In this document: positions 1 through 64,000 of the stretch, piece by piece
Numbering within the stretch: position 1 is the first letter of the stretch
Layout: each line of letters opens with the position of its first letter
Assembly (NCBI RefSeq): GCF_009766085.1
Contig: NZ_LMUF01000006.1
Coordinates: 156,202 to 220,201 of the forward strand
From: Burkholderia sp. S171
GTDB taxonomy: Bacteria > Pseudomonadota > Gammaproteobacteria > Burkholderiales > Burkholderiaceae
Direction: 5' to 3'
Length of the DNA: 64,000 bases
Notes under the pieces: generated by a model
The model's input: only the letters and a program-made list of their open reading frames with translations
Told to the model about the DNA's origin: nothing
Databases searched by the model: none
Translations under genes and position numbers: made by a program

Positions 1-1
1 C

Positions 2-3000
2 GACGAAAACTGCGAACCGATGCCGAACCAGCCGCTCGACCTCGTGATCTTCGACGAAGCGCAGTACCTGCGCCACACCGGAAACTATCAAAATCATCAC
101 ATCGCCCAGATCTTTCGGCGCCATGTCGACCGCTGGCTCTTCATGAGTGCCACGCCATTGCACTCCAGCACGCGCGATATCAGGAGTCTCGACACCTATT
201 TGTGTCGCAAGGTGTCTGTCGGTGAAGCCGGCGGTCGTGAGCGCGCCGTGCAAATCCCGCGCGACTGTGGCGATTGCGAACATCAGGCCCGATGCAGTCG
301 CGTCGCGTGGCAGCTCGATTCCCAGCCTGGCACCAAGCCGGACGTGGTGGAACTGCTCGGCCAGATGATGGTGCGTCGCACGCGAACCTATGCCGACAGC
401 CAGGACAATCGTTACGGCAAAATCCAGTACCGGAAATACGAGCGCGTGCGTTATTCAGGCGCCGATGATCCGTTCCTCTCACTGACCATGGCACTCGTGC
501 AAAAGCAGCTGGTCGGTGCACTTGCGGGTAAGCAGAACAAGTTCCGGCAGGGCGAGTGCGCGTCGTTTGAGTCGCTGTCGACGTCGGTTGGGCGGATCAT
601 CGGACGCAAGAGGGCTGTCGTGGCCGCACCCGAGGTGGCACGTGAGTATGAAGCGGCTCGCGACGGCAAGCAGGGCAAGCGGAACGACGAGCCAAACGTG
701 GCGCTAGACCGAACCGTCATTGATGACCTGAATCACAGTTTTGTGAAAGCGATGACGCCGCTGAACCACCCTCAACCGCTCGCATCGCAGTCTGTCGCGT
801 TGCCTCACGCCAAGCTGAACCGTACCGCCGACGAACTCTTCGAGCACAGTTTGAAAGACGGTGGCAACGACAAGACGCTGGTGTTTGTCCGTCGCATCGA
901 CACAGTCGAGGAGATTCGCGATCTGCTGAACGCGCGGTTCCAGCAGCAGGTCGATCAGCGGATTGCCGTGTGGCGAACGTTGCTCGTCGAGCCGGATTTC
1001 GAGCAGCGGAGCAAGTCATTATGGGATTCGGGTGCGTCCTGGTGGAACCGAGCGGATGACCCAGGTGAGGCGGTCGAAGAGGACAGCATCGACATCCCCA
1101 AGCAGTCGTTCGACGGTGATGAGGACGACGATTTCGGCGCTTCAGGCGAGACGCTGCGCCGCAGCCAGTTTCGCGACGCGGTCAGCCTGCCTTACTTCGA
1201 GGCGTTGAAACGGGCCTCGGGTATCAAGGAGCACCACGGGAAGCTCGTGTCATTCGGATCGAGACTTCTGAGCGCGAAGGATCCATCGCGGAAACCCCTG
1301 CGCGGGTTCCTCTTGAAATGCCCAGAAAGCAGCGACGATGAGTCGGGCCGCGCCCTCGACGCAATCTGGGTAAAGAACAGTCAACGCTGGCTGCGGTTCC
1401 TCGCGGCGATTCTGGGCGCAGAACGCGTGACCCAGCTTCGCGCCGACAACACACGCGCGTGGCTTTTCGCAAACACCATCCATTCGACGCCCGACGCGTG
1501 GAAGCTCGCCGCCCTGCAGCTGTGCATACTGCAGTCGATGCGGCAAACCGATTTCATTGTCGATCTCTACATCCTCAACACGCACGTCTCGAGCACGCCT
1601 GATGGTGAAACTGAACTGCCCGACAAGCTGCTGTGGATGCTCGAGAACGCCCAGACGACGGTTTTGCATGGGGTGGCGACGTATATCGCCAACTGGAAGG
1701 AGAAGTTCCGCCGTTGGATCGAGCATTTTGACCTGATCGTCGATAAATGTTTGCGCAGTGGCGCGGCGGTCGACTGGGAACAAATCTGCCGAGAACGCGT
1801 ACACATGGCGTTTCGTCTGATGTCGCCCGTGATCGGGCGATCAAGTCGACTGGAAAATCAGAACGCCGTTACCCAGTTCAAGTTTCCGACCCACCCGAAC
1901 GTACTTGTGTGCACGGACGTGCTCAAGGAAGGTGTCGACATGCACCTCTTCTGCGACAACATCGTGCATTACGGTGTCGCGTGGACATCGGGCGACCTTG
2001 AGCAGCGTATCGGACGGATCGACCGCCTTGGGAGCCTGATCGGGCGACGGATCGAAAACTACGCGAGTGTGCAACCGGGCACAACTGAAGGGCTGCCGCG
2101 CCTCGGTGTGGCATTCCCTTATCTCGACGGTACGCTTGATCGTTATCAGGTGGACCGCGTGATCAGGGCAAAGATCGACAGCGACCTGCGGATGGATCTT
2201 GGCAAACGTAAGGATGAGATTGGCGAAGTTGATGTCGACTCGTTCGACGCCGATAGTTCGATCCTCGTCACTGCCGCAACGGGCGTGAAGAGTAGCAATG
2301 CTGTGTTCTATCCCGACAGCGCGAAGTTTGTGCAGGACGGCGACGAAGCGATGCCGATTGCATTGCCGCTTGGGATACGGCACAAGCGCGCGGGTGAGAA
2401 CGTTCTGCCCACACAACTCGCCGACGAAACTTTGCCGGAATCGACCGTGTACTTGCCGGCCCTCAATAGCACGCGCGTGCGCCGCGTGGCCACTGGTGGA
2501 TCGACGGTCCTGCGGCTCTCTAGAGCATCCGCGAAGGATCCGCAGATCCTGCGTACGGAAGAGTTTCTGGTTCCGCACACTGCCGATCTGGCCGTGTCTC
2601 CGGCCACAGCGCTTCGCGACGGCGGTCCGTCGGGCGTACGTCACGTACCCGACAGCCGATTCGTATTCGATCGTTCGCGCAACACAGTTGCGTGCGAGGT
2701 AGACGTGTCGTTCGCCTTCACTGCTGCTGGAAGCGTGGCCGGCAAGGTGTTGCTGGAGTCGATCGGGGATGAGTTCTGGTTGCTGCGTGCGGCCGTATGC
2801 GCAACCGAAGCGGTGCGCGGGACTCAAGATGGGAAAAACGTGCCGCGATGGCTTGCGGGGCAAAACCGCGAGCGGCGATGGGGTTATCTAATGGAGGACG
2901 CGGGCATCATCTGGTTCACGGCCATGGTGCGCGAGGCCGGCGGCGCCGAGTGGCGCCTGCTCGCGCATCTCGCTGGGCACGCAGGACGGGTGGCACTCTT

Positions 3001-3754
3001 TTACCGAAGTCTGGTTGCAAACGCGGCAGAGCATATTGAGCCTACGTATCGGTCGCGGAGCGCTTTTCCCTCTGTCGATACGTTGACTGCTGCCTATTCT
3101 GATGGCGGTGACCCGCATGTTTCGCGACTATTCAACAACGCAAAAGATGGTGACATCTCCAATATGAAACACGAAGATCTGATTGTTTGTGGACAGGTGC
3201 TTGCTGGAGTTCGGGCCTGGTTTTCGGAGGCTTTCGCTGCGGTTCTAGACGCGTTGTATAAGGCGGACGCTGACGGTGCGGAGCGTCGATTGACCGTGAC
3301 GCCCCTTGAGTTTCTGGAAGGCGGAGTCCTGCGTTTGAGCACCAACGGAGCAGAGCATTTCCGACTGCAGGCTTATCTGGACTTGAATGACACAATGTCG
3401 GGCGGCAGCGTGTTTCCGGGACCCAAAATGCTCTGGGAACTAGCTGCAAGTCCAATTTCTCGAGGACAAAGACCCGTTTTGCCGTTATCGGAACTCCATG
3501 AATTTCCTCACGTCTCGATGGACGCATGGGAAGGAGATCGCTCCGATGGGTGCAGTGCTTTCACTTGGAAAGGCGATAAGTACCGCTTTGTGGCGCTCTA
3601 CCACGCCCCGGCCTCGTGGGACAACGCACGGGTTGAGTTGCTAGAAGCGTGGCAAATCGTGCGGATAAAGATGCAGGCGTTAGCAACTTTTCAAAAAAAG
3701 GGCTGCCGCGATGCGCTTATCGAAGCAGTGGGTGTGGTGACAGTCGACTCGTAA
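2..3754 (+). CDS. Large SF2 (DEAD/SNF2-like) helicase, 5' end outside window
   Basis: The frame is open from base 2, so the start and the Walker A motif lie upstream of the window; about 1250 residues are visible. Counting from the ATG at 20, motif II is FDEAQ (residues 11-15) and motif III is SATP (43-46). Between them and the C-terminal helicase lobe is a Cys cluster, DCGDCEHQARC. Helicase lobe 2 shows TLVFVRR, VLVCTDVLKEGVDMH and the motif VI stretch EQRIGRIDRLG. The long C-terminal half has no motif I recognise. Large helicases of this sort occur in restriction and phage-defence loci, and McrBC lies just downstream on the opposite strand, so a defence role is inferred. It could be a DISARM-like or other SNF2-type remodeller; the family is not settled from this fragment. 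Confidence 0.8.
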   Translation, partial: DENCEPMPNQPLDLVIFDEAQYLRHTGNYQNHHIAQIFRRHVDRWLFMSATPLHSSTRDIRSLDTYLCRKVSVGEAGGRERAVQIPRDCGDCEHQARCSRVAWQLDSQPGTKPDVVELLGQMMVRRTRTYADSQDNRYGKIQYRKYERVRYSGADDPFLSLTMALVQKQLVGALAGKQNKFRQGECASFESLSTSVGRIIGRKRAVVAAPEVAREYEAARDGKQGKRNDEPNVALDRTVIDDLNHSFVKAMTPLNHPQPLASQSVALPHAKLNRTADELFEHSLKDGGNDKTLVFVRRIDTVEEIRDLLNARFQQQVDQRIAVWRTLLVEPDFEQRSKSLWDSGASWWNRADDPGEAVEEDSIDIPKQSFDGDEDDDFGASGETLRRSQFRDAVSLPYFEALKRASGIKEHHGKLVSFGSRLLSAKDPSRKPLRGFLLKCPESSDDESGRALDAIWVKNSQRWLRFLAAILGAERVTQLRADNTRAWLFANTIHSTPDAWKLAALQLCILQSMRQTDFIVDLYILNTHVSSTPDGETELPDKLLWMLENAQTTVLHGVATYIANWKEKFRRWIEHFDLIVDKCLRSGAAVDWEQICRERVHMAFRLMSPVIGRSSRLENQNAVTQFKFPTHPNVLVCTDVLKEGVDMHLFCDNIVHYGVAWTSGDLEQRIGRIDRLGSLIGRRIENYASVQPGTTEGLPRLGVAFPYLDGTLDRYQVDRVIRAKIDSDLRMDLGKRKDEIGEVDVDSFDADSSILVTAATGVKSSNAVFYPDSAKFVQDGDEAMPIALPLGIRHKRAGENVLPTQLADETLPESTVYLPALNSTRVRRVATGGSTVLRLSRASAKDPQILRTEEFLVPHTADLAVSPATALRDGGPSGVRHVPDSRFVFDRSRNTVACEVDVSFAFTAAGSVAGKVLLESIGDEFWLLRAAVCATEAVRGTQDGKNVPRWLAGQNRERRWGYLMEDAGIIWFTAMVREAGGAEWRLLAHLAGHAGRVALFYRSLVANAAEHIEPTYRSRSAFPSVDTLTAAYSDGGDPHVSRLFNNAKDGDISNMKHEDLIVCGQVLAGVRAWFSEAFAAVLDALYKADADGAERRLTVTPLEFLEGGVLRLSTNGAEHFRLQAYLDLNDTMSGGSVFPGPKMLWELAASPISRGQRPVLPLSELHEFPHVSMDAWEGDRSDGCSAFTWKGDKYRFVALYHAPASWDNARVELLEAWQIVRIKMQALATFQKKGCRDALIEAVGVVTVDS

Positions 3755-4388
3755 GCGCATCCGGATTGCAGAAGACCGTCGCCGCCCGACTCGCGCGATA
3801 CGCTTTGTGTGTGGTTTCTCCAATTGAAATATGAAGCGCGGAGCAGATTTGGATCAAGATCCAAATCTGCGACCGCATGAGGTAACGCGGCTGATCTGCG
3901 CTTGATTTCGAGACTTGGGCAGCGCGAGGCGGGTTCTGTTGTCCCTACGGGCCGAGCAGATTCATTTACCACGGCCCTCGCTGCCCTCGCAAGGCAGCAC
4001 TCTAACGTCCTTCGACCGGACTGGGCTGCCGATACGCTTCCGCAATGTGATTGCAGCACTGAAAAATCCTTTTATGGTGAAGCTTTCGCGTACTGCAAAG
4101 GCGAGAGAAAATACCGCAATCAGGGATGGTCGTGCCCACAAGAGTTACCGACGCAGCACGCTGGTGGAAGAAGGGGAGGCCCTAATTGAGGCTCACACCG
4201 CGCAGGCTACATCAACAGGGCTAGTTCGAACCCAATCAGAAGCAGCGCGCTGCCAATGCCTATTGCAAGCTAGGCGAGCTGAAGTCGGGCCGCGGGGGAG
4301 CGGGTATGGCTAGCAGGACGGCTTGCATGCGGGCGTTGCGGGCGACGTCCATCGATGGCCTACTGGGGCTTGCACCGGGGCTGCCAGT
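3755..4388. other. Intergenic region between convergent helicase and mcrC
   Basis: About 630 bases between two converging genes. It holds a perfect inverted repeat at 3843-3870 (13-bp arms, 2-base loop) about 90 bases after the helicase stop. Short open frames on both strands show no recognisable domain. It may be scar sequence from earlier insertions. Confidence 0.5.
3843..3870. terminator. Perfect inverted repeat, possible bidirectional terminator
   Basis: Arms GCAGATTTGGATC and GATCCAAATCTGC are separated by AA. It sits in the gap between converging genes, where a bidirectional terminator would be expected, but there is no T-tract, so the role is inferred. Confidence 0.4.
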
Positions 4389-5666
4389 TTATCGGGGCGC
4401 CGGTTCGATTTGCGGTGAAAGAGCGACGAGAATTCTGTCCGCCGATAAATCGGAGTTCTGAATATCGAACGTCTCAATAGAAAGTCCAATTGCCGCGTCC
4501 TCATATGGCGCGAACTTGAAACGGGGTCGCGGCCACTGCTCGAGGCACGGGTGATCCGGATATATTAGCGTCAGTTGTCGGCAGCCGTAAGTATGGCCAT
4601 ACGCAAGCAATTGATAGAGGTCAGATTGACCAACACCGGCATTTTGCTCGTCCGGCAGCAGACGCTTCCACTTTGTATCGAGGATGGCAAGCATCTGATT
4701 GTCAAAGTGCACACAAAGGTCCGGGCGAAGCATGAAGCGCGGACTTTCTGCGCTATCGGAGACGAGACCTTTTACGGGACGCTCGCGCGTGAGCCTGAGG
4801 CGGTTAGCAAGGGGATGTCGACGAATGGCCCGATCAAGGGCATTGCCGACATAGTCCTGAAACAACCGGTTCATGTCGAACAACAACGAGATACCTCGCT
4901 CTGGCCCTCGATGTACATTGGGCCCAAGGAGACGCAAGAGCCACGATGATAGAATAAGCAAGCGCTCATAGCGTTGAGTCAGCCGATGCTTGGCAAGACT
5001 ATCTGGCTCGCGCCAAGACCGCGTCGAGTCATCGACTTCATTCAACGATAGCGCTAACCGCCTCGCCATAACAGCATGGCGAGAGCCCGTCGGAATTTTG
5101 CTCGCTGCCACCTTAAGAGCTGCTTTCACCAACCGGTTGTGGGCGTTGTTCGTCGTTAGTTCGTCGAACTCGCAATGCAGCATATGGCCTTGCGCACGGC
5201 CTCGGCGTACCTGCGCATGGATCTTTAGTTGACCGCGTGGACGCGTCAGTTGGTCCTCTTCGGTCACGTATGACTTGATCCAGCCAGCGCTCATTTGAGT
5301 GCTGGCCTCTTCCAAGTATGCACGAACGATCGCAGTCAGCAGGTCTGCCTGCCCGCTCTCGGCGTTGTCACCGTGCCATATCGGGATATCAAAACAACTT
5401 GCGAGCATTTTGACAAGCAGACCGCGGTCCGGCGTGTGGTCTGCTTGATCGTATATTTTTGGCAAGATCTCCAGCGTCCATCCATCGACGCTTACCAGCC
5501 CACATAGTGATCCGGTGCGCAGTCCGTCGTGTGTCGGTGTCAATGCATTTGGGGGTAATGCTGCCAGGTGACGCAAGAACGCAGTGTGAGCATCGGAGCT
5601 TAAGAGACCATATGGTTCGCGCCGCAGAGTCTGATGCTCCCGAACGATCAGATGGCGACGATTCAC
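4389..5666 (-). CDS. mcrC: McrC-like nuclease subunit of a type IV restriction system
   Basis: A 425-residue protein of the McrC (5-methylcytosine restriction component) family. Near residues 310-335 it has the PD-(D/E)xK nuclease signature: RPDLCVHFD followed by LAILDTKWK. The N-terminal part carries the usual McrC stretch around GSLCGLVSVDGWTLEILPK. The start overlaps the mcrB stop by ATGA, so the two are translationally coupled. McrC docks on the GTPase McrB and cuts DNA carrying modified cytosine. A 200-base internal part (4615-4814) recurs at 23613-23812. Confidence 0.9.
   Translation of the reverse strand: MNRRHLIVREHQTLRREPYGLLSSDAHTAFLRHLAALPPNALTPTHDGLRTGSLCGLVSVDGWTLEILPKIYDQADHTPDRGLLVKMLASCFDIPIWHGDNAESGQADLLTAIVRAYLEEASTQMSAGWIKSYVTEEDQLTRPRGQLKIHAQVRRGRAQGHMLHCEFDELTTNNAHNRLVKAALKVAASKIPTGSRHAVMARRLALSLNEVDDSTRSWREPDSLAKHRLTQRYERLLILSSWLLRLLGPNVHRGPERGISLLFDMNRLFQDYVGNALDRAIRRHPLANRLRLTRERPVKGLVSDSAESPRFMLRPDLCVHFDNQMLAILDTKWKRLLPDEQNAGVGQSDLYQLLAYGHTYGCRQLTLIYPDHPCLEQWPRPRFKFAPYEDAAIGLSIETFDIQNSDLSADRILVALSPQIEPAPR
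4615..4814. repeat. mcrC internal segment, direct repeat copy A
   Basis: This 200-base stretch inside intact mcrC is repeated at 23613-23812 in the same orientation with only about two mismatches seen by eye. The copies lie 19 kb apart and bracket the SIR2, WYL and AddAB-like genes. Confidence 0.9.
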
Positions 5667-7792
5667 GACAAAAGGCCCTTGAACATGTCCGCGGTAAATA
5701 TGCGTTTAAGCCGATGGCGAACAAAGACATCATGGCCACGCTTTCCCTGAACGTCCCAGTTCTTGCCAAAAATCTTGGCGGGATCGACTTCCTCGGATAG
5801 TGAAAATTCACTTCTTCCAAGCTCCCTATTGCTAAGAACGAGGCCAATTCTCGACCAGTCGTCATAAAAATATTCGACCAGCAGCGGAAGAATCTGATCG
5901 GTAAAAACCAGATTGAGCTCTTCCAGCGTGTTTACATTCACAAAGTATGCGTGACCGATTCGGTGGTCGCGATCGATGAGAAGTTCAATCCGCTCGTTGA
6001 GCGTATCCAGCAACAAGCCAAGATCGACGCCCTCCACATCTTTATTCAGAATCGTCGAGTCGGGACCGATTTCTTCGAACCGAAAGCGACGGCGCAAGGC
6101 CGTGTCGAGCAACGCGACCGACCGGTCCGCGCTGTTCATCGTGCCAAAGATGTCGAGATTTGCAGGAACGCCAAAAGGTTTGCGCGAATATGGAAGATTG
6201 ACTTGCAAGCCCTTTCGCGAATCGTCGGGGTGTACCCGCTTGTCGATCTCGATCAAGGTGATCAATTCACCGAAGACTTTCGCGATATTCGCGCGGTTAA
6301 TTTCGTCGATGAACAAGGCATACCGCTGCTCTGGATTCTTCCGGGCCGCATCGCAAATCTCGCGGAATATACCCGGTTTCACCTCATATCGGAGTTCCTT
6401 CGAAGCTTCGTCGATTACTGGGCGCAGTCCCTCCACAAACTCTTCGTAACTCATAGACGGGTGGAAGGTGACGAATTCGAAACGCTTGCCATCTTCGCCG
6501 AGATACTGCGGGATGAGTTCTGTTTGAAGTCGAAACGTCTTGCCACACCCGGGCGGCCCGTAAAAAATTACGTTAACTGGCTCGACTACCTCCACCGCAG
6601 CGGCCTCCCCGTCGTCGAGCTTCTTTGGCTTTTCCAGCAAGGATCGCTTGAGAAGGTCTTCTTCAACCGGGCCGAGTGGCTGTTGCTCGCCATCGAAAAT
6701 CCAGCGAACCAGCTGTGGATATTTCTGATGGCTCACTCGATCAATCGTTTTTCGGTAGGCGAACGAGTAGATGGTTGAAGGTTCGAAGTCCTTATCCCAT
6801 TCAACCGACAGGTTTTTTCCATCATGCGGATTGTGAGTGACCGTTCCGACAGCCTTGACCCTCATGCAGCCAACGGTGAGGCCATAAGAACGAAAGGGCA
6901 GATTGTGTTTTTGCGTATAGGCAGCCTTGATCGCAATACGATCCCCAATCTTTACCGTATTGACCTGAGCAAGGAACTGACCGTCATAGCCATTGGCCCA
7001 ACGATTCTCCTCGACGAACGTCTGGGTCATGTCCTTGCCGTCCCAATCGGCGCCAGCAACCCAATACAGCCGCGGATCGTCGTCCGTTGCATAATTGGGA
7101 TCGCCCACCCATATCAGTGTCTGGACGTCGATCAGATCGCGTGGCGCGAGTCCATCGTCAAACATGGCCGCCCTAAGCTCGCTTAGAAAGCCGAGAATCT
7201 GATGGTAATCTTGCCCAGTGAGTGCCCGATTCGGCAGTACTTCTCCTTTGAACGCTTTCAGCGCCCGCTTGAATTGCTGTGTCTTTACGATGACGTGCTC
7301 ACCAGGATCGGACAACATCAGAAAAAAGCTTGTCACGCTTCGCGACATGGCTGAAAAGCCCGAATCTATGACGCCTTCGGCGAGCGTTTCCCTCAACCCT
7401 GGGACGAATCGATCGACGCGCCCTTCAATACCACCGGGTCCATAGAGCAAGTCAGCGACGAGACGCGCTAGCACGGCCTTGCCACTGGCGGTTAGTTTGA
7501 CGAGTGGCCCCCAATAGCGCCAGCCGACGAGATTTTGCGACTGTCCTATGGTCAACTTACGCGTGAAAAGGTCGAGAAGTTCGGCGCCGATGCGTGTCTG
7601 AGACGTCTCATCGGCCGGCATGTCCTGTAGCGACGCCTGAGCATTCCGACGAAACAAATCCACCAGCTCCAGCTTGTATTGGCGCTCCTCAGCGGCGAGC
7701 GCCTCATCGCCATCGCCGAATTTCCGAAAAGTAGGAAAGGCTGCAACGAGTCGTGCTTTATAACTTTCTAGCGCTTCCTGTATCAACTGCAA
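5663..7792 (-). CDS. mcrB: McrB-like AAA+ GTPase of a type IV restriction system
   Basis: A 709-residue protein. The C-terminal AAA+ domain has Walker A GPPGCGKT near residue 411, Walker B YALFIDEINRANIAKVFGE, and the McrB-type GTP signature TMNSADRS followed by the arginine-rich ALRRRFRF. The N-terminal 400 residues are long and would be the DNA-recognition part; the target modification cannot be read from sequence. The protein forms GTP-driven rings that translocate DNA and activate McrC. The gene overlaps mcrC by 4 bases. Confidence 0.9.
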   Translation of the reverse strand: MQLIQEALESYKARLVAAFPTFRKFGDGDEALAAEERQYKLELVDLFRRNAQASLQDMPADETSQTRIGAELLDLFTRKLTIGQSQNLVGWRYWGPLVKLTASGKAVLARLVADLLYGPGGIEGRVDRFVPGLRETLAEGVIDSGFSAMSRSVTSFFLMLSDPGEHVIVKTQQFKRALKAFKGEVLPNRALTGQDYHQILGFLSELRAAMFDDGLAPRDLIDVQTLIWVGDPNYATDDDPRLYWVAGADWDGKDMTQTFVEENRWANGYDGQFLAQVNTVKIGDRIAIKAAYTQKHNLPFRSYGLTVGCMRVKAVGTVTHNPHDGKNLSVEWDKDFEPSTIYSFAYRKTIDRVSHQKYPQLVRWIFDGEQQPLGPVEEDLLKRSLLEKPKKLDDGEAAAVEVVEPVNVIFYGPPGCGKTFRLQTELIPQYLGEDGKRFEFVTFHPSMSYEEFVEGLRPVIDEASKELRYEVKPGIFREICDAARKNPEQRYALFIDEINRANIAKVFGELITLIEIDKRVHPDDSRKGLQVNLPYSRKPFGVPANLDIFGTMNSADRSVALLDTALRRRFRFEEIGPDSTILNKDVEGVDLGLLLDTLNERIELLIDRDHRIGHAYFVNVNTLEELNLVFTDQILPLLVEYFYDDWSRIGLVLSNRELGRSEFSLSEEVDPAKIFGKNWDVQGKRGHDVFVRHRLKRIFTADMFKGLLS

Positions 7793-7801
7793 CCCCCATG
7801 A

Positions 7802-8038
7802 AAAGCTGCATCAAAAATTGTCAAGCCAACGACGTGGCGGCACATCCAGGATAGCCAATGCGAACTCATCGCACTGGATTTTTCGACGGCCACCACTAAG
7901 CTGACCGCCGGTTTCACGCAATCGGCGGCACGCGAACTCGATCTTCCCTTCGGTCCAATCGCCGGCAATATCCAGGGCTTGCTACGACCGGCTTTTTCCG
8001 TGCAGACGCAACTGTCCACGCAAGCGAAGGAGGAGTGA
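7802..8038 (+). pseudogene. Orphan 3' coding fragment between two minus-strand genes
   Basis: A plus-strand frame open from 7802 to a TGA at 8036-8038 encodes about 78 residues with normal-looking composition (ending LSTQAKEE) but has no start codon context. It lies between mcrB and the 526-residue gene, both on the other strand. It looks like the tail of a gene cut off when the restriction genes arrived. The product is not recognised. Confidence 0.35.
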
Positions 8039-8042
8039 GTGT

Positions 8043-9623
8043 TTATCTACGCCGCTCAGTACCTGGACCTAAACTCAACCGCCCGCGAAAATCGCTGAAA
8101 CCTTCACCAAAGAAGCGATGAAACAAAGCGGTTGATTGGAAGTCTGTATCCAGCAAGCCAAAATGCTGTCCCACTCCACGACCCACATACATGAGCACTT
8201 CGGCACCGCCCTCGTTGCCAGCGAACTCTGCGTTTACTAGTTGGCGCACGCGTGCATCTCGATTTCCGTCAACGCCGTACACATAACCGGTCAACCCTGC
8301 GCAAACCAGACAGACCTGTTCTCGCTCGTCGCCCGGTAAGAATTCGGTAGCACCGTCATTGGCCCTATAGAGCCCTTCTCGGCCGCCATCAGTGATCACC
8401 CGAACGTCATCAAGTGACTTATCCAGAAGACTAAACTCGCGGTCCTGCAGCGGGTAGATGTAGTTCTTGAAAGACGTTGAGAATGCCCATTCAGCCGTGC
8501 CAATTGGAAAATTGCTGACCCACTGCTCAAGGCCAAACAATTCGTTATCACGTGGATTTGCTTCTCGATACGTGCGATATATTTGCATCACGCGACCAAA
8601 CGGATGCGAAGTTGGCACCCAATTACCGGTACGGCTGCGCCCGGTGGCTTTCCGCGACGACCTAACCGCTTCGATAGGTTGATCCGCATCGGCATTCAAG
8701 CAGCGTAGGTCATAACCGATCATGAACATTGATGCCTCAAATGCGTGAGCGCGTGCAGCCAAGCCGCTTTCCCCGTGACCCGAAGCCTCACTCGCGAACA
8801 GCGACGTGTTTGCTAGCACTTCGCGAATGATCCACCCAGTGCGCAACTGCCAGCGTGCCCACTCGTCGCGAGTCACGCGATTTGTATAAAACTGTGGTGC
8901 ACTCGCCATACCAAATTCTCCCGGATCCCGAATCTGTTGGCCGCGAGCGCTTCCTGACGGAAAGCCGAGTGGTGAAAATGGTCGACCATCAGGATGTTTG
9001 ACATCCGAGCGAAACATTTCATACAGCATCGCGAATGCGGCGCCCACGCGGCTATCATAGATCGGGGAACCGGTTTTATCGAACAATGCATGGACTTTGG
9101 TCAGTCCAGCATCGAAGCGCTGGACGATCGTCGCATCGAGCGCACTGATGTCCTGATTCCCGTCGAGCGCGAAGAGCGGGCCGAGTCGCTGCAGATAGCC
9201 GCAGAGAGCATTTTCACGTGCCAGACGTTCTATAAACGCTATCGCACCTCGCACGCCACCCCAGCGCAAAACCTCGATGGCAGCCGAGCGAGCCCCGCTA
9301 TCGTCTCCCCTCACGACGCTTTCACGCAGCCACTCACTGAGACGAACAAGTGCCTTGCGAGTTGACACCCAGTCCGACGATGCCACGCGTTCACCCGTGC
9401 GCACGTCCTGCCAACTCGCGTTCCAACTGTATTGCCGGAGGACGTCTTCCAGACCGCTTGCAACGATGTCGATTTCCTTCGAGTTGAAGCGACTGCGCTC
9501 GATGCGCAAGCTGACCGGCAGTTCCGGAAGCGTGTCGCACAACCATTTTATGAAGGCTGCGACCTGGGGTTGCGCGAGAAATTGGATTCGATTCATTGAT
9601 TGAATTGTTCGGGTTAACAGCAT
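8043..9623 (-). CDS. Unknown 526-residue protein upstream of mcrBC
   Basis: No domain is recognised. The protein is soluble, without signal peptide or membrane segments, and mixed alpha/beta in character. It has a CLVCAG stretch near residue 445 and an arginine-rich C-terminus. It lies on the same strand as mcrB and about 250 bases upstream, with an orphan fragment in the gap. Co-transcription and an accessory role in the McrBC locus are possible but unproven. A second start about 10 codons downstream (MNRIQFLAQ) is equally plausible. Confidence 0.7.
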   Translation of the reverse strand: MLLTRTIQSMNRIQFLAQPQVAAFIKWLCDTLPELPVSLRIERSRFNSKEIDIVASGLEDVLRQYSWNASWQDVRTGERVASSDWVSTRKALVRLSEWLRESVVRGDDSGARSAAIEVLRWGGVRGAIAFIERLARENALCGYLQRLGPLFALDGNQDISALDATIVQRFDAGLTKVHALFDKTGSPIYDSRVGAAFAMLYEMFRSDVKHPDGRPFSPLGFPSGSARGQQIRDPGEFGMASAPQFYTNRVTRDEWARWQLRTGWIIREVLANTSLFASEASGHGESGLAARAHAFEASMFMIGYDLRCLNADADQPIEAVRSSRKATGRSRTGNWVPTSHPFGRVMQIYRTYREANPRDNELFGLEQWVSNFPIGTAEWAFSTSFKNYIYPLQDREFSLLDKSLDDVRVITDGGREGLYRANDGATEFLPGDEREQVCLVCAGLTGYVYGVDGNRDARVRQLVNAEFAGNEGGAEVLMYVGRGVGQHFGLLDTDFQSTALFHRFFGEGFSDFRGRLSLGPGTERRR

Positions 9624-9847
9624 TACCCTCTATCTCTGACGCGTCGTGACGGACGCGCAGATAAGTTGACTCCAGAGTTTTTCTCGGACTGTTCGCAAAA
9701 AATGGCGCCGTCAGACAATGCCTCGATCCGAGCCGCCGTTCTGTCTGCCACGCCACAAAATTACAGGCTCACCGGGACATCCAATGTCTCAATACTTTGA
9801 TGAATTTGCTAATCCCTGTTCCGCAGATCCACTTGAGAATAACGGTC

Positions 9848-10662
9848 ATGGACGACAACGACAAAATCGCCCTGGTTGCAACGTGGCTGAATGAAGCGGA
9901 TGGCCTTCTTATCACCGCAGGCGCAGGAATGGGCGTCGATTCCGGACTGCCGGATTTCCTCGGTCCAGAAGGATTCTGGCGTGCCTATCCCGCGTTGAGG
10001 GCACACGGGATGTGCTTCCACGACATCGCATCACCAGCCGCGCTCAAGAAGTCGCCAACGCTGGGCTGGAGCTTCTATGGGCATCGGCTTGCGTTGTATC
10101 GGGCGACGGAACCCCACGAAGGTTTTCGCATTCTCGCCAGTTGGGCCGCGCGCATGACGCAAGGAGCCTCGTGTTCACAAGCAACGTAGACGGACAGTTT
10201 CAGAAGGCAGGTTTCACGGAAGAGCGCATCCATGAATGCCATGGCTCGATTCACCGCCTGCAATGTATCGACGCATGCACAGGCGAGACGTGGGCCGCCA
10301 ATCAGTTTGTGCCGCGCTTGGAGGCCATATCCTGCCGGCTAGAAGACCCGGTGCCATGCTGCCCGCATTGTGGAGAAATCGCACGGCCAAACATCGTTAT
10401 GTTCGGTGATTACGACTGGATCGAAACGCATTTCGAACGGCAGCGCTCGCGGCTTTATGCGTGGCTATCCGGTACAAAGAAACTGTTGGTCGTCGAGCTT
10501 GGTGCGGGCTCCGCTATCCCGACCGTGCGCGCGATGAGTGAGCGCAATCCGCCGCGGGTGGTTCGAATCAACCCCCGCGAATCGTCGATATCGCCACGAA
10601 CCGGTATCGGGATCGCGATGGGTGCCTTAGATGCCCTTCAGCAGATTGACGCAGCGCGATGA
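9848..10662 (+). pseudogene. SIR2-family NAD-dependent protein, single-base frameshift
   Basis: The first frame gives the NAD-binding start GAGMGVDSGLPDF and runs to about 10165. The second frame continues with FTSNVDGQFQKAGF, ECHGSIHRLQC, CPHCG and ELGAGSAIPTVR. The intact paralogue at 13572-14396 reads GAFVFTSNVDG here, so one T has been lost near 10168. Adding one base restores exactly 271 codons plus stop. SIR2 proteins bind NAD and act as deacylases or, in phage defence, as NADases. The family Cys pairs for zinc are present. The break may be real or a homopolymer sequencing error. Confidence 0.85.
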
Positions 10663-10700
10663 GCGCAGCCTGCACGGTTCTTATTAGGACAGGAAAAACG

Positions 10701-10945
10701 ATGACCAGTGAAAGAGCGTTGGTCTGCGCAGCAGACTATATTCGGCAAGCTGACTCGATCATCATTGCTGCCGGCGCGGGAATGAGCGTCGATTCGGGCT
10801 TGCCAGATTTTCGGAAGAACGGGTTGTAGAAGGCCACGGCACGATCAATACGCTCCAATGCACTACTCCTTGCACTCATTCACTATGGCCTACGGGCGTT
10901 CTTCCGCGCGACCTGAAAGCGCAGCAACTCGCGTGCGATTCTCGG
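10701..10945 (+). pseudogene. Second SIR2 remnant with internal deletion
   Basis: A clear start with AGGA upstream encodes a SIR2 N-terminus (IIAAGAGMSVDSGLPDF) and stops after about 42 codons. Directly after, in another frame, comes EGHGTINTLQC, the catalytic-His region of SIR2. About 80 residues between the two are missing. It follows the frameshifted SIR2 gene by 38 bases, so the two were a tandem pair. Confidence 0.75.
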
Positions 10946-11044
10946 CGTAAGGCATCGCCCCAGACTTCCCGCATACGTTGAACAAGTGTTAGGTCTGCGC
11001 TTTCCAGCCTAATTGAGGGATGCTTCAAGAGCCGACGCCCGTCG

Positions 11045-12349
11045 CTAGATTCGGCCGTGACCTTTTAATCCAGCCAAGACTAGCTCGCACTGACAGGATC
11101 CTCTTATGCCCGAGGTTCCAGCGTCAGGGACAGGAAGGAAGTCGCTCACAATCTGAGCCCAGCTTTTCACGGGTGGCTTGCCAGCATCGCGCGTCGCCTC
11201 GATATGACGTAACCCTTTGATTTCCAAAAGTCCCAGCACTGCTGAATCGACCAACTCTTCGCTAACCCGCAGGACACCACCTCGGACTGACTTCAGGTGT
11301 TTATGGATGCCGCCGAAGTCATGTAAATGACGGTTTCGTGATATGTCCGCGTTCCCGCTGACTGACGTCGGGAGCTGGACTACTGTCGACAGATTGGTCT
11401 CCTGACAAACGAAATCGCCATCAATCTCGGTGATGTGAAACGGGAACTGCCCGTCTGGAAAAACGTCTCCAAATATAACTAGGCTTTCACCCAAGCGATA
11501 CTCGCCGCCCTTAAATTTGGTGTAGTTCCGTATGCCCCACCGCGCGAGCCAATTCTCGGGAGTCGGATTCGTGGACTGAGCTTCGCCGTTATGGTCGGCC
11601 GTAAGCGGTCGACTGAGAACGCGAGGACCAGGACACTCGTCTCTGAGTGCCTCGGGAATTGTATTTACCCATTCCGCCTGGTCGTACCGCGCTGGGCCAA
11701 GCAACGCGCCAAACCCTTCGGCGAGTGCTGTCGCCATGTATGCTCCGAGCGCCCGCTTGGGAATATGATGCAGAACCGTGTTGGTCGTCCATAACCCAAG
11801 AATTCCGGTGACAGGCGCTGCCAGCCCATGCGTTGCCGCCCATTCTAGGGCGGCCTGGTGCACAAAAGCCGCCTCCAGAGCAGGCGCATTTACGCCCACG
11901 CTTGCCTTGCGGTAAGGCACATATAGCAAGCGTCGTTGGATTGCCTCGAGTGACATGGCGAACACATCAAAGCGGTAATGCGCTGTTCCGCACGCCATCA
12001 AAAAATCGTTTGCTGTTTGTTCCGCGTCTTCTTCAGACGAGCAATATGGACCAAACAATTTAGCTACATGGTCGCGGCCGGCCGTCATGACGTAGACCCC
12101 CCATTCACCTGGCGCGCCGCTGAACCGGATTGACTTGTAGCAGTAAAAGTGCGCCGGACTTCCGAATAGAGGGGTTGATAACCCCTCGGTTTCTTGCGGG
12201 TTTGAATCACCACCGCCCGGTCGCGCTGCCGGCTCCAAGGAGCGATTGTTTCTTTCCCCGTCGGAATCTAAATGCTCTGCCCGTTCATTAACGCGCCGTT
12301 GGACAGCGTGCCAGTAATTATCGATTGCGCTCACGAGGTGTTCCTGCAA
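11045..12349 (-). CDS. Unknown 434-residue protein with LRR-like phage-type C-terminus
   Basis: The N-terminal 60 residues are low-complexity (GGGDSN region), followed by an unrecognised globular part. The C-terminal third (from about residue 310) resembles the leucine-rich-like module seen in many uncharacterised phage proteins, with GIHKHLKSV and AVLGLLEIKGLRHIEA and a tail of the type CQCELVLAGL. That likeness is from memory and needs a profile search. It is the last gene of a minus-strand run that includes intact SIR2 and the 322-residue repeat protein, so shared function is possible. Confidence 0.7.
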   Translation of the reverse strand: MQEHLVSAIDNYWHAVQRRVNERAEHLDSDGERNNRSLEPAARPGGGDSNPQETEGLSTPLFGSPAHFYCYKSIRFSGAPGEWGVYVMTAGRDHVAKLFGPYCSSEEDAEQTANDFLMACGTAHYRFDVFAMSLEAIQRRLLYVPYRKASVGVNAPALEAAFVHQAALEWAATHGLAAPVTGILGLWTTNTVLHHIPKRALGAYMATALAEGFGALLGPARYDQAEWVNTIPEALRDECPGPRVLSRPLTADHNGEAQSTNPTPENWLARWGIRNYTKFKGGEYRLGESLVIFGDVFPDGQFPFHITEIDGDFVCQETNLSTVVQLPTSVSGNADISRNRHLHDFGGIHKHLKSVRGGVLRVSEELVDSAVLGLLEIKGLRHIEATRDAGKPPVKSWAQIVSDFLPVPDAGTSGIRGSCQCELVLAGLKGHGRI

Positions 12350-12510
12350 AAGGTGCGAGGCAGTTTAGCAAGTAGCGGTCATGCTCAATGTGCTGCAGAC
12401 CGCACCTGCCGAAACATAGACTCTCGCCGGAGAAGTCCTGATTTCGGTTGTAATGTGGAAAAGCGATGCGACGCCCAGCCGCCTTTATTTCGCTTGGTTA
12501 GGGCCTCGAA

Positions 12511-13479
12511 TCAGACCTTAGTGTGGAGTGCCACGCCAACGATGCATGGCCCGAACACCAGGTCATTGCGATTCTCCCACTCCAGCGTAAAGCTTCCTCC
12601 GCTCCAGCGCATGACCTTCTGCCGCAGTGGGAAATGTGGGTCAGCAAATGGAATTAGCCGAAGCGGTCCATAGCTGCCCCATTCGACTGCTCCTCTGCGC
12701 CCATTGCCTACGGTGAGAAGCGTTGCCCCCAAAAGCTCACGCCCTTCGTGCGCAGCAAGTAATTCCAGCGACTCTTCAGGGATGGCCGCGACAATCGGCG
12801 AGTTAGCCCATTCCGGCAACGTCTGGGAGACTGCCACGCCCACCCAGCCTTCTCTCAACCGTAAGAGACCTGGGCGTAGCGGCGCACGCCATGGCAAACC
12901 CAAGCGGCGCGCCCTGTGGACGATAGGTGGCGCTGTTGGATACTTAAGTGCCATTGCAGGCCAATCGCCTATGCGAAAGAGTGCGGGCTCGATGAACCGG
13001 TAGTCGCCCAGCGCGTTGCTTGCCCACCGCAGGGTGACGAGGCCATCGCGCGACACGTACATTTCCTTCTCGCAGGTGGCTCTCACTTGGGTTAGTGGCC
13101 AGAGCGGTCTGTTGTCATAGAGCCCCCACGCGGTGCCGTGAACACGCTTCCATGACTTCGCCCACGTTCGCCGTTCTTCGCTCGAGACCACACTAGGATA
13201 ATGCTCGCCCGTGCTGATATCGCGCACCCCGCCAAACGGCAAAGCGAGCAGCAGCTGCCCATCGAAGTAATGTTCTGCCCAACGCCCGCCGACGCCGTAC
13301 GGGCTGCTAGGCTCGAGCGTCTCCCGATGCATCTTCTCCAAGATGCCGAGGGACTCTGCGGGCAGCGCCATCATTATTGGGTGCCCAATCCAGCTCGAGA
13401 CGTCGTGGCTCACCTCCAGATACAGGATATTCGCCCGGGGCTCAAGCTTCTCTGGGTCGATGAAGAATGTCTCCGTCAT
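12511..13479 (-). CDS. Unknown 322-residue protein with two homologous halves
   Basis: No known domain is recognised. The two halves repeat each other: SWIGHPIMMALPAESLGIL (near residue 30) matches EWANSPIVAAIPEESLELL (near 215), each followed by a Gly-rich turn and a LLLALPF/LRLIPF strand; VTLRW pairs with FTLEW. No signal peptide or membrane segment is seen. It lies 92 bases downstream of intact SIR2 on the same strand, so it is likely co-transcribed with it. Confidence 0.7.
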   Translation of the reverse strand: MTETFFIDPEKLEPRANILYLEVSHDVSSWIGHPIMMALPAESLGILEKMHRETLEPSSPYGVGGRWAEHYFDGQLLLALPFGGVRDISTGEHYPSVVSSEERRTWAKSWKRVHGTAWGLYDNRPLWPLTQVRATCEKEMYVSRDGLVTLRWASNALGDYRFIEPALFRIGDWPAMALKYPTAPPIVHRARRLGLPWRAPLRPGLLRLREGWVGVAVSQTLPEWANSPIVAAIPEESLELLAAHEGRELLGATLLTVGNGRRGAVEWGSYGPLRLIPFADPHFPLRQKVMRWSGGSFTLEWENRNDLVFGPCIVGVALHTKV

Positions 13480-13571
13480 GCTCGCCCCTTGTTTTCAAAG
13501 TTCAACGATTCCTGCCAACTTTCGCTGTTGCCACCGATGAATTGACATGTCGGTTCCTGAAGACTATCGCC

Positions 13572-14396
13572 CTATAGAGAATTCAGGCGTTCATCAAGGT
13601 GCCGCAAACCGTCTAGCGCACCATCTGCGAATCCGACGCCAAAGTGAGGCGCAATCGCCTCCTCGCGGGGATTAATTCGAATAACACGCGGGCCATGCCT
13701 CTCGCTGAATCGGCGAACAGTCGGCAATGCCTTGCCTGCACCTAGTTCGACAACAACAAGTCGCTGGGGCGCTTGCAACCAGGCATCCAGTCGGCTTATC
13801 TGGCGCTCGGCGTATTTTTCGACCCACCCCCAATCTCCGAACATAAGAATGTTGGGTCGCGCCAGCTTTCCACAGTGCGGGCACAGCGGCATTCCGTTCG
13901 TGAGCCGCCCCGTGGCTTCGCTGATTTCCGGGTTGAAACCTTGCGCCGGCCAGGCGTCGGTCGAACAAGGCTCGGTGCATTGAAGCGAGTGAATGGTGCC
14001 GTGGCAATCAGCCACCTGCGACGCAGCAAACCCAGCCTTCTGAAACTGCCCATCGACGTTACTCGTAAACACGAAAGCGCCATGCTGCATCCTGGCCGCC
14101 CATTTCCGTAAAATGCCAAAACCAGCGTGGGGCTCTGTTTCACGATAGAGCGCAAGACGGTGCCCATAGAAACCCCAGGCAAGCGTCGGCAGCTTCGAGA
14201 AGCTCGCCGGATTAGCGATGTCTTCAAAAGACATGCGGTGATGCTCGAGCGCCGGGTAGGCGCGCCAAAATCCCTCGGCGCCGCGAAAATCGGGCAAGCC
14301 CGAGTCCACGCCCATGCCTGCGCCTGCGGTGATGAGCAGCCCGTCTGCTTCACGGAGCCAGTTAGCTGCCTTGTCGATTTTCTCTTCAGCGTCCAT
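13572..14396 (-). CDS. SIR2-family NAD-dependent protein (intact copy)
   Basis: A 274-residue protein. NAD-binding GAGMGVDSGLPDF lies near residue 22, TSNVDGQFQKAG near 110, the catalytic-His context DCHGT near 131, zinc-type cysteines in LQCTEPC and CPHCG, and a C-terminal VVELGAGKALPT. The start at 14396 has GGAAG six bases upstream; a start nine codons earlier is possible. The role could be protein deacylation or NAD depletion; in an island with McrBC the second is attractive but inferred. It is first in a minus-strand run with the 322- and 434-residue genes. Confidence 0.88.
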   Translation of the reverse strand: MDAEEKIDKAANWLREADGLLITAGAGMGVDSGLPDFRGAEGFWRAYPALEHHRMSFEDIANPASFSKLPTLAWGFYGHRLALYRETEPHAGFGILRKWAARMQHGAFVFTSNVDGQFQKAGFAASQVADCHGTIHSLQCTEPCSTDAWPAQGFNPEISEATGRLTNGMPLCPHCGKLARPNILMFGDWGWVEKYAERQISRLDAWLQAPQRLVVVELGAGKALPTVRRFSERHGPRVIRINPREEAIAPHFGVGFADGALDGLRHLDERLNSL

Positions 14397-14625
14397 AAAT
14401 ATCTTCCGATATGCGCTCACCACTGGGCGGCTTTACAAACGTTTCTAGCATAAGCAGCCTCAGGCTCCCACGGCACTCAGTCGGCTGTCTCTTCGTTAGT
14501 CCGTCAGAATGGGACCACCCCCAAAAGACGATCCTGGTGCACGGATCGACTCACTACCCGCACGGCGAAGCAAACCTTGACTGGATTGCCAAAGGTTTCC
14601 CCTCAAGGAGTGAATCGACGCCTTT

Positions 14626-14832
14626 CTAGTCGGCGGCTTGCCAGATCAGCGCCGCCAGTTGGTTACCTGTTCCGACTACGCTGAAGTTGACGTCGCGCGT
14701 TATGTTGGTCTTCGGATCGTATTCTCCAAGCCGGCTGAATTGCGCATCACGCGCAATTCGCTTGCCATCTGCCTCCGTGTCGATTACGCCGATCATGGTG
14801 TATTGACTGTTGCGGACGATTTCTCTGCTCAC
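14626..14832 (-). CDS. Small protein of three short beta-type repeats
   Basis: A 68-residue protein with GTG start and AGAGAGG six bases upstream. Three related units of 17-20 residues are visible: RNSQYTMIGVID, RDAQFSRLGEYD and RDVNFSVVGTGN. Such short aromatic/Gly repeats suggest a small beta structure. It lies 59 bases downstream of the 136-residue gene on the same strand. Function unknown. Confidence 0.6.
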   Translation of the reverse strand: MSREIVRNSQYTMIGVIDTEADGKRIARDAQFSRLGEYDPKTNITRDVNFSVVGTGNQLAALIWQAAD

Positions 14833-14891
14833 GTAAGACCTCTCTCTGTGTGGTGTTCAATGCGGTGGACGGATATACGGATTTGGGCTAT

Positions 14892-15302
14892 CTAGAACTT
14901 CTCAGCCCACGCTTCCCAAAAGCCCGGTTCATCGTGATGGGCATTCTTCATTGCGAAGTCCAGCGGGACGGCGTAAAACCGGACGTCCTCGAAACGCCCT
15001 GTGCCGTTCGGATGCTCCAGGAATGCTTGCACTTTTTGATACTGCCAATCATCGGTATCAAACCGGACATCAATGAAAATCTCGCCCGCATAGGAACGCA
15101 GCGTGGTCTCCGATGCATAGGGTCCACATTCCTGCCACGGAATCAATTCGTCATCGAACCACTGCAGGATTCTCGTGCGCACCTCGACCGTCTTATAATC
15201 CTCACGATATGGTCGCTCAGCGCGCATAAAAGCCAGAAACAGCACGTCCCGCTGACGCTGGCGTCCGATGGCATCTATGTACTCGCGCAATACGGGCATC
15301 AC
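14892..15302 (-). CDS. Unknown 136-residue acidic protein
   Basis: A compact, acidic, aromatic-rich soluble protein (EIFIDVRFDTDDWQYQ) with no recognised domain. GAGGAGG just upstream of the start gives a strong ribosome site; the start could be either of two consecutive ATGs. The upstream frame stops in the TGATG that overlaps the start, so coupling to an upstream gene is likely. The next gene downstream is the 68-residue repeat protein. Confidence 0.65.
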   Translation of the reverse strand: MMPVLREYIDAIGRQRQRDVLFLAFMRAERPYREDYKTVEVRTRILQWFDDELIPWQECGPYASETTLRSYAGEIFIDVRFDTDDWQYQKVQAFLEHPNGTGRFEDVRFYAVPLDFAMKNAHHDEPGFWEAWAEKF

Positions 15303-15308
15303 GCCTCC

Positions 15309-15677
15309 TCAAGGTTGATCGCTACAAAAAGTCTTCGATCTCTGCTCAGTCCAAGCACAGCGTGCGGGTCCATCGCTGCTGAAACAGACGTACGGCGAAA
15401 TGCCGCTCGCGCCAGGCGACTGATCCTGAAAAGTGCCATCGAAAGATGTCCATACCTGCTTTCGCAATCCAATCTTATCGTCTGCGAACGGCATGAGCGT
15501 TTCTCTGTGGGCCCTGCAGGCACTTGAAGATGCTTCAATGCGACGGAGCAGACCTTTCATTAAGCTGAGCACCGGTACTGGAACAGCCACGGCGCGGTCG
15601 TGCGCATCGACGCCACTGATCACGCTGATGGACCTCCAGCCACGGGAAATTGCTAACGGGTTGGATATATCCGTCAA
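15309..15677 (-). CDS. Doubtful upstream open frame, possibly frameshifted
   Basis: A 122-residue frame with a TTG start. Its first 70 residues look protein-like; the rest does not. A second minus-strand frame covers the last part and ends exactly in the TGATG start of the next gene. A real gene broken by a frameshift near 15430 would explain both. No domain is recognised. Confidence 0.3.
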   Translation of the reverse strand: MTDISNPLAISRGWRSISVISGVDAHDRAVAVPVPVLSLMKGLLRRIEASSSACRAHRETLMPFADDKIGLRKQVWTSFDGTFQDQSPGASGISPYVCFSSDGPARCAWTEQRSKTFCSDQP

Positions 15678-15775
15678 CCACCGAATATGACTTTATCCGC
15701 CGTTCCTTAACGCACGGCCAGACTGGGAACGCGACTACCTACGTCACGTCAATGAGGCCATAGTGGCGCACAAAT

Positions 15776-15845
15776 GAGACAAACGGCGTCTCAATTAAAG
15801 TGAGCGGATAGCGACACCTTTTTTGTCGGGGTCGAATCTATAATC
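15776..15845 (+). promoter_or_regulatory. Operator-like repeat and -10 box before WYL gene 1
   Basis: An inverted repeat TGAGAC-N7-GTCTCA lies at 15776-15794 and a perfect TATAAT at 15840-15845, about 50 bases before the WYL start. No good -35 box is seen. The arrangement fits an autoregulated promoter, which is an inference. Confidence 0.45.
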
Positions 15846-15896
15846 GACGGCGTCCCGCAAAGCGTCTCCTCTAAACATTCAGATATTCGCCCCACC

Positions 15897-16955
15897 ATGT
15901 CCTCGACTCTCGACGAAGCGATCCTTAGAATTCTGCCGAGCGAACGCGACGCAATCGCTTGGCTATCTACTCCGGATATTTACCGGCGGCTTGAAGAGCG
16001 AGGTCATCGCGTAGGATATGTAAGGAAGGTGCTGCGACATCTGTCGGCGCTAGAACGCGACAAGCTGGTGATTTCAGCGGAAAACGGCCGCGAGTTACTT
16101 TGGCAGCGAAAGCCATGGCTACAGGGCGCGCGCGATGGCATGAAACTCATGGGTGCGTCTGAAGCCCTCGCATTTCACGTATTGCAGCAGTTCTCGAGCA
16201 ACAAGCTTCCAGGAGCGGTTACGCGGGATATAGAGCCGCTCTTTCAGGCAGCTCAGGCCAGACTCGCGCAGGAAAAGGACGACAACGACGTTTATCGATC
16301 ATGGCCCGAAAAGATCGCCTCGGTTGACGGGACGTTCGCGTTGATTCGGCCGTCCATTAAGCCCGACGTCTTTCAGGCTGTCGCGACTGCCACGTTCTAC
16401 GAACGCGAGTTGCTCGTCAGATATCGAGCTGCTCACAAAGGTGAGCAGCCCACTGCACCGGATGAAAAAGCACTGTGGCCGCTCGCGTTAGTCGAGTCAG
16501 CGGGCGTCATGTATATGGTCGCTCAGGATCCGATGCGGCCACCGCGCCCAGAGAGAAACAAACCTGAATGGCTGCGCTCGCTGTATCGCCTAGACAGGAT
16601 CGTAGCGGTGCGCGAATCCGGCGCCCCGTTTAACTACCCTGCTGACTTTCGGTTATCGAAATACATTCAGGAAGATCAAGCGTTCAGTTTTCAGACTGAA
16701 CCGCCTGTGCGGCTAGAGATCGCCTTTATGGATAACACGGGCAATCACTTGAAAGAGTCGCGCATGGCGAAGGATCAGGAAAGCAGGATGCTCGACGATG
16801 GTCGCTTCTGGGTGTCAGGAACGGTTACTCCGAGCCTCAAGCTGCGCTGGTGGCTTCGATCGTTAGGTGCGAACGTGGAGATCCTCGCACCTGAATCGTT
16901 GAGGAAAGAATTTGCCGACGACTACAAGAAATTGGCCAAGTGCTATAGCCGATAG
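15897..16955 (+). CDS. WYL-domain transcriptional regulator 1
   Basis: A 352-residue protein. The N-terminal 75 residues form a winged helix ([21 protein letters not shown] region). The WYL domain follows, with [12 protein letters not shown] near 180-190 and [16 protein letters not shown], and a C-terminal WCX-like part ending [23 protein letters not shown] regulators sense nucleic acid or nucleotide ligands and often control phage-defence loci such as BREX. It lies upstream of the AddAB-like pair on the same strand and is paralogous to the gene at 24302. Confidence 0.88.
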
Positions 16956-17470
16956 CGGTTCGCGGTCTTGACATCGAGAACTGTGATTTGAGGCCTTAGG
17001 TTTCGTTCCATCTTACCGTTGACGATTGCTGCAGACGTCAACAGTAGGCTGCAGCAGCAAGGGAATCACGCAGAGCGCGGCAATTACGCTCGTTTGTAAG
17101 GCTTGCTGTCTGCCGAGCTTGAGTTCGCCGATCAATCAAAAATCGGAACCAATCGTTTGCAATCGAGACACTTTCTGTCTTATTCACCTCACATACTCTC
17201 TCGTGACCGCGATCAAATCAATTAAACTCGATGCGTCAGATCGCGCCGGTATACAAATTGTTGCCGGTTACCCTCCAAGGAAACAGTCAATTGAGAATTG
17301 CTTGGTATTTTCCAGGGAATGCATTCAGCGAATGGGCCGACCTTCACAGCGAAGTGCCGCTGAAGCTCCGCACGCGATATTTCTAGAGTTGAGAATCGAG
17401 ATCTGCGGCGACCTCCTAATCGCTCGTGCCACTAGGCAACAAAATAATAACCACATTGAGGAGATCGGCG
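16956..17470 (+). other. Gap between WYL gene 1 and AddB-like gene
   Basis: About 515 bases with no convincing gene. An imperfect inverted repeat around CTGCAG occurs near 17023-17062. The gap is AT-richer than the genes around it and probably holds the promoter of the nuclease pair, though no clear boxes were found. Confidence 0.4.
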
Positions 17471-20131
17471 ATGACCATATCGGGGCGACACACCATCATT
17501 ACTCACGGACGCTTAGCCATACGAGAGCTTCGCCTCGATGCCGCGCGCAATCGACGACACGGCTTACAAATCCTGTCGTTTGAGCAATTGGCGGTGCGTC
17601 TTGCAGGCGGCTTTACTAGGCCGATCGACGATGAGAGTCTCCGCACCGCGATCCAGGTTGTCTTGCCAGCCACTCCGCTCGGCGAGTTGGAGAGCATCAA
17701 ACTGTTGCCCGGTATGATTGATGCGTCGGCCGACTCCCTTCAAAGAGCGTGGCGCGCGGGCATCGATCTAGCGGCGCGTGCCGCGGATCATCCCCGTCTC
17801 GACTCCATCGCGCGACTTGAAGCTGCGGTCCTGGCGCACTTGCCCCCTGGGATGATGCGGCCGGCCGATTTGGTTGCGGAAGCTTGTCTGCGCCTTGATC
17901 ATGCTAAGGCCGTCTTCGGCCCCGTCGAGATCGTCGGAATGACTGAGCTTTCGCCCTGCTGGCGTCCGCTCTTGCAGGCACTGGACGCGTATACCCCAGT
18001 GACATGGACTGCGGGACCGCGCACTACGCCCGCCTGGCTCGAGAGGAGCGGTATCCCCATCACCCGAACCGAGCCTCAAGCGCCCGCCGTGAGCGCCGTT
18101 AGCGCCGCCACCGCCTACCATGAGGCTATCGAAGCAGTTCGCTGGGCTCGGAGCCTATTGGCGTCCGGCGAGGCCAAGCCCGCCGACATTGCCATAGCCG
18201 CTGCCTCGACGGCCGAGTACGACGAGCACTTCCTATCGCTTCGCGCGGACGCCAACCTCGATCTGCACTTCATCCACGGCGTCAAAGTCACGACAACAAG
18301 GGACGGCCAAGCCGCCGCCGCGCTCGCCGACATTCTTATCCGTGGTCTGTCACAGACGCGTATGCGTCGCTTAGCAGCGCTCTGCGGATCCGAGGCAGGT
18401 CCGTTTCAGGCTCTGCCCGTCGGCTGGATGCGCATCCTGCCAACCAACGCGCCGCTGACTTCCGCCGTCGCTTGGACACGCTTGCTTGATCGGCTGACGG
18501 CGGCAAACTGGCCCGACGAGCAGGATCACTCCGCGACGCTGCGCGGCATCATTGGCCTCCTCGCCAACGGCCACGCTGCGGCAGAAGAGATCGGCGCTGC
18601 GCTTCTTAACGGTCGAGCGCTGGCCATCTGGCGCAAGGCGCTGCTGGCCGGTCCATCCGGGTCTCTCGACACGACCATCGAAACTTTGAATCAGGATGAC
18701 GGTTTAGAGGCCTGCGTCTCCGTCACCTGGATGCCAGCCAGCGCATTGGCAGCGTCGCCGCGCCGGTTCGTTCGGCTAGTAGGTCTCAATTCATCGCGTT
18801 GGCCACGCGGCATTTCCGAAGACCGCCTGATCTCGGATCACATCATTCCCACCGTCGAGCTCGATCCGATCCCGGTGGGAGCGGGCGATCGCCGAAATTT
18901 CGAGACAATTCTTGCGACGACTTCGTCTCAGATAGTCCTGTCGCGGTCTCGCCGTGACAGCGAGGGCCGCCTCCTCGGACGCAGTTCACTGCTCGGTGGC
19001 CACTCCGACGAGATCTACATCCATCGCAACGCGATTCCGAACCATGCTTTCAGCGAGACCGACCGACTGATGGCCCGACCGCAAGAGTTTGCGCATGAGC
19101 CGCAGGCGGTCAGTGCAGCGATCTGCTGGCGCGACTGGCACCGCAAGGAGATCACGTCCCATGACGGCCTAGTCCGCTCCGATCATCCTTTACTGCTTGC
19201 CATTTTGGGCCGGACGCAGTCGGCTAGTTCGCTCAAGCTCCTTCTGCGGAGCCCACTAGGCTTTGTTTGGAAATACGGAATGCATATGCAGATGCCCGAG
19301 AGCGGGGCCGATCCGCTCGTCCTCGATGCGCTGAGCATGGGCGACCTCGTCCACACGATGCTGGAGGTCGCACTCCAAAAACTAGAGGCGGCAGGCGGTC
19401 TCGCCAATGCCGACGATAAACAAATCGCAACGGCAGTGCGGGACGCCGCTGGCGAAGTTACGGGTGCCTGGGAGAGTGAACGAGCCGTCCCTCCAGCCGT
19501 CATCTGGCGACGGACGCTAGATGAAGCAAGTGTGCTCACCACCCGCGCGCTCACATATGGCGATGAGCGCCTCACCGACGCCCGATCATATGGCGAGGTG
19601 GCGTTTGGCGGAGCCAGCTCCAAATCAGCCACCGTCGGCCCGTGGGATCCCACAACCGCTGTCGAGATCCCGGACACCGGGTTTCGTATCGCCGGCTATA
19701 TCGATCGCCTCGATCTCTCAGGCGACGGCAAGCGCGCCCTGGTCCGCGACTACAAAACCGGTCGCCCCCCCAAGGACAACATAAGCCTCGACGGCGGCCG
19801 CGAGTTGCAACGCTGCCTCTACGCCTTCGCCGTGAAGGCGCTGCTTGGTGCGGACGTATCGATCAGCGCATCTCTGCTCTACCCGCGCGACGAGATAGAT
19901 CTGCAGCTCGCCGATCCCGAAGCCACCCTGGTCGAAATCACTGGTTATCTTCAGACAGCGCGTGCCAATCTTACAGCCGGCAACGCGCTGATCGGACCGG
20001 ACACCGGCGGGACCTATGACGATCTGGCTTTCGCTTTACCGGCGAACGCGGGCGTCACCTATTGCAAGCGCAAGCTCTCCGCCGCTACCGAAATATTCGG
20101 ATCTGCCGTACAAGTCTGGGAGTCGCATTGA
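17471..20131 (+). CDS. AddB-like PD-(D/E)xK nuclease / inactive helicase subunit
   Basis: An 886-residue protein. The start is fixed by GAGGAG six bases upstream of ATG 17471. The C-terminal third is a RecB/AddB-type nuclease: GYIDRLDLSG then ALVRDYKTGRPP near residue 758, with a following QRCLYAFAVKALLG helix. The N-terminal two thirds look like a degenerate SF1 helicase without a Walker A motif. The Cys cluster that binds the Fe-S centre in classical AddB is not seen. The stop overlaps the start of the AddA-like gene (TGATG). Together they would process DNA ends; the locus between two WYL regulators suggests defence rather than housekeeping repair. Confidence 0.85.
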   Translation: MTISGRHTIITHGRLAIRELRLDAARNRRHGLQILSFEQLAVRLAGGFTRPIDDESLRTAIQVVLPATPLGELESIKLLPGMIDASADSLQRAWRAGIDLAARAADHPRLDSIARLEAAVLAHLPPGMMRPADLVAEACLRLDHAKAVFGPVEIVGMTELSPCWRPLLQALDAYTPVTWTAGPRTTPAWLERSGIPITRTEPQAPAVSAVSAATAYHEAIEAVRWARSLLASGEAKPADIAIAAASTAEYDEHFLSLRADANLDLHFIHGVKVTTTRDGQAAAALADILIRGLSQTRMRRLAALCGSEAGPFQALPVGWMRILPTNAPLTSAVAWTRLLDRLTAANWPDEQDHSATLRGIIGLLANGHAAAEEIGAALLNGRALAIWRKALLAGPSGSLDTTIETLNQDDGLEACVSVTWMPASALAASPRRFVRLVGLNSSRWPRGISEDRLISDHIIPTVELDPIPVGAGDRRNFETILATTSSQIVLSRSRRDSEGRLLGRSSLLGGHSDEIYIHRNAIPNHAFSETDRLMARPQEFAHEPQAVSAAICWRDWHRKEITSHDGLVRSDHPLLLAILGRTQSASSLKLLLRSPLGFVWKYGMHMQMPESGADPLVLDALSMGDLVHTMLEVALQKLEAAGGLANADDKQIATAVRDAAGEVTGAWESERAVPPAVIWRRTLDEASVLTTRALTYGDERLTDARSYGEVAFGGASSKSATVGPWDPTTAVEIPDTGFRIAGYIDRLDLSGDGKRALVRDYKTGRPPKDNISLDGGRELQRCLYAFAVKALLGADVSISASLLYPRDEIDLQLADPEATLVEITGYLQTARANLTAGNALIGPDTGGTYDDLAFALPANAGVTYCKRKLSAATEIFGSAVQVWESH

Positions 20132-23100
20132 TGACCACCACAGTTAAAGTCCTTCGCGATGACGACGCACGCCGCGAGGCGATCAGCGTGCATGATCGCT
20201 CTATCCTGGTCGAGGCCGGAGCCGGGTCGGGTAAGACGGCTGTCATGGCCGGTCGGATCGCGGTTATGTTGGCTGAGGGCATCGCGCCCAAATCCGTCGC
20301 GGCCGTAACATTCACGGAACTAGCGGCCAGCGAATTACTGGTCCGGGTGCGCGACTTCGTCAGCGACCTCGCGGCCGGGAACATCCCGACCGACTTGCGT
20401 ATCGCCTTGCCCGACGGTCTCTCGTATACCCATAAGGACAACCTTGCGACAGCCAGCGCAGCGATTGACGAGATTACCTGCTCAACGATTCACGGCTTCT
20501 GCCAGCGACTGATCAAGCCTTACCCGGTCGAGGCTGATATAGATCCAGGTGCCAGCGTGATGGATCGCAACCAGGCCGACCTCGCCTTTATCGAGATTGT
20601 CGAGACCTGGCTGCGCGAGCAGCTCTCGGGCGCCGAAGGCGGGATCATCGCCGAGATGGTCCTTCAGAATCCGGGCGAGACCGTCGGCCTGATCCACAAG
20701 ATCGTCGGGAACCTACGTCGGCGGCGCACGGTGTCCGCCCCGCCGGTACTCCCCCTCGCGCCGCGCCTACGAGCGTTTCACGACGCGGCAGAGGCTTTCG
20801 CTGAATTCATCAAGACAGCGCCTGCGGTCGAGGAAGAAACGGCGACGTTCGCCGAGCGGTTCGCCGAAATGGCGCGGGCCCTCAATGACGCGCAAGTTGC
20901 CGAAACGCCAGCCGGGCTGGTCCGCCTGCTGATTTCCCGGCCACACGGCGACCTCTGCACCAAGAGCGGACCTTTCGTAGCCTTCAAGAAGAAGGGCAAA
21001 TGGGTCGATGCCGCCAAGCGCGAGGGCTTGGCCAAGGCTGATGGCGAGCGTCTTAATACGGCGGCTGAAAACCACTACGCGGCGTGCTGCGGCGCATGGC
21101 AAACCATGCTCGAGAATGTCGCCAGTCGGGTTCTGTCCGATCTGATTGCCCAGGTGCAGCCGGTCCTACACCGCTTCCGTGTTCATAAGCGCTCAGCGGC
21201 TCTGCTTGATTTTGACGATCTGATCTTTGCGGCGCGCGGACTTTTGCGCGACCACGATGCTGTTCGCCGCGCGCTCGCCGCACGCTTCGCTCACGTACTG
21301 GTCGACGAATTCCAAGACACTGATCCGCTGCAGACGGAGATTTTCTGGCGTCTCTGCGGCGAGCCACCCGCGGACGGCGCAACCGATGACTGGGTGGCAT
21401 TCAGCATCCGTCCCGGGGCCTTATTTCTGGTCGGTGACCCCAAACAGGCGATCTATCGCTTTCGCGGCGCTGACGTGAGCGCATATGTGCGCGCGCGTGA
21501 TGCGTTTCTCGCTCAGGATCCCAAGAGCGTTCTTTCGATCTCGACCAACTTTCGTTCCTGCGCGCCCATTCTGACCTATGTGAACGAGCGCTTCGAAGCC
21601 CTACTGTCGAGCGAGGGACAGCCTGGCTTTGTCGCACTCGATTCCTTTCACGGAGATCGCGGCGAGGCGCTGTGTGTCGCGGCTTTGGATGTGGCTGTCG
21701 CCGACGAAACTGGCAAGGCATCCGCCGAACAGCAGCGTGACGCCGAAGCCGAAGCCGTCGCCGAGATGTGTGGCCGCCTGATTGGCAGCGAGATGATACT
21801 CGATCGCCGCAGCGGCACCGGCCGCCTCTGCCGGCCGGGCGACATTGCCTTGCTCGCCCCCACCGGGAGCGACCTTTGGCGGTATGAAGAGGCGCTCGAA
21901 CGGCAAGGCATCCCTGTAGCCACGCAGGCGGGCAAGGGACTCTTTCGCCGCCAGGAGATTCAGGACCTGATCGCCCTGACCCGCGTCCTCGCCGACCGGC
22001 GCGACAGCCTCGCCTTGGGCGCATTGCTGCGCGGCCCGCTCGTCGGGCTGACCGAAGAAGAGCTTCTCGACATCATCTGGGGGCTGCCGCGATCCAAGGA
22101 TCATCCCGACGCAATACCCAGGCTCCATCTCGGCCTGGACGCCAGCAGCATCGAGCACCCGCTAGCTCGAACGGCGCTCGAGAAGCTGCAGGCGCTTTAT
22201 CGTCGGGCGAATGGCACCACCCCGCACGATCTTCTGTCGCAAGCGGTCGATGTGATGCGGGTGCGCCCCATCCTGCTCGAACGGCACCGCGGACAGGCCG
22301 AGCGCGCACTGGCCAACGTTGACCTCTACCTCAGTCTCACGACCGCCTTCGCGATTCGGGGCCTTCGCGCCTTTGCCGAGACTATGACGGCAGCATGGGC
22401 CGACGAATCACGTGCGGTTGAAGGGCGCCCCGACGCCCAGGAAGAAGCCATCGCCCTCTACACAATGCACGCAGCCAAAGGCCTCGAGTGGCCGATCGTC
22501 GTGCCAGTCAACACCATGACCGGGATCATGGTGCCGGAAACCGCGGTGACCGATCGTGAGAGCGACATCTTCTATTGTCCAGTCTTCGGTGTGCGGCCGG
22601 CCGGCTATGAGAAGGCTCGCGAAGCTGAAAAAGCCGAGCTCGACCGGGAGCGCATCCGCCTGTGGTACGTTGCCGCCACGCGGGCGCGTGAACTGCTTGT
22701 CCTGCCCCGGCTTGATTCAACCCCATCGAAATCGGCCTGGATATCGCTGCTTGACCTCTCGCTCGCCGACCTTCCAGCGCTCGATCTGTCTCACCTTCCG
22801 TCGGACATGGGGGCAACAGCGACCGCCCAAGGCAACTCACAGACTCGCGAGGTCTTTGTGGCAGAAGCAGCAGCGATCGCCGACTGTCACCACCGCTTGA
22901 CCTGGTTGGCTCCAAGCCGTGACGAAGGCAGCACTGTGCCTGTTCTGACGCCGAAAGAGATGGAAATCTGGGCAGCAAACGGCCTTGGTCAGGCGGACGA
23001 GGATGCCTCTGCGACCACCATCCAGGGCGGCCGCGAACGCGGGCTCATTCTGCACAAGCTCCTGGAAGAGGTTCTGACTGGCGAAACCGAAGATGACATG

Positions 23101-23532
23101 GTCTCATTGACCGAACGTGCGCTATTGCTCACCACGGCGATGGGCAAACTGGTCGTTGATGACTCAGCTCAGGGCCTTTCGCCCTTAGAGTTGGCAGGGT
23201 GCGTGACCCGTACCCTCGCCTTGCCAGAAATCGCTGAACTTCGGCCGACTCTTGTACCGGAGTTCTCAGTCTATGCCTCAGTGCTTGTCGATAACGTTGA
23301 ACAGGCGACGGCGGGCGTTATCGACGCCGCGAGCATAGGACCGGATGGCAAGCCGCAAACTGTCATCGATTGGAAAAGCGATATTCAGCCGAGCCCGGAG
23401 ACGACGGAGCATTACCGCGCACAGGTCCGGAACTATCTCGATATGACCGGTACTGAACTCGGGCTGATCGTATTCGTGACGTCGGGCCTTATTTTGCCCG
23501 TTTCGCCCACGCCCACTCTTGCGGCCACCTAA
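20131..23532 (+). CDS. AddA-like UvrD/Rep helicase-nuclease
   Basis: A 1133-residue SF1A helicase with all motifs: GAGSGKT (about 30), VTFTELAASEL, VDEFQDTDPLQ (390), GDPKQAIYRFRG (434), TNFRS (471), TMHAAKGLEW (777) and YVAATRARELL (845). A C-terminal nuclease is marked by VIDAAS and VIDWKSD near 1077. It is the motor partner of the AddB-like protein, translated by a one-base stop/start overlap. Length and architecture match AddA. It differs from a normal chromosomal recBCD/addAB setting by its island context. Confidence 0.9.
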   Translation: MTTTVKVLRDDDARREAISVHDRSILVEAGAGSGKTAVMAGRIAVMLAEGIAPKSVAAVTFTELAASELLVRVRDFVSDLAAGNIPTDLRIALPDGLSYTHKDNLATASAAIDEITCSTIHGFCQRLIKPYPVEADIDPGASVMDRNQADLAFIEIVETWLREQLSGAEGGIIAEMVLQNPGETVGLIHKIVGNLRRRRTVSAPPVLPLAPRLRAFHDAAEAFAEFIKTAPAVEEETATFAERFAEMARALNDAQVAETPAGLVRLLISRPHGDLCTKSGPFVAFKKKGKWVDAAKREGLAKADGERLNTAAENHYAACCGAWQTMLENVASRVLSDLIAQVQPVLHRFRVHKRSAALLDFDDLIFAARGLLRDHDAVRRALAARFAHVLVDEFQDTDPLQTEIFWRLCGEPPADGATDDWVAFSIRPGALFLVGDPKQAIYRFRGADVSAYVRARDAFLAQDPKSVLSISTNFRSCAPILTYVNERFEALLSSEGQPGFVALDSFHGDRGEALCVAALDVAVADETGKASAEQQRDAEAEAVAEMCGRLIGSEMILDRRSGTGRLCRPGDIALLAPTGSDLWRYEEALERQGIPVATQAGKGLFRRQEIQDLIALTRVLADRRDSLALGALLRGPLVGLTEEELLDIIWGLPRSKDHPDAIPRLHLGLDASSIEHPLARTALEKLQALYRRANGTTPHDLLSQAVDVMRVRPILLERHRGQAERALANVDLYLSLTTAFAIRGLRAFAETMTAAWADESRAVEGRPDAQEEAIALYTMHAAKGLEWPIVVPVNTMTGIMVPETAVTDRESDIFYCPVFGVRPAGYEKAREAEKAELDRERIRLWYVAATRARELLVLPRLDSTPSKSAWISLLDLSLADLPALDLSHLPSDMGATATAQGNSQTREVFVAEAAAIADCHHRLTWLAPSRDEGSTVPVLTPKEMEIWAANGLGQADEDASATTIQGGRERGLILHKLLEEVLTGETEDDMVSLTERALLLTTAMGKLVVDDSAQGLSPLELAGCVTRTLALPEIAELRPTLVPEFSVYASVLVDNVEQATAGVIDAASIGPDGKPQTVIDWKSDIQPSPETTEHYRAQVRNYLDMTGTELGLIVFVTSGLILPVSPTPTLAAT

Positions 23533-23968
23533 AACAACGATCCGGGAACCGCGCACGTTATTTTTGGCCTGGATCGTTCTCGACGATGTTGACTGGGATG
23601 CCCTGAATCCGGTAGAGGTCAGATTGACCAACACCGGCATTTTGCTCGTCCGGCAGCAGACGCTTCCACTTTGTATCGAGGATGGCAAGCATCTGATTGT
23701 CAAAGTGCACACAAAGGTCCGGGCGAAGCATGAAGCGCGGACTTTCTGCGCTATCGGAGACGAGACTTTTTACGGGACGCTCGCGCGTGAGCCTGAGGCA
23801 GTTAGCAAGGGGGTCCAGGCCCATTCGGCCGCCGCCCTCCCCCCAGCGGAAATGGACAGCCCATGGATCTTCGACAACAGAAAGCAGGTGGTATTCGCCA
23901 CGTTGCCTCACATGGCGACGGAGGCAACCGCCAAATTGCGAGATTTGCTTCTCACTATGGCGCAGTGA
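23533..23968 (+). pseudogene. Scrambled region with mcrC fragment and an orphan 3' end
   Basis: After the AddA-like stop comes about 80 bases of unassigned sequence, the 200-base mcrC copy, then a plus-strand frame whose end (MDSPWIFDNRKQVVFATLPH onward, stop at 23968) looks like the tail of a real protein. No complete gene is present. The pieces suggest at least two recombination joints. Confidence 0.5.
23613..23812. repeat. mcrC segment, direct repeat copy B (fragment)
   Basis: Nearly identical to 4615-4814 within mcrC, same orientation, with both ends of the match abrupt. Here there is no rest of mcrC, so this is the derived copy. It encodes the RPDLCVHFD-DTKWK nuclease core on the minus strand but cannot make a working protein. 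Confidence 0.9.
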
Positions 23969-23975
23969 AATCAGG

Positions 23976-24242
23976 TTAATAAAGGAAGTAATTTCGTTCG
24001 ATTGGTGGCGGATTCGCTAACGCTCCACGGCGCTCCCGGCCATCACTACCACTTTCTCGCGGGCGTTCATACTCATCGCGGCTTACAACCGGAAGCCGCC
24101 CTCCTACTAAGCTTTTCAATTCCTCGAATGCCTGGTGAAGAAGTGCGCCCCAAGCGCGCTCGACGCTGGTGAGCGTTGCATCGTCCTTCTCGCACGACCA
24201 GCCAGCGCGTGCGGATCGCCCATCCGTAAAACGGGCCTCCAC
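23976..24242 (-). CDS. Doubtful 88-residue open frame, divergent from WYL gene 2
   Basis: A GTG-started minus-strand frame with protein-like composition (SVERAWGALLHQAFEELKSL). No domain is recognised and no ribosome site is clear. It may be the tail of a truncated gene. Confidence 0.3.
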   Translation of the reverse strand: MEARFTDGRSARAGWSCEKDDATLTSVERAWGALLHQAFEELKSLVGGRLPVVSRDEYERPRESGSDGRERRGALANPPPIERNYFLY

Positions 24243-24301
24243 GACCGCTCAAGATTTGGGCCGATAGTGCCGATAACCAGTTGTGAAGAACTTTACTCCC
24301 C

Positions 24302-25321
24302 ATGTCCATGCTCGATCGCTCGATCATTAGCGTACTGCCAGATGGCGCCTCAAGTAACGAATACATCAGCACCCCGGAAGTTCATAGAAGGCTGAGTGTA
24401 TTCGAGCCCGAAATGCCCGTCATCAAGACGGTACAACGACGACTCGAGCGCATGTGCGACGAAGGCCTCGTCGAGCAAGACAAGCGGGGTGTTGCGCTGC
24501 ACTGGCGAAAGCGTGCCGGTGCAAGCGGCATGGCAGCAAAGGCGGGCTCGATGATGACGCGCGATGAGGCGCTCGCGCTGCAGACGCTCAAGCGCTTTTC
24601 CTCGCGGCAGATCCCCGTACTGGTCGCTGAGCACTTGTCCGCCATGTTCCACGTTGCGCAGCACCGGCTGGAAATCGTTCACAGCGAGGACGACCGGCGT
24701 TACTTGAAATGGGCCGATAAAGTCGCGGTTGAAAGCGGCGCATTCACACTGAAATACCCGGTCGTTGATGGTGCCATCTTCTCCGCGGTGTCACAGGCGT
24801 TGTTCTATGAGCGCAAGCTCGAAATCGTCTACCGGCCGCGCAACAAGATAAACAATGAAGAGGCAAAGGTCATTCTTCCGCTAGGGCTCGTAGAAGTAGG
24901 CGGTCTCGTGTACCTGATAGGCGGCACGGAAGGACGTCCGAATCCGACCATGTATCGTCTGGACCGCCTTTGGCGCGCGGCCATGATGCTCGAATCGTTT
25001 GCCTACCCGAAATCGTTCCAGCTCGCCAATTACGTCAGGCAGCAGCGGCAATTTGACTTCATGGTAGAGGGCGAAATCCTGCTGAAACTGCGCTTCTCGC
25101 ATGGCGCAGGCGATCATCTTCTCGAAACTCCTTTCGCCGATGACCAGAAAGACGAGCGTGCGGACGAGCGCCTCGAAGTACAAGGCACCACGCTTCTAAG
25201 CCAGCGACTGCGCTGGTGGCTGCGCTCGTTTGGGCCGACGGTGGAAGTGCTAGAACCGGCAAGCTTGCGCGCGGAACTGGCGAGTGAAGCGCATGTGCTC
25301 GCGGCCATGTACCGCAAATGA
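24302..25321 (+). CDS. WYL-domain transcriptional regulator 2
   Basis: A 339-residue paralogue of the gene at 15897. It has an N-terminal winged helix (VHRRLSVFEPEMPVIKTVQR), a WYL core with FYERKLEIVYRPRN and LPLGLVEVGGLVYLIGG, and a C-terminal LRWWLRSFGPTVEVLEPASL, which matches the same region of paralogue 1. A second ATG two codons in is possible. It lies between the AddAB-like genes and a NERD helicase pseudogene and may control either. Confidence 0.87.
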   Translation: MSMLDRSIISVLPDGASSNEYISTPEVHRRLSVFEPEMPVIKTVQRRLERMCDEGLVEQDKRGVALHWRKRAGASGMAAKAGSMMTRDEALALQTLKRFSSRQIPVLVAEHLSAMFHVAQHRLEIVHSEDDRRYLKWADKVAVESGAFTLKYPVVDGAIFSAVSQALFYERKLEIVYRPRNKINNEEAKVILPLGLVEVGGLVYLIGGTEGRPNPTMYRLDRLWRAAMMLESFAYPKSFQLANYVRQQRQFDFMVEGEILLKLRFSHGAGDHLLETPFADDQKDERADERLEVQGTTLLSQRLRWWLRSFGPTVEVLEPASLRAELASEAHVLAAMYRK

Positions 25322-25357
25322 GCAGGAAACAGTGCTTCTCCTGATACGATAAAAACA

Positions 25358-26548
25358 ATGGCTCGCATACTGCCTCACGGTTGGAAAGCGTTGCGCCTCA
25401 GCGGAGGCGCGCGGCGCGAAATCGAAACCTTGGTCCAGTTCGAGGCAGGACTTCCCGACGAATACACGGTTGATCATTCAGTTCACTGGACGCGTCGCGG
25501 CAATCGAGCAAAAAGCAGGCGCACTCGAAGAAACAGACGACGGTCTGACGAAAACGTATTCCGGAAATAGCAAGAATGTCGCGATTTAACTGGGCGGGCC
25601 GTCGCCGGGCTTCGTAGTCGACTCGACGGGGCGTTCGGCCCGAACAACTATCGCGTCGAGGAACTGCTTTATTGTCCGGATTACACGGTCCGCTATGCCG
25701 CCATCGCTGGAGTCAATCCTTCGCGCGTCGTGGACGCGTCGCGCCGTGACGTGCTTTCCAGTGTGATCGAGCAGATATTGCCTGCCCTCGAAGAACCGCT
25801 ACCCTGCAATAGCCGGATCCATTCATTTTTCGCGGGAAAGCTATCTTTGATGCCCGATGCCGGCGCGATGATCGGCGAAGCATCGAAACTTGTCACACAG
25901 TTGTCGGACGGCCTTACGACGTGGGCGCGTCGCATTGAGGTCAAGCCGTTCCGGCTGCGCGTGATTGGAACAGCAGGCTCCGGAAAGACGCAACTGGCAA
26001 TCGGCGTGCTGCACGACGCCGTAGCGGCGGGGCATCGGGGCTTGTATGTCTGTTACAACCGGCCGCTCGCCGACCACGTGTGCGCGATCGCGCCGCGCGA
26101 AGCGCACGCCATGACGTTCCACCAGTTGTGCGAAGCCGTCGCCAACGAAGCCGGAGGCAGCGCGGTGCAGGCCACGAACCAGGCATTAGTCGATGCGTTG
26201 GCGCTCGGATATCGTCCGGCCGATATTGCGGTGATAACGTTCCAGGGACGGTAAAAGTCGCTTCTTGCTAACCTCGACCAACTCGGTCGCCACCGGCTCC
26301 GCAGTTTCACCGGTAACTACGATGCGGCGGGCATACCGCTCTATCGGGACGGTGACTTTCTGTTAGAAACCGTCGATCGCTTCAAAGGACAATGCGCGCC
26401 TTGTGTGATTCTCACCGAGGTCGACTTTTCAGCGTTTGATGAGGGTTTACTGCGCCGGTTGTTTGTCGGCACGACGCGCGCGACGATGAAACTCATCGAG
26501 GTGATGTCTGAACGAGCAACGCGGATCTTGCTGGAGCGCTGCGCATAG
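25358..26548 (+). pseudogene. NERD-domain SF1 helicase, decayed
   Basis: Several frames together give a NERD nuclease-helicase: MARILPHGWKALRLSGGA at the start, AAIEQKAGALEETDDGLTK (NERD core) in a shifted frame, NPSRVVDASRRDVL, a Walker A GTAGSGKTQLA near 25968, then TFQGR followed by an in-frame TAA at 26252 and on to DRFKGQ and FVGTTRAT (motifs V-VI). Frameshifts, one nonsense codon and a large deletion between motifs I and V make it non-functional. Intact relatives are around 600 residues. Confidence 0.8.
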
Positions 26549-26589
26549 GAAGCCCATCGGATCGCGGCCTCGGTTCGCACAACGACTGC

Positions 26590-26835
26590 TCAAGGGGCGG
26601 GCGTCGAGACATCTGACAGAAGTTCGAGCATGTGTTGCAGGCGTTTCCACTGCGCCTGCATCAGACCCGACGTACGGCTGATCTGAAGCACGCGGGCTCG
26701 CCAATAGCTCTGGCCGAACACGGAGTCGGCGCATTCGGCGCAAAGCACCTGTTCAAGATGTGCGATTGCGGCATCGACGTTCTTGATCGTATACGGACTG
26801 ATACTGGCGAGGCTGATTTTCGTTTTCTCTTTCAT
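26590..26835 (-). CDS. Small 81-residue hypothetical protein
   Basis: The start at 26835 is supported by AAGAGGG five bases upstream; an upstream in-frame start lacks this. The protein is helical (VDAAIAHLEQVL) with no signal peptide or known domain. It faces the helicase pseudogene tail to tail. Confidence 0.45.
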   Translation of the reverse strand: MKEKTKISLASISPYTIKNVDAAIAHLEQVLCAECADSVFGQSYWRARVLQISRTSGLMQAQWKRLQHMLELLSDVSTPAP

Positions 26836-27309
26836 TGACCCTCTTAGGTTGATCCATGCCGCGATGTCGTGTTTCATCTCGCGCCTGTATATAGATCGCG
26901 CTCCGCACGCTCACATCGGGCATTGCAGGATTACCATTTTGAATGCGGTTCGGGACATATCGCGTCCTAATTGCAAGCCCTCGAACTGCGTGGATCAGGA
27001 GAAAGACAAGTGACAAATCACGATTGAGACATCGACTGTCTTGTGAGAGCGTCATTGCCACGAGGCGCTTCAGTCGGCCACCATTGCGTGCAGCCGACAC
27101 CATGGATAGAAAATATGGATTGAACGGTATGCACATCGCTACGCTCCGTCACGACGAAAGTGTGCAGCTCTATCAGACACGATTTGTCGCGACATACCGC
27201 TACAGTGCCGGTGACGGACGACAGTGGCCGCGAAACATCCTACGTAGATATAAGATAGCGACGTGAGCAGGTTTGCCTATTCCAACCGATCAGCCCTGAA
27301 GGAGCCGAC
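26836..27309. other. Gap before the small membrane peptide/dynamin operon
   Basis: About 470 bases without a convincing gene. Short overlapping frames on both strands lack ribosome sites and known domains. The promoter of the dynamin operon should lie here, but no clear boxes are visible. Confidence 0.4.
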
Positions 27310-27444
27310 ATGGTGTCAAATAACTCTCCACTCGAGAGCCTTGCTGCTTTTGCGATTGTTTTCGTTGCGGGCGTATTGTCCACCGCAGTGCTGGGCAAAT
27401 ACATCGACAAGGTGCGCCGCGACGCGCGGGCCGCCGTGCGATGA
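27310..27444 (+). CDS. 44-residue single-span membrane peptide, copy 1
   Basis: ATG at 27310 with GGAG about 6 bases upstream. The peptide starts SNNSPLESLAAFAIVFVAG, has one hydrophobic span (about residues 10-30) and a basic end (KYIDKVRRDARAAVR). A related 48-residue peptide at 34928 shares SNNSP-E-LAAFAIV, a Gly/Ser-rich span and a K/N-YI end. Both are followed by a CxxC zinc-ribbon gene. Copy 1 heads the same-strand series leading to the three dynamins. Confidence 0.65.
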   Translation: MVSNNSPLESLAAFAIVFVAGVLSTAVLGKYIDKVRRDARAAVR

Positions 27445-27467
27445 CCTGAATCAAGATAGGAAACGCA

Positions 27468-27686
27468 ATGCCCATTCGCGCGCCAACGATGAAAGCAACA
27501 TGCAGGAGGTGCGGCAAGCAACGGTTGTGGCCGCAACGCAGCGATGCACTTATTGTGCCGCGCGAATGCGCCGCTTGCTGCAGCCAAGACGTTTCGATCA
27601 CGGTAGCCAAGCCGTTCGATATATTTGCCGATGCAGTGTGGTGCTTTGGGCGACTTATTGGATCAAAGCGTGAGTATAAAAAGTAG
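27468..27686 (+). CDS. 72-residue zinc-ribbon protein
   Basis: AGGA seven bases upstream supports ATG 27468. Two Cys pairs, CRRC (12-15) and CAAC (34-37), form a zinc-ribbon pattern; the C-terminus is hydrophobic/aromatic then basic (GSKREYKK). It lies 23 bases after the membrane peptide gene and about 90 before the first dynamin. The equivalent gene at 35052 has a long glycine-zipper insert between its Cys pairs. Confidence 0.6.
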   Translation: MPIRAPTMKATCRRCGKQRLWPQRSDALIVPRECAACCSQDVSITVAKPFDIFADAVWCFGRLIGSKREYKK

Positions 27687-27775
27687 AGACACAGTCAACG
27701 TTCAGCTTGCCAATGGCGCTTGAATATATCAGCCCAATTCAAGAAACCGCTGGAACTTCCGTTATCTATAGGTCA

Positions 27776-29554
27776 ATGGTAGGTTCTGACGACATGAAGC
27801 CAGAGAACGGGGCTCAATACGATTTCCGGACGCGTTGCACACACATGCTAAAAAATCAAAAGCGATATCTAGACTATTTCGACCAACAAGCTCGAGCGCT
27901 CGAAGGCAGTACAGTGCAATGCCCTCATGCAGGCGAACTGCGGGAAGCCATCGCAAATACGGAACTACTCGTTCCGGTCATTGGCTCGTTTAGCGCGGGC
28001 AAGAGCAGCCTGATCAACACGTTTATCGGCCGCGAGATGCTTCCGGTCGGCATCAAGCCAGAAACCGAACTCGCGACGGAATTGCGCTATGCCGAAGATG
28101 AGCGCATCGAAGCCGTACTGTTGAGCGGAGGCACACTGCGCTTTGACATTGCCGAAATGTCCTCGCTGAAGGCGCGCGCCAACGAATTCTCCCATTTGCG
28201 TCTGTGGGCCAGATGCGAGGCACTCGCTCGCATTGCACCACTGGTGCTGGTCGACATGCCTGGCTTCGACTCCACGCTCGCAAACCACAACAAGGCTATC
28301 GCGAACTATATCGACAAGGGCGCACACTATCTCGTGGTCGTCAGCGTCGAGACGGGCGGCGTCACACGGTCGATGCAGCGGCAACTTGCCGATATTCAGG
28401 AGCTTGATCGTGACTTCTCGCTCTTATTGAGCAAGGCAAACGTGCGCGCGGAGTCAGAGGTTGATGAAGTCGCCGCGAAGATTGAGGAGCAGGCGGAGGA
28501 CGCATTCGGCACTCATCGCGCGGTGCGAAAGATCGGTCTGGACGGTGCGGCCAAGCTGCAGTCGGCGCTGGACGCGATAGACCCGGAGCAACTCGTCGAA
28601 AGCCTGTTTCAAGGCGACGTGAAGCGCACTCATCTCGAGATTACGGAGGCCATCAACGTCGCGCTTGCCGGACTCGAGACCAATGCCACGGACAATTTGC
28701 ACGCCGTCGAAGAAATGAAGGCGGGTCTTGTAAAGGTCGAACACAAGCGGGAGGATCTGGTCGCGGATATCGAGGCACGCTATTCGTCAAGTGCGGTGCG
28801 AAACTGTGTCGACGCAGTTGGCCACGCGCTCGAAGCGGGGGTGCCGGAACTCGTCGCAGCCGGCATGTCGGGAAATCGCGAAACGCTGTCGCGAGCGGTC
28901 ACTGAAATCGTCCGCGGCTCCTTGATTCGCAAGATCAAGGCCCAGATGAGCGAGATCAGCCAGAAGATCGTCGCTGAATTTGCGCTCGAACTCGACGATC
29001 TCAACGCGCTGATGTCCGTCTATACGGCAGACGCAGACTGGGTCGGCAGGGTCACCACGAATACGACTCAACTGTTTGAACAGGCCAATCGCGGTGTTAG
29101 TCGTCTGAGCGAATATATGGTCAAGAAGAACGGAACGCAGACTATTTATAAGGTCGCGACGACTATTCTGGCGGTCACGACCAATGTTGTGTTTCCATTG
29201 CTCGAATTGGTCATTATCTTCCTGCCTGACTTGTTGCAGCCTTTTTTCGAAGCACGCCGCCGAGAAACGATCGAGGCCAACGTGAGGACCGAGATAATTC
29301 CCGGCATCAAGGCTTCTTTGCGCGAAAAATTGCCGGACATTTTTCGCGAACAGGTTGAACTGCTAGTGAGGCAGGTGAGCGGCCAGTTCGAATCCGCTAT
29401 CGCCGAAAAGAAGGAAGCCCTCGAAAAGCTTGAGCAGGAACGTCGAAACCATCAAGAATCAATCCAGCAACGGGTAGCCGGACTGCGCGATCTGCAGCAG
29501 CGTCTGAACACACTCGCCGACGAACAGCTCTATGGTAGCGAGGTGGTGGCGTGA
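27776..29554 (+). CDS. Dynamin-like GTPase A
   Basis: About 592 residues from ATG 27776 (TAGG just upstream); starts at 27713 or 27794 are possible. GTPase motifs: G1 GSFSAGKSS near residue 70, a Thr in the PETELATEL switch region, G3 DMPGF near 160, G4-like LLSKAN near 218. The second half is coiled, with a hydrophobic stretch (ILAVTTNVVFPLLELVIIFL) that would be the membrane paddle, and ends in a Glu/Gln-rich coiled coil. It resembles the LeoA type of bacterial dynamin. The stop overlaps the next gene by 4 bases. Role: membrane binding and remodelling with its two partners. Confidence 0.85.
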   Translation: MVGSDDMKPENGAQYDFRTRCTHMLKNQKRYLDYFDQQARALEGSTVQCPHAGELREAIANTELLVPVIGSFSAGKSSLINTFIGREMLPVGIKPETELATELRYAEDERIEAVLLSGGTLRFDIAEMSSLKARANEFSHLRLWARCEALARIAPLVLVDMPGFDSTLANHNKAIANYIDKGAHYLVVVSVETGGVTRSMQRQLADIQELDRDFSLLLSKANVRAESEVDEVAAKIEEQAEDAFGTHRAVRKIGLDGAAKLQSALDAIDPEQLVESLFQGDVKRTHLEITEAINVALAGLETNATDNLHAVEEMKAGLVKVEHKREDLVADIEARYSSSAVRNCVDAVGHALEAGVPELVAAGMSGNRETLSRAVTEIVRGSLIRKIKAQMSEISQKIVAEFALELDDLNALMSVYTADADWVGRVTTNTTQLFEQANRGVSRLSEYMVKKNGTQTIYKVATTILAVTTNVVFPLLELVIIFLPDLLQPFFEARRRETIEANVRTEIIPGIKASLREKLPDIFREQVELLVRQVSGQFESAIAEKKEALEKLEQERRNHQESIQQRVAGLRDLQQRLNTLADEQLYGSEVVA

Positions 29555-31797
29555 CGGCGGGATACGTTCTTGGACTGCGTGCTCGTCTTGATACGCTCGT
29601 CAGAAAGAATCACGACCTGCTCGGTGACGAACACGAAAGCCTTGTACGCAAGCATGGTGTCGATCGTGTGGAAGATCTCGCCAGTGCGTTCACCAAGATC
29701 GACGACGACGAACGGTTGCTGCAGGTCGGTGTCGTCGGACGGGTCAAGGCCGGTAAGTCGTCGCTGATCAACGCGTTGCTCTTCGGCGGCGAAACGGTGT
29801 TGCCGAAGGCTGCGACGCCGATGACAGCGGCGCTGACCCGGCTATCGTGGGGTGAATCGCTCTCGGGGGAAGTGGAGTTTTACTCGTCGGCCGACATTGA
29901 CAACATTCGCGCAAATGCCGAGCTTTACGCGGGAATGCATGAAACCCTGACAAGCGAACAGTTCAAAACCTTGCGAAAGAGGCGGGACGCTGATCTCGCG
30001 TCCACGGAAAGCGACGAGGCATTGATGCAGCGAGCGAGCCGCTTCGCCGAGCGGCAATTGAGCGAGCGCCCGACGTTGAGCGCGGCGAACGATCAGTTCG
30101 CGCGCATTAGCCGCGCAGGCATGAGCCTGCGAGGACTCGGCGCAACGCAAACACTTCAGGCGCGCGATCTGACGGATCTACGGAATCAGTTGCAAGACTA
30201 CGTGAGTGCCGACGGACGCTTCATGCCCTTCACGAAGAGCGTACACATCCGGTTGCCGCTCGAGAACCTGCGCGACATCGCGATCGTCGATACTCCAGGC
30301 CTGAACGACCCCGTCGCCTCTCGCGAGGAGCGCACCTGCGAACTGCTGAAGTATTGCGACGTCATTTTCATAGTAAGTCCGGCGGGACAATTCCTTAACG
30401 CGGAGGATCTCGACCTGATGGGCCGGGTCACGCATAAAGAAGGCGTGCGGGAGTTGTACTTGCTCGCGAGTCAGGTCGATACGCAGCTCTTCGGCAGCAA
30501 CTACGCAGGCGGGCGACTCGACGCTGCGCTCAAGACCATCTCCGACGAGCTTGGTACGCAGATGCGGGAAACGCTCCGTGCGTTCCGCGACGCTCACCCC
30601 GAGGTTGGGACCACCTTCGACAAGCTGATCGCAAGCGGCGCGGCGAAGCTGCTGCACTCGTCCGGGCTCTCGCACAGCTTGAGCACTCGATTCGAGCGCC
30701 GTGACGATTGGGACGACGGCGCGGCCAAGGTGTGGGAAAACCTCTCGGCGTACTTCCCGGATTACTTCCCCGCGGGCAACGTGCCGATTGCGACTTCGAA
30801 CCTGGACAAGCTCTCCAACATCGGCGCTCTGCATGCGGTCATCGCAGACGTGCGCGGTCAGAAGGAGGTCATCAAGGCTGAGCGTCGCGACGCGTTAGCG
30901 GCGGCCAAGGGCGAGGCGCTCGCACACTATCGCAACGATCTGCTGAACTATATCAAGGAGCGCAACCGCCGGATCGGCGACGGTGATATCGGCAAGCTCA
31001 ATGAGCAGTGTACGAAACTGGAAAAGCGCAGAGTCAGGTTGACCGATGTGCTGGTGGTCGCGTTTCGCGTGGAACTGCACGGGTTCACATCCGAACTGGA
31101 CCGACAGCTATCCGGAAAGATCAGAGAAACGTTCAATGCACTGAAGAGGACGCTCGAAGACGAGCAAGGCACCTACAACGGTTCGTATCGCACCGAGAAC
31201 GACGGCGCCATCAGCTATCTGGCACGCAAACTCAGCTTGGGCGGGTACACGAACCAGACATATAGCGAAACAACGGTGATGACGCCGAACGTCAGTAACG
31301 GTCTTATTGCGATTTCGGACAGGATTCAGGCGTCGGTTGACCGGATCGTCAAGGAGCATCTGTTTCAGTGGGAAGAAGCCCTACGCAAAACCCTCTTTCG
31401 CGTATTGCGTGAAAACGTACCCGAAGAGGAAATCGACGGCTACCTCGAACGCCGGACGATCCACGACCTGGTGGACAACCTCAAGCGCCCCTCGCTCCAA
31501 CCGAACCTCGAGCTTCCTGCGAACCTTACGGCGCAGGGAAAGCTGCAGGGTAGCGCCGCGGACGACTATATCAATGCTGCGAAGAACTACATCGGTGATC
31601 TCGAGCGGCGCTTCGAGAGCGGCATCAAGCGATACATCGACCAGACCGACGAACTTAAACACACCGACGTCGCGGGCCTCTTTCTCTCCGGCTATAGCAA
31701 GCAGGTAGAAGCGCTGGAAAACGAAATTCGCAATAAGAAGCTCGTCACTGAACGTCTTGCGCAACTGGCCATCGATCTTGACAAGGTGACGCAATGA
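29551..31797 (+). CDS. Dynamin-like GTPase B
   Basis: A 748-residue protein with GTG start inside the end of gene A. G1 GRVKAGKSS at 63-71, switch Thr in ATPMTAALT, G3 DTPGLNDP near 247. The G4 position reads ASQVD near 306, so the usual N/T-KxD is degenerate, which may weaken nucleotide specificity. A long insert (about 110-220) is rich in charged helices. The C-terminal half is alpha-helical without a clear membrane span. It overlaps gene C by ATGA. In Leo-type systems unequal dynamins assemble together, so B may be a partner for A or C. Confidence 0.85.
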   Translation: MTAGYVLGLRARLDTLVRKNHDLLGDEHESLVRKHGVDRVEDLASAFTKIDDDERLLQVGVVGRVKAGKSSLINALLFGGETVLPKAATPMTAALTRLSWGESLSGEVEFYSSADIDNIRANAELYAGMHETLTSEQFKTLRKRRDADLASTESDEALMQRASRFAERQLSERPTLSAANDQFARISRAGMSLRGLGATQTLQARDLTDLRNQLQDYVSADGRFMPFTKSVHIRLPLENLRDIAIVDTPGLNDPVASREERTCELLKYCDVIFIVSPAGQFLNAEDLDLMGRVTHKEGVRELYLLASQVDTQLFGSNYAGGRLDAALKTISDELGTQMRETLRAFRDAHPEVGTTFDKLIASGAAKLLHSSGLSHSLSTRFERRDDWDDGAAKVWENLSAYFPDYFPAGNVPIATSNLDKLSNIGALHAVIADVRGQKEVIKAERRDALAAAKGEALAHYRNDLLNYIKERNRRIGDGDIGKLNEQCTKLEKRRVRLTDVLVVAFRVELHGFTSELDRQLSGKIRETFNALKRTLEDEQGTYNGSYRTENDGAISYLARKLSLGGYTNQTYSETTVMTPNVSNGLIAISDRIQASVDRIVKEHLFQWEEALRKTLFRVLRENVPEEEIDGYLERRTIHDLVDNLKRPSLQPNLELPANLTAQGKLQGSAADDYINAAKNYIGDLERRFESGIKRYIDQTDELKHTDVAGLFLSGYSKQVEALENEIRNKKLVTERLAQLAIDLDKVTQ

Positions 31798-33575
31798 AAA
31801 CGTCAACCACGTTGCTGTCGCCCCAGGTCGCCGGGCTGATTCAGCGCCTCTCGTGCTTCTTCGTCTGGCGACGCCAGCCGCTCGCGCAGCAGATCCATGC
31901 GCACCTCGCGCTGGCCGAGAGCCGACATGGGACCCTGGTTGCGCGACACCAGAAAGTGCGGGTCAAGGCCGTCAGTCTTCGACAGCGCCTGCATGTCGAA
32001 ACAGATCGCACAAACGCTCTCCAATTGACGCTCGCCGATGTTGAGTCGTCCCTCACCGGCGTGCGGGCCTCACTCGATGAAGTATCGGAGCGCTACGATC
32101 TGGTGGCCCGCCTACTGGCTGCGAAACCGGTATACGCCACGGGACTCGCGCATTACAGGAAGGTGCTCAACGAAGACTATCTGGCCTTCGCGGGCGCCGA
32201 ATCGTCGCTGGCAGACGAAGCACAGGCGTACCTGATGCTGCAATCCGTCGAGGCGCAGTTGGAACTGATCGCGAACGAGCCGGACATCTACACGAAAAAA
32301 AATATCGCGATTGCGGGCGGCTTCAGCAGCGGTAAGTCGGCGTTCGTCAATAGCTTCATTGAAGCGCCGGAAATCAAACTGGCGGTCGGCATGCGGCCGG
32401 TTACGGCGATACCGACTTATGTGCGGCATGCGTCTTCGACTGCAATCAAGGCGCATGCGACAGCGGGGGGCACGATCGAACTGGAGGTCGGACTTTACAA
32501 GAAGATTTCCCATGACTTCCTGAAGTCACTCGGCTTCGATTTGAAGAAGATCATGTCATTCATGTCGATTGCCACGCGGATGACGGATGTGCGCTTTGAG
32601 AATCTCTGCCTGATCGACACGCCTGGGTTCAACCCGCCTCGCACGGGCGGCTACACGACCGACGACGAGCGCACAGCCTCTACCTTCGCGACGCAAGGCG
32701 ATGCCCTGATCTGGCTGATCGGCCTCGATTCGACCGGCACGCTGCTGGCGTCCGATCTTGAGTTCATCCATCGTCTGGACCTCGCCGGCAAGGAGTTGTA
32801 CGTCGTCGCCAACAAGGCCGATCTGCGCAGCACGTCCGACATCGACGACATTCTTGACGACATCGAAAACGTGCTTGAGGGCGAAGGCATTGCATTCGTC
32901 GGCGTAAACGCGTACAGCTCGGGCCAGGCGCGCGAACATGCATACCGGCGCGAGTCGTTGCAGGCGTTCTTTGCGCGGCACAACCAGACGGTTAGTGCGG
33001 GGTCGAAGCTTTACGATACGATCGACCGCGTATTCGACATGTATCGCAACGCAATCGCACAGGATATTGCCGAGTCGATTCACTCGCAGAAGACGTTCAA
33101 GTCGATGAGCCTCGACCTGCAGCAGCATGCGAGCGACGAGTTGATCAACGTACTGAGCGGCAAGTTTGCGGCGTTTGGACATGCGGCACGCGAAATGGAA
33201 CTGCGCGAGCACCTGAAGGCCGCGCGGCGGGTCAAGGCGCAGCTTAAGGCCGCCGTGCATGCCACGATGTGCGCGTCCGACGTACGAAACTTAGGGCAAC
33301 CGCACGGCGCCGAGTACTTCGACGACTCGTCGTTCGAAGACATTGATGCGCTCATGGCCAAGCCCGCGGCAAGCAAAGCCGCGAGCGTCGAAGATGCCGC
33401 ACGCGATGGAGCCCGTGAGTCCGCAGTCGAAAAGGACGTCAACAACGAAATTCCGGAACTCGCGCGCACGAACCGGGCGGATGGGCTCCTTTCGCGGATC
33501 CTCGCAAGCCTCTCTCGCCTGGCACGGGAGGCAAGCGAAGCGTCGCAAGGGGTGTCGGACGCCGCCGCAAAATAA
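31794..33575 (+). CDS. Dynamin-like GTPase C
   Basis: A 593-residue protein. The N-terminal 170 residues are helical, with a VKAVSLRQRLHVETDR-type coiled coil. The GTPase has G1 GGFSSGKSA near 175, G3 DTPGFNPP near 273 and a canonical G4 NKAD near 339, the best conserved of the three. The C-terminal 70 residues are Ala/Ser/Glu-rich and probably disordered. It is the last gene of the operon, overlapping B by 4 bases. The G-domain lies in mid-protein, as in LeoC/LeoB-like proteins; exact family needs a profile search. Confidence 0.82.
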   Translation: MKTSTTLLSPQVAGLIQRLSCFFVWRRQPLAQQIHAHLALAESRHGTLVARHQKVRVKAVSLRQRLHVETDRTNALQLTLADVESSLTGVRASLDEVSERYDLVARLLAAKPVYATGLAHYRKVLNEDYLAFAGAESSLADEAQAYLMLQSVEAQLELIANEPDIYTKKNIAIAGGFSSGKSAFVNSFIEAPEIKLAVGMRPVTAIPTYVRHASSTAIKAHATAGGTIELEVGLYKKISHDFLKSLGFDLKKIMSFMSIATRMTDVRFENLCLIDTPGFNPPRTGGYTTDDERTASTFATQGDALIWLIGLDSTGTLLASDLEFIHRLDLAGKELYVVANKADLRSTSDIDDILDDIENVLEGEGIAFVGVNAYSSGQAREHAYRRESLQAFFARHNQTVSAGSKLYDTIDRVFDMYRNAIAQDIAESIHSQKTFKSMSLDLQQHASDELINVLSGKFAAFGHAAREMELREHLKAARRVKAQLKAAVHATMCASDVRNLGQPHGAEYFDDSSFEDIDALMAKPAASKAASVEDAARDGARESAVEKDVNNEIPELARTNRADGLLSRILASLSRLAREASEASQGVSDAAAK

Positions 33576-33696
33576 CAGACAGTGGCGAATCTTAAGGCCG
33601 AAACACTCAACCCACGCGCCGCGTGGCCGTTCCCGACGGGCAGCAGACCGTAAGGGGGTGATCGCATGCCAGGAGGCGCTAACTCCAGGTCAGCAG

Positions 33697-34430
33697 TTAA
33701 GAAGGCCACTCCGCTGAACTGCCGCGAGCGAAAGAACGGTCCAGAATTGGCTCATCGACACGGAACGAGCGTAAGCGGCCGGTGATGGCATCTTGAGTCG
33801 ACGTAGCAGCCTTGGGAGCATGTTGTCCACTTAACGAATAGGTGGACAAGTGAACACTATTGACCAAGATGCACCCTCGACACGGTGCTCGCGTGGGTAG
33901 GCCTCGGCAAATACTCCGCACAAAGCGTGACCGTTGCACCTTGGTCCGGGATTCGGTGACTTTGGTCAGACGCCGTCAGGCCAGGGGTCCGATGCCATGA
34001 AGACATTGCACACGCCGCAGCGCTCGTACTTATAGCCCTTCTGCGCAGGACGCCCTGGTGCCGCTTTGACCCGTTAGGAGGTCGGGCGAACAACTGCCCG
34101 TGGCGTGTCGTTCATACATACCACGGGGCGCGCCGCGTCGTATGGCTTGTCGTAGACATCGAGCACGTTTTCCATCGCCGCCACGAATTCCGCGTTCGCT
34201 TTGGGCGGGATAATCCAGCCTATCTTGCGCCGCGGCTTGGCTGGAGTTAATGCTGGATCGGCGCGGCTGGCCCGCAAGTTGAACGAAGCGAACAGTTTCT
34301 ACCCACCGGCAATACACGGCGCGACGCGAGCATGGCAAAGGCAGCGCGCTCGTCGCTATGCCGATACCCGCGGTTCGACCAAGCGCGTTCGATTGGGGAC
34401 TGGTCAACGGGCGCCGCAAAGATGGTGAGC
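33697..34430 (-). mobile_element. IS630-family transposase remnant
   Basis: Minus-strand pieces in different frames match an IS630 transposase: KIGWIIPPKANAEFVAAMEN and YDAARPVVCMNDTP (catalytic-region start, normally CxDET), then RVKAAPGRPAQKGYKYERCG and VCNVFMASDP. Frameshifts and truncation are obvious. The ends could not be defined, and coordinates are approximate. Confidence 0.7.
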
Positions 34431-34773
34431 ACGTTGCAGCGGAGCATGATTCAGGCGGTCAAAAAAGACGTTGAGGCCGACACGTTCCACTGAAAGCCGG
34501 GCGTGTAGCAATTTTCGATCGGCGGTGTCTCGCCTCGAACGAACAAGGAGTCACGTTTCGTGGGACCGATTGCTGCACCGAGTGCGCTCGCGACAAGACG
34601 ATTGACGGTCCGTGTGACTGAGTTCTTTAACCACTTATGGCGTTACGACATATCTTGTGCGCTGGCTTGTAGCGCCTGCGCATTACGGCCTGTTCGCGGA
34701 CCCGTCCAAAACAGATGCATTCGACGGTGTGCCCCTTCGAGGCCCTTCCAACCTGTCTGGCTTTGAAAGAAGC

Positions 34774-34812
34774 GGCATAAAGCGCAGAGGAAAATCCTCT
34801 GCGCTTTATGCC
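34774..34812. repeat. Perfect 18-bp inverted repeat hairpin
   Basis: Arms of 18 bases (GGCATAAAGCGCAGAGGA and its exact complement) with an AAA loop. No T-tract follows, so it is not a standard terminator. It lies 116 bases before the second membrane peptide gene and after the IS630 remnant. Possible roles are an mRNA stability/attenuation element or a leftover mobile-element structure. Confidence 0.85.
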
Positions 34813-34927
34813 CTCACCACAGTGATTGAAAATAATCTGAGCCCTATATCACGACACTGAACTGGCTCATCAGCTTAGGCCCGTTCAGATCGATTGATCC
34901 ATGGTCTTTCATACTCAGCGAGTCATC

Positions 34928-35074
34928 ATGCCATCGAACAACTCGCCCATCGAGCTGCTGGCAGCATTCGCCATCGTTCTTACATTTGGCGCTCTCTCTG
35001 CTATCGGGATCGGTAACTACATCAAGCACATTAAATCGGAGGCATCAAGTAATGGACGACAGAGAAGAATTTGA
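34928..35074 (+). CDS. 48-residue single-span membrane peptide, copy 2
   Basis: Begins SNNSPIELLAAFAIVLT after Met-Pro, a clear relative of the peptide at 27310. One hydrophobic span is followed by KHIKSEASSNGRQRRI. Its end overlaps the start of the zinc-ribbon/glycine-zipper gene in another frame, and the GGAGG for that gene lies inside this one, so the two are coupled. No strong ribosome site of its own is seen. Confidence 0.6.
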   Translation: MPSNNSPIELLAAFAIVLTFGALSAIGIGNYIKHIKSEASSNGRQRRI

Positions 35075-35456
35075 TGGCGAAACTTCGTTTTCAACTGCAG
35101 CAAACGCGCGACAGTTTCGCACCACTATTTGCTGTCCAAAGTGCGCGTCGGAGCAGATCACCGCGAAGAACCGCGCACGTAAGCTCGCTAGCACCATCGG
35201 AACCGTCGCCGGAGCCGCTAGCGCGGCTGCGGCTTGTATGCCCTCAGCCGAAATCGGCGCGACTGTCGGTCTATTGAGTGGCGGTCCGATAGGCGCAGCA
35301 ATCGGCGGCATCGCTGGCGCAGTCGTGGGCGCCTTGATCGGCGGAGCCGCGGGTTGCATCGCAGGTGCTGCGGTCGGCGAGGTCATTGATGACAACGTTC
35401 TCGATAACTTCCATTGTCTCGCCTGCGACTACCTATTCAGCAAACCACGCGGTTGA
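35052..35456 (+). CDS. Zinc-ribbon protein with inserted glycine-zipper segment
   Basis: A 134-residue protein from ATG 35052, with GGAGG 9 bases upstream. It has CPKC near residue 29 and CLAC near 124. Between them lies a long Ala/Gly hydrophobic region with many GxxxG steps (SGGPIGAAIGGIAGAVVGA), typical of glycine zippers that insert in membranes. The two Cys pairs could close one zinc ribbon at the base of a membrane hairpin. It pairs with the peptide at 34928, as 27468 pairs with 27310. Confidence 0.7.
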   Translation: MDDREEFDGETSFSTAANARQFRTTICCPKCASEQITAKNRARKLASTIGTVAGAASAAAACMPSAEIGATVGLLSGGPIGAAIGGIAGAVVGALIGGAAGCIAGAAVGEVIDDNVLDNFHCLACDYLFSKPRG

Positions 35457-35674
35457 TCGCCCGGTCATCACCACTCTTCATTCTGCAGATTTCACCCGCC
35501 TCATTTCTCTCGTTTCAATTGAAGTAAGCGTCTGGAGCGTTTCGCTCGAACGTCTATTCGCTCTCCCGTACTAGCTCACCTTTGCCCAGCTAGCCAGCAG
35601 TGCGCACCGATCTCTGCCGACTCCCGTTGGCGGCGTTGTCGCGTCTATACAGCTCATCTTAAAGGATTTTATTT
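35457..35674 (+). other. Gap before the ICE-type block
   Basis: About 220 bases, pyrimidine-rich, with no gene seen. It separates the peptide/zinc-ribbon pair from the DUF932 gene and likely holds the promoter of the latter. Confidence 0.4.
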
Positions 35675-36634
35675 ATGGCTCATCTCGTCGAATCAATGGC
35701 TTATGTGAATGCCGTGCCTTGGCACGGTATTGGAAACCGTTTAAGCACCAAACAACCCATCGAAGTCTGGGCGCAGCAATCTGGTATCTCGTTCGACATC
35801 AAGGAAACACCGGTTCGCTTCATGACGGAAAGCGCCGGCGGCCTCGGCGCCATCAAGAGCTTCCCCGAACAGAAAGTGCTGTATCGCTCGGACACAAACG
35901 CGCCCCTGTCGGTCGTCAGCAGCCGCTACCAGGTCGTCCAGCCTCGCGAAATTCTCGAGTTCTACAAAGATCTCACCGAGGTCTCTGGTTTCGAACTAGA
36001 AACGGCCGGCATTCTAAAAGGCGGCCGCAAGATCTGGGCGTTGGCGAAGACGAACCAGTCGGCCGTCTTAAAGGGTAACGACCGGGTCAACGGTTATCTG
36101 CTTCTAGCCACCGCGTGCGATGGCACGCTTGCGACGACTGCCCAATTCACGAGTGTGCGCGTCGTTTGCAACAACACGCTCGCAGTCGCGCTCTCCAACG
36201 CTAGCAGCGCGGTCAAAGTTCCTCACAGCACGAGCTTTGATCCACAAGCGGTCAAGAAGCAGTTGGGAATCTCGATCTCCTCATGGGATTCGTTCATGTA
36301 CCGCATGAAGACCCTGTCCGAACGTCGCGTGAAGTCGCATGAGGCAATGAACTACATTTTACGCGTATTCACCGATCCGACGACGACGGCTGCGGGCCTC
36401 TCCAATGAGCGCGCCATGAAGAAGGTCATGGCGCTCTATGAAGGCGATGGTAAGGGTGCTGAGTTGGCATCGTCCAAGGGAACCGCGTTCGGTTTGTTGA
36501 ATGCCGTCACCGAGTACGTTGATCACGAGCGGCGTGCGCGGTCAACCGACCATCGATTGGAGTCCGCGTGGTTCGGTCAAGGCGCGACGCTTAAACAGAA
36601 GGCACTTGATCAAGCCATGGTGATGGCGAGCTGA
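35675..36634 (+). CDS. DUF932 (phage/plasmid-like) protein
   Basis: A 319-residue protein of the DUF932/TIGR03299 family, found on plasmids, ICEs and phages. Recognisable parts are VPWHGIGNRLS near the start, VLYRSDTNAPLSVVSSRYQVVQP near 70-90 and FTSVRVVCNNTLAVAL near 165. AAGGA eight bases upstream supports the start. The molecular role is unknown; it is often next to recombination genes, as here (YqaJ-type nuclease downstream). A terminator hairpin separates it from the next gene. Confidence 0.85.
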   Translation: MAHLVESMAYVNAVPWHGIGNRLSTKQPIEVWAQQSGISFDIKETPVRFMTESAGGLGAIKSFPEQKVLYRSDTNAPLSVVSSRYQVVQPREILEFYKDLTEVSGFELETAGILKGGRKIWALAKTNQSAVLKGNDRVNGYLLLATACDGTLATTAQFTSVRVVCNNTLAVALSNASSAVKVPHSTSFDPQAVKKQLGISISSWDSFMYRMKTLSERRVKSHEAMNYILRVFTDPTTTAAGLSNERAMKKVMALYEGDGKGAELASSKGTAFGLLNAVTEYVDHERRARSTDHRLESAWFGQGATLKQKALDQAMVMAS

Positions 36635-36658
36635 TCCGTTAAATCTTGTTCCCTACCC

Positions 36659-36695
36659 GCCCGGCCGCACTCACCTTGCGCCGGGCTTCGTTTTT
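36659..36695 (+). terminator. Rho-independent terminator after DUF932 gene
   Basis: GCCCGGC pairs with GCCGGGC, followed by TTCGTTTTT. It lies 25 bases after the DUF932 stop. Confidence 0.75.
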
Positions 36696-36709
36696 ATAAG
36701 GAGCCGAAT

Positions 36710-37714
36710 ATGAGCGCTGTTGAAGACGCCGGGCCGCGAAAGGGGCGCCCGGCATTAAAACTAGTCAAAACCAACCAGTTGAACCGGGACGAATGGTTGA
36801 CGGTTCGCAAACGCGGGATCGGCAGTAGCGACGCCGGAGCCGCGGTGGGAGTCAATCCCTATCAGTCACCGCTCGAACTGTGGATGATCAAAACAGGCCG
36901 CGACGGCGGTTTGCCCAAGATCGATCTCAACGACGAGACAAGCCCGATGTACTGGGGGACATTGCTAGAACCGATAGTAGCTGCGCACTACACGAAGCGA
37001 ACGGGCAATCGCGTCAGACGCATCAACGCCGTTCTACAGCATCCGGACCCGGACAAAGCGTGGATGCTCGCCAACGTCGATCGTGAAGTGATCGGCTCAG
37101 GCGACGTCAAGATTCTTGAGTGTAAGACAGCCGGGGAATTCGGCGCTCGGCTATGGCGCGATGGGGTGCCGGAATACGTCGTGTGTCAAGTCCAGCACCA
37201 ACTGGCGGTGACCGGAAAGTCGGCAGCCGACGTGTGCGTGCTGGTGCGTGGCCAAGAGATTCGGATCTATCGAATCGATCGCGACGACGCGCTGATTGCG
37301 CGGCTCATCGAACTCGAGCGGCGTTTCTGGTCTCACGTCGAGATGGATATTCCACCACCTGCGGATGGAAGCGAATCTTCTGATGTCGCGCTACGGGCGC
37401 TGTATCCCCAGGACTCGGGGAATACGATTGACTTGACCAGCGACCGTGAATTTTCGTCAACGTTTGCCGATCTGGTGACGGTGCGTGAAGCGATCGACAA
37501 CAGCGTAAGGCTGGAAGCGCAATTAAAGCAAAAGATCCAGCAGCGTATGGCGGACGCGACGCGCGCAGTCTTTGAGACCGGATCGGTCAGTTGGAAACGC
37601 AGTAAGGACGGCAACGGCCTGGACATCGAAAAGCTCCTTCAAGCCCAGCCAGACCTGCTCACCCACTATCCCCTCAACAAACCCGGCAGTCGGCGGTTTC
37701 TCGTCAGCGTCTAA
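36710..37714 (+). CDS. YqaJ-family (lambda-exonuclease-like) recombination nuclease
   Basis: A 334-residue protein with the YqaJ nuclease fold: GIGSSDAGAAVGVNPYQSPL (38-57), LLEPIVAAHY with the catalytic Glu, DREVIGSGDVKILECKTAG with the D and ExK residues near 120-132, and CQVQHQLAVTGK. AAGGAG seven bases upstream sets the start. These exonucleases make 3' single strands for annealing-type recombination in phages and mobile elements; the usual RecT/Beta partner is not recognised nearby. Confidence 0.88.
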   Translation: MSAVEDAGPRKGRPALKLVKTNQLNRDEWLTVRKRGIGSSDAGAAVGVNPYQSPLELWMIKTGRDGGLPKIDLNDETSPMYWGTLLEPIVAAHYTKRTGNRVRRINAVLQHPDPDKAWMLANVDREVIGSGDVKILECKTAGEFGARLWRDGVPEYVVCQVQHQLAVTGKSAADVCVLVRGQEIRIYRIDRDDALIARLIELERRFWSHVEMDIPPPADGSESSDVALRALYPQDSGNTIDLTSDREFSSTFADLVTVREAIDNSVRLEAQLKQKIQQRMADATRAVFETGSVSWKRSKDGNGLDIEKLLQAQPDLLTHYPLNKPGSRRFLVSV

Positions 37715-37762
37715 GTTCCTTGTAACCAGCACATCTCGACGGCCTCCTTCGAGGGCTTTGCG

Positions 37763-37812
37763 CTGACCCTGCGCGTCACTGACCGTGCGGGGTCACTGTG
37801 CGTCTTTTTAAA
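37763..37812 (+). terminator. Probable terminator hairpin after yqaJ-type gene
   Basis: TGACCC and GGGGTCA arms with extra partial pairing around a short GC spacer, followed after a few bases by CTTTTT. The stem is imperfect, so confidence is moderate. Confidence 0.45.
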
Positions 37813-37824
37813 ATCGGAGTTTCT

Positions 37825-38130
37825 ATGTTCGAAGCAGCCAGGGCTCGCGAGTGGCCCGAGATTTTTGAGTCGGAATCACTCGCTCGGAATTACATAGCGG
37901 ACGCAGTGGTGATTGGGGCGCGTCCTTGGATTAGGCGGCTCGGCGGTTTGGTTTCGGGCAGCTTCATCATGATTAGCGGCAAAGACGTAAAACCGAAGGT
38001 GCCTGCGCTCGATACACCTGTTGCCGAATCGTCAACGTCTACTCGCGTGGAAGCCCAAATAGACGCCATCCAAGCGACCGAAAACCCAACGATCAACGAA
38101 ACCACATCTCATTCAAAGGAGCAGCAATGA
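37825..38130 (+). CDS. Small hypothetical ICE protein
   Basis: A 101-residue protein; the start is chosen for CGGAG six bases upstream. The N-terminal part is mixed, with a weak hydrophobic stretch (LGGLVSGSFIMIS); the C-terminal half is Ser/Thr-rich and probably disordered. It overlaps the next gene by ATGA. No domain is recognised. Confidence 0.6.
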   Translation: MFEAARAREWPEIFESESLARNYIADAVVIGARPWIRRLGGLVSGSFIMISGKDVKPKVPALDTPVAESSTSTRVEAQIDAIQATENPTINETTSHSKEQQ

Positions 38131-39134
38131 TCAAAGGACTTGCTATCACGCCTCCGATTCTCGGGCGTATTTCGATCGGGCGCGTTGTCGAGAAGAACGG
38201 CAAGCGCTTGCCGGAGAAAGACGACCAATTCACGGTCACCAGCCAGGTGCAAAACCGCGATGGATGGGTCCTGCATCCACTCGACGAGGAATTGAGAAAA
38301 GCGAACACCGGGAAGCTGCGCGCGATCCCGGTCCGGCTGCTGTTCAGCGATCCCGATCTGAGCCTGCGGGCCGAGTATTCGCTGTTCGACCGCGACACCG
38401 GTCGTCCAATCTGCGTGGGCAACGGTGAAACCTGCAAACGAGCGGGTGACAACGGCATCGAAAGCCTGCCGTGTCCATCGCCAGACGGCTGCGCGTTCGC
38501 CCAGGCGGGTGGCTGCAAGCCGTATGGGCGTCTCAACGTGCTGATCGGCGAGGAAGACGAGACGGGTTCGTTCATCTTCCGGACCACGTCGTACAACTCG
38601 ATCCGCACACTCTCCGCGCGGCTGCATTACTTCAGTGCAGTGTCGGGTGGGCTGCTCGCGTGTCTGCCACTGGAGCTCAAGCTGCGTGGCAAGAGCACCA
38701 CGCAAAGCTACCGAACAGCTATCTACTACGCAGATCTTGGTGTGCGTTTCGGCAGTTCGCTGGAGGAAGCCATCGTCCAGGCGCGCGAGCTGGATGCGCG
38801 CCGCCGGGAGGCGGGCTTCGATCAGACTGCGCTCGATGCGGCGGCGCGGGCCGGTTTCGCTAACGGTGCGTTTGAGGAGAGCGCCGAAGAAAGCGCTGCA
38901 GTGGCCAAGGAGTTCTATCCGGGCGCATCGGATAAGCGCGACGGCGAAGGCGGCGAGCGTGGCGAAGGCTTTCATCAAACTGGGCCAAACGCACCGGCTG
39001 TCCCAGCGAGGTCCGGCAAGAGGACTGCGGCGCGCAAAGCCGGCGGCAGGGGCGGCAGCCAGCACAGTAGCAAGCCGAGCCTGCTTGACAAGCTCAACGG
39101 TAAAGCGGCGTCGCTTTCGGGGAACGCAGCATGA
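38127..39134 (+). CDS. Cys-rich metal-binding protein (RDF-like family)
   Basis: A 335-residue protein of a type usually named hydrolase or metal-binding protein in Burkholderiales mobile elements, and akin to phage recombination-directionality-factor-like proteins. The Cys cluster spans GETCKRAGDNG, LPCPSPDGC and AGGCKPYGRLNVLI (about 105-140), followed by FRTTSYNSIRTL. The tail is Gly/Lys/Ala-rich and disordered. It is coupled by ATGA overlaps to genes on both sides. Function is inferred from family context only. Confidence 0.75.
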   Translation: MIKGLAITPPILGRISIGRVVEKNGKRLPEKDDQFTVTSQVQNRDGWVLHPLDEELRKANTGKLRAIPVRLLFSDPDLSLRAEYSLFDRDTGRPICVGNGETCKRAGDNGIESLPCPSPDGCAFAQAGGCKPYGRLNVLIGEEDETGSFIFRTTSYNSIRTLSARLHYFSAVSGGLLACLPLELKLRGKSTTQSYRTAIYYADLGVRFGSSLEEAIVQARELDARRREAGFDQTALDAAARAGFANGAFEESAEESAAVAKEFYPGASDKRDGEGGERGEGFHQTGPNAPAVPARSGKRTAARKAGGRGGSQHSSKPSLLDKLNGKAASLSGNAA

Positions 39135-39634
39135 ACGCCGCCGCTCACCCCACCGACATCCCCTGCTTTATCTGCCGGGATGGCCGGAGCTTACCGCTGT
39201 ACGGGGCTCATGACCCTGAACTGCCAGCGGGACTGTATCTGGGTCTCTTTCACGGACGCGATGCGCCCGATGCCGATATGGACGATTGGGGCTTTGCAGG
39301 CCCGGTCATCGGTCCGCTCGAATACGCGCACACCACCTACGCGTCGGAGGTCAAGCTGTGCTTCATCGACGGCCAACGCGCAGCGCTGTACTTCGCGGAT
39401 ACGGGCGACATCACCGACATGACGACGGGGAAATGCACGCCATGCCCGGAGGCCGTACTGAGCATTGTGCAGGATCTGATTGCCTTCGATGAGCGGTATT
39501 TCGGCGACTGGACGGTCTTTTACCACAAGGAGGAAATGCAGGAAGCGCAGCAGGCGCAGGAGCCGCCGGAAACGCGTGAACCACGATCTGGCAGCGCAAA
39601 CACAACCAGGGAGGAAAATCGAGAATGGAGTTGA
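39131..39634 (+). CDS. Hypothetical ICE protein, 167 residues
   Basis: It overlaps the preceding gene by 4 bases. An N-terminal CFICRDG could be part of a metal site together with CTPCPE near 97-102. The central part is acidic and aromatic; the last 35 residues are Glu/Gln-rich. No domain is recognised. It overlaps the following gene by 10 bases, so all genes from 37825 to 40758 probably form one transcript. Confidence 0.6.
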   Translation: MNAAAHPTDIPCFICRDGRSLPLYGAHDPELPAGLYLGLFHGRDAPDADMDDWGFAGPVIGPLEYAHTTYASEVKLCFIDGQRAALYFADTGDITDMTTGKCTPCPEAVLSIVQDLIAFDERYFGDWTVFYHKEEMQEAQQAQEPPETREPRSGSANTTREENREWS

Positions 39635-40758
39635 TCAACCGTGTCCAGCGTCGCGCTCCGCCCGCCGGATGCGCGCTCTGGCTGGCGTTCGCCTCGACTG
39701 CGACAGCGCTGTGCATCTCAGTGCTCGCGGGCTGGCAGCGCGGCGGCTGGTTCTCCGAGCGCGTTGCGTGGGTCGCCATCGGCGCCGTGCTGGTGGTCAG
39801 CGCCCACGTGTTGCCCGCGCTCTGTCGCACGGCTCCCATGATGGTGCGTGTCGTCGGGGGCGGACTTTGGGTCGTCTGCATGGCGGTGACGTGCTACGGC
39901 CACGCGACTTTCTTCCTGCTCGCGCAAGAACACACCGGGGCCAGGCGCGTAGCAGCATTGCCAGTTGTGGTCGTGCCCGCGGCGCCGGTGATCTCGCCGC
40001 CGGTTCCATCGGCTGCGCGCGGTCTGCCCATCATTGCAGCAGAACGCGCCGACGTGATAGCGGCTCTCTCTCGCGCGAATATGCGGCGTTGCATCCGTGA
40101 CTGTCCTGCATTACGCGTCACCCGAGTGTCGCTTGCCGCGAAACTCGATGCGTTGGATGTGGAGGCCAACGAAGCGAAACGGCGGCAGGCAGCCGAAGAC
40201 CGCCAGCGCGATGAAACGGAACGTGCGACGGCGACGCGTGACGCCTTGCGTGACTCGGTACGTGACGATCCGGTCACGAGTCGTCTGGCGACTTCGCTCG
40301 GTGTCACGGCCGCGCGCGTAGACCTCGCATCGGGACTCGTCTTCGCAGGTGTACTCGAATGCGTCGCGTGCCTGTTCTGGTTTCTGGCGTTGGGGCTGCC
40401 CGACTCGACACGTGAGCCGACACCGGCACATGACCCAGTAAAGGAAACGAGTCGTGACGCCTCGTCAGTCAGGCCGGAAGTCACCTGCGCTGACTCGCTG
40501 GCAATCAGCGCAGTCACGCCCGGTTCGTCGCCGGTCACAGCGAGTCACGCGGGCGTCATGCCCTCGCATCCAGCGGTCACGCCCGCAGGCACCGCGACCG
40601 CAGGTCAACCAGCGACCGAACTGGTGAAACTCGCGCAAGCCGTCCAGGCAAGACAGGTGCGCGCGACGGTCGCTGATATTCGCCGCCATCTTCGCTGCTC
40701 CCAGGCCAGGGCAGTTGCACTGCGCAGGCAGCTCGCCGAGCGCAACGTAACGGCATAA
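39625..40758 (+). CDS. Membrane protein with C-terminal DNA-binding-like segment
   Basis: A 377-residue protein with about three N-terminal spans (residues 15-35, 47-65, 72-92), a periplasm- or cytosol-facing coiled region (LAAKLDALDVEANEAKRRQ), one more span near 235-255, then a disordered Thr/Ser/Pro linker. The last 45 residues (VRATVADIRRHLRCSQARAVALRRQL) look like a helix-turn-helix. This shape is common in plasmid/ICE proteins of Burkholderiales but its function is not known. Confidence 0.65.
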   Translation: MELINRVQRRAPPAGCALWLAFASTATALCISVLAGWQRGGWFSERVAWVAIGAVLVVSAHVLPALCRTAPMMVRVVGGGLWVVCMAVTCYGHATFFLLAQEHTGARRVAALPVVVVPAAPVISPPVPSAARGLPIIAAERADVIAALSRANMRRCIRDCPALRVTRVSLAAKLDALDVEANEAKRRQAAEDRQRDETERATATRDALRDSVRDDPVTSRLATSLGVTAARVDLASGLVFAGVLECVACLFWFLALGLPDSTREPTPAHDPVKETSRDASSVRPEVTCADSLAISAVTPGSSPVTASHAGVMPSHPAVTPAGTATAGQPATELVKLAQAVQARQVRATVADIRRHLRCSQARAVALRRQLAERNVTA

Positions 40759-40760
40759 CC

Positions 40761-40786
40761 GCCGGGCCTCGTGCCCGGCTTTCTTT
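40761..40786 (+). terminator. Rho-independent terminator
   Basis: GCCGGGC and GCCCGGC arms with a CTCGT loop, followed by TTTCTTT, starting three bases after the membrane-protein stop. Confidence 0.8.
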
Positions 40787-40829
40787 CTCCAACCTTCAAC
40801 CACCTTAATGCCATACCGGCCGGAGGCCC

Positions 40830-41637
40830 ATGGACACCACCACCGATCTTGTAAAGAGCATCAGCATCGCCAACCTCGCCAACCAGCGCGCCGCCGTGGT
40901 CGAACGCGTCCGCTCAGCCCTCGACCTGCTCGCCGAAGCAGAACAGCTCGCACGCGCCGTGCACTCGGTTTTCCACGGCTCGTGATCGACAACAGCTACT
41001 CGCGGCGCGGAACACCGGTCGTCACCGGTGAATACGCGAACCGCGCCGATGCCGAGAAAGCCATCCTGCACACCATCGATACGCACGGCTGGAGCTTCCT
41101 GCTGTCCGAATCGGGATTGCGCACCTTCATGGACGCCCGCGCATGCGAGCAGTGGAACAAGCAGATTGCCGAGGCGATGTGCCGGAGCTGACAGCCGCCA
41201 ACATCGAGGCCACGTTCGTACAGCTCTACGGCGCGCGTGGCGACATGTTTGAGCGCGGCGTGATCGCCTGCTTCCGCCGGCTGTCGTGGGATTACAAAAC
41301 CAACCAACCGCTCAAATTCGGCAAGCGGATCATCGTGCGGTATCTGTTCGATCACGGCTCGCCCAATCACCGCGTCACCGATGAGCTGGACGACCTGATC
41401 CGCGTGTTCTGCGTGCTCGACGGCAAGCCCGAACCCGATCATCGGCACGGCGCCTACTGCCTGGTTTCGGACGCCCGGCAGGAACGGCGCACCGAAGCCG
41501 AAAACGACTACCTGCGGTTGCGCTGGTGCAAAAACGGCAACGGCCACCTGACATTCAGGCGGCCCGATTTGGTCGACCAGATGAACCTGATCCTCGCGAA
41601 GCATCACCCCAACGCGCTCGCCTCCAACGCGCGGTAG
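40830..41637 (+). pseudogene. DUF4942 protein with two single-base frameshifts
   Basis: Three consecutive frames make one DUF4942 protein. Frame 1 starts MDTTTDLVKSISIANLANQ and ends near 40965; frame 2 reads LGFPRLVIDNSYSRRGTPVV to about 41172; frame 3 reads GDVPELTAANIEATFVQLYG to the stop. One missing base at each joint (a C near 40964, a G near 41172) restores 269 codons plus stop. DUF4942 occurs on plasmids and ICEs and is sometimes linked to methyltransferase-like folds. Both losses are in short homopolymer runs, so sequencing error is a real alternative to decay. Confidence 0.82.
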
Positions 41638-41773
41638 TTTCCTGCCTCATCCACGCCGTTCACGACGCGTCCTGCGTCCGGCTGTTCTTCCCTTCCGTCT
41701 TTCCCTCTCGTTTAGCGAGTCCCGTATCCGACGGTGTCGGACGCATGTGCTCGCGTTTCATCCGGAGAAATTC

Positions 41774-42079
41774 ATGTCCGCAATCACGCTGATCTGCCGC
41801 AAAACGCCGCCCTCGAGCACGCTGAAGCTGCTTGGTGTCATCGCTGGCGTCGCCGTCGCCAGTTTGGCCGTTGCCGTCTGCTACGAGCAGTACCGCAAAA
41901 GGCGGGCTGCCCATGCACTAGCCGCGATGCCAGTCGCAGGAATCATCCTGCCGTATCTCGACGCGAACAGTCAGGCGCTCCTTGCCAGCCTGAGCAAGCG
42001 GGTGCCACCTGCTACGAGAACGCCCTCTGCTGGCGCGCGGCACCCCCACTCCAACGATCTACCCGACCTGAGCCGGTGA
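41774..42079 (+). CDS. Small single-span membrane protein
   Basis: A 101-residue protein; GGAG six bases upstream chooses ATG 41774 over an earlier one. One span (LLGVIAGVAVASLAVAVCY, about 20-38) is followed by a basic stretch and a second weak hydrophobic segment. The stop lies inside the terminator hairpin. Function unknown. Confidence 0.6.
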   Translation: MSAITLICRKTPPSSTLKLLGVIAGVAVASLAVAVCYEQYRKRRAAHALAAMPVAGIILPYLDANSQALLASLSKRVPPATRTPSAGARHPHSNDLPDLSR

Positions 42080-42101
42080 ATTTTCACCGGCTCTTTCATT
42101 T
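42070..42101 (+). terminator. Rho-independent terminator overlapping a stop codon
   Basis: GAGCCGGTG and CACCGGCTC arms with an AATTTT loop, followed by TTTCATTT. The TGA of the preceding gene is within the first arm/loop. Confidence 0.8.
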
Positions 42102-42165
42102 ATCGCGACCTCGTATCCGTCACGACCGGAGGTCCTTGCTCGCCCTTTATCTGGAGATATTCATC

Positions 42166-42552
42166 ATGCATCAGCTCACAAGACTCAAGCCGCTGTTCCA
42201 TCCCGGGCGGCTGCTCGTCGCCCCTGCGGCACACGCTGCGCTACGCGCGAACGGCATTCCGGTCATCAGCGTCCTGCTGCGCCACATTGCAGGCGACTGG
42301 GGCGACTTATCTGACGAGGACCGCCAGCAGAACGACCTGTCGATCGCTGCCGGCCTGCGCCTGCTGTCCCTCTATCGTCTGCCCGACGGTGCCAGGGTTC
42401 TGGTTGTCACCGAATGGGATCGCTCGCGCACCACGATCCAGCTCGTCGACGAGAACCGGCTCAAGCCGGCGGTCCCGCACACCCCGCAGCCTGCCCGGAG
42501 CTGGCATCCGGCCCAACTGCAACCTACCCAGCTCTGGAGCACACACGCATGA
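42166..42552 (+). CDS. Plasmid-related small protein, tandem copy 1
   Basis: A 128-residue protein sharing with the next gene the pattern G-P-I-x-tPaA-AL-a-GIP, LLRHIAGDWGDLSDEDRQQN, G-RLLS-Y and a C-terminal TEWDRSRTTIQL. The family is frequent on plasmids and ICEs with unknown function. A Pro/Gln-rich tail of about 30 residues is extra compared with copy 2. GGAG lies upstream of ATG 42166. It overlaps copy 2 by ATGA. Confidence 0.75.
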   Translation: MHQLTRLKPLFHPGRLLVAPAAHAALRANGIPVISVLLRHIAGDWGDLSDEDRQQNDLSIAAGLRLLSLYRLPDGARVLVVTEWDRSRTTIQLVDENRLKPAVPHTPQPARSWHPAQLQPTQLWSTHA

Positions 42553-42842
42553 GCACTTGCACGAAGGATGGGCCGCGCTTCCCGATCGGCAAGCCGATCA
42601 TCACCCCAGCCGCACAGGCAGCGCTGGAGGCGGCCGGCATACCGGGCGTCCTGTTACTAGCCCGCCATCTACACGGCGACTGGGGCGATCTGTCGAAGGA
42701 AGACCAGCTTCAGAACGATCTGGCGCTGCTGCTGGGCATGCGCCTGCTGTCGAGCTACGCGCTGCTGGATGGAGGAAAGGTCTCGATTATCACCGAGGCG
42801 GATCGCTCGGTGACGACGATCCTCTTACCCGATGGCTATTGA
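42549..42842 (+). CDS. Plasmid-related small protein, tandem copy 2
   Basis: A 97-residue protein with FPIGKPIITPAAQAALEAAG at the start, HLHGDWGDLSKEDQLQN in the middle and ITEADRSVTTILLP at the end. This is the typical form of the family; the neighbour is a diverged duplicate. Translation is coupled by a 4-base overlap. Confidence 0.75.
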   Translation: MSTCTKDGPRFPIGKPIITPAAQAALEAAGIPGVLLLARHLHGDWGDLSKEDQLQNDLALLLGMRLLSSYALLDGGKVSIITEADRSVTTILLPDGY

Positions 42843-42853
42843 TTGGAGGAAAG

Positions 42854-43201
42854 TCAGCGTCTGGCCAGCCTTCCGGCCAGGCGCTCAACAATCTCGATGA
42901 CCATGGCCCGGTCGTTACCGTTCAGCTTCGCTAGCAATTGCCCAAGGTACTTCGCCTGGTCACTGGTTCGGCCACTGGCTCCGGTCAGCAGGTCTGCCGC
43001 CTCGCACTCGAAGATGTCGGCCAACTCCACCAAGCGGGCCAAGGTCGGCATGACGAGGCCCCGCTCCATGCGCGACACCGCCTCGTTCCCAATCCCTAAC
43101 TGCTCCGCGACCTGCTCCTGAGTCAGGCCGCTCGCCACGCGGTGCCTCGCAATGACCCGTCCTACCACCTCAGCCAGTCGCTCAATGTCCGTATCCGGCA
43201 T
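42854..43201 (-). CDS. XRE-family transcriptional regulator
   Basis: A 115-residue protein. The HTH spans about residues 14-68: IARHRVASGLTQEQVAEQLG then NEAVSRMERGLVMPTLARL. A C-terminal helical part follows. GGAGAG lies five bases before the start. It points toward the tandem small genes and away from the GYF gene; the inverted repeat at 43264 is a candidate operator. Typical role: repressor of its own and neighbouring mobile-element genes. Confidence 0.85.
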   Translation of the reverse strand: MPDTDIERLAEVVGRVIARHRVASGLTQEQVAEQLGIGNEAVSRMERGLVMPTLARLVELADIFECEAADLLTGASGRTSDQAKYLGQLLAKLNGNDRAMVIEIVERLAGRLARR

Positions 43202-43263
43202 GCGCTCTCCATTTTCGACCTGAATGGTTGAGCATCGCCTTCAGCATATGAAGGACTTTTGAG

Positions 43264-43276
43264 GTTGACTGTCAAC
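43264..43276. promoter_or_regulatory. Candidate XRE operator
   Basis: GTTGAC-T-GTCAAC, a perfect inverted repeat in the divergent region, 63 bases upstream of the XRE start and 113 before the GYF gene. Position suits an operator; binding is inferred. Confidence 0.45.
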
Positions 43277-43388
43277 TTTTAAGGATGATTGCCGTTATTA
43301 CCAAAGATGCGCCGGCTTTTTGTTCGCGACAGATTCAATCGTTTTGCCGTAAAGGAACTCTTAGCTTCACCATCTCAAAGGAAAAAAC

Positions 43389-43928
43389 ATGGATTCATGG
43401 CATTACGAAAAAAATGGCCAACGCCACGGTCCGGTGTCCGACGCCGATATCTCCGCATTGGTGAACAACCGCGCGATCGACGCCCGGACGCTCGTCTGGC
43501 AGCAGGGGTTTCCGGATTGGACGCCGCTGTCAAAAACCAACTTGGCTGCCCACCTGAACAATGCCAGCGCGCCACCGGCACTCCCTGGAAGCAAGATCAA
43601 CAATGGCATCGTGTGGACGCTTGCCTTCGGCCCCCTGCTCGGCTTGGTATTACAAGGGGTGCTAGCCGCGATGTTTTCAGACAGTGGCAGCGACTTTAGC
43701 GACTTAGATTGGGGACACTTTTGGTATGCCACGGTGATCCTCAACGTTGGCCTGAGCATCTTCGACGTGCGCCAGTTGAAGAAGGCTGGAGTGGACACGA
43801 TTCAGATCAATCGATTCGCCTTTCTTGTCCCCGTCTATCTGTGGAAGCGATGCAAGGCGCTTCAGCAGAGCCCAGCCTACTTCTGGGTATGGATCGCAAC
43901 CTTTGTACTCAGTTGTTTTGCCGATTAA
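43389..43928 (+). CDS. GYF_2 (DUF4339) domain membrane protein
   Basis: A 179-residue protein. The N-terminal 55 residues are a GYF_2 domain: WHYEKNGQRHGPVSDADI, then LVWQQGFPDWTPL. Three hydrophobic segments follow (about 68-90, 108-125 and 160-177). GYF_2 domains are thought to mediate protein contacts at the membrane. AAAGGA about six bases upstream supports the start. A lipoprotein gene follows on the same strand. Confidence 0.8.
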   Translation: MDSWHYEKNGQRHGPVSDADISALVNNRAIDARTLVWQQGFPDWTPLSKTNLAAHLNNASAPPALPGSKINNGIVWTLAFGPLLGLVLQGVLAAMFSDSGSDFSDLDWGHFWYATVILNVGLSIFDVRQLKKAGVDTIQINRFAFLVPVYLWKRCKALQQSPAYFWVWIATFVLSCFAD

Positions 43929-43995
43929 CTTCCGAACGGTACCCAACAAAAGGGGCCGTTCGGATAACTCACTTCCTTGAAAGGAACATATAAAA

Positions 43996-45009
43996 ATGAA
44001 GAACCAGCGCCATACGGGGATTGCATGGCTCGTGCTGTGCATAACTTTCTCAGCAATGCTGAGCGCGTGCGGAAATCGAGTGCTCGACTATCGGAATGCA
44101 CAGATCAACAATGGCAAAATCTATGCGGGAGATTCGGATACTCCTTTTTCTGGGAAGCTTTCCAACATCCTATCCGGAGCCATCCTGGATAGGCAGCAAG
44201 GCTATTCCAAGTCTGTAGAATTCTCCTACATGGCAAGTCCCGTCTGTGATGTGCATGTCAAGGATGGGGTGCTCGACGGTGATGCCAAATGCAAGGCGAT
44301 TAATACCGATACCGTCGTCATGGAAATGACCTTCAGGCATGGGACGTTAGACGGCGACTTCGTTGTCTACGACAAGACGGGGGAGAATCATCTTGTCGAA
44401 GCCGCCTTCAAGAAAGGTATGCCAGATGGCAAAGTGAAAACGTACAGCCCTACGACATACAAGCTCGTACATCTGACCCGCTGGGACAATGGAACGCGAT
44501 CTGGCGATGACGAGACGTACGATCCCAATACGGGCGGATTGATTTTCAATGCACCGTATACGGACGGGAAGCTTGACGGCGAAGTGCGGAAATACTCGCC
44601 TGATGGCAAGCAACTGATCCATCGCAACACTTATGTAGACGGAATCGAACAAGGCCCGGAAGATGCCTACGATGCTGCGACGGGGAAGCACTTAGGCCAT
44701 GCCGAATGGGACGTCGGCAAGCCCAATGGCGATTACACTCAGTGGGATCTACAGGGGAACGTGGTCAAGCACATCACCTACGATCACGGAACCGATGTCG
44801 AAGTCGAAAAGAAGCAGGTCATCGAGAAACAGCAGGCCGAAGAGGCACAGCAGGCTCTGAGTGACCCTAGCATTTCCGGTTGTATCAACCAACTGAGCCA
44901 AGCGTACCTTACGGAACAGGGCAATACCGCTTATGTTCCAGTAGAGAAGACTCTTGCATTTCGCGACCAATGCCGTAACTCTGCCACTGCTCCACAAGCT
45001 GCGGACTGA
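43996..45009 (+). CDS. MORN/YwqK-repeat lipoprotein
   Basis: A 337-residue protein with a lipoprotein signal peptide ending LSAC (cleavage before Cys 26). The body holds repeated toxin-antitoxin-like YwqK/MORN units of the form DGxxDGxxxxY: GVLDGDAKCK, GTLDGDFVVYD, GMPDGKVKTY, GKLDGEVRKYSPDGK, GKPNGDYTQWD. The C-terminal 70 residues include a Lys/Gln/Glu-rich coiled coil and two Cys. It is exported and membrane-anchored. AAAGGA precedes the start. GC content is lower than in most neighbours, hinting at transfer. Confidence 0.85.
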   Translation: MKNQRHTGIAWLVLCITFSAMLSACGNRVLDYRNAQINNGKIYAGDSDTPFSGKLSNILSGAILDRQQGYSKSVEFSYMASPVCDVHVKDGVLDGDAKCKAINTDTVVMEMTFRHGTLDGDFVVYDKTGENHLVEAAFKKGMPDGKVKTYSPTTYKLVHLTRWDNGTRSGDDETYDPNTGGLIFNAPYTDGKLDGEVRKYSPDGKQLIHRNTYVDGIEQGPEDAYDAATGKHLGHAEWDVGKPNGDYTQWDLQGNVVKHITYDHGTDVEVEKKQVIEKQQAEEAQQALSDPSISGCINQLSQAYLTEQGNTAYVPVEKTLAFRDQCRNSATAPQAAD

Positions 45010-45315
45010 GTGCGCCCGAAAACGGCTGCGTTATCCACTTCAATCGTCATGATCAGTGACAGCGCGGCAACTAGGCGCTGTGGCTGGATTAACAAAGCGG
45101 ATGGCGCGGTCCTTCACCGCGACGGCACGTATATTCAGCCTCCGAGGGAAGCCCGAGCCCGAGGCTATAAAAACATGCCTAAAGTTGTATCAACTTCTTC
45201 CTATTGTGGTTGCTTGACTGTTGAGACCAACAAGGAAGCCATGCAAGTTACCAAAATACTTGGAGGGAATTTTCTTACAAGGTCAACCTGTGAACCCGAA
45301 GGGAGCCTGCGATAA
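45010..45315 (+). CDS. Doubtful small open frame after the lipoprotein gene
   Basis: A frame of 101 residues begins with GTG right at the lipoprotein stop; a shorter version starts at ATG 45175. The later part (SSYCGCLTVETNKEAMQVTK) is protein-like and of lower GC. No ribosome site or domain is evident. Confidence 0.25.
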   Translation: MRPKTAALSTSIVMISDSAATRRCGWINKADGAVLHRDGTYIQPPREARARGYKNMPKVVSTSSYCGCLTVETNKEAMQVTKILGGNFLTRSTCEPEGSLR

Positions 45316-45347
45316 ACGAGTATCTCCCGATCGGGGGGCGCGATCGA

Positions 45348-45376
45348 TGCCAGATGCACCACCGGTGCATCTGGCA
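45348..45376. terminator. Inverted repeat in convergent gap
   Basis: Arms TGCCAGATGCACC and GGTGCATCTGGCA with a 3-base loop, followed 12 bases later by a run of T. It lies between convergent genes and may act as a terminator for the plus-strand side. Confidence 0.5.
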
Positions 45377-45488
45377 CACCAATGTAGATATATTTTTTTC
45401 GGATCTGCGCCTTTCGAGCGTCGCTAACCGACCCGTTTCGGTCCTTCAATTTTCCGCGAAACAGTCATTCAAGTTGTGTCAGATTCGG

Positions 45489-47225
45489 CTATCCGGCGCG
45501 GATCTCTCGCTGAGCCTGGAACGTTCCGTTGGGCTGGTGAAAGATGATCTTAGCTACGGTCCCACCTTCATCGCGAACAAACTCCAAGCGGTAGCCTTTC
45601 AGCTCGCGAATCGCAAAGACGCGATCACGATAAGGATCAAGACGATAAGTCGGCTGGTCGGTAGGCGAGAGCGTGAGGCCACCGTCAGCGTCGATCGCGA
45701 CCACGTGCACAGTCGCGCCTCCGCGGTAAGTGCCGACGCAGGTTTGGCGAAATGCTGCGTCGAGTGTCTCGCCCGAGGCGCTGCGGTGAAACACAATATC
45801 CGTGACATTGGGCTCGAGTGGGGCCAAGAGGCGATCGATTCGCCCCTCGCGGTCATAGAGGAACGTCACGGCAAGACCGTCCGGCCACAACGTTTCCGGT
45901 TGCTCGTCGAGCTCGAACGCGTCGTAGTGACGATGAATTAACGCGCCCGACATGCCGCGATAGCGAAACGCGAGCGCGTCTCCCGCCGCTTCGACCGTCA
46001 CGCGGCCGTAGGCGGGATCGACATAGTCCCCGACGTATTCGCCCAAAGTTCGGCTCGGCGCATCGGTCCGCCGCGATGCGCACTTTGCTGCGACATCGGC
46101 CGGACGTTGCGCCACATGGGCGCGCCGGGACTCGCGGAAACGATCAAACCAGGGAATCGCATCCTTACCTATTAGATGGTCGAGGATTGCGTTCCTTACG
46201 ATTTCGGTGACCGGAGAGCAGTTGCGGTTGATGAGCACCGTGACGCCGAAGCGCCGCTCGGGCACAAGCGACATCAACGTGCCCCAGCCGATCCAGCCGC
46301 CGGAATGGCTGACAACCCGCTCGCCGCGATAGTGGTGGGTCGCGAGGCCAAGCCCGTAATGGCTCTCGCCCATTTCGGCGAAGGGCGACTTGCCGGTATA
46401 GACGCGCGGCTTGTAGAGCGCCTTCAGCCGCGCTGAGGAAACGAGCCGTGCGTCATTGACCTTGCCGTCGGTGAGATATAGTTGCATGTATCGCGCCATA
46501 TCAGACGCGGCAATATTGATACCACCGGCTGGCGTATCGGCGATTGGCCAAAGTCGCGCACGTCGGCGCACGAATTCGCCGGCCTTCTCTTGATCATGCA
46601 CGATATAAGGACGCGCGCTGTCGGGAGCGCGCTCCAGGTCTATGTCAGAAAATCCGATATTGACCATTCCGAGCGGCTTCATGATCCGTTCCAGCGTGAA
46701 ATCCTCCCATGTCTGACCAGAGATCCGCTCGGCGACCATCCCAGCCGCGACATAACCGAGATTGCAATATTGATAGGTGGTGCGAATGTCTTTGCTCGGC
46801 TCGAGATAGCGCAGCGCTGCGAGCATCTCAGCGCGCGAAATGTCGGCCGGCATCCAGATCCAGTCGTGACGCGGCAATCCGGTGTGGTGAGAAAGCAGAT
46901 CGATGATAGTGACGCGCTCCGTCGCGACCGCGTCATGCAGGCGAAACTCAGGCAGATAGTCGCGCACCGGCCTGTTCCAATCTAACCGCCCCTCGTCGAC
47001 CAGCATCGCCAGACCCAGCGCCGTAAAGGACTTGGTGACCGAGCAAAGAATGAACTGAGTATCTCCTGTGACGGGTAGACCTGCCTCCACGTCGCGCAAT
47101 CCATAAGCCTTCACCCAATCTTCCGCGCCGTCACGCGTGACCGCCAGCGCCAGGCCGGGGACCTGCCATTCCTCCATTACTTCGCGGACGAGGGTGTCGA
47201 GATGTTCGGGCACGGTGTTCGTCAT
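45489..47225 (-). CDS. Serine hydrolase, class C beta-lactamase/PBP-like
   Basis: A 578-residue protein starting at 47225 with AAGGAG seven bases upstream. The beta-lactamase-related domain has SVTK (SxxK nucleophile, about 68), YQYCNLGY (YxN-type) and the C-terminal HSGG triad element near 310. The last 200 residues form an additional beta-rich domain, as in many esterase/peptidase members. No signal peptide is seen, so a cytoplasmic esterase, peptidase or amidase is more likely than true beta-lactam resistance. Confidence 0.88.
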   Translation of the reverse strand: MTNTVPEHLDTLVREVMEEWQVPGLALAVTRDGAEDWVKAYGLRDVEAGLPVTGDTQFILCSVTKSFTALGLAMLVDEGRLDWNRPVRDYLPEFRLHDAVATERVTIIDLLSHHTGLPRHDWIWMPADISRAEMLAALRYLEPSKDIRTTYQYCNLGYVAAGMVAERISGQTWEDFTLERIMKPLGMVNIGFSDIDLERAPDSARPYIVHDQEKAGEFVRRRARLWPIADTPAGGINIAASDMARYMQLYLTDGKVNDARLVSSARLKALYKPRVYTGKSPFAEMGESHYGLGLATHHYRGERVVSHSGGWIGWGTLMSLVPERRFGVTVLINRNCSPVTEIVRNAILDHLIGKDAIPWFDRFRESRRAHVAQRPADVAAKCASRRTDAPSRTLGEYVGDYVDPAYGRVTVEAAGDALAFRYRGMSGALIHRHYDAFELDEQPETLWPDGLAVTFLYDREGRIDRLLAPLEPNVTDIVFHRSASGETLDAAFRQTCVGTYRGGATVHVVAIDADGGLTLSPTDQPTYRLDPYRDRVFAIRELKGYRLEFVRDEGGTVAKIIFHQPNGTFQAQREIRAG

Positions 47226-47504
47226 GCGAAAGGCTCCTTTTTTGACCTGACTGCGGTGAAAAGATGATCCGATGCGCGTCACATCTTACGGCGCACGAGG
47301 AGAGACCCAAGTGATGCTGCCGATTGTCAACGGGCTATGTTCCTATGTCGAACATCGCCTACTGGCCGACTCTCGCCGGTCCGCGATCGGCGGCACGCGA
47401 CCCGGAGCCGCCCTTCAATCTCGCGGAAACCGGACATTCAGCGCCTGACGAAAGGGAGCGGACATTTGCTTATCGGGCGCGCCCCTGGATAAACGTCGTC
47501 AACT
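47226..47504. other. Gap with copy of a dispersed GC-rich repeat
   Basis: No gene seen. Around 47390 is the string GATCGGCGGCACGCGACC, which recurs near 58624. It belongs to the degenerate repeat family found in several gaps of this part. Confidence 0.45.
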
Positions 47505-48446
47505 TCATAGGTATCCTGGCTGAACCTTGCCCGGACTCGCCAGGCGAGCGTCGGTTGGGGCAGACCAACCGCCCGTTTTCTGCAGGACCCCATACATCAC
47601 CACGAGGGGGAGAGCGCCTTTCAGGATGACAAGGGTGCACCAATCGAGCATTGTTGCCGGGACCTGCGCATGAGGCAGGGGACCCGTGAAGAACAGTGAT
47701 TGCAGCGTCGCACAGACGTTCATCATCGAATGCGCACCGATCGCAAGCTCAAGGCGCTGGTCGCGCAAGCTCAAGGCAGAAAAGCCGAGCGAACAAACCA
47801 CCATCAGCATCTTCTCTCGCAAGTCATATTGCGTATGGTAAGCCGCAAATAGCACGGCAACCAACGCAACGACAGTAATCGTGGAGCGTATATAGTGCCT
47901 GAGGGTCTGGGTCAGCCAAGCCCGGAAAAACAGTTCCTCTGCGAATGCGAGGAATGGGATGACGATTAGCATACCTATTGATGGGATAATCTCGGCATTG
48001 TGATGCGGCCATTCGAAGTGACGAAATGGAACCAGCCAGGCGCCAGCTCGCATCGAAAAGAAAAGCGACATAGCCATGAGACCGAGCGCGTTCGCGGGTA
48101 GATATAACGCAGCACCCAGCAAACAACGTCGGATATGGAACGTCACGTCTGTAGAGATCAAAGACCGAAACGGACGCCGCAGGAATTTTTTGCATGCGAG
48201 CCAAAATCCGAAAATGGAGGCAGCGGCCTCCGCCAATTCCAATACGACAATCCGGTCCGCGTCCGGGATATGGAAAAACGGATGTTTGAAAAAAGTTGGC
48301 GAAACCGCGACGATCAAGCTAGTCATGACAAACAGGATGCTGAGGAACTTGACTAGCAGGATAGTCAAAGCAACCCTTCGCCAGTCGGTTCGCCCCATTT
48401 TGGCAAGATCGATAAAGGCACGCGAGAAATTGTTTTCTGGTTTCAT
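47505..48446 (-). CDS. CPBP-family intramembrane protease (CAAX/Abi-like)
   Basis: About 313 residues with roughly seven to eight membrane spans. The CPBP motifs are EELFFRAW near 165, HTQYD near 208 and AHSMMN near 245, which supply the metal-site Glu and His residues. Members cleave prenylated or other membrane substrates, or protect against bacteriocins. No strong ribosome site is seen; the start may be the ATG two codons earlier. Neighbours give no functional link. Confidence 0.85.
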   Translation of the reverse strand: MKPENNFSRAFIDLAKMGRTDWRRVALTILLVKFLSILFVMTSLIVAVSPTFFKHPFFHIPDADRIVVLELAEAAASIFGFWLACKKFLRRPFRSLISTDVTFHIRRCLLGAALYLPANALGLMAMSLFFSMRAGAWLVPFRHFEWPHHNAEIIPSIGMLIVIPFLAFAEELFFRAWLTQTLRHYIRSTITVVALVAVLFAAYHTQYDLREKMLMVVCSLGFSALSLRDQRLELAIGAHSMMNVCATLQSLFFTGPLPHAQVPATMLDWCTLVILKGALPLVVMYGVLQKTGGWSAPTDARLASPGKVQPGYL

Positions 48447-48806
48447 GAACACAGTTCAAGTGAAACAACGCCTGCTTTATTCGTCGAATACTTTGAGAAA
48501 AAGTTCGTGTCCTGCGGCGAACAGCCAGGCCGATAATTTTGACTGATCGTCCAATGTGGTCGCCTGATTGCCGCTTTCAGTTTCGACGTCGGTCGATTGT
48601 CTTCGATTTGGCCATCGCTGTCGAACGGCCGTTGTTGGCCCGCACTCAGCCAGATGATGGCCGTTGCGGGCCGATCCGCAGCCGCTATTGGAGCCAACGC
48701 TACATCTATGGCCGCTTCAAAGGTCCGTTGATGATTCGCAAGTCGGCTGCGCGGCGCACACGTTCTCGGCCGAAGCCGACAAGATGGCTCTGAATTCCGC
48801 TACGAT
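48447..48806. other. Gene-poor gap with degenerate repeat sequence
   Basis: About 360 bases rich in GGCCG/TCGATTG motifs (48550-48720) resembling the repeats at 49329, 50170 and 51641. No gene or transposase fragment is recognised. Confidence 0.4.
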
Positions 48807-49256
48807 TTAACGCGGCCCCGTATTAAACAACATCAGCATACAAGGATCTTCGTCGGGCCCATCGCTGAGAACAACGGGCGTACCAACCGGCACGACCGAA
48901 CGCCAAAATTTTAGACCCTCAGGGTTATCGAGCATCGTTGTTACTCGCCAATCACCTGCATGCATTTCGAAGAGTGCGCGCACGGCCTCCCGCCCTATTG
49001 ATTGTCCGCGATACGACTTCGAGACACAAAATTCAGCCATCTCGAACAACGGGGCATTGGTCAATGTTCTAACCAGAGCAAACCCAGCTACCTTTCCGTC
49101 CACAAGAATAAAATAAGGGTGTCTTTCTGCCTCTTCCCAGTAGAGCGGAAGGTACGGATACTCTGTATCGGCTCCAAGTTCCTGCAGATAATCGACAACC
49201 ATCTCGATCAAAACTTCTTGGGACTTCCTCGGCGCGATTTCGACTTCAATTTTCAA
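48807..49256 (-). CDS. GNAT-family N-acetyltransferase
   Basis: A 149-residue protein with the GNAT core: YFILVDGKVAGFALVRT (beta 2-3), EMAEFCVSKSYRGQSIGREAVRAL (motif A, acetyl-CoA pyrophosphate loop RGQSIG near 95) and a C-terminal strand after NPEGLKFWRS. The substrate is not predictable. It is the first of four GNAT genes in 8 kb. Confidence 0.85.
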   Translation of the reverse strand: MKIEVEIAPRKSQEVLIEMVVDYLQELGADTEYPYLPLYWEEAERHPYFILVDGKVAGFALVRTLTNAPLFEMAEFCVSKSYRGQSIGREAVRALFEMHAGDWRVTTMLDNPEGLKFWRSVVPVGTPVVLSDGPDEDPCMLMLFNTGPR

Positions 49257-49328
49257 TATCCTGCTCCCGAATGCTAATCAATGCCCTAGCCCGCCGACGC
49301 GTTAGTTGTCGGCGAGCTGCCCGATAAC

Positions 49329-49350
49329 GTCGAGCGTCGGTTTATGGCCG
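49329..49350. repeat. Dispersed GC-rich intergenic repeat, copy C
   Basis: GTCGAGCGTCGGTTTATGGC followed by CG; matches the copies at 50170, 51641 and 58591 with a core GTCGAAGGTC(G/C)GCTTnTGGCC. Confidence 0.5.
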
Positions 49351-49366
49351 ATCACTGCCCGCGTCC

Positions 49367-50089
49367 TTACCCTGTCGGCAACCCCAACTCGGGAAGAATT
49401 CGACTTTCATATGCCGGCCAGTCTCTCTCTGAATTTTCAATGGCGAGCTTGGCTAACGGCAGTTCCTGAAACAGGCCGTCGGTAAGATGACGGTAATCAC
49501 AGTACAGGGAAATCAGCCCGTCCAGTCCCACGAAACCATGGCGCGCGCAGTAGGGAGCCGCGAGCTTCCAGTTGACCTGATAATCGATCCATTCGGGACC
49601 ACGTTCTGCGCAGACCGTTATGATGGCTTCTTCGACATCTTCCTGCCAAAGGTAAACGACGAACGGATTCAGCGGGGCGATGACTGTTGCTAGCTTCCGT
49701 ATGTAGCCCCAAATCAACGCGGTATCGGCCTCCATTAGCAGCAAGTGAGTCAGGTCTCCGTGAAAAAGTTGACCATCCAATACCGGAATATCAGTACTTG
49801 ATTGCGTGTACTCGACGAAGGCGGTCCATCTCGCCAATGCACGGTCCGCGAGATCCTCAGGTGTGGTGTCCCTCCACGGTTCAAACCAGTGTTCGAGTTC
49901 GTCAGTCGCGCGCACCGGATGCGGGTCGGTCCTTTCATGGATATATACCGCCGGTCGCCCCGCTTCTTGCAGGTGTTTCGCGATGAACCGCATGGTCGTT
50001 GACTTGCCCGATCCCATGATGCCCTCGACGATCACCAGCCGGTGAACATTAGAAGGTTCTTCCGTGCAGGATTCCGACAGACTAGCCAT
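49367..50089 (-). CDS. P-loop kinase-like NTPase
   Basis: A 240-residue protein with Walker A VEGIMGSGKSTTMRF near residue 22-36, then IHERTDPHPVRATDELEHW and LDGQLFHGDLTHLLLMEAD, which fill the place of the kinase Asp/LID region. It looks like the thymidylate-kinase-like/deoxynucleoside-kinase group, but the substrate is unknown. It could phosphorylate a small molecule such as an antibiotic; that is speculative. Confidence 0.75.
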   Translation of the reverse strand: MASLSESCTEEPSNVHRLVIVEGIMGSGKSTTMRFIAKHLQEAGRPAVYIHERTDPHPVRATDELEHWFEPWRDTTPEDLADRALARWTAFVEYTQSSTDIPVLDGQLFHGDLTHLLLMEADTALIWGYIRKLATVIAPLNPFVVYLWQEDVEEAIITVCAERGPEWIDYQVNWKLAAPYCARHGFVGLDGLISLYCDYRHLTDGLFQELPLAKLAIENSERDWPAYESRILPELGLPTG

Positions 50090-50169
50090 GGTTCGCTCAC
50101 AGCCCCCGTACGTTGAAAGTTAGCCAGCATCCGCATACGGTCCGGATTGTCGACGATTCGCGTGCGTCC

Positions 50170-50194
50170 GTCGAAGGTCGGCTTCTGGTCGGCC
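50170..50194. repeat. Dispersed GC-rich intergenic repeat, copy D
   Basis: GTCGAAGGTCGGCTTCTGGT followed by CGGCC, downstream of the GNAT-VOC gene. Confidence 0.5.
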
Positions 50195-50228
50195 ACTGCG
50201 TCACGGGAAAACCGTCAAGAACCGAAAG

Positions 50229-51176
50229 TTAAACCGGTTCCCCGAATCGCATTAGATGCCCGTCTGGATCACGAATTGTGAATTCCCGGCGTCCCCAAGG
50301 CTTAATTGCAAGCGGCTCCACGATCGTCACGTTCTTTAGCTGGTACTCGCTATAGAGCATGTCCAATCGCGGTGCAACGGAGATGTACAGGGCACCAGAC
50401 GGAATACCCGAGGGCAAGATCCGCCGCGTCAGTTGCAGCCTCAGCCCCTGGGTGGACCAATCACCCCGGAACAATCCTGCGTGCGAAGCCGGATCGCCAG
50501 ACGCGTACTCCACCGTGAAACCTAATTGGTCGCGGTAAAATTGCACGCCTGCGGCGACGTCAGCTACCTCCAATATCGGCTCAACCCCATAAAACACCGG
50601 CTCGCTGTCCGTGGATATGATCGGCACTCCATCCGTCGGCGCATCGCTTCCTGACCACTGCGTGCGTGTGATGCCATACACCGCCGTTTCTCGCGATAGA
50701 CGCTCGCGCGGATAAAGCTGGCGGAAGCAACCGCGTCGCGCAAAACCAAGCGATTCCGCCAATCTCCGGGACGCCGTGTTGGCCTCGTGAATCCATAGCT
50801 CGACACGGTCGAGATTCAATTGCTGAAAGCCGAAATTCAGCGCTACCCGAGCCGCCTCCGCCGCGTATCCGTGAGACCTATGCGCAGGATGGAGCGCATA
50901 ACCAAAGCCTGGAATCGTGCCAAAGCCGAGAAAACCCAAAAAGCCGATCGTCTCTTGCGTCGCGGCGGTCCGCACGGCCCACCAGCGGGCATGGCGTGGA
51001 CGCAACATCCCTTCAATAGCAGTTCGGGTATCTTCCAACGTCTGATGCGGACGTGTGTGCCAATAAGGCATTGCATCGGGGTCATGGAATAGGTCGAACA
51101 ACGCCGGCGCGTCATCCGGACTCAACGCATGCAGATGCAGTCTGTCGGTTCGTAGCGGTTCAGACGGTGTCATCAT
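50229..51176 (-). CDS. Fusion of GNAT acetyltransferase and VOC (glyoxalase/bleomycin-resistance) domain
   Basis: A 315-residue protein. Residues 1-170 are a RimJ/RimL-type GNAT (LRTDRLHLHALSPDDAPALF; GYALHPAHRSHGYAAEAARV as acetyl-CoA motif; SRRLAESLGFARRG). Residues 185-315 are a VOC domain (VEPILEVADVAAGVQFYRDQ; REFTIRDPDGHLMRFGEP). The linker is about 15 residues. The two activities joined suggest modification plus binding of one toxic compound. It begins one base after the stop of the upstream DUF5990 gene. Confidence 0.88.
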   Translation of the reverse strand: MMTPSEPLRTDRLHLHALSPDDAPALFDLFHDPDAMPYWHTRPHQTLEDTRTAIEGMLRPRHARWWAVRTAATQETIGFLGFLGFGTIPGFGYALHPAHRSHGYAAEAARVALNFGFQQLNLDRVELWIHEANTASRRLAESLGFARRGCFRQLYPRERLSRETAVYGITRTQWSGSDAPTDGVPIISTDSEPVFYGVEPILEVADVAAGVQFYRDQLGFTVEYASGDPASHAGLFRGDWSTQGLRLQLTRRILPSGIPSGALYISVAPRLDMLYSEYQLKNVTIVEPLAIKPWGRREFTIRDPDGHLMRFGEPV

Positions 51177-51587
51177 TCAGTGACGCTCTGCAATGGTCCA
51201 GATGATCAGCTCGGTCGCATGCGGCCGACGTCCCGTAATATCGGCGTGGATTGCCGTGGCAGTGCCGAGATCGGCAGCATTGAATACAAGCGGTATTTTT
51301 ACACGCTGCACCCACGGTGTAGCGCTGGCGACAGTACGTTTCCAGCTAAGGTAGACAAAGCGCGCCGCTGGTGTCCCGTGGACGAAAGGTCCAGCGAAAT
51401 CGATGCTGCCGTCTCCCTTGTCGCGCACCTGAACCACGCACTCGAATTCGAAGGAACCGTCGCGTTTGCGCGTGCCCGCATGGACATGCTGTTCTTTGTC
51501 CTGCAAACCGACATTCGCTGCCTCTCCGATCGGCGGTAGCGAATTGCATGTCAGGGTCACGTGAATGTCGCGGGGAAATTCACTCAT
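51177..51587 (-). CDS. DUF5990-family protein
   Basis: A 136-residue protein from ATG 51587; the longer upstream frame is Arg-rich and not protein-like. The pattern VQVRDKGDGSIDFAGPFVHG and RFVYLSWKR matches DUF5990. Function unknown. It is transcribed with the GNAT-VOC fusion, with stop and next start adjoining. Confidence 0.75.
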   Translation of the reverse strand: MSEFPRDIHVTLTCNSLPPIGEAANVGLQDKEQHVHAGTRKRDGSFEFECVVQVRDKGDGSIDFAGPFVHGTPAARFVYLSWKRTVASATPWVQRVKIPLVFNAADLGTATAIHADITGRRPHATELIIWTIAERH

Positions 51588-51640
51588 TCGATATCCGTTG
51601 TCTCGAAGGAAATGACATTGTCGACGATCAGGGCGGCATT

Positions 51641-51662
51641 GTCGAAGGTCCGCTTGTGGCCG
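51641..51662. repeat. Dispersed GC-rich intergenic repeat, copy E
   Basis: GTCGAAGGTCCGCTTGTGGC followed by CG, between the divergent DUF5990 and GNAT genes. Confidence 0.5.
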
Positions 51663-51696
51663 GACGCGGTCCACCAGGCTCCGTTATTATCTGGCG

Positions 51697-52143
51697 ATGA
51701 AATATCCTGCGACAATTCGAAGGGCGATTGGCGGAGACGCCGATTCTTTGACCACCTTGATGCGTTCGTCTACGGCCTACGTTGGTCGTTATGCGCAGAT
51801 ATTGGCGGCCTATGAAGTGACGCCCGCACAGATTGCAAAAGACGAGATTTTCGTTGCCGAGTATGAAAACGGCATTGTAGGCTTCTATAGTTTAGTCACC
51901 TCGCCCGTAGCGGAACTAGACCTGCTGTTCGTCTCCGACGCTGCGCAGGGCAAAAGTGTGGGCAAGCTCCTCTTTCAGCATATGTGTGCCCGTGCCCAGG
52001 TGATCGGCGCAACGAAGATTGTCATCGTATCGCACCCACCATCAGTCGGATTTTATCAACGTATGGGCGCTCAAGTGGCAGGAACCAAGCCTTCGTCCGT
52101 CTCGGTCCCTTGGACCCGGCCAGTCCTTCACATGTGGCTCTGA
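51697..52143 (+). CDS. GNAT-family N-acetyltransferase
   Basis: A 148-residue protein: FVAEYENGIVGFYSLV, AELDLLFVSDAAQGKSVGKLLFQHM (acetyl-CoA loop near 82-90) and HPPSVGFYQRMGAQ, all typical GNAT parts. The acetyl-CoA loop reads AQGKSVG in place of the common RGxGxG. Substrate unknown. Confidence 0.87.
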   Translation: MKYPATIRRAIGGDADSLTTLMRSSTAYVGRYAQILAAYEVTPAQIAKDEIFVAEYENGIVGFYSLVTSPVAELDLLFVSDAAQGKSVGKLLFQHMCARAQVIGATKIVIVSHPPSVGFYQRMGAQVAGTKPSSVSVPWTRPVLHMWL

Positions 52144-52374
52144 TTTTCACTTGCAGTCGGATCAGTTATTAATTTTCGCGATCTAGGTCAGTGACCGGTT
52201 TTTGCAGTCCAGAGAAGGATGACGACCCTGAGCAGCCCGTCGCTATTCTCGGAAGCGGACCGTCGAATGCCCAACCATTGACTAAGCAATGCCCGCAGGA
52301 TACTTACGGCGAAGCCATTTTGCGCCCCGCCAACCGCGTTCGCCGACGCAAGGAAGCATGCATAGAACAGTACC

Positions 52375-52403
52375 TTGCATAAAATAGTAGCCCCTGCTAC
52401 AGT
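52375..52403 (+). promoter_or_regulatory. Sigma-70-type promoter for padR operon
   Basis: -35 TTGCAT (52375-52380), 17-base spacer, -10 TACAGT (52398-52403). The predicted start site near 52410 lies before the palindrome, which would let a bound regulator block the polymerase. Confidence 0.6.
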
Positions 52404-52443
52404 GCAATCATGATTCCCGCGGCTGTAAGTGTACCCGGCAACA

Positions 52444-52471
52444 GTGCGTTGCACGGTACCGTGCAACGCAC
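52444..52471. promoter_or_regulatory. Perfect 28-bp palindrome, candidate PadR operator
   Basis: GTGCGTTGCACGGT and its exact complement with no spacer, 20 bases before the padR-type start and inside the leader. The inner GTTGCAC/GTGCAAC repeats suit a dimeric winged-helix repressor. Confidence 0.6.
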
Positions 52472-52490
52472 ACTACAAACGTGGCGGTTA

Positions 52491-52829
52491 ATGAAAACGC
52501 AGTTAAAGAAAGGAACGCTCGATATGTGCGTGTTGGCCGTCCTGGCCCGCGGGGATAGCTACGCCTATCAACTTGTGTCGACGCTGGCGGAAACAATGGA
52601 AATCAGCGAAGGCACGATATACCCGCTGATGCGTCGCTTGCAGGCAGAAGCGTGGGTGTCGACTTATCTCGTCGAGTCGAATTCGGGACCATCCCGTAAG
52701 TACTACTCACTGACGAGCGCGGGGCGGCGCAGTCTGCTAGAGATGGAAGAAGAGTGGCGCAGTTTTGTGAGTGAAGTCAACTGCGTGCTAGGACAACAAG
52801 GCAAACAGAACACAGGGGAAAACCCATGA
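52491..52829 (+). CDS. PadR-family transcriptional regulator
   Basis: A 112-residue protein: LKKGTLDMCVLAVLARGDSY at the start, ISEGTIYPLMRRLQAEAWVS (recognition helix and wing) and SGPSRKYYSLTSAGRRSL, the classic PadR signature. It probably represses its own operon through the palindrome upstream. The stop overlaps the DUF1700 start by ATGA. PadR-DUF1700 pairs commonly respond to envelope or antibiotic stress. Confidence 0.9.
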   Translation: MKTQLKKGTLDMCVLAVLARGDSYAYQLVSTLAETMEISEGTIYPLMRRLQAEAWVSTYLVESNSGPSRKYYSLTSAGRRSLLEMEEEWRSFVSEVNCVLGQQGKQNTGENP

Positions 52830-53965
52830 AGCAGGACGAATTCATCGAAGCGCTGCGTCGGGAACTCAGCAGTCTGCCCAAGCAAGCGGTCGACGAAATT
52901 GTGGCGGACTACCGCGAGTACATCGGCGATGCGATCGCCGCCGGACGCCGCGAGGAAGACGTGGTCGCCGCGCTGGGAGATCCGGTCAAGCTGGCTCGCG
53001 AACTGAAGGCGCAGGCGAACTACCGGCAATGGCAAAGCCGCCGTTCGCTCGGTAATCTGTTCCGCGTGATAGTGTCGATCGCGGGGCTGGGGCTGCTGAA
53101 TTTACTGCTACTGGTGCCTTTCATCTTGTACCTAGTGGTGTTGACCATCGGTTACGTAACCTTCACGGGGCTGACCATTGCCGGGATCGTAGGTGTGGTC
53201 GCGTTGAGCGGGCACCACCTGTTTAGCACGCCGTCGCACGGCATTCCGTCCATCCACTTCGGAAGTCGCGAACACGACAAGTCTGCCGACGCGAATAGCC
53301 TCAACGCCAGCGCCACCCCCGACAACGACAAGGACAAGGACAGCGAGGAATCGCCGGGTAACCTGAAAGATTTGAAGATCGTCGGCAACCGGTTTGTCTT
53401 CGATCTACAGGACGGCAGCAGGGTGTCGATGGTGACGCGTGCCGGTCCGATCAAGATGCGCAAGGAAGACGACCAGCTCAACATCGAGACCCCGAGCGAT
53501 GGCGCGCGGCAACTTCTGACCAAAGAGAAGGACGGTACTTTGAGTGTAAGCCGTGATGAGGTGCTGACGCTCGACGTGAGGAATGACGATGATGACCGCG
53601 TGTCGTTTGCCAGTGCCGGTCCGGACGGCAAGTCGGACGTATGGAAGATGTCCGGCGACGATGGCGACCACGTGCAGATCGAGGAAGACGCGCACGGCAA
53701 CACCAGCAGTCTGAGCGCGAACAGCGGTCCGGACTCGGTGCAGATCCGCGACGGCAGCGTCGACATCGCCGATGGTCATGACCGAATTCTCGTCCACGCA
53801 TCGGGCGGTAAATACAACCATCTGGTCGCGATGCTGCCGATAGGCGTGTTGGGTCTGCTGTTCTGGGTCTGGCTGACACGAATGAGCTGGCGCGCCGTGA
53901 CGCGCTATGTAAAGCGGCAAATCGACGTGGTCTCGGCAAGTCTCGATCGCGACCCGACATCTTGA
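52826..53965 (+). CDS. DUF1700/HAAS membrane protein
   Basis: A 379-residue protein. The N-terminal 70 residues are the HAAS domain: KQDEFIEALRRELSSLPKQA, DYREYIGDAIAAGRREEDVV, ALGDPVKLAREL. Two spans follow (about 80-105 and 108-130), then an Asp/Ser/Lys-rich outer region with beta-type repeats (VSMVTRAGPIKM; DGTLSVSRDEV) like adhesin DUF4097, and a last span near 335-352. It is coupled to PadR and probably is its main target or sensor partner. Confidence 0.85.
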   Translation: MKQDEFIEALRRELSSLPKQAVDEIVADYREYIGDAIAAGRREEDVVAALGDPVKLARELKAQANYRQWQSRRSLGNLFRVIVSIAGLGLLNLLLLVPFILYLVVLTIGYVTFTGLTIAGIVGVVALSGHHLFSTPSHGIPSIHFGSREHDKSADANSLNASATPDNDKDKDSEESPGNLKDLKIVGNRFVFDLQDGSRVSMVTRAGPIKMRKEDDQLNIETPSDGARQLLTKEKDGTLSVSRDEVLTLDVRNDDDDRVSFASAGPDGKSDVWKMSGDDGDHVQIEEDAHGNTSSLSANSGPDSVQIRDGSVDIADGHDRILVHASGGKYNHLVAMLPIGVLGLLFWVWLTRMSWRAVTRYVKRQIDVVSASLDRDPTS

Positions 53966-54072
53966 ACACGAGGCGACGAGAAGCAAATCACTGAATCACA
54001 GAATTATTGAATGATCGAATAACCGGACACTGTCGCAACACTCCCACTTTCGCTTTATCAGAGGAAATCGTC

Positions 54073-54870
54073 ATGAACATCGATTACCCGAGCGCCGTTT
54101 CAAGGGAAACCCGCATTCATAGCGCCCCTGCATTGCGCTTCCCCGCTGGCCATGAAGTCAATCCCCTGCGCTTTCTCGCGTGGCTCGCAGCCGGCTGGCG
54201 TGCGGCCAGCATGCAGCCGGTGTTGTGGCTCAGCATCGCGCTTCTCTGCGCCGATTTCGTAACGCTGCTCGGCCTCTTGCCGTTGTTGCGGCCGCTGGCA
54301 GTGTTGCTGGCACCCCTCGTGGTTGGCGCGTTGATGTTCGTGCAAGAGGGCGCAAGCCAGAACGAGCCGGTGTCGTTTCGCGACATGTGCACGGTAATTG
54401 TGCGCCGTAGCAACGCGCTTTGCGTGATCGGACTGTATGCGGTGGCGATCGTCGCAATCGGTTACGTTGTCCTGCTGGCGACTTTCAATGTCTCGCTGAT
54501 GGCCTCGGTTACGGCCAACGGCGTCCATAGCCTGTCAATCAGCTACGGCGGCGCCCCGGGCCTGCGCGGCACACTCGAAGCAATGTGTGGCGCGTCGATC
54601 TACGCCATCGCCGTTGCTGCTGCATGCTTCGCTCCAGCACTCGTGATACTGCACGACATGACACCGCTTGACGCCATGATCGCCAGTCTCAGCGGCGCAC
54701 TGCGTAACTGGCCGGTGACGCTGTGCTGCTTCCTCCTGATGACGCTTGCTGTGCTGTTCATGCCAACGATGCCGTTCGCAGTGCGCGCTTTTGTCACGAC
54801 ACCTGTGTTGACTGCACTGCCGCTGCTGGCGATCTACGGCGCGTATCGTGATGTTTTTGTTCGCAAGTAG
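54073..54870 (+). CDS. BPSS1780-type Burkholderiales membrane protein
   Basis: A 265-residue protein with about six spans. GAGGA ten bases upstream chooses ATG 54073. The form VNPLRFLAWLAAGWRAASMQ near the start, followed by paired spans and HDMTPLDAMIASLSGALRNW near 200, fits the BPSS1780 family seen in Burkholderia. Function unknown. It follows the padR-DUF1700 genes by about 100 bases and may belong to their operon. Confidence 0.78.
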   Translation: MNIDYPSAVSRETRIHSAPALRFPAGHEVNPLRFLAWLAAGWRAASMQPVLWLSIALLCADFVTLLGLLPLLRPLAVLLAPLVVGALMFVQEGASQNEPVSFRDMCTVIVRRSNALCVIGLYAVAIVAIGYVVLLATFNVSLMASVTANGVHSLSISYGGAPGLRGTLEAMCGASIYAIAVAAACFAPALVILHDMTPLDAMIASLSGALRNWPVTLCCFLLMTLAVLFMPTMPFAVRAFVTTPVLTALPLLAIYGAYRDVFVRK

Positions 54871-55216
54871 GGCAACGCGATGTAGTACGTGTGCGGTGGG
54901 GTTGCGTGGTCAACTCGCGCGGACGATTCACTTACTGACCACATCCGGTCCGACGTTGAACCGGCCGAGTTGGCCACCATCGAACAATCCGCGTCGGGCC
55001 GAAGTCGACCCGAAGCGGTCAGCCAACTTTCTACACAACGGTCATTCGCGGCGGTCGTAACAGAAGGGTTTTTGATCGGCCGTCTAAGTTCTGGTGTTTC
55101 ATAGACGAGGGTGTCGCGGTTCGTGTGGAGTGAGCCTTCATCAATGTCACCTCGGCCAAAAGCACGGGTTCATGCATCGGCTCTGAGAGACGTCAACAAC
55201 AAAATCCTTAAGAGAT
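54871..55216. other. Gap with degenerate repeat sequence
   Basis: About 345 bases. Around 54945-55060 are GGCCGAGTTGGCC and CGGGCCGAAGTCGACCC stretches like those of the dispersed intergenic repeat. No gene is seen. Confidence 0.4.
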
Positions 55217-55273
55217 TTGCTTTCGCGCCGTAAAGCTGTATTGGGCAAACATATGGAACTGGGCCAATACGCC

Positions 55274-56026
55274 ATGAAGAAGCTAAACGAAAATATGGGG
55301 CAAGGAGATACCGTCTCGTGGCGCCGGATTTTGTGTGTCGGTGCAGTGGCTGTCGGCGTATTGAATCTGACCTCCTCCGTTGCGCTCGCATCACCTGCAT
55401 TCACGATGCCGACAACTACGCACCAGCAGAATGTAGAGGTTGCTATGCATGGGGAGTATGCGTCGATCGATACAAAGCCTATCGCTGCGGTAATGATCCG
55501 GTTGCAGAAAACTGTAGGGCATGAAAACGACGCTTTAATTGTCGAGATCGAAGACGCACCGGGAAATTATGCACCACCGGTGTTCTTTGCACTCTCCCGA
55601 ACTCTGTTCAAGCAGGGGGACTTAGACAATGCTATGTTTTGGTTCAATGCTGGTCGGCTACGCGGCGAATTCGACGCAGCACGTTGCGCCGATCCTACCG
55701 CGCGGTCGGCAGTGTCAGCGATGGTGAGTACGATGCCCGTCGAATTGAGACGGGCACAGTTCAACGATCTGACGAAGCTGGAAGATACCATCCATAAGGT
55801 AGTGGAATGGGATAGGTCGACGCCATATAACTACGAATACCGCTGGATCAATCTCAGCGGTTTGAACGCGATATCAAGCGGAATGGGCGACGCCGCAGCG
55901 GATGACAAACCGCTGTCCTTGCCGAAAGAGCAATGGCCGGCTCTGGCCGAAAAGAACCGACAAGATTACTTGGCCAGTCTTGATGCAGCCATCGATCAAG
56001 TTACGAAGGCGCGAGCCAAAAAATAA
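55274..56026 (+). CDS. Exported protein of unknown function
   Basis: About 250 residues. A signal peptide runs from MKKLNENMG through ILCVGAVAVGVLNLTSS with likely cleavage after VALA. The mature part has VFFALSRTLFKQGDLDNAMF, which resembles one TPR/Sel1-like helical hairpin, and a basic C-terminus. Starts at 55217 (TTG, AAGAG upstream) or 55250 are possible. Two Cys are absent from the core except CADP. Likely periplasmic; no operon partner. Confidence 0.65.
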   Translation: MKKLNENMGQGDTVSWRRILCVGAVAVGVLNLTSSVALASPAFTMPTTTHQQNVEVAMHGEYASIDTKPIAAVMIRLQKTVGHENDALIVEIEDAPGNYAPPVFFALSRTLFKQGDLDNAMFWFNAGRLRGEFDAARCADPTARSAVSAMVSTMPVELRRAQFNDLTKLEDTIHKVVEWDRSTPYNYEYRWINLSGLNAISSGMGDAAADDKPLSLPKEQWPALAEKNRQDYLASLDAAIDQVTKARAKK

Positions 56027-56123
56027 CCGTTTGGCGGCAATGCAAAGCAGCAGAACGTTCCCTGACTGACCCCTCCTGGGCCGGCTTGTGCCCGCACGAG
56101 AGGCGCTGCCCGACCCGTTGCTG

Positions 56124-56618
56124 TCACCCAATTTGCTCCAGATCGGCCGGTTGAGCCGGCATTTTCATAAAGAGCATGTCCTCAGTGGATTCAGAGGCAA
56201 TCTCAACGAAGCCGAGGTCCTTATACAGGTTTAACGCGACCACGTTATCCCTCTACGCCCGCAAAGTGACGGCTTCAGCAGCAGTCGACTTGAGTGCGGC
56301 GGAGATGAGCCGCTGGCAAAGCTCCCGACCAAGGCCCCGTCCACGAGCGTCTGGAGCAACGATGATCCGACCTAGATGAACGGCACCTGGTTGCAGAACC
56401 CAATGTTGGCCGAAACCGCAAAGATTGACGGAGCCCTCTATCAAGCTGTAGCTGGACTCGCCGCCGCCAGGCACGGCTAACAGGGCTGGCAGCTCTGAAG
56501 CACCAAATGGAAATGATAAATGCGGACCAGCCCAACGAACGGCAGCCTCGGCATCCGGGATCCAAGATGCAATGGCAGCGTAGTCGCTATTTGTTGGCAC
56601 CCGAAGCGATGGATTCAT
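56124..56618 (-). pseudogene. GNAT acetyltransferase with in-frame TAG
   Basis: The frame runs from about 56618 through HLGRIIVAPDARGRGLGREL (acetyl-CoA motif) to an amber codon at 56253-56255, then continues in the same frame with RDNVVALNLYKDLGFVEIAS, a normal GNAT C-terminus, to a TGA at 56124-56126. A single base change (for example to GTG or TAT) would restore it. It lies just downstream of the HisRS-like gene on the same strand. Confidence 0.8.
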
Positions 56619-56680
56619 AGCTAGATTTGAGTTGTTGAGATTGTTCGCAACCAGCAAGCCTTCTTCCGCGTTGCATGTTG

Positions 56681-57323
56681 CTATACGAGTCCTTGAGCCG
56701 TCATCGCTAATAACAGCCGTTCTGCGCCGATGCCGAAGCCGGCACCTTCCCGATATGACCCACCGCCTACGACTTGCTGTTGCGCCCCAAGCTCAGTGCA
56801 GCGTATCTCGAAACCCTGACCGTTCAGATAGTAGCTGAGGCCTCTCCGAGCTGCGCCGTCGATCTCATAGCTAAGTCCGAGTGAATCGAAAAAGGCAATC
56901 ACTATCTCCTGACTACGCTTGACGGCTAGTTCGGGATCGGGGCACAGGTATTCGAATCCCAGCTGCGAGAACTCTCGATACCGGCCGGCCTGCGGTCGTT
57001 CATATCGATAGCATCGTGCGATGTAAAACAACATACGTTCCTGTCGACGACCCAGCAATTCGCTACACCGCTCCTGGAATAGAGCCGTCGCCTCCGGGAT
57101 CAGGCAGCAAGGCCGTCCCTTCTTATCCGGGAAGGCCCACATTTGGCCGATGATCTCGCTGCCGCCGGCTTTTTGGATGAACGTATCCTGCGACCATAAG
57201 GCCGGAACGATAGTCTCTTCGGCTCCAACGTCAATGAAGATAGCTCCGGAACTGATTTTCCAGAGCGCGTATTTGTGCGGCTTCCTTGCCAACGATGAAA
57301 CGGGTTCCGCGAATCATGGTCAT
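56681..57323 (-). pseudogene. Small HisRS-like class II synthetase core, one frameshift
   Basis: Starts at 57323 (GAGG six bases upstream) with MTMIRGTRFIVGKEAAQIRA; near 57240 the frame shifts by one base and continues IDVGAEETIVPALWSQ. Class II motifs: motif 2 RCYRYERPQAGRYREFSQLG and motif 3 GAGFGIGAERLLLAM. It is only 213 residues after correction, lacking the insertion and anticodon-binding domains of HisRS, so it would be a stand-alone amino-acid-activating or HisZ-like regulatory protein. A leader with four His codons and a terminator lie upstream. The shift may be real or an indel error. Confidence 0.78.
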
Positions 57324-57342
57324 GTGAATCCTCTTCAATGTA

Positions 57343-57372
57343 GAAAATAAAAAAAGGCGCCTGGGGCGCCTT
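57343..57372 (-). terminator. Attenuator terminator before HisRS-like gene
   Basis: On the minus strand AAGGCGCC-CCA-GGCGCCTT is followed by seven or more T. It lies between the His leader and the gene start, 20 bases before the ribosome site. An upstream CCTGGG (57406-57411) can pair with CCCAGG in this hairpin (57360-57365) as an antiterminator. Confidence 0.75.
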
Positions 57373-57418
57373 GGTCGTTTGTGCATGGAGAGGGAGATAT
57401 GAAGTCCCAGGTTTCCTG

Positions 57419-57499
57419 CTATGGACGTAACGAACCACGGCGCATTGGACTGCGACCGTGATGATGGTGAGACTTGCTCGGGAAGTTACGGAGTTCCAT
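57419..57499 (-). promoter_or_regulatory. Putative histidine leader peptide
   Basis: A 26-residue frame starting at 57499 and ending TAG at 57419-57421 contains four successive His codons (SHHHHGR) at residues 11-14. With the terminator 47 bases downstream this is the layout of a his-type transcription attenuator: lack of charged His-tRNA would stall the ribosome and favour read-through into the HisRS-like gene. No strong ribosome site is seen before the ATG. Confidence 0.65.
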
Positions 57500-57591
57500 G
57501 CTGGCAATATTGACACGAAAACTCAGTTTCGTGTGCATGCTGATATGTCTCGGTTGGTTCGTTTTGGCGACAGCACGGAGTGACCGTTCAT

Positions 57592-57739
57592 GGCCGAGGC
57601 TGTGTCAAAACTCAAAAACACCAGGTTTTATGGGGTCGCTTGACCCCTCGGGAAGGGTCACGAAGCCCGTATAGAGCGTTCTGACAAGCCAACTTTCTAG
57701 CTAAGTCGTAGTGCTACGCGTTTTGACACAGTCTCGGCC
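57592..57739. mobile_element. 148-bp MITE-like element
   Basis: Ends are 20-base inverted repeats with one mismatch (GGCCGAGGCTGTGTCAAAAC and the complement of GTTTTGACACAGTCTCGGCC). The inner CTGTGTCAAAAC is typical of IS1182/IS5-like insertion-sequence tips. No transposase is inside. It sits between the arylamine acetyltransferase gene and the His leader. Confidence 0.65.
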
Positions 57740-57766
57740 GCAAACTGCTACCAAGCGCGGCTACTT

Positions 57767-58525
57767 TCACAGAAAGATCCCAAAATGTTTGATCAGTGCG
57801 TGCTGTCTCTCCTCGCTGGACGTAAGTTCCACAACATCCCGCGACTCATTGTCGGTCTCGATCAACTGCGTGCCGCTCAGTGTGATCCGCCCGGATGATG
57901 TAGCGCGCGAGCAGACTTCTTTCCTGGTGAAATGAGACTGATCCGAGGTCTGGTGATATGTGCACATTTCATTGAAATCTGAGAGGTGGCGCGGCTTCGT
58001 CGAGAACTTGAATGATGGCTTGATCGAATCCGTCCTGGCGCTACTCCCGGCCATCACCGTGTACGCGTTCGCATCTCTCTGGAGGCGATATATGCGACAG
58101 CCCTGCGTTTGATCGGTAGTATCGGACAGCAGCAACGGGACGCTAAACGAATCGCCAAATCCGACATCGGCGAGGTACCGGTCGTCACCAATACGGACCA
58201 GCAGAGCCATGTGATCGAATAGCGGACCCGTTGTACCGTCCTCCCTGAACACCTCCGCCGCAACCATGCTCACTTCGAAGCCGATATCAGCCAGCAACCG
58301 TGCGAACAGTCCGTTCAGTTCATAGCAGATTCCGCCGCGTTGGCGTTCCACGATCTTCTTAAACAGGAGATCTTCCTCAAGAACGATTTTTCGACCGAGA
58401 TGGATGTCCAGATTTTCGAAGGGGATCGTCAGCATGTGCGCAAGATGCAAATTCTTAAGCGTTTCCACGTCGCGCCCAAGAGCTGCGTGAAAATCAAGCC
58501 GAGCCAGGTATTTTTCAATTTGCAT
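57767..58525 (-). CDS. Arylamine N-acetyltransferase
   Basis: A 252-residue protein with the Cys-His-Asp triad of the family: RGGICYELNGLF (Cys near 67), FDHMALLV (His near 105) and YLADVGFGDSF (Asp near 120). Length is slightly under the usual 270-280. It moves acetyl from acetyl-CoA to aromatic amines or hydrazines. AAATTG-type weak ribosome site only. Confidence 0.9.
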   Translation of the reverse strand: MQIEKYLARLDFHAALGRDVETLKNLHLAHMLTIPFENLDIHLGRKIVLEEDLLFKKIVERQRGGICYELNGLFARLLADIGFEVSMVAAEVFREDGTTGPLFDHMALLVRIGDDRYLADVGFGDSFSVPLLLSDTTDQTQGCRIYRLQRDANAYTVMAGSSARTDSIKPSFKFSTKPRHLSDFNEMCTYHQTSDQSHFTRKEVCSRATSSGRITLSGTQLIETDNESRDVVELTSSEERQHALIKHFGIFL

Positions 58526-58794
58526 GTTGAATTCGCACTTCTATCCAGATGACCCGTAGAGGCACAGATTGTTAACGATCTTCGCCTTGGGGCCGAAGGT
58601 CCGCAACTGGCCGCCCCCTGCCTGTCGGCGATCGGCGGCACGCGACCCTCAGCTAATCTATACATTTATCGATAGCGGTCATTCGAGAGCCGTGGCGAAC
58701 GCTCGCCCATTCAGTTACGTAAGAGCCTTACCCATCATTTCCGCCGAGATACATAAATCGTATTCAGAACGCTAAAGACCCGTTCGGCAACGGA
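58526..58794. other. Gap with dispersed repeat, copy G
   Basis: Holds GGCCGAAGGTCCGCAACTGG at 58591-58610 and GATCGGCGGCACGCGACC near 58629, both shared with other gaps of this part. No gene seen. Confidence 0.45.
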
Positions 58795-59376
58795 TCACCG
58801 CACCCGCTCAAGAATGACTTCCCAAGCGGCCTTGGGTTGCTGATATTTGTTGGTCGTAATATGCTCTAACGCGATCGTGTTCCAGCCATCTGCAAAGAGT
58901 CGACGCACTGCGCTTTCGTCAAAGAATCGCTTCTGCTGTCAGTTCACCAGAAAATAGTTCGGTTCGATTTCCTCGCATCCATACGCACCAAAATTTCTAT
59001 CTTCGGTTGAGTTCAAACGGCATAGCAGTACGCCACCCAGTCGTAGCGCCAATCGCACACGACCCACGATCGACACCGTTTCTTCCCAAGCGAAGTAGTG
59101 AAGCGACAAACTCGCCAATGCAACGCCCAGGTCCGTGGCATCTTCGGGAAGCGGATCACGAACATCTCGTCGCTCGATGCTCGCAGAGGGTACTCTGATC
59201 CTGGTCGCCGCTACCGCGGCGCGTGACAGGTCAAAGCCGATCACGCGTAGACCGGCTTTAACCAAGCTTGCGGTGTCGTCGCCGTAGCCAATCTCAAGTA
59301 CAGGCCGTTTACCGGCGCGCGCATTTATCAATGTCATCCATCGGTCTAGCCAAGGATCGGGGAACATGGAGAACAT
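58795..59376 (-). pseudogene. SAM-dependent methyltransferase with in-frame TGA
   Basis: Motif I PVLEIGYGDDTASLVKAG, then FDLSRAAVAATR and VALASLSLHYF mark a class I methyltransferase. A TGA at 58939-58941 interrupts it; the same frame continues QQKRFFDESAVRRLFADGWN to a stop at 58795-58797, giving the expected C-terminus (193 codons). One change (TGA to GGA or CGA) would restore the gene. Confidence 0.78.
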
Positions 59377-59505
59377 ATCCTGAAGGTTGCTTTTGAAACC
59401 ATTTCCGCTGCTTGTTTAAGGGCCTCGCTGAGATCGATGCCGACCTTCTCAGACCGTCGACCCATTATAGATAGTCCGTCCCTCGGTTCGCTCCAAAGCG
59501 GCCAC

Positions 59506-59970
59506 TCATGCGTCGAAAACCCCTGCCGCGTCTAGCATCTCTATCAGCCCTTCCGGATAAATAGTCTCGGTGGTGACGGACAGTTCCTCCCGGCTCCACC
59601 ATTGGTGATCCGCCATCACTTCCATCTCTTGCGCAGTCCAGCCGTCACGTGAAATGGATTCTCGGTCCGTGTGAACGACGAAATACTGTTCGACCGCGAG
59701 CACGCGCTCGCCATCTGGTAACTGCAAGGGCACTTCGCGCCGTCCTATCGGCTTCGATACCCGCGCTTCGCGAATGCCTGTTTCTTCACGGAGCTCTCGT
59801 TTCGCAGCGTCCGCGAACGTCTCGCCCTGCTCCATACCGCCGCCTGGCGTTGCCCAGTATTCCTTGCCCGCTAGCGCGCCAGTCCTGTGCACGAATCGGA
59901 ACAGCAACACCCTCGGCTTTGGAGTGGTGATCAGTAGCCTGGCCGAAGGGCGTTCGCGCATGGGATGCAA
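59506..59970 (-). CDS. Nudix hydrolase
   Basis: A 154-residue protein with a perfect Nudix box: GGGMEQGETFADAAKRELRE-ETGI near residues 42-65 (GX5EX7REUXEEXGU). It would hydrolyse a nucleoside-diphosphate-linked substrate, requiring Mg. The start at 59970 could be four codons later. No linked gene. Confidence 0.9.
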   Translation of the reverse strand: MHPMRERPSARLLITTPKPRVLLFRFVHRTGALAGKEYWATPGGGMEQGETFADAAKRELREETGIREARVSKPIGRREVPLQLPDGERVLAVEQYFVVHTDRESISRDGWTAQEMEVMADHQWWSREELSVTTETIYPEGLIEMLDAAGVFDA

Positions 59971-60093
59971 TCGAAGGTAGATGTTAATAGAAGTAGAGTA
60001 TGCATCGCGACGCGACTCCGAGCAGGCAGTCGTGAGTCCCCGAGCCAGTCATCCGCGACGACTGCTCCTTAGTTCTAGGCGGAGGCTGTTTCC

Positions 60094-60833
60094 TCAAGGG
60101 CATGGGAGATCGAACACCAACAATCCAGGGCTGTTCAACGGCAGTTGAGCTACGACCTCTCCGGCCGGGTCGAGTATGGCAGTGGGACCAAACGAAATGC
60201 AGTCGTCTCGCTCACCGGTTACGTCGGCTGAGATCAACCATAGACCGGTTTCGCGGCATCGCTCACCTCGCACCGAATTATGCGTGTCCTTCCAAGCTTG
60301 CGCGGCTTGGCGTGGGAGCATGTTATTGGCAACACACACGATCAGGGATGCGCCGAGGTTCGCAACCTTCCGTGCAGCTTCGGGAAAGTTGGTGTCGTAG
60401 CAAATGTTGATGCCAAAACGCAGACCGTCCGCCTCAAAGATGGCCGCATCGAGTCCGGCTTTAAAAATTCTCCTCTTCTGAGCAGGTGCGCCTTACGATA
60501 GCGCCCCACTAGGGCGCCGCCTTTTATCACGACGGCAGTGTTGAATAGCCGTTCTCCATCCTTCTCGATCAAACCCAAAACGATCATTGGCCCCGTTCTG
60601 GGAAACTGGGCGAGAATGGCCTGAAAGGCCGACGATGCGAGATCAAACGCGTTACGGCGCGCGACCGTCTCCTCGGTCAGATAGCCTTGGAGGAAACCTT
60701 CCGGGAAGCATAGGAGCGATACACCGTCGTTCTCGGCGCTGGCTGTGGATTCTCTTAGGCAGAGCAACGCCGCGTCGACCTCTTCACGAAAATCGTGGGC
60801 CTGGGCGGCGGCCACTCTTACAGTATGCCCCAA
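60094..60833 (-). pseudogene. Carbon-nitrogen hydrolase (nitrilase family), one frameshift
   Basis: The first frame gives the Glu of the triad (CFPEGFLQGY) and Lys (GRYRKAHLLRR). Near 60470, in an AG/T-rich run, the frame shifts and reads FKAGLDAAIFEADGLRFGIN, then ICYDTNFPEAARKVANLGAS with the catalytic Cys, on to the stop at 60094. One missing base restores 246 codons plus stop. All three catalytic residues remain, so a sequencing error would leave a functional enzyme. Confidence 0.82.
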
Positions 60834-61142
60834 AGCTCAATGCTCCCCTATCTGCCAGCCCACCGCGTTACAGGCTTGAGCCCACAATTTATTTGCTAGC
60901 AATTTAGCATGGCATGGCTGCCTGAATGAAGTTCGGCGGCGCGCATTACCCGACGCGTCCGGCGCATACGGACCTGGCGCCCTGCGTCAGTGCAATCGCG
61001 ACGCTCGGCTGCTTCCGATCACTAAGCGAACCTCGATATGCGGCACCGCGCGCTCAGACGGTACCGGACGCCGGGTCGAAGTGCATGTTCCCCGCACGGA
61101 CTGTACAATTCTTTCGCCCCGAATTCTCCGAGTGAAGAGCAG
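60834..61142. other. Divergent gap between nitrilase-like and serine hydrolase genes
   Basis: About 310 bases. No gene or clear promoter boxes were recognised; it must contain start signals for both directions. Confidence 0.4.
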
Positions 61143-62150
61143 ATGACGGAACTGGATAAATTCCTCGCGGAAACGACTGCCAGCGGCCCAATTCCCGGCG
61201 TGTCGCTCGCCACGCTTCGCGCGGGCGCGAAAGGCGCTGAACACTACTTCGGCATCCGGGGTGCGCATGACCGCTCTCCTGTCAACGCACATACCGTTTT
61301 CGAGGCAGCGTCCCTCACGAAACCAGTCGCCGCCTTCATTGCTCTTCAACTGGCCGAAGAAGGGCTTCTGGACATGCAACAACCTCTGTTCGACATCTGC
61401 GGGGAATACGTGCCGGGCGACTTGAGGGCGCGCCAGATAACGGCTTTTCATGTTCTGACTCACGCAAGCGGCCTTCCTAATATCGTCCGCGACGAAGCAC
61501 CGCTTCGCACGTACTTCAGCCCTGGCGAGAGATTTAGCTACGGTAGCAGCGCATTCGCATGGCTTCAGCGCGCGATGCAGACCGTAAGTGGACGTTCACT
61601 GGAAACACTGGCGCGCGAGCGTGTGTTCGAGCCGTTTGGAATGCTTCATTCGAGCCTGGAATGGCAGGAACGCTTCTCCGAAAACCATGCGCAGGGTCAC
61701 GAGTGGGAGGGAGAGCCGGTGCCAAAGCGTCGAGTACTAACGGCGGAGGCCTCGTGGTCGCTCCTGACAACGGCATCCGACTATATCGGATTCGTTCAGC
61801 ATGTGCTGGCTGGCCGCGGTCTGACGACCGCAAGCTACGATCAGTGGTTCCTACCGCGCGTCGACGCGCGGCAAGGCGACAACGCCGAAGACCTGTGCGG
61901 CGAGAACCCGCCCGATCACAACGTTGCATGGGGATTAGGTTGGGGTCTCGAACCATCCGAGAATTGTTTCTTCCATTGGGGAAATAATCCCGGCTTCCGG
62001 GCGTTCGTTCTCGCCAATCGCGCGACGAAAGATGCGGTTGTATGGTTCGCGAATTCGGCGCGCGGTATGCGTCTGATACACACGGTCATACCGGAAGCTG
62101 TTACCGGCGAACATCCCTCCATCCAATGGCTCCGCATTGGTCGTCTGTAA
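61143..62150 (+). CDS. Serine hydrolase, class C beta-lactamase-like
   Basis: A 335-residue protein with SLTK (about 58-61), YGSSAF in the YxN place (about 133) and HWGNN in the KTG/HxG place (about 278). GAAGAG precedes ATG 61143. No signal peptide, so a cytoplasmic esterase/peptidase is likely. It is only distantly similar to the gene at 45489. Confidence 0.87.
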   Translation: MTELDKFLAETTASGPIPGVSLATLRAGAKGAEHYFGIRGAHDRSPVNAHTVFEAASLTKPVAAFIALQLAEEGLLDMQQPLFDICGEYVPGDLRARQITAFHVLTHASGLPNIVRDEAPLRTYFSPGERFSYGSSAFAWLQRAMQTVSGRSLETLARERVFEPFGMLHSSLEWQERFSENHAQGHEWEGEPVPKRRVLTAEASWSLLTTASDYIGFVQHVLAGRGLTTASYDQWFLPRVDARQGDNAEDLCGENPPDHNVAWGLGWGLEPSENCFFHWGNNPGFRAFVLANRATKDAVVWFANSARGMRLIHTVIPEAVTGEHPSIQWLRIGRL

Positions 62151-62199
62151 CGCACCGCATAGGCCGCCAACCGGCCAGTATCCGACTGATCAACCTCGC

Positions 62200-62440
62200 T
62201 TAGATGGCTTCTGCCACACGTACGATTAACAGCGCCGCTGGAATCAGCATCGCCTGCGCGACGATAGTACCGACGACACGAGCGCCGATCAACGTTGTAA
62301 TCGCCCGGTGGAATCGACTTTCAATGACACGACCTTCTATGACGTCGCCGGTCATCACCGATATCTGCGGGTCAATGATGACCGTTAGGACAATGGTTGC
62401 GAACCCATTGATCACCGAGGATACGCTCGCGATTCGGCAA
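62200..62440 (-). pseudogene. C-terminal fragment of an Amj-like (DUF2837) lipid II flippase
   Basis: The minus frame reads SSVINGFATIVLTVIIDPQ, ISVMTGDVIEGRVIES, then FHRAITTLIGARVVGTIVAQ to a stop. This matches the end of Amj/DUF2837 membrane proteins from memory. The upstream two thirds of the gene are missing and the frame is closed before 62440. Confidence 0.5.
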
Positions 62441-62557
62441 GTACGGAGCTACGGTCGCTGGAACTCACTCTCGTCCCGAACTTTCCTCCATGTCCATCGC
62501 TTTTCACTCATTTAACTTTATAGGGTTCAAGATTCAAGCACCGTTTTGTCATCTACA

Positions 62558-63523
62558 TCAACGGTTCATTAACGAGCTTGTCACGAAGTTGGCTATCACA
62601 TCTATCACATTGTTTGCCAACGGAAGATTCGGGTTCAAGTACGTCGCAATGTTCTCAGCCCTATCGGTTGTGGTGACGACTTTGAGGACGTGGTTGGTGT
62701 TAGCGAGAAGAACGAGTTCGGATTCTGGGTCTGCCTGCTTGAGTCGCTTCGCATCTCTCTGTTTGACCTGCACATCTCGCTGGCCCTGCACGATAAGCAC
62801 CGGTTTTGTATAGCTGGCGATCAGTCTGGCTGGATCGAGCGACAGTTCGCTCATAACGAAGTCCTGTATCTGTGGCCTGAACGACGGCATCAGAGCGGGA
62901 TCGATTCTGGCCGCGTCCACGTGTTGTCCGGCTTCGAGTACGTCGAGCACCGACAACGCATGATCAACGAATGGAGCGAATGCTGGGGTCGATTGGAATT
63001 GTTCGCGCAGCACGTCACCTAGCGGACGCCCTGGCGTAGCTACAAGGATTAGACCGCAGATGTCGTTCGTGTTCTGTCCGGCAACCAACGCGACCAGGCC
63101 ACCCTCGCTATGCCCCAACACCCACACACAGGTAACGCCAGTCCGTTTGCGAATCGTCGCAACCCACGAATGCACGTCGTTTGCGTAGTCGTTGATCGTG
63201 ACCTCGTCGGCGTCGGGTACCGCTGATGCGCTGCCGTACATGCCTCTCTTGTCCACGCGAACTGTGGTGATACCGTGCGTCGACAGACCCTCTGCCAGTA
63301 ACCTGTACGTGGAAGCTCTCATACCGGGACCGTTGCCATTCCGGTCGGTCGGTCCTGATCCGGGAATGATCAGGATCACGGGGACACCGCTGGTTGCTGG
63401 TGCGAGCAGTGTTCCTCGCAGGGGGCCGGTGGGACCTGACGCGTCAATGTCCGTCTGCACAGGCAGCGTTTGGGTGCCCGATTGAATCGCGGCCGCCAAG
63501 GCAAGAGCAGTGAGAATCGCCAT
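62558..63523 (-). CDS. Exported alpha/beta hydrolase
   Basis: A 321-residue protein. The first 18 residues (AILTALALAAAIQSG) form a signal peptide. The triad is GHSEGG (Ser near 142), a GQRDVQV Asp near 250 and NTNHVLK His near 280; the oxyanion region reads IIPGSGPTDRNGN. It resembles the periplasmic esterase/lipase group. Substrate unknown. Confidence 0.87.
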   Translation of the reverse strand: MAILTALALAAAIQSGTQTLPVQTDIDASGPTGPLRGTLLAPATSGVPVILIIPGSGPTDRNGNGPGMRASTYRLLAEGLSTHGITTVRVDKRGMYGSASAVPDADEVTINDYANDVHSWVATIRKRTGVTCVWVLGHSEGGLVALVAGQNTNDICGLILVATPGRPLGDVLREQFQSTPAFAPFVDHALSVLDVLEAGQHVDAARIDPALMPSFRPQIQDFVMSELSLDPARLIASYTKPVLIVQGQRDVQVKQRDAKRLKQADPESELVLLANTNHVLKVVTTTDRAENIATYLNPNLPLANNVIDVIANFVTSSLMNR

Positions 63524-63733
63524 TCGTCCTATCTCCGATAGCTGTTCAATTCTCAGCTACGCTAAACCCTAGTCGCATGTGGAAGACCGAGGGAAGGCTT
63601 TCAGTTGAGTAAGGCTTGCATGCTGTCTTACATGTGGCGGTCCTCGAAGAAACGTACAAGGCTACCCGTTTTTACGGGCCGATTGACGATCTACGGAACG
63701 TTGTCGACCGGCTGAAATTGGCCGATGACCGTC
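63524..63733. other. Gap with a short orphan frame
   Basis: A plus-strand frame at about 63634-63750 encodes a protein-like tail (RFYGPIDDLRNVVDRLKLAD) but has no identifiable start or family. Nothing else is seen. Confidence 0.3.
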
Positions 63734-64000
63734 TCATGCGTGATGGGTAAGAGCGGGATCGATCTCATTGCTAGTCAGTCCGAATATCACCATCCGAGCG
63801 CGATGATTTGGTGAGCCCAGATATGCACGAAGTTGCCGGTTCACGGCATTTAATAGATCGCTGTTACTTCTGTTAAACGAGAAAGCTCCAACCGGGAGCT
63901 CTTGCTGTCTGCCGTTCCTAATCGGTTCGTGCTCCACGGCTTCGAGCACTGAGCCGCCGATTCGATCCGCAAGTATGCGATTTCCCAAAGCGGTGCTCGC
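63734..64000 (-). CDS. Partial gene: solute-binding protein C-terminus
   Basis: The frame is open to the right window edge, so only the last 88 residues are visible. The order RLGA-type spacing, VGAFSFNRSNSDLLNAVNRQ, LRAYLGSPNHRARMVIFG and NEIDPALTH matches the end of family 3 (amino-acid-type) ABC solute-binding proteins. The N-terminus and partner genes lie outside. Confidence 0.6.
   Translation of the reverse strand, partial: ASTALGNRILADRIGGSVLEAVEHEPIRNGRQQELPVGAFSFNRSNSDLLNAVNRQLRAYLGSPNHRARMVIFGLTSNEIDPALTHHA

Follow-up and report, generated by a model that had tools for sequence, protein, structure and literature searches.

A rare three-dynamin operon behind a recurrent peptide and zinc-ribbon gene pair in Burkholderia sp. 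S171

Introduction

Bacterial dynamins are mostly described in pairs (PMC6104087). For the C. jejuni proteins DLP1 and DLP2 (PDB 5owv/5oxf), GTP turnover is reported to require both P-loops in the hetero-tetramer (PMC6104087). The Eleos/LeoABC system of E. coli H10407 has several dynamin genes per operon on mobile DNA, and its leoC and leoB are viewed as the two parts of a single dynamin (PMC4159319). B. subtilis DynA is tied to phage resistance in work cited in PMC10855318 and PMC13335696. Three dynamin-like proteins have also been reported on one genomic island of H. pylori (PMC8935386).

Here we describe an operon of three dynamin genes in a 64,000-nucleotide stretch of the Burkholderia sp. 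S171 genome (contig NZ_LMUF01000006.1, positions 156,202 to 220,201; hereafter the window). It resembles the LeoABC operon in carrying several dynamin genes on mobile DNA, but its three dynamins differ in G4 motif and match the PADLOC defence library weakly. The likeness to B. subtilis DynA is that of a bacterial dynamin linked to phage resistance, although that protein comprises two dynamins fused in one (PMC6104087). The H. pylori proteins are reported as DLP-helical proteins of a putative toxin island and are likened to the window trio by description only (PMC8935386).

Locus layout

As an initial annotation of the sequence had described, a 44-residue membrane peptide, a CxxC-CxxC protein, and three dynamins are all encoded on the plus strand. 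These are the single-span peptide (27310..27444; the 'NNSPLESLAAFAI' family, with 99 relatives at E ≤ 0.1), the 72-aa zinc-ribbon-type protein (27468..27686), DynA (27845..29554), DynB (29551..31797), and DynC (31794..33575). The described 4-base overlaps were found at both the DynA/DynB and the DynB/DynC junctions (GTGA and ATGA). DynA probably starts at the ATG at 27845 rather than the TTG at 27707, because the resulting 569 aa equal the length of four close orthologs.

The unit is larger than these five genes. Upstream lie a WYL-domain regulator gene (24302..25321, plus strand; Pfam WCX 2e-12, WYL 3e-10) and two strandless GACA-N5-TGTC palindromes (27028..27040 and 27176..27188, the latter 134 bp before the peptide ATG). 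Between the WYL gene and the peptide is a decayed NERD/UvrD-type helicase remnant (25358..26550, limits approximate, plus strand), with an AAA_19 trace under the cut-off (0.0045, within 25730-26254). By eye, its N-terminal reading resembles a 543-aa NERD helicase (L062:6037-7668). Downstream, a second peptide/zinc-ribbon pair (34928-35456) consists of another copy of the peptide family (34928..35074, plus strand) and a 134-aa protein whose zinc ribbon is split by a glycine-rich hydrophobic stretch (35052..35456, plus strand), followed by DUF932 at 35675 and YqaJ at 36710. Neighbors of defence type in the window include McrC with an AAA_5 partner, UvrD, PD-(D/E)XK, two WYL genes, and SIR2.

The dynamin trio

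All three proteins pass the cut-off of Pfam Dynamin_N (DynA, 2.4e-18; DynB, 1.9e-16; DynC, 9.2e-10), bearing out the proposal of three different dynamins, and each has the dynamin-type G-domain followed by a helical stalk that characterizes the superfamily. A paddle-like hydrophobic stretch is confined to DynA: the best 19-residue hydropathy is 1.95 to 2.39 in 6/6 DynA sequences and at most 1.47 in 7 DynB and 7 DynC. DynB was compared in an alignment of 5 orthologs, and DynC carries 174 residues ahead of its P-loop.

By single sequence, the closest solved relatives are the C. jejuni pair, with DynB matching DLP1 (5owv_A, 1.6e-12) and both DynA (1.8e-10) and DynC (5owv_C, 1.2e-9) matching DLP2. 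An AF2 model of DynA retrieved BDLP (1.3e-13) and Cj-DLP2 (1.8e-13) in Foldseek, and the predicted DynC structure was too poor for use (pLDDT 51). The resemblance is one of sequence and fold, and a 2:2 hetero-tetramer with a DLP1-type N-terminal assembly domain, the mark of the C. jejuni pair, is putative here. Unlike the C. jejuni pair, the window has a third dynamin and a paddle-like stretch in DynA only, and the DynC profile prefers EHD2 (4e-4) over DLP2 among solved relatives.

DynA, DynB, and DynC occur together at six loci: the window and loci of P. aeruginosa, Calditerrivibrio, Thiothrix, E. coli, and Photobacterium. Four genera carry the trio on plasmids (P. aeruginosa, E. coli, Photobacterium, and Calditerrivibrio), and the P. 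aeruginosa trio adjoins EH_Signature and SNF2-helicase genes. The E. coli and Photobacterium trios were left out of profile building and were recovered by the profiles (A, B, and C at 9.1e-74, 4.8e-79, and 7.9e-59 for E. coli; 4.7e-46, 4.2e-92, and 4.1e-41 for Photobacterium). DynA was detected in 1/299 family and 1/369 class genomes (E ≤ 1e-60) and in 1/58 genus genomes (E ≤ 1e-20), each time the source genome (G000), at thresholds too strict to count short fragments, of which G054 has one. Distant DynA matches occur in 3/197 genomes of the G459 family. DynB was found in 2/121 relatives, namely, the source genome and one weak match (8.9e-6), and in 2/398 phylum genomes, one of them again the source. 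As judged from these searches and from its plasmid locations, the trio is rare and mobile. A viral origin was rejected: viral contigs gave no relatives for the queries A3, A1, and A4, with a pattern scan covering DynA and DynB, and phage records held none of DynB or the peptide.

The peptide and zinc-ribbon head

The peptide contains a single hydrophobic span (19 residues, Kyte-Doolittle 2.37) and behaves as coding sequence, with a difference rate across 11 loci of 0.584 at codon position 3 and 0.240/0.207 at positions 1/2. In the protein database the 72-aa protein found itself alone, and homologs lie 3' of the peptide at six other loci. The view of both small genes as orphans was overturned by the peptide search and by a profile built from the loci. 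Both CxxC knuckles are present in 7/7 aligned members and in Photobacterium, and the protein is of the zinc-ribbon type with predicted metal binding. The family pattern fits 3 of 3,260 ORFs, one a transposon gene. A CxxC ORF upstream in P. aeruginosa (L001:8845-9177) was rejected as a member, fitting the written pattern but not the profile.

The small-gene pair precedes not only DynABC in the window but also a full-strength Eleos operon in a genome of the same genus (G010) and SIR2-RecC; a sister pair precedes DUF932. Across 29 places with the peptide (a weak match, L070, retained; G025 dropped at E 0.005 within an unrelated-looking 260-aa ORF), 12 precede DUF932 and others precede varied cargo. 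Among the six trio loci, the peptide occurs at one, the window, and the zinc ribbon at three, adjoining the trio also in Photobacterium and P. aeruginosa (L085:746-1045, 6.7e-11). No zinc ribbon was found at the E. coli, Thiothrix, or Calditerrivibrio trio loci. A tblastn search of plasmids with the ribbon gave a best E of 0.03, the PGU19 locus already in hand, and the Photobacterium ribbon as query retrieved only itself at significance. The Photobacterium ORF has no in-frame ATG, GTG, or TTG ahead of its first CxxC and therefore may be decayed.

The small genes had been proposed as accessories of the dynamins, a proposal that was to fail if they were absent beside homologous dynamin operons or equally often linked to unrelated genes. 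Both of these were found in part, since the small genes are sparse at trio loci and also precede other cargo, including SIR2-RecC and the DUF932 module, so that their belonging to dynamin systems is not supported. What stands is the recurrence of the zinc ribbon beside the trio (Photobacterium and P. aeruginosa) and beside Eleos (G010). Because the pair recurs before other operons, including a catalogued dynamin defence system, it would constitute a shared control or adaptor unit.

Alternatively, the peptide and zinc ribbon may be mobile-island backbone genes of this bacterial family with no dynamin role, the dynamins, Eleos, and SIR2-RecC having landed beside them because the site is a hot spot for defence genes. 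We regard this as a serious alternative at somewhat less than even odds. It would account for the DUF932 and varied cargo behind the peptides, for the two peptide copies flanking the trio in the window, and for the five other trio loci without a peptide, but it sits poorly with the trio-adjacent zinc ribbons of two further families, Vibrionaceae and Pseudomonadaceae, and with the constant WYL-peptide-Zn order before both dynamin systems. As a portable control or adaptor cassette, which its position before different defence-type operons suggests, the head could escape defence catalogues, its genes being very small and in part unannotated, and it is a possible marker for finding more defence operons.

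Regulator and palindromes

Homologous WYL genes lie directly 5' of the peptide-Zn pair in G1056 and, divided between two frames, in G010. At the trio loci, a WYL gene is present in 2/6 and an upstream palindrome in 3/6; the two palindromes of the E. coli trio sit inside dynA. The window holds four exact GACA-N5-TGTC sites versus 0.93 expected, a number reached in 2/100 shuffles. Where the peptide is accompanied by no glycine-zipper ribbon, an exact site occurs within 400 bp 5' of it in 9/15 places; there is none in that interval in L022, L023, L064, L067, and L072, and the L035 site precedes the WYL gene instead.

Fourteen such loci contain 18 exact palindromes in 232 kb (first-order Markov null, 2.75; largest of 20 runs, 7), compared with 1 in 192 kb at 12 glycine-zipper loci (null 3.55) and 2 in 100 kb of other DNA of the source genome (null 1.05). 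This recount includes L067, L070, and L072; the narrower count without them was 17 in 187 kb (2-base block shuffle, 2.15). The motif first came to notice in the very loci used for its count, and the sites in P. aeruginosa and Photobacterium played no part in its discovery. Genes for hsdM/hsdS near L067 and L072 and an IS3 element in E. coli were spotted by eye.

The WYL protein BrxR, which regulates phage defence, binds inverted repeats whose halves are 5 bp apart (PMC9122601). The window likewise has a WYL gene beside defence-type genes and an upstream inverted repeat with the same spacing, making GACA-N5-TGTC a candidate operator by its geometry, position, and enrichment. It differs from BrxR-family systems in the palindrome sequence, to which binding is putative, and in its WYL-peptide-zinc-ribbon order.

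Proposed function and alternatives

We propose that the locus encodes a membrane-remodelling system, inducible and directed against phage, in which three dynamins would co-assemble, with DynA predicted to insert into the membrane, behind the WYL gene, palindromes, and small-gene pair; we assign this reading a probability of about 0.5. It starts from the operon itself, the conservation of the trio, the paddle-like stretch of DynA only, the subunit-specific G4 motifs, and the small-gene head that also stands before other operons. Genomic context suggests defence as the likely role. Weighing against the proposal are the lack of a full-strength defence-library match for the trio, the empty searches of viral contigs for DynA and DynB and of phage records for DynB, the patchy presence of peptide, zinc ribbon, WYL gene, and palindrome over the six trio loci, and the EHD2 preference of the DynC profile. 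The WYL protein would repress the operon from the palindromes, and infection would lead to its expression. DynB and DynC would pair with DynA through their G-domains, by analogy with Cj-DLP1 and DLP2, and GTP turnover by DynB and DynC would drive DynA to tether or seal membrane damaged by phage. The small-gene pair would supply a portable head, a membrane anchor plus adaptor or regulator, common to different effectors.

The G4 motifs bear on the nucleotide steps of this scheme. The usual motif has D where DynA has N and K where DynB has Q, and an Asp-to-Asn change at G4 is a known GTP-to-XTP switch. Each subunit has its own usual motif, and the three motifs differ in the window as initially annotated (SKAN in DynA, ASQVD in DynB, NKAD in DynC). 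DynA mostly has (S/N)KxN (107/124 aligned rows), DynB has SQxD in 5/7 orthologs, and DynC has NKAD in 6/7. The DynB motif, earlier called degenerate, is indeed deviant, but it is no one-off degeneration, being retained across orthologs. At position 4 of the DynA motif, Asp is ancestral, with one change to Asn and Asp again in 17 rows, all in one Aeromonas-rich clade. With its single paddle-like stretch and its three subunit-specific G4 motifs, the conserved trio lets the division of nucleotide use in a hetero-dynamin be tested.

It is possible, if doubtful, that DynA and DynB have lost nucleotide specificity or catalysis as pseudo-GTPases, leaving GTP turnover to DynC. The two substitutions fit such a loss, and the reversal in the Aeromonas-rich clade means that the DynA difference may be nearly neutral; the P-loop and DMPG/DTPG motifs of both proteins are canonical, unlike in decay. 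We consider it unlikely that the trio instead seals or vesiculates membranes for maintenance, a function suggested for LeoABC and B. subtilis DynA, and has no anti-phage role. A part in membrane repair has been considered for the Cj-DLP proteins (PMC6104087), but the trio is rare, mobile, WYL-linked, and set within a run of restriction-type genes. More speculative, and in our judgment improbable, is a tripartite machine on an operator-peptide-zinc-ribbon head that bacteria would swap among different immune effectors, in which DynA, the sole membrane-inserting subunit, would natively use xanthine or another non-GTP nucleotide and be switched apart from its GTP-using partners.

That the trio is simply the Eleos/LeoABC system is very improbable: its best PADLOC matches are indeed LeoA (DynA, 2.4e-9; DynB, 3e-7) and LeoBC (DynC, 1.9e-8, residues 142-555), but none is at full strength, and the best stretches in DynA and DynB span ∼55 residues each, far below the whole-protein matches of the G010 Eleos LeoBC (2.3e-154) and LeoA (1.7e-165). 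Those two genes follow the same WYL-peptide-Zn head as the window trio.

Three dynamin-like proteins form a conserved set

ORF calling confirmed the five same-strand genes proposed in the initial annotation (27310-33575): a 44-aa single-span membrane peptide (27310-27444), a 72-aa zinc ribbon with two CxxC motifs (27468-27686), and the genes for DynA, DynB, and DynC, which have the 4-base overlaps described there (here GTGA and ATGA). The three large proteins each score above the Dynamin_N cutoff. The host genome is 8.49 Mb, and the names attached to close peptide and DynA relatives suggest Burkholderiaceae. In single-sequence searches, the nearest solved relative of DynB was Campylobacter DLP1 (1.6e-12), and that of DynA and DynC was DLP2 (1.8e-10 and 1.2e-9). 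Profile searches retained DLP2 and DLP1 for DynA and DynB, and the top matches of the DynC profile were to EHD2 (4e-4). The start of DynA is best placed at 27845, because the predicted 569-aa protein has the length of four close relatives (P0062, P0088, P0093, and P0097; 69 to 71% identity). An AF2 model of DynA has a dynamin fold (mean pLDDT, 71; residues 371-437 of the 546-residue form are unreliable), with BDLP and Cj-DLP2 of Campylobacter jejuni as top Foldseek matches.

We built A, B, and C profiles from the window, Pseudomonas aeruginosa, Calditerrivibrio, and Thiothrix members, adding Nautiliaceae for B and C and leaving out Escherichia coli and Photobacterium. These profiles matched an E. 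coli IncF plasmid (A, 9.1e-74; B, 4.8e-79; C, 7.9e-59) and a Photobacterium plasmid (A, 4.7e-46; B, 4.2e-92; C, 4.1e-41), so A, B, and C are complete in six loci. A Nautiliaceae contig carries C and B. Relatives of DynB were found in 15 plasmid records and, by one pattern scan, at at least two loci in genome contigs. The trio is a conserved set. Close relatives of the host seldom have it: of the 299 genomes sampled from the family, the host genome itself was the only one with DynA at E≤1e-60. On the E. coli plasmid (L078:4210-11798), the gene for an 829-aa CFI-box-CTERM protein follows the trio and overlaps DynC, and is a possible fourth component.

The three proteins differ in sequence features. 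A strong hydrophobic stretch occurs in A only (1.95 to 2.39 in all six A proteins versus ≤1.47 in seven B and seven C proteins). The nucleotide-specificity motif of the G-domain (G4) is specific to each subunit: SQxD in 5/7 DynB proteins (SKMD in E. coli, GQLD in Photobacterium), NKAD in 6/7 DynC proteins (SRAD in Photobacterium), and (S/N)KxN in DynA at four of the six trio loci (TKxD in E. coli and Photobacterium). Among 124 aligned DynA rows (the best 120 of 559 database matches, only the closest candidates being scored, plus four; the window is present twice), 107 have Asn and 17 have Asp at the fourth G4 position. When 125 sequences were placed in a FastTree phylogeny with the two TKxD proteins as the root, parsimony gave Asp as the root state and three changes in all. 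One is to Asn; the other two fall inside a single Aeromonas-rich clade, whose 27 members include every one of the 17 Asp rows. Given these reversions to Asp, the Asn difference has not been constantly retained. An altered nucleotide for DynA is nonetheless a testable proposal, since the equivalent Asp-to-Asn change in Ffh is reported to move specificity from GTP to XTP by ∼10^4-fold, with its partner FtsY staying with GTP (PMC517823).

The peptide and zinc ribbon as a recurrent cassette

The peptide family comprised 99 relatives among the matches listed, the named ones being from Burkholderiales or unclassified Pseudomonadota. In overlapping samples, the peptide was detected in 18/200 family genomes (E≤1e-4), 6/58 genus genomes (E≤0.01; one of these matches was rejected), and 4/300 order genomes (E≤1e-5). 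We compared 29 peptide places (28 ORFs and one truncated peptide in locus L035). Immediately 3′ lay a glycine-zipper zinc ribbon in 13, the short window-type ribbon in 7, and neither in 9. DUF932 followed the glycine-zipper ribbon in 12/13 places and YqaJ in 11/13; at L036, one of the nine, all three genes lie upstream of the peptide. At 34928-39134, the window holds a second peptide with a glycine-zipper ribbon, followed by DUF932, YqaJ, and Gp3-like genes, an order repeated at other peptide loci.

The other 15 places (seven with the short ribbon, eight with none) have varied neighbors. The window is the only one with the DynABC trio, and one same-genus place has full-strength Eleos (LeoBC, 2.3e-154; LeoA, 1.7e-165), its WYL gene being split over two frames. 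At L065:14575-18749, the peptide precedes two overlapping P-loop proteins (736 aa, recognized by eye only, and 655 aa, weakly dynamin-like with Dynamin_N at 3.5e-5, below the cutoff), possibly a further two-GTPase system. SIR2 is nearby in 5/15 (one a remnant), with RecC alongside in three of these; WYL genes in 5/15, trio and Eleos included; and type I restriction genes, identified by eye, in 2/15. A NERD helicase is also among the neighbors, and nothing was recognized in the L063 and L070 neighborhoods. In a same-genus genome, a DynA-like fragment (8.5e-19) and an adjacent EcsC gene (PADLOC PDC-S29; L022:9695-10851) lie upstream of peptide-zinc ribbon-SIR2-RecC. Co-occurrence of the small genes with dynamin sets, as initially suggested, therefore holds before the trio and Eleos but is not exclusive, as they also precede non-dynamin operons (SIR2-RecC); these varied neighbors make the pair a recurrent cassette common to both kinds of operon.

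Across the six trio loci, the zinc ribbon was found at three and the peptide at one, the window. A short-ribbon profile made from seven members was run on 3,260 ORFs of 13 loci, where its sole additional significant match was an unannotated Photobacterium ORF (2.3e-9) that lacks a usual start codon and ends 17 bp upstream of DynA. In a second set of 3,378 ORFs, it matched 3′ of the trio on P. aeruginosa pPAG5 (6.7e-11; next best, 0.15). This search found no short ribbon at the E. coli, Thiothrix, or Calditerrivibrio trio loci; by eye, an IS3-type element lies immediately upstream of the E. coli trio. The peptide profile had no match at E≤1 in 2,697 segments of trio loci other than the window. 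An upstream palindrome occurs at 3/6 trio loci and WYL at 2/6; among the trio loci outside the window, WYL was found only in P. aeruginosa, split in two in pPAG5.

A candidate operator and proposed mechanism

The 14 loci whose peptide lacks a glycine-zipper ribbon, 232 kb in all, contain 18 exact copies of the palindrome GACA-N5-TGTC (Markov null, 2.75; maximum of 20 runs, 7), and copies with ≥6/8 arm pairs number 13 in these loci versus a null of 0.75. The 12 glycine-zipper loci (192 kb) gave one exact copy (null, 3.55), and 100 kb of other host DNA gave two (null, 1.05). In 9/15 places without a glycine-zipper ribbon, an exact copy precedes the peptide by ≤400 bp. The trio heads of P. aeruginosa and Photobacterium also have a copy, although the search for WYL genes found none in the Photobacterium stretch. 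Of the four exact copies in the window, those at 27028 and 27176 separate the WYL and peptide genes. BrxR is reported to bind inverted repeats whose arms stand 5 bp apart (PMC9122601), and we infer that a WYL protein binds these sites. The WYL-palindrome-operon layout of the dynamin unit is repeated at 15897-23532, with the palindrome at 17167 between the WYL gene and a PD-(D/E)XK nuclease-UvrD helicase operon.

The most likely mechanism is a WYL-controlled A-B-C assembly acting on the membrane. The WYL protein would repress the operon from the palindromes, and infection would lift this repression. A, B, and C would then assemble and pair unlike G-domains for catalysis, as described for Cj-DLP1/2 (PMC6104087). 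The hydrophobic stretch seen in A is predicted to insert in the membrane, which the assembly may tether or remodel, blocking the phage cycle. The peptide could be a membrane anchor and the zinc ribbon an adaptor or regulator, both available to several effectors; the rival explanation is that the two are mere island passengers.

Among the literature matches listed, which cover few subscription papers or preprints, titles and abstract openings yielded no published description of the trio or its head, a weak negative. Helicobacter pylori islands are reported to carry three dynamin-like proteins each (PMC8935386), LeoABC is described inside a Pseudolactococcus defense island (PMC13335696), and counted defense classes include Dynamins and Eleos (PMC10855318, PMC11811056). 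Elsewhere in the window are two SIR2 genes (9797-10829 and 13572-14423), the first split into several ORFs with an exact palindrome just upstream (9776). At 20-7792, an McrC gene and its AAA_5 partner adjoin a helicase gene that partially matches PDC-M27C and DrmD in PADLOC.
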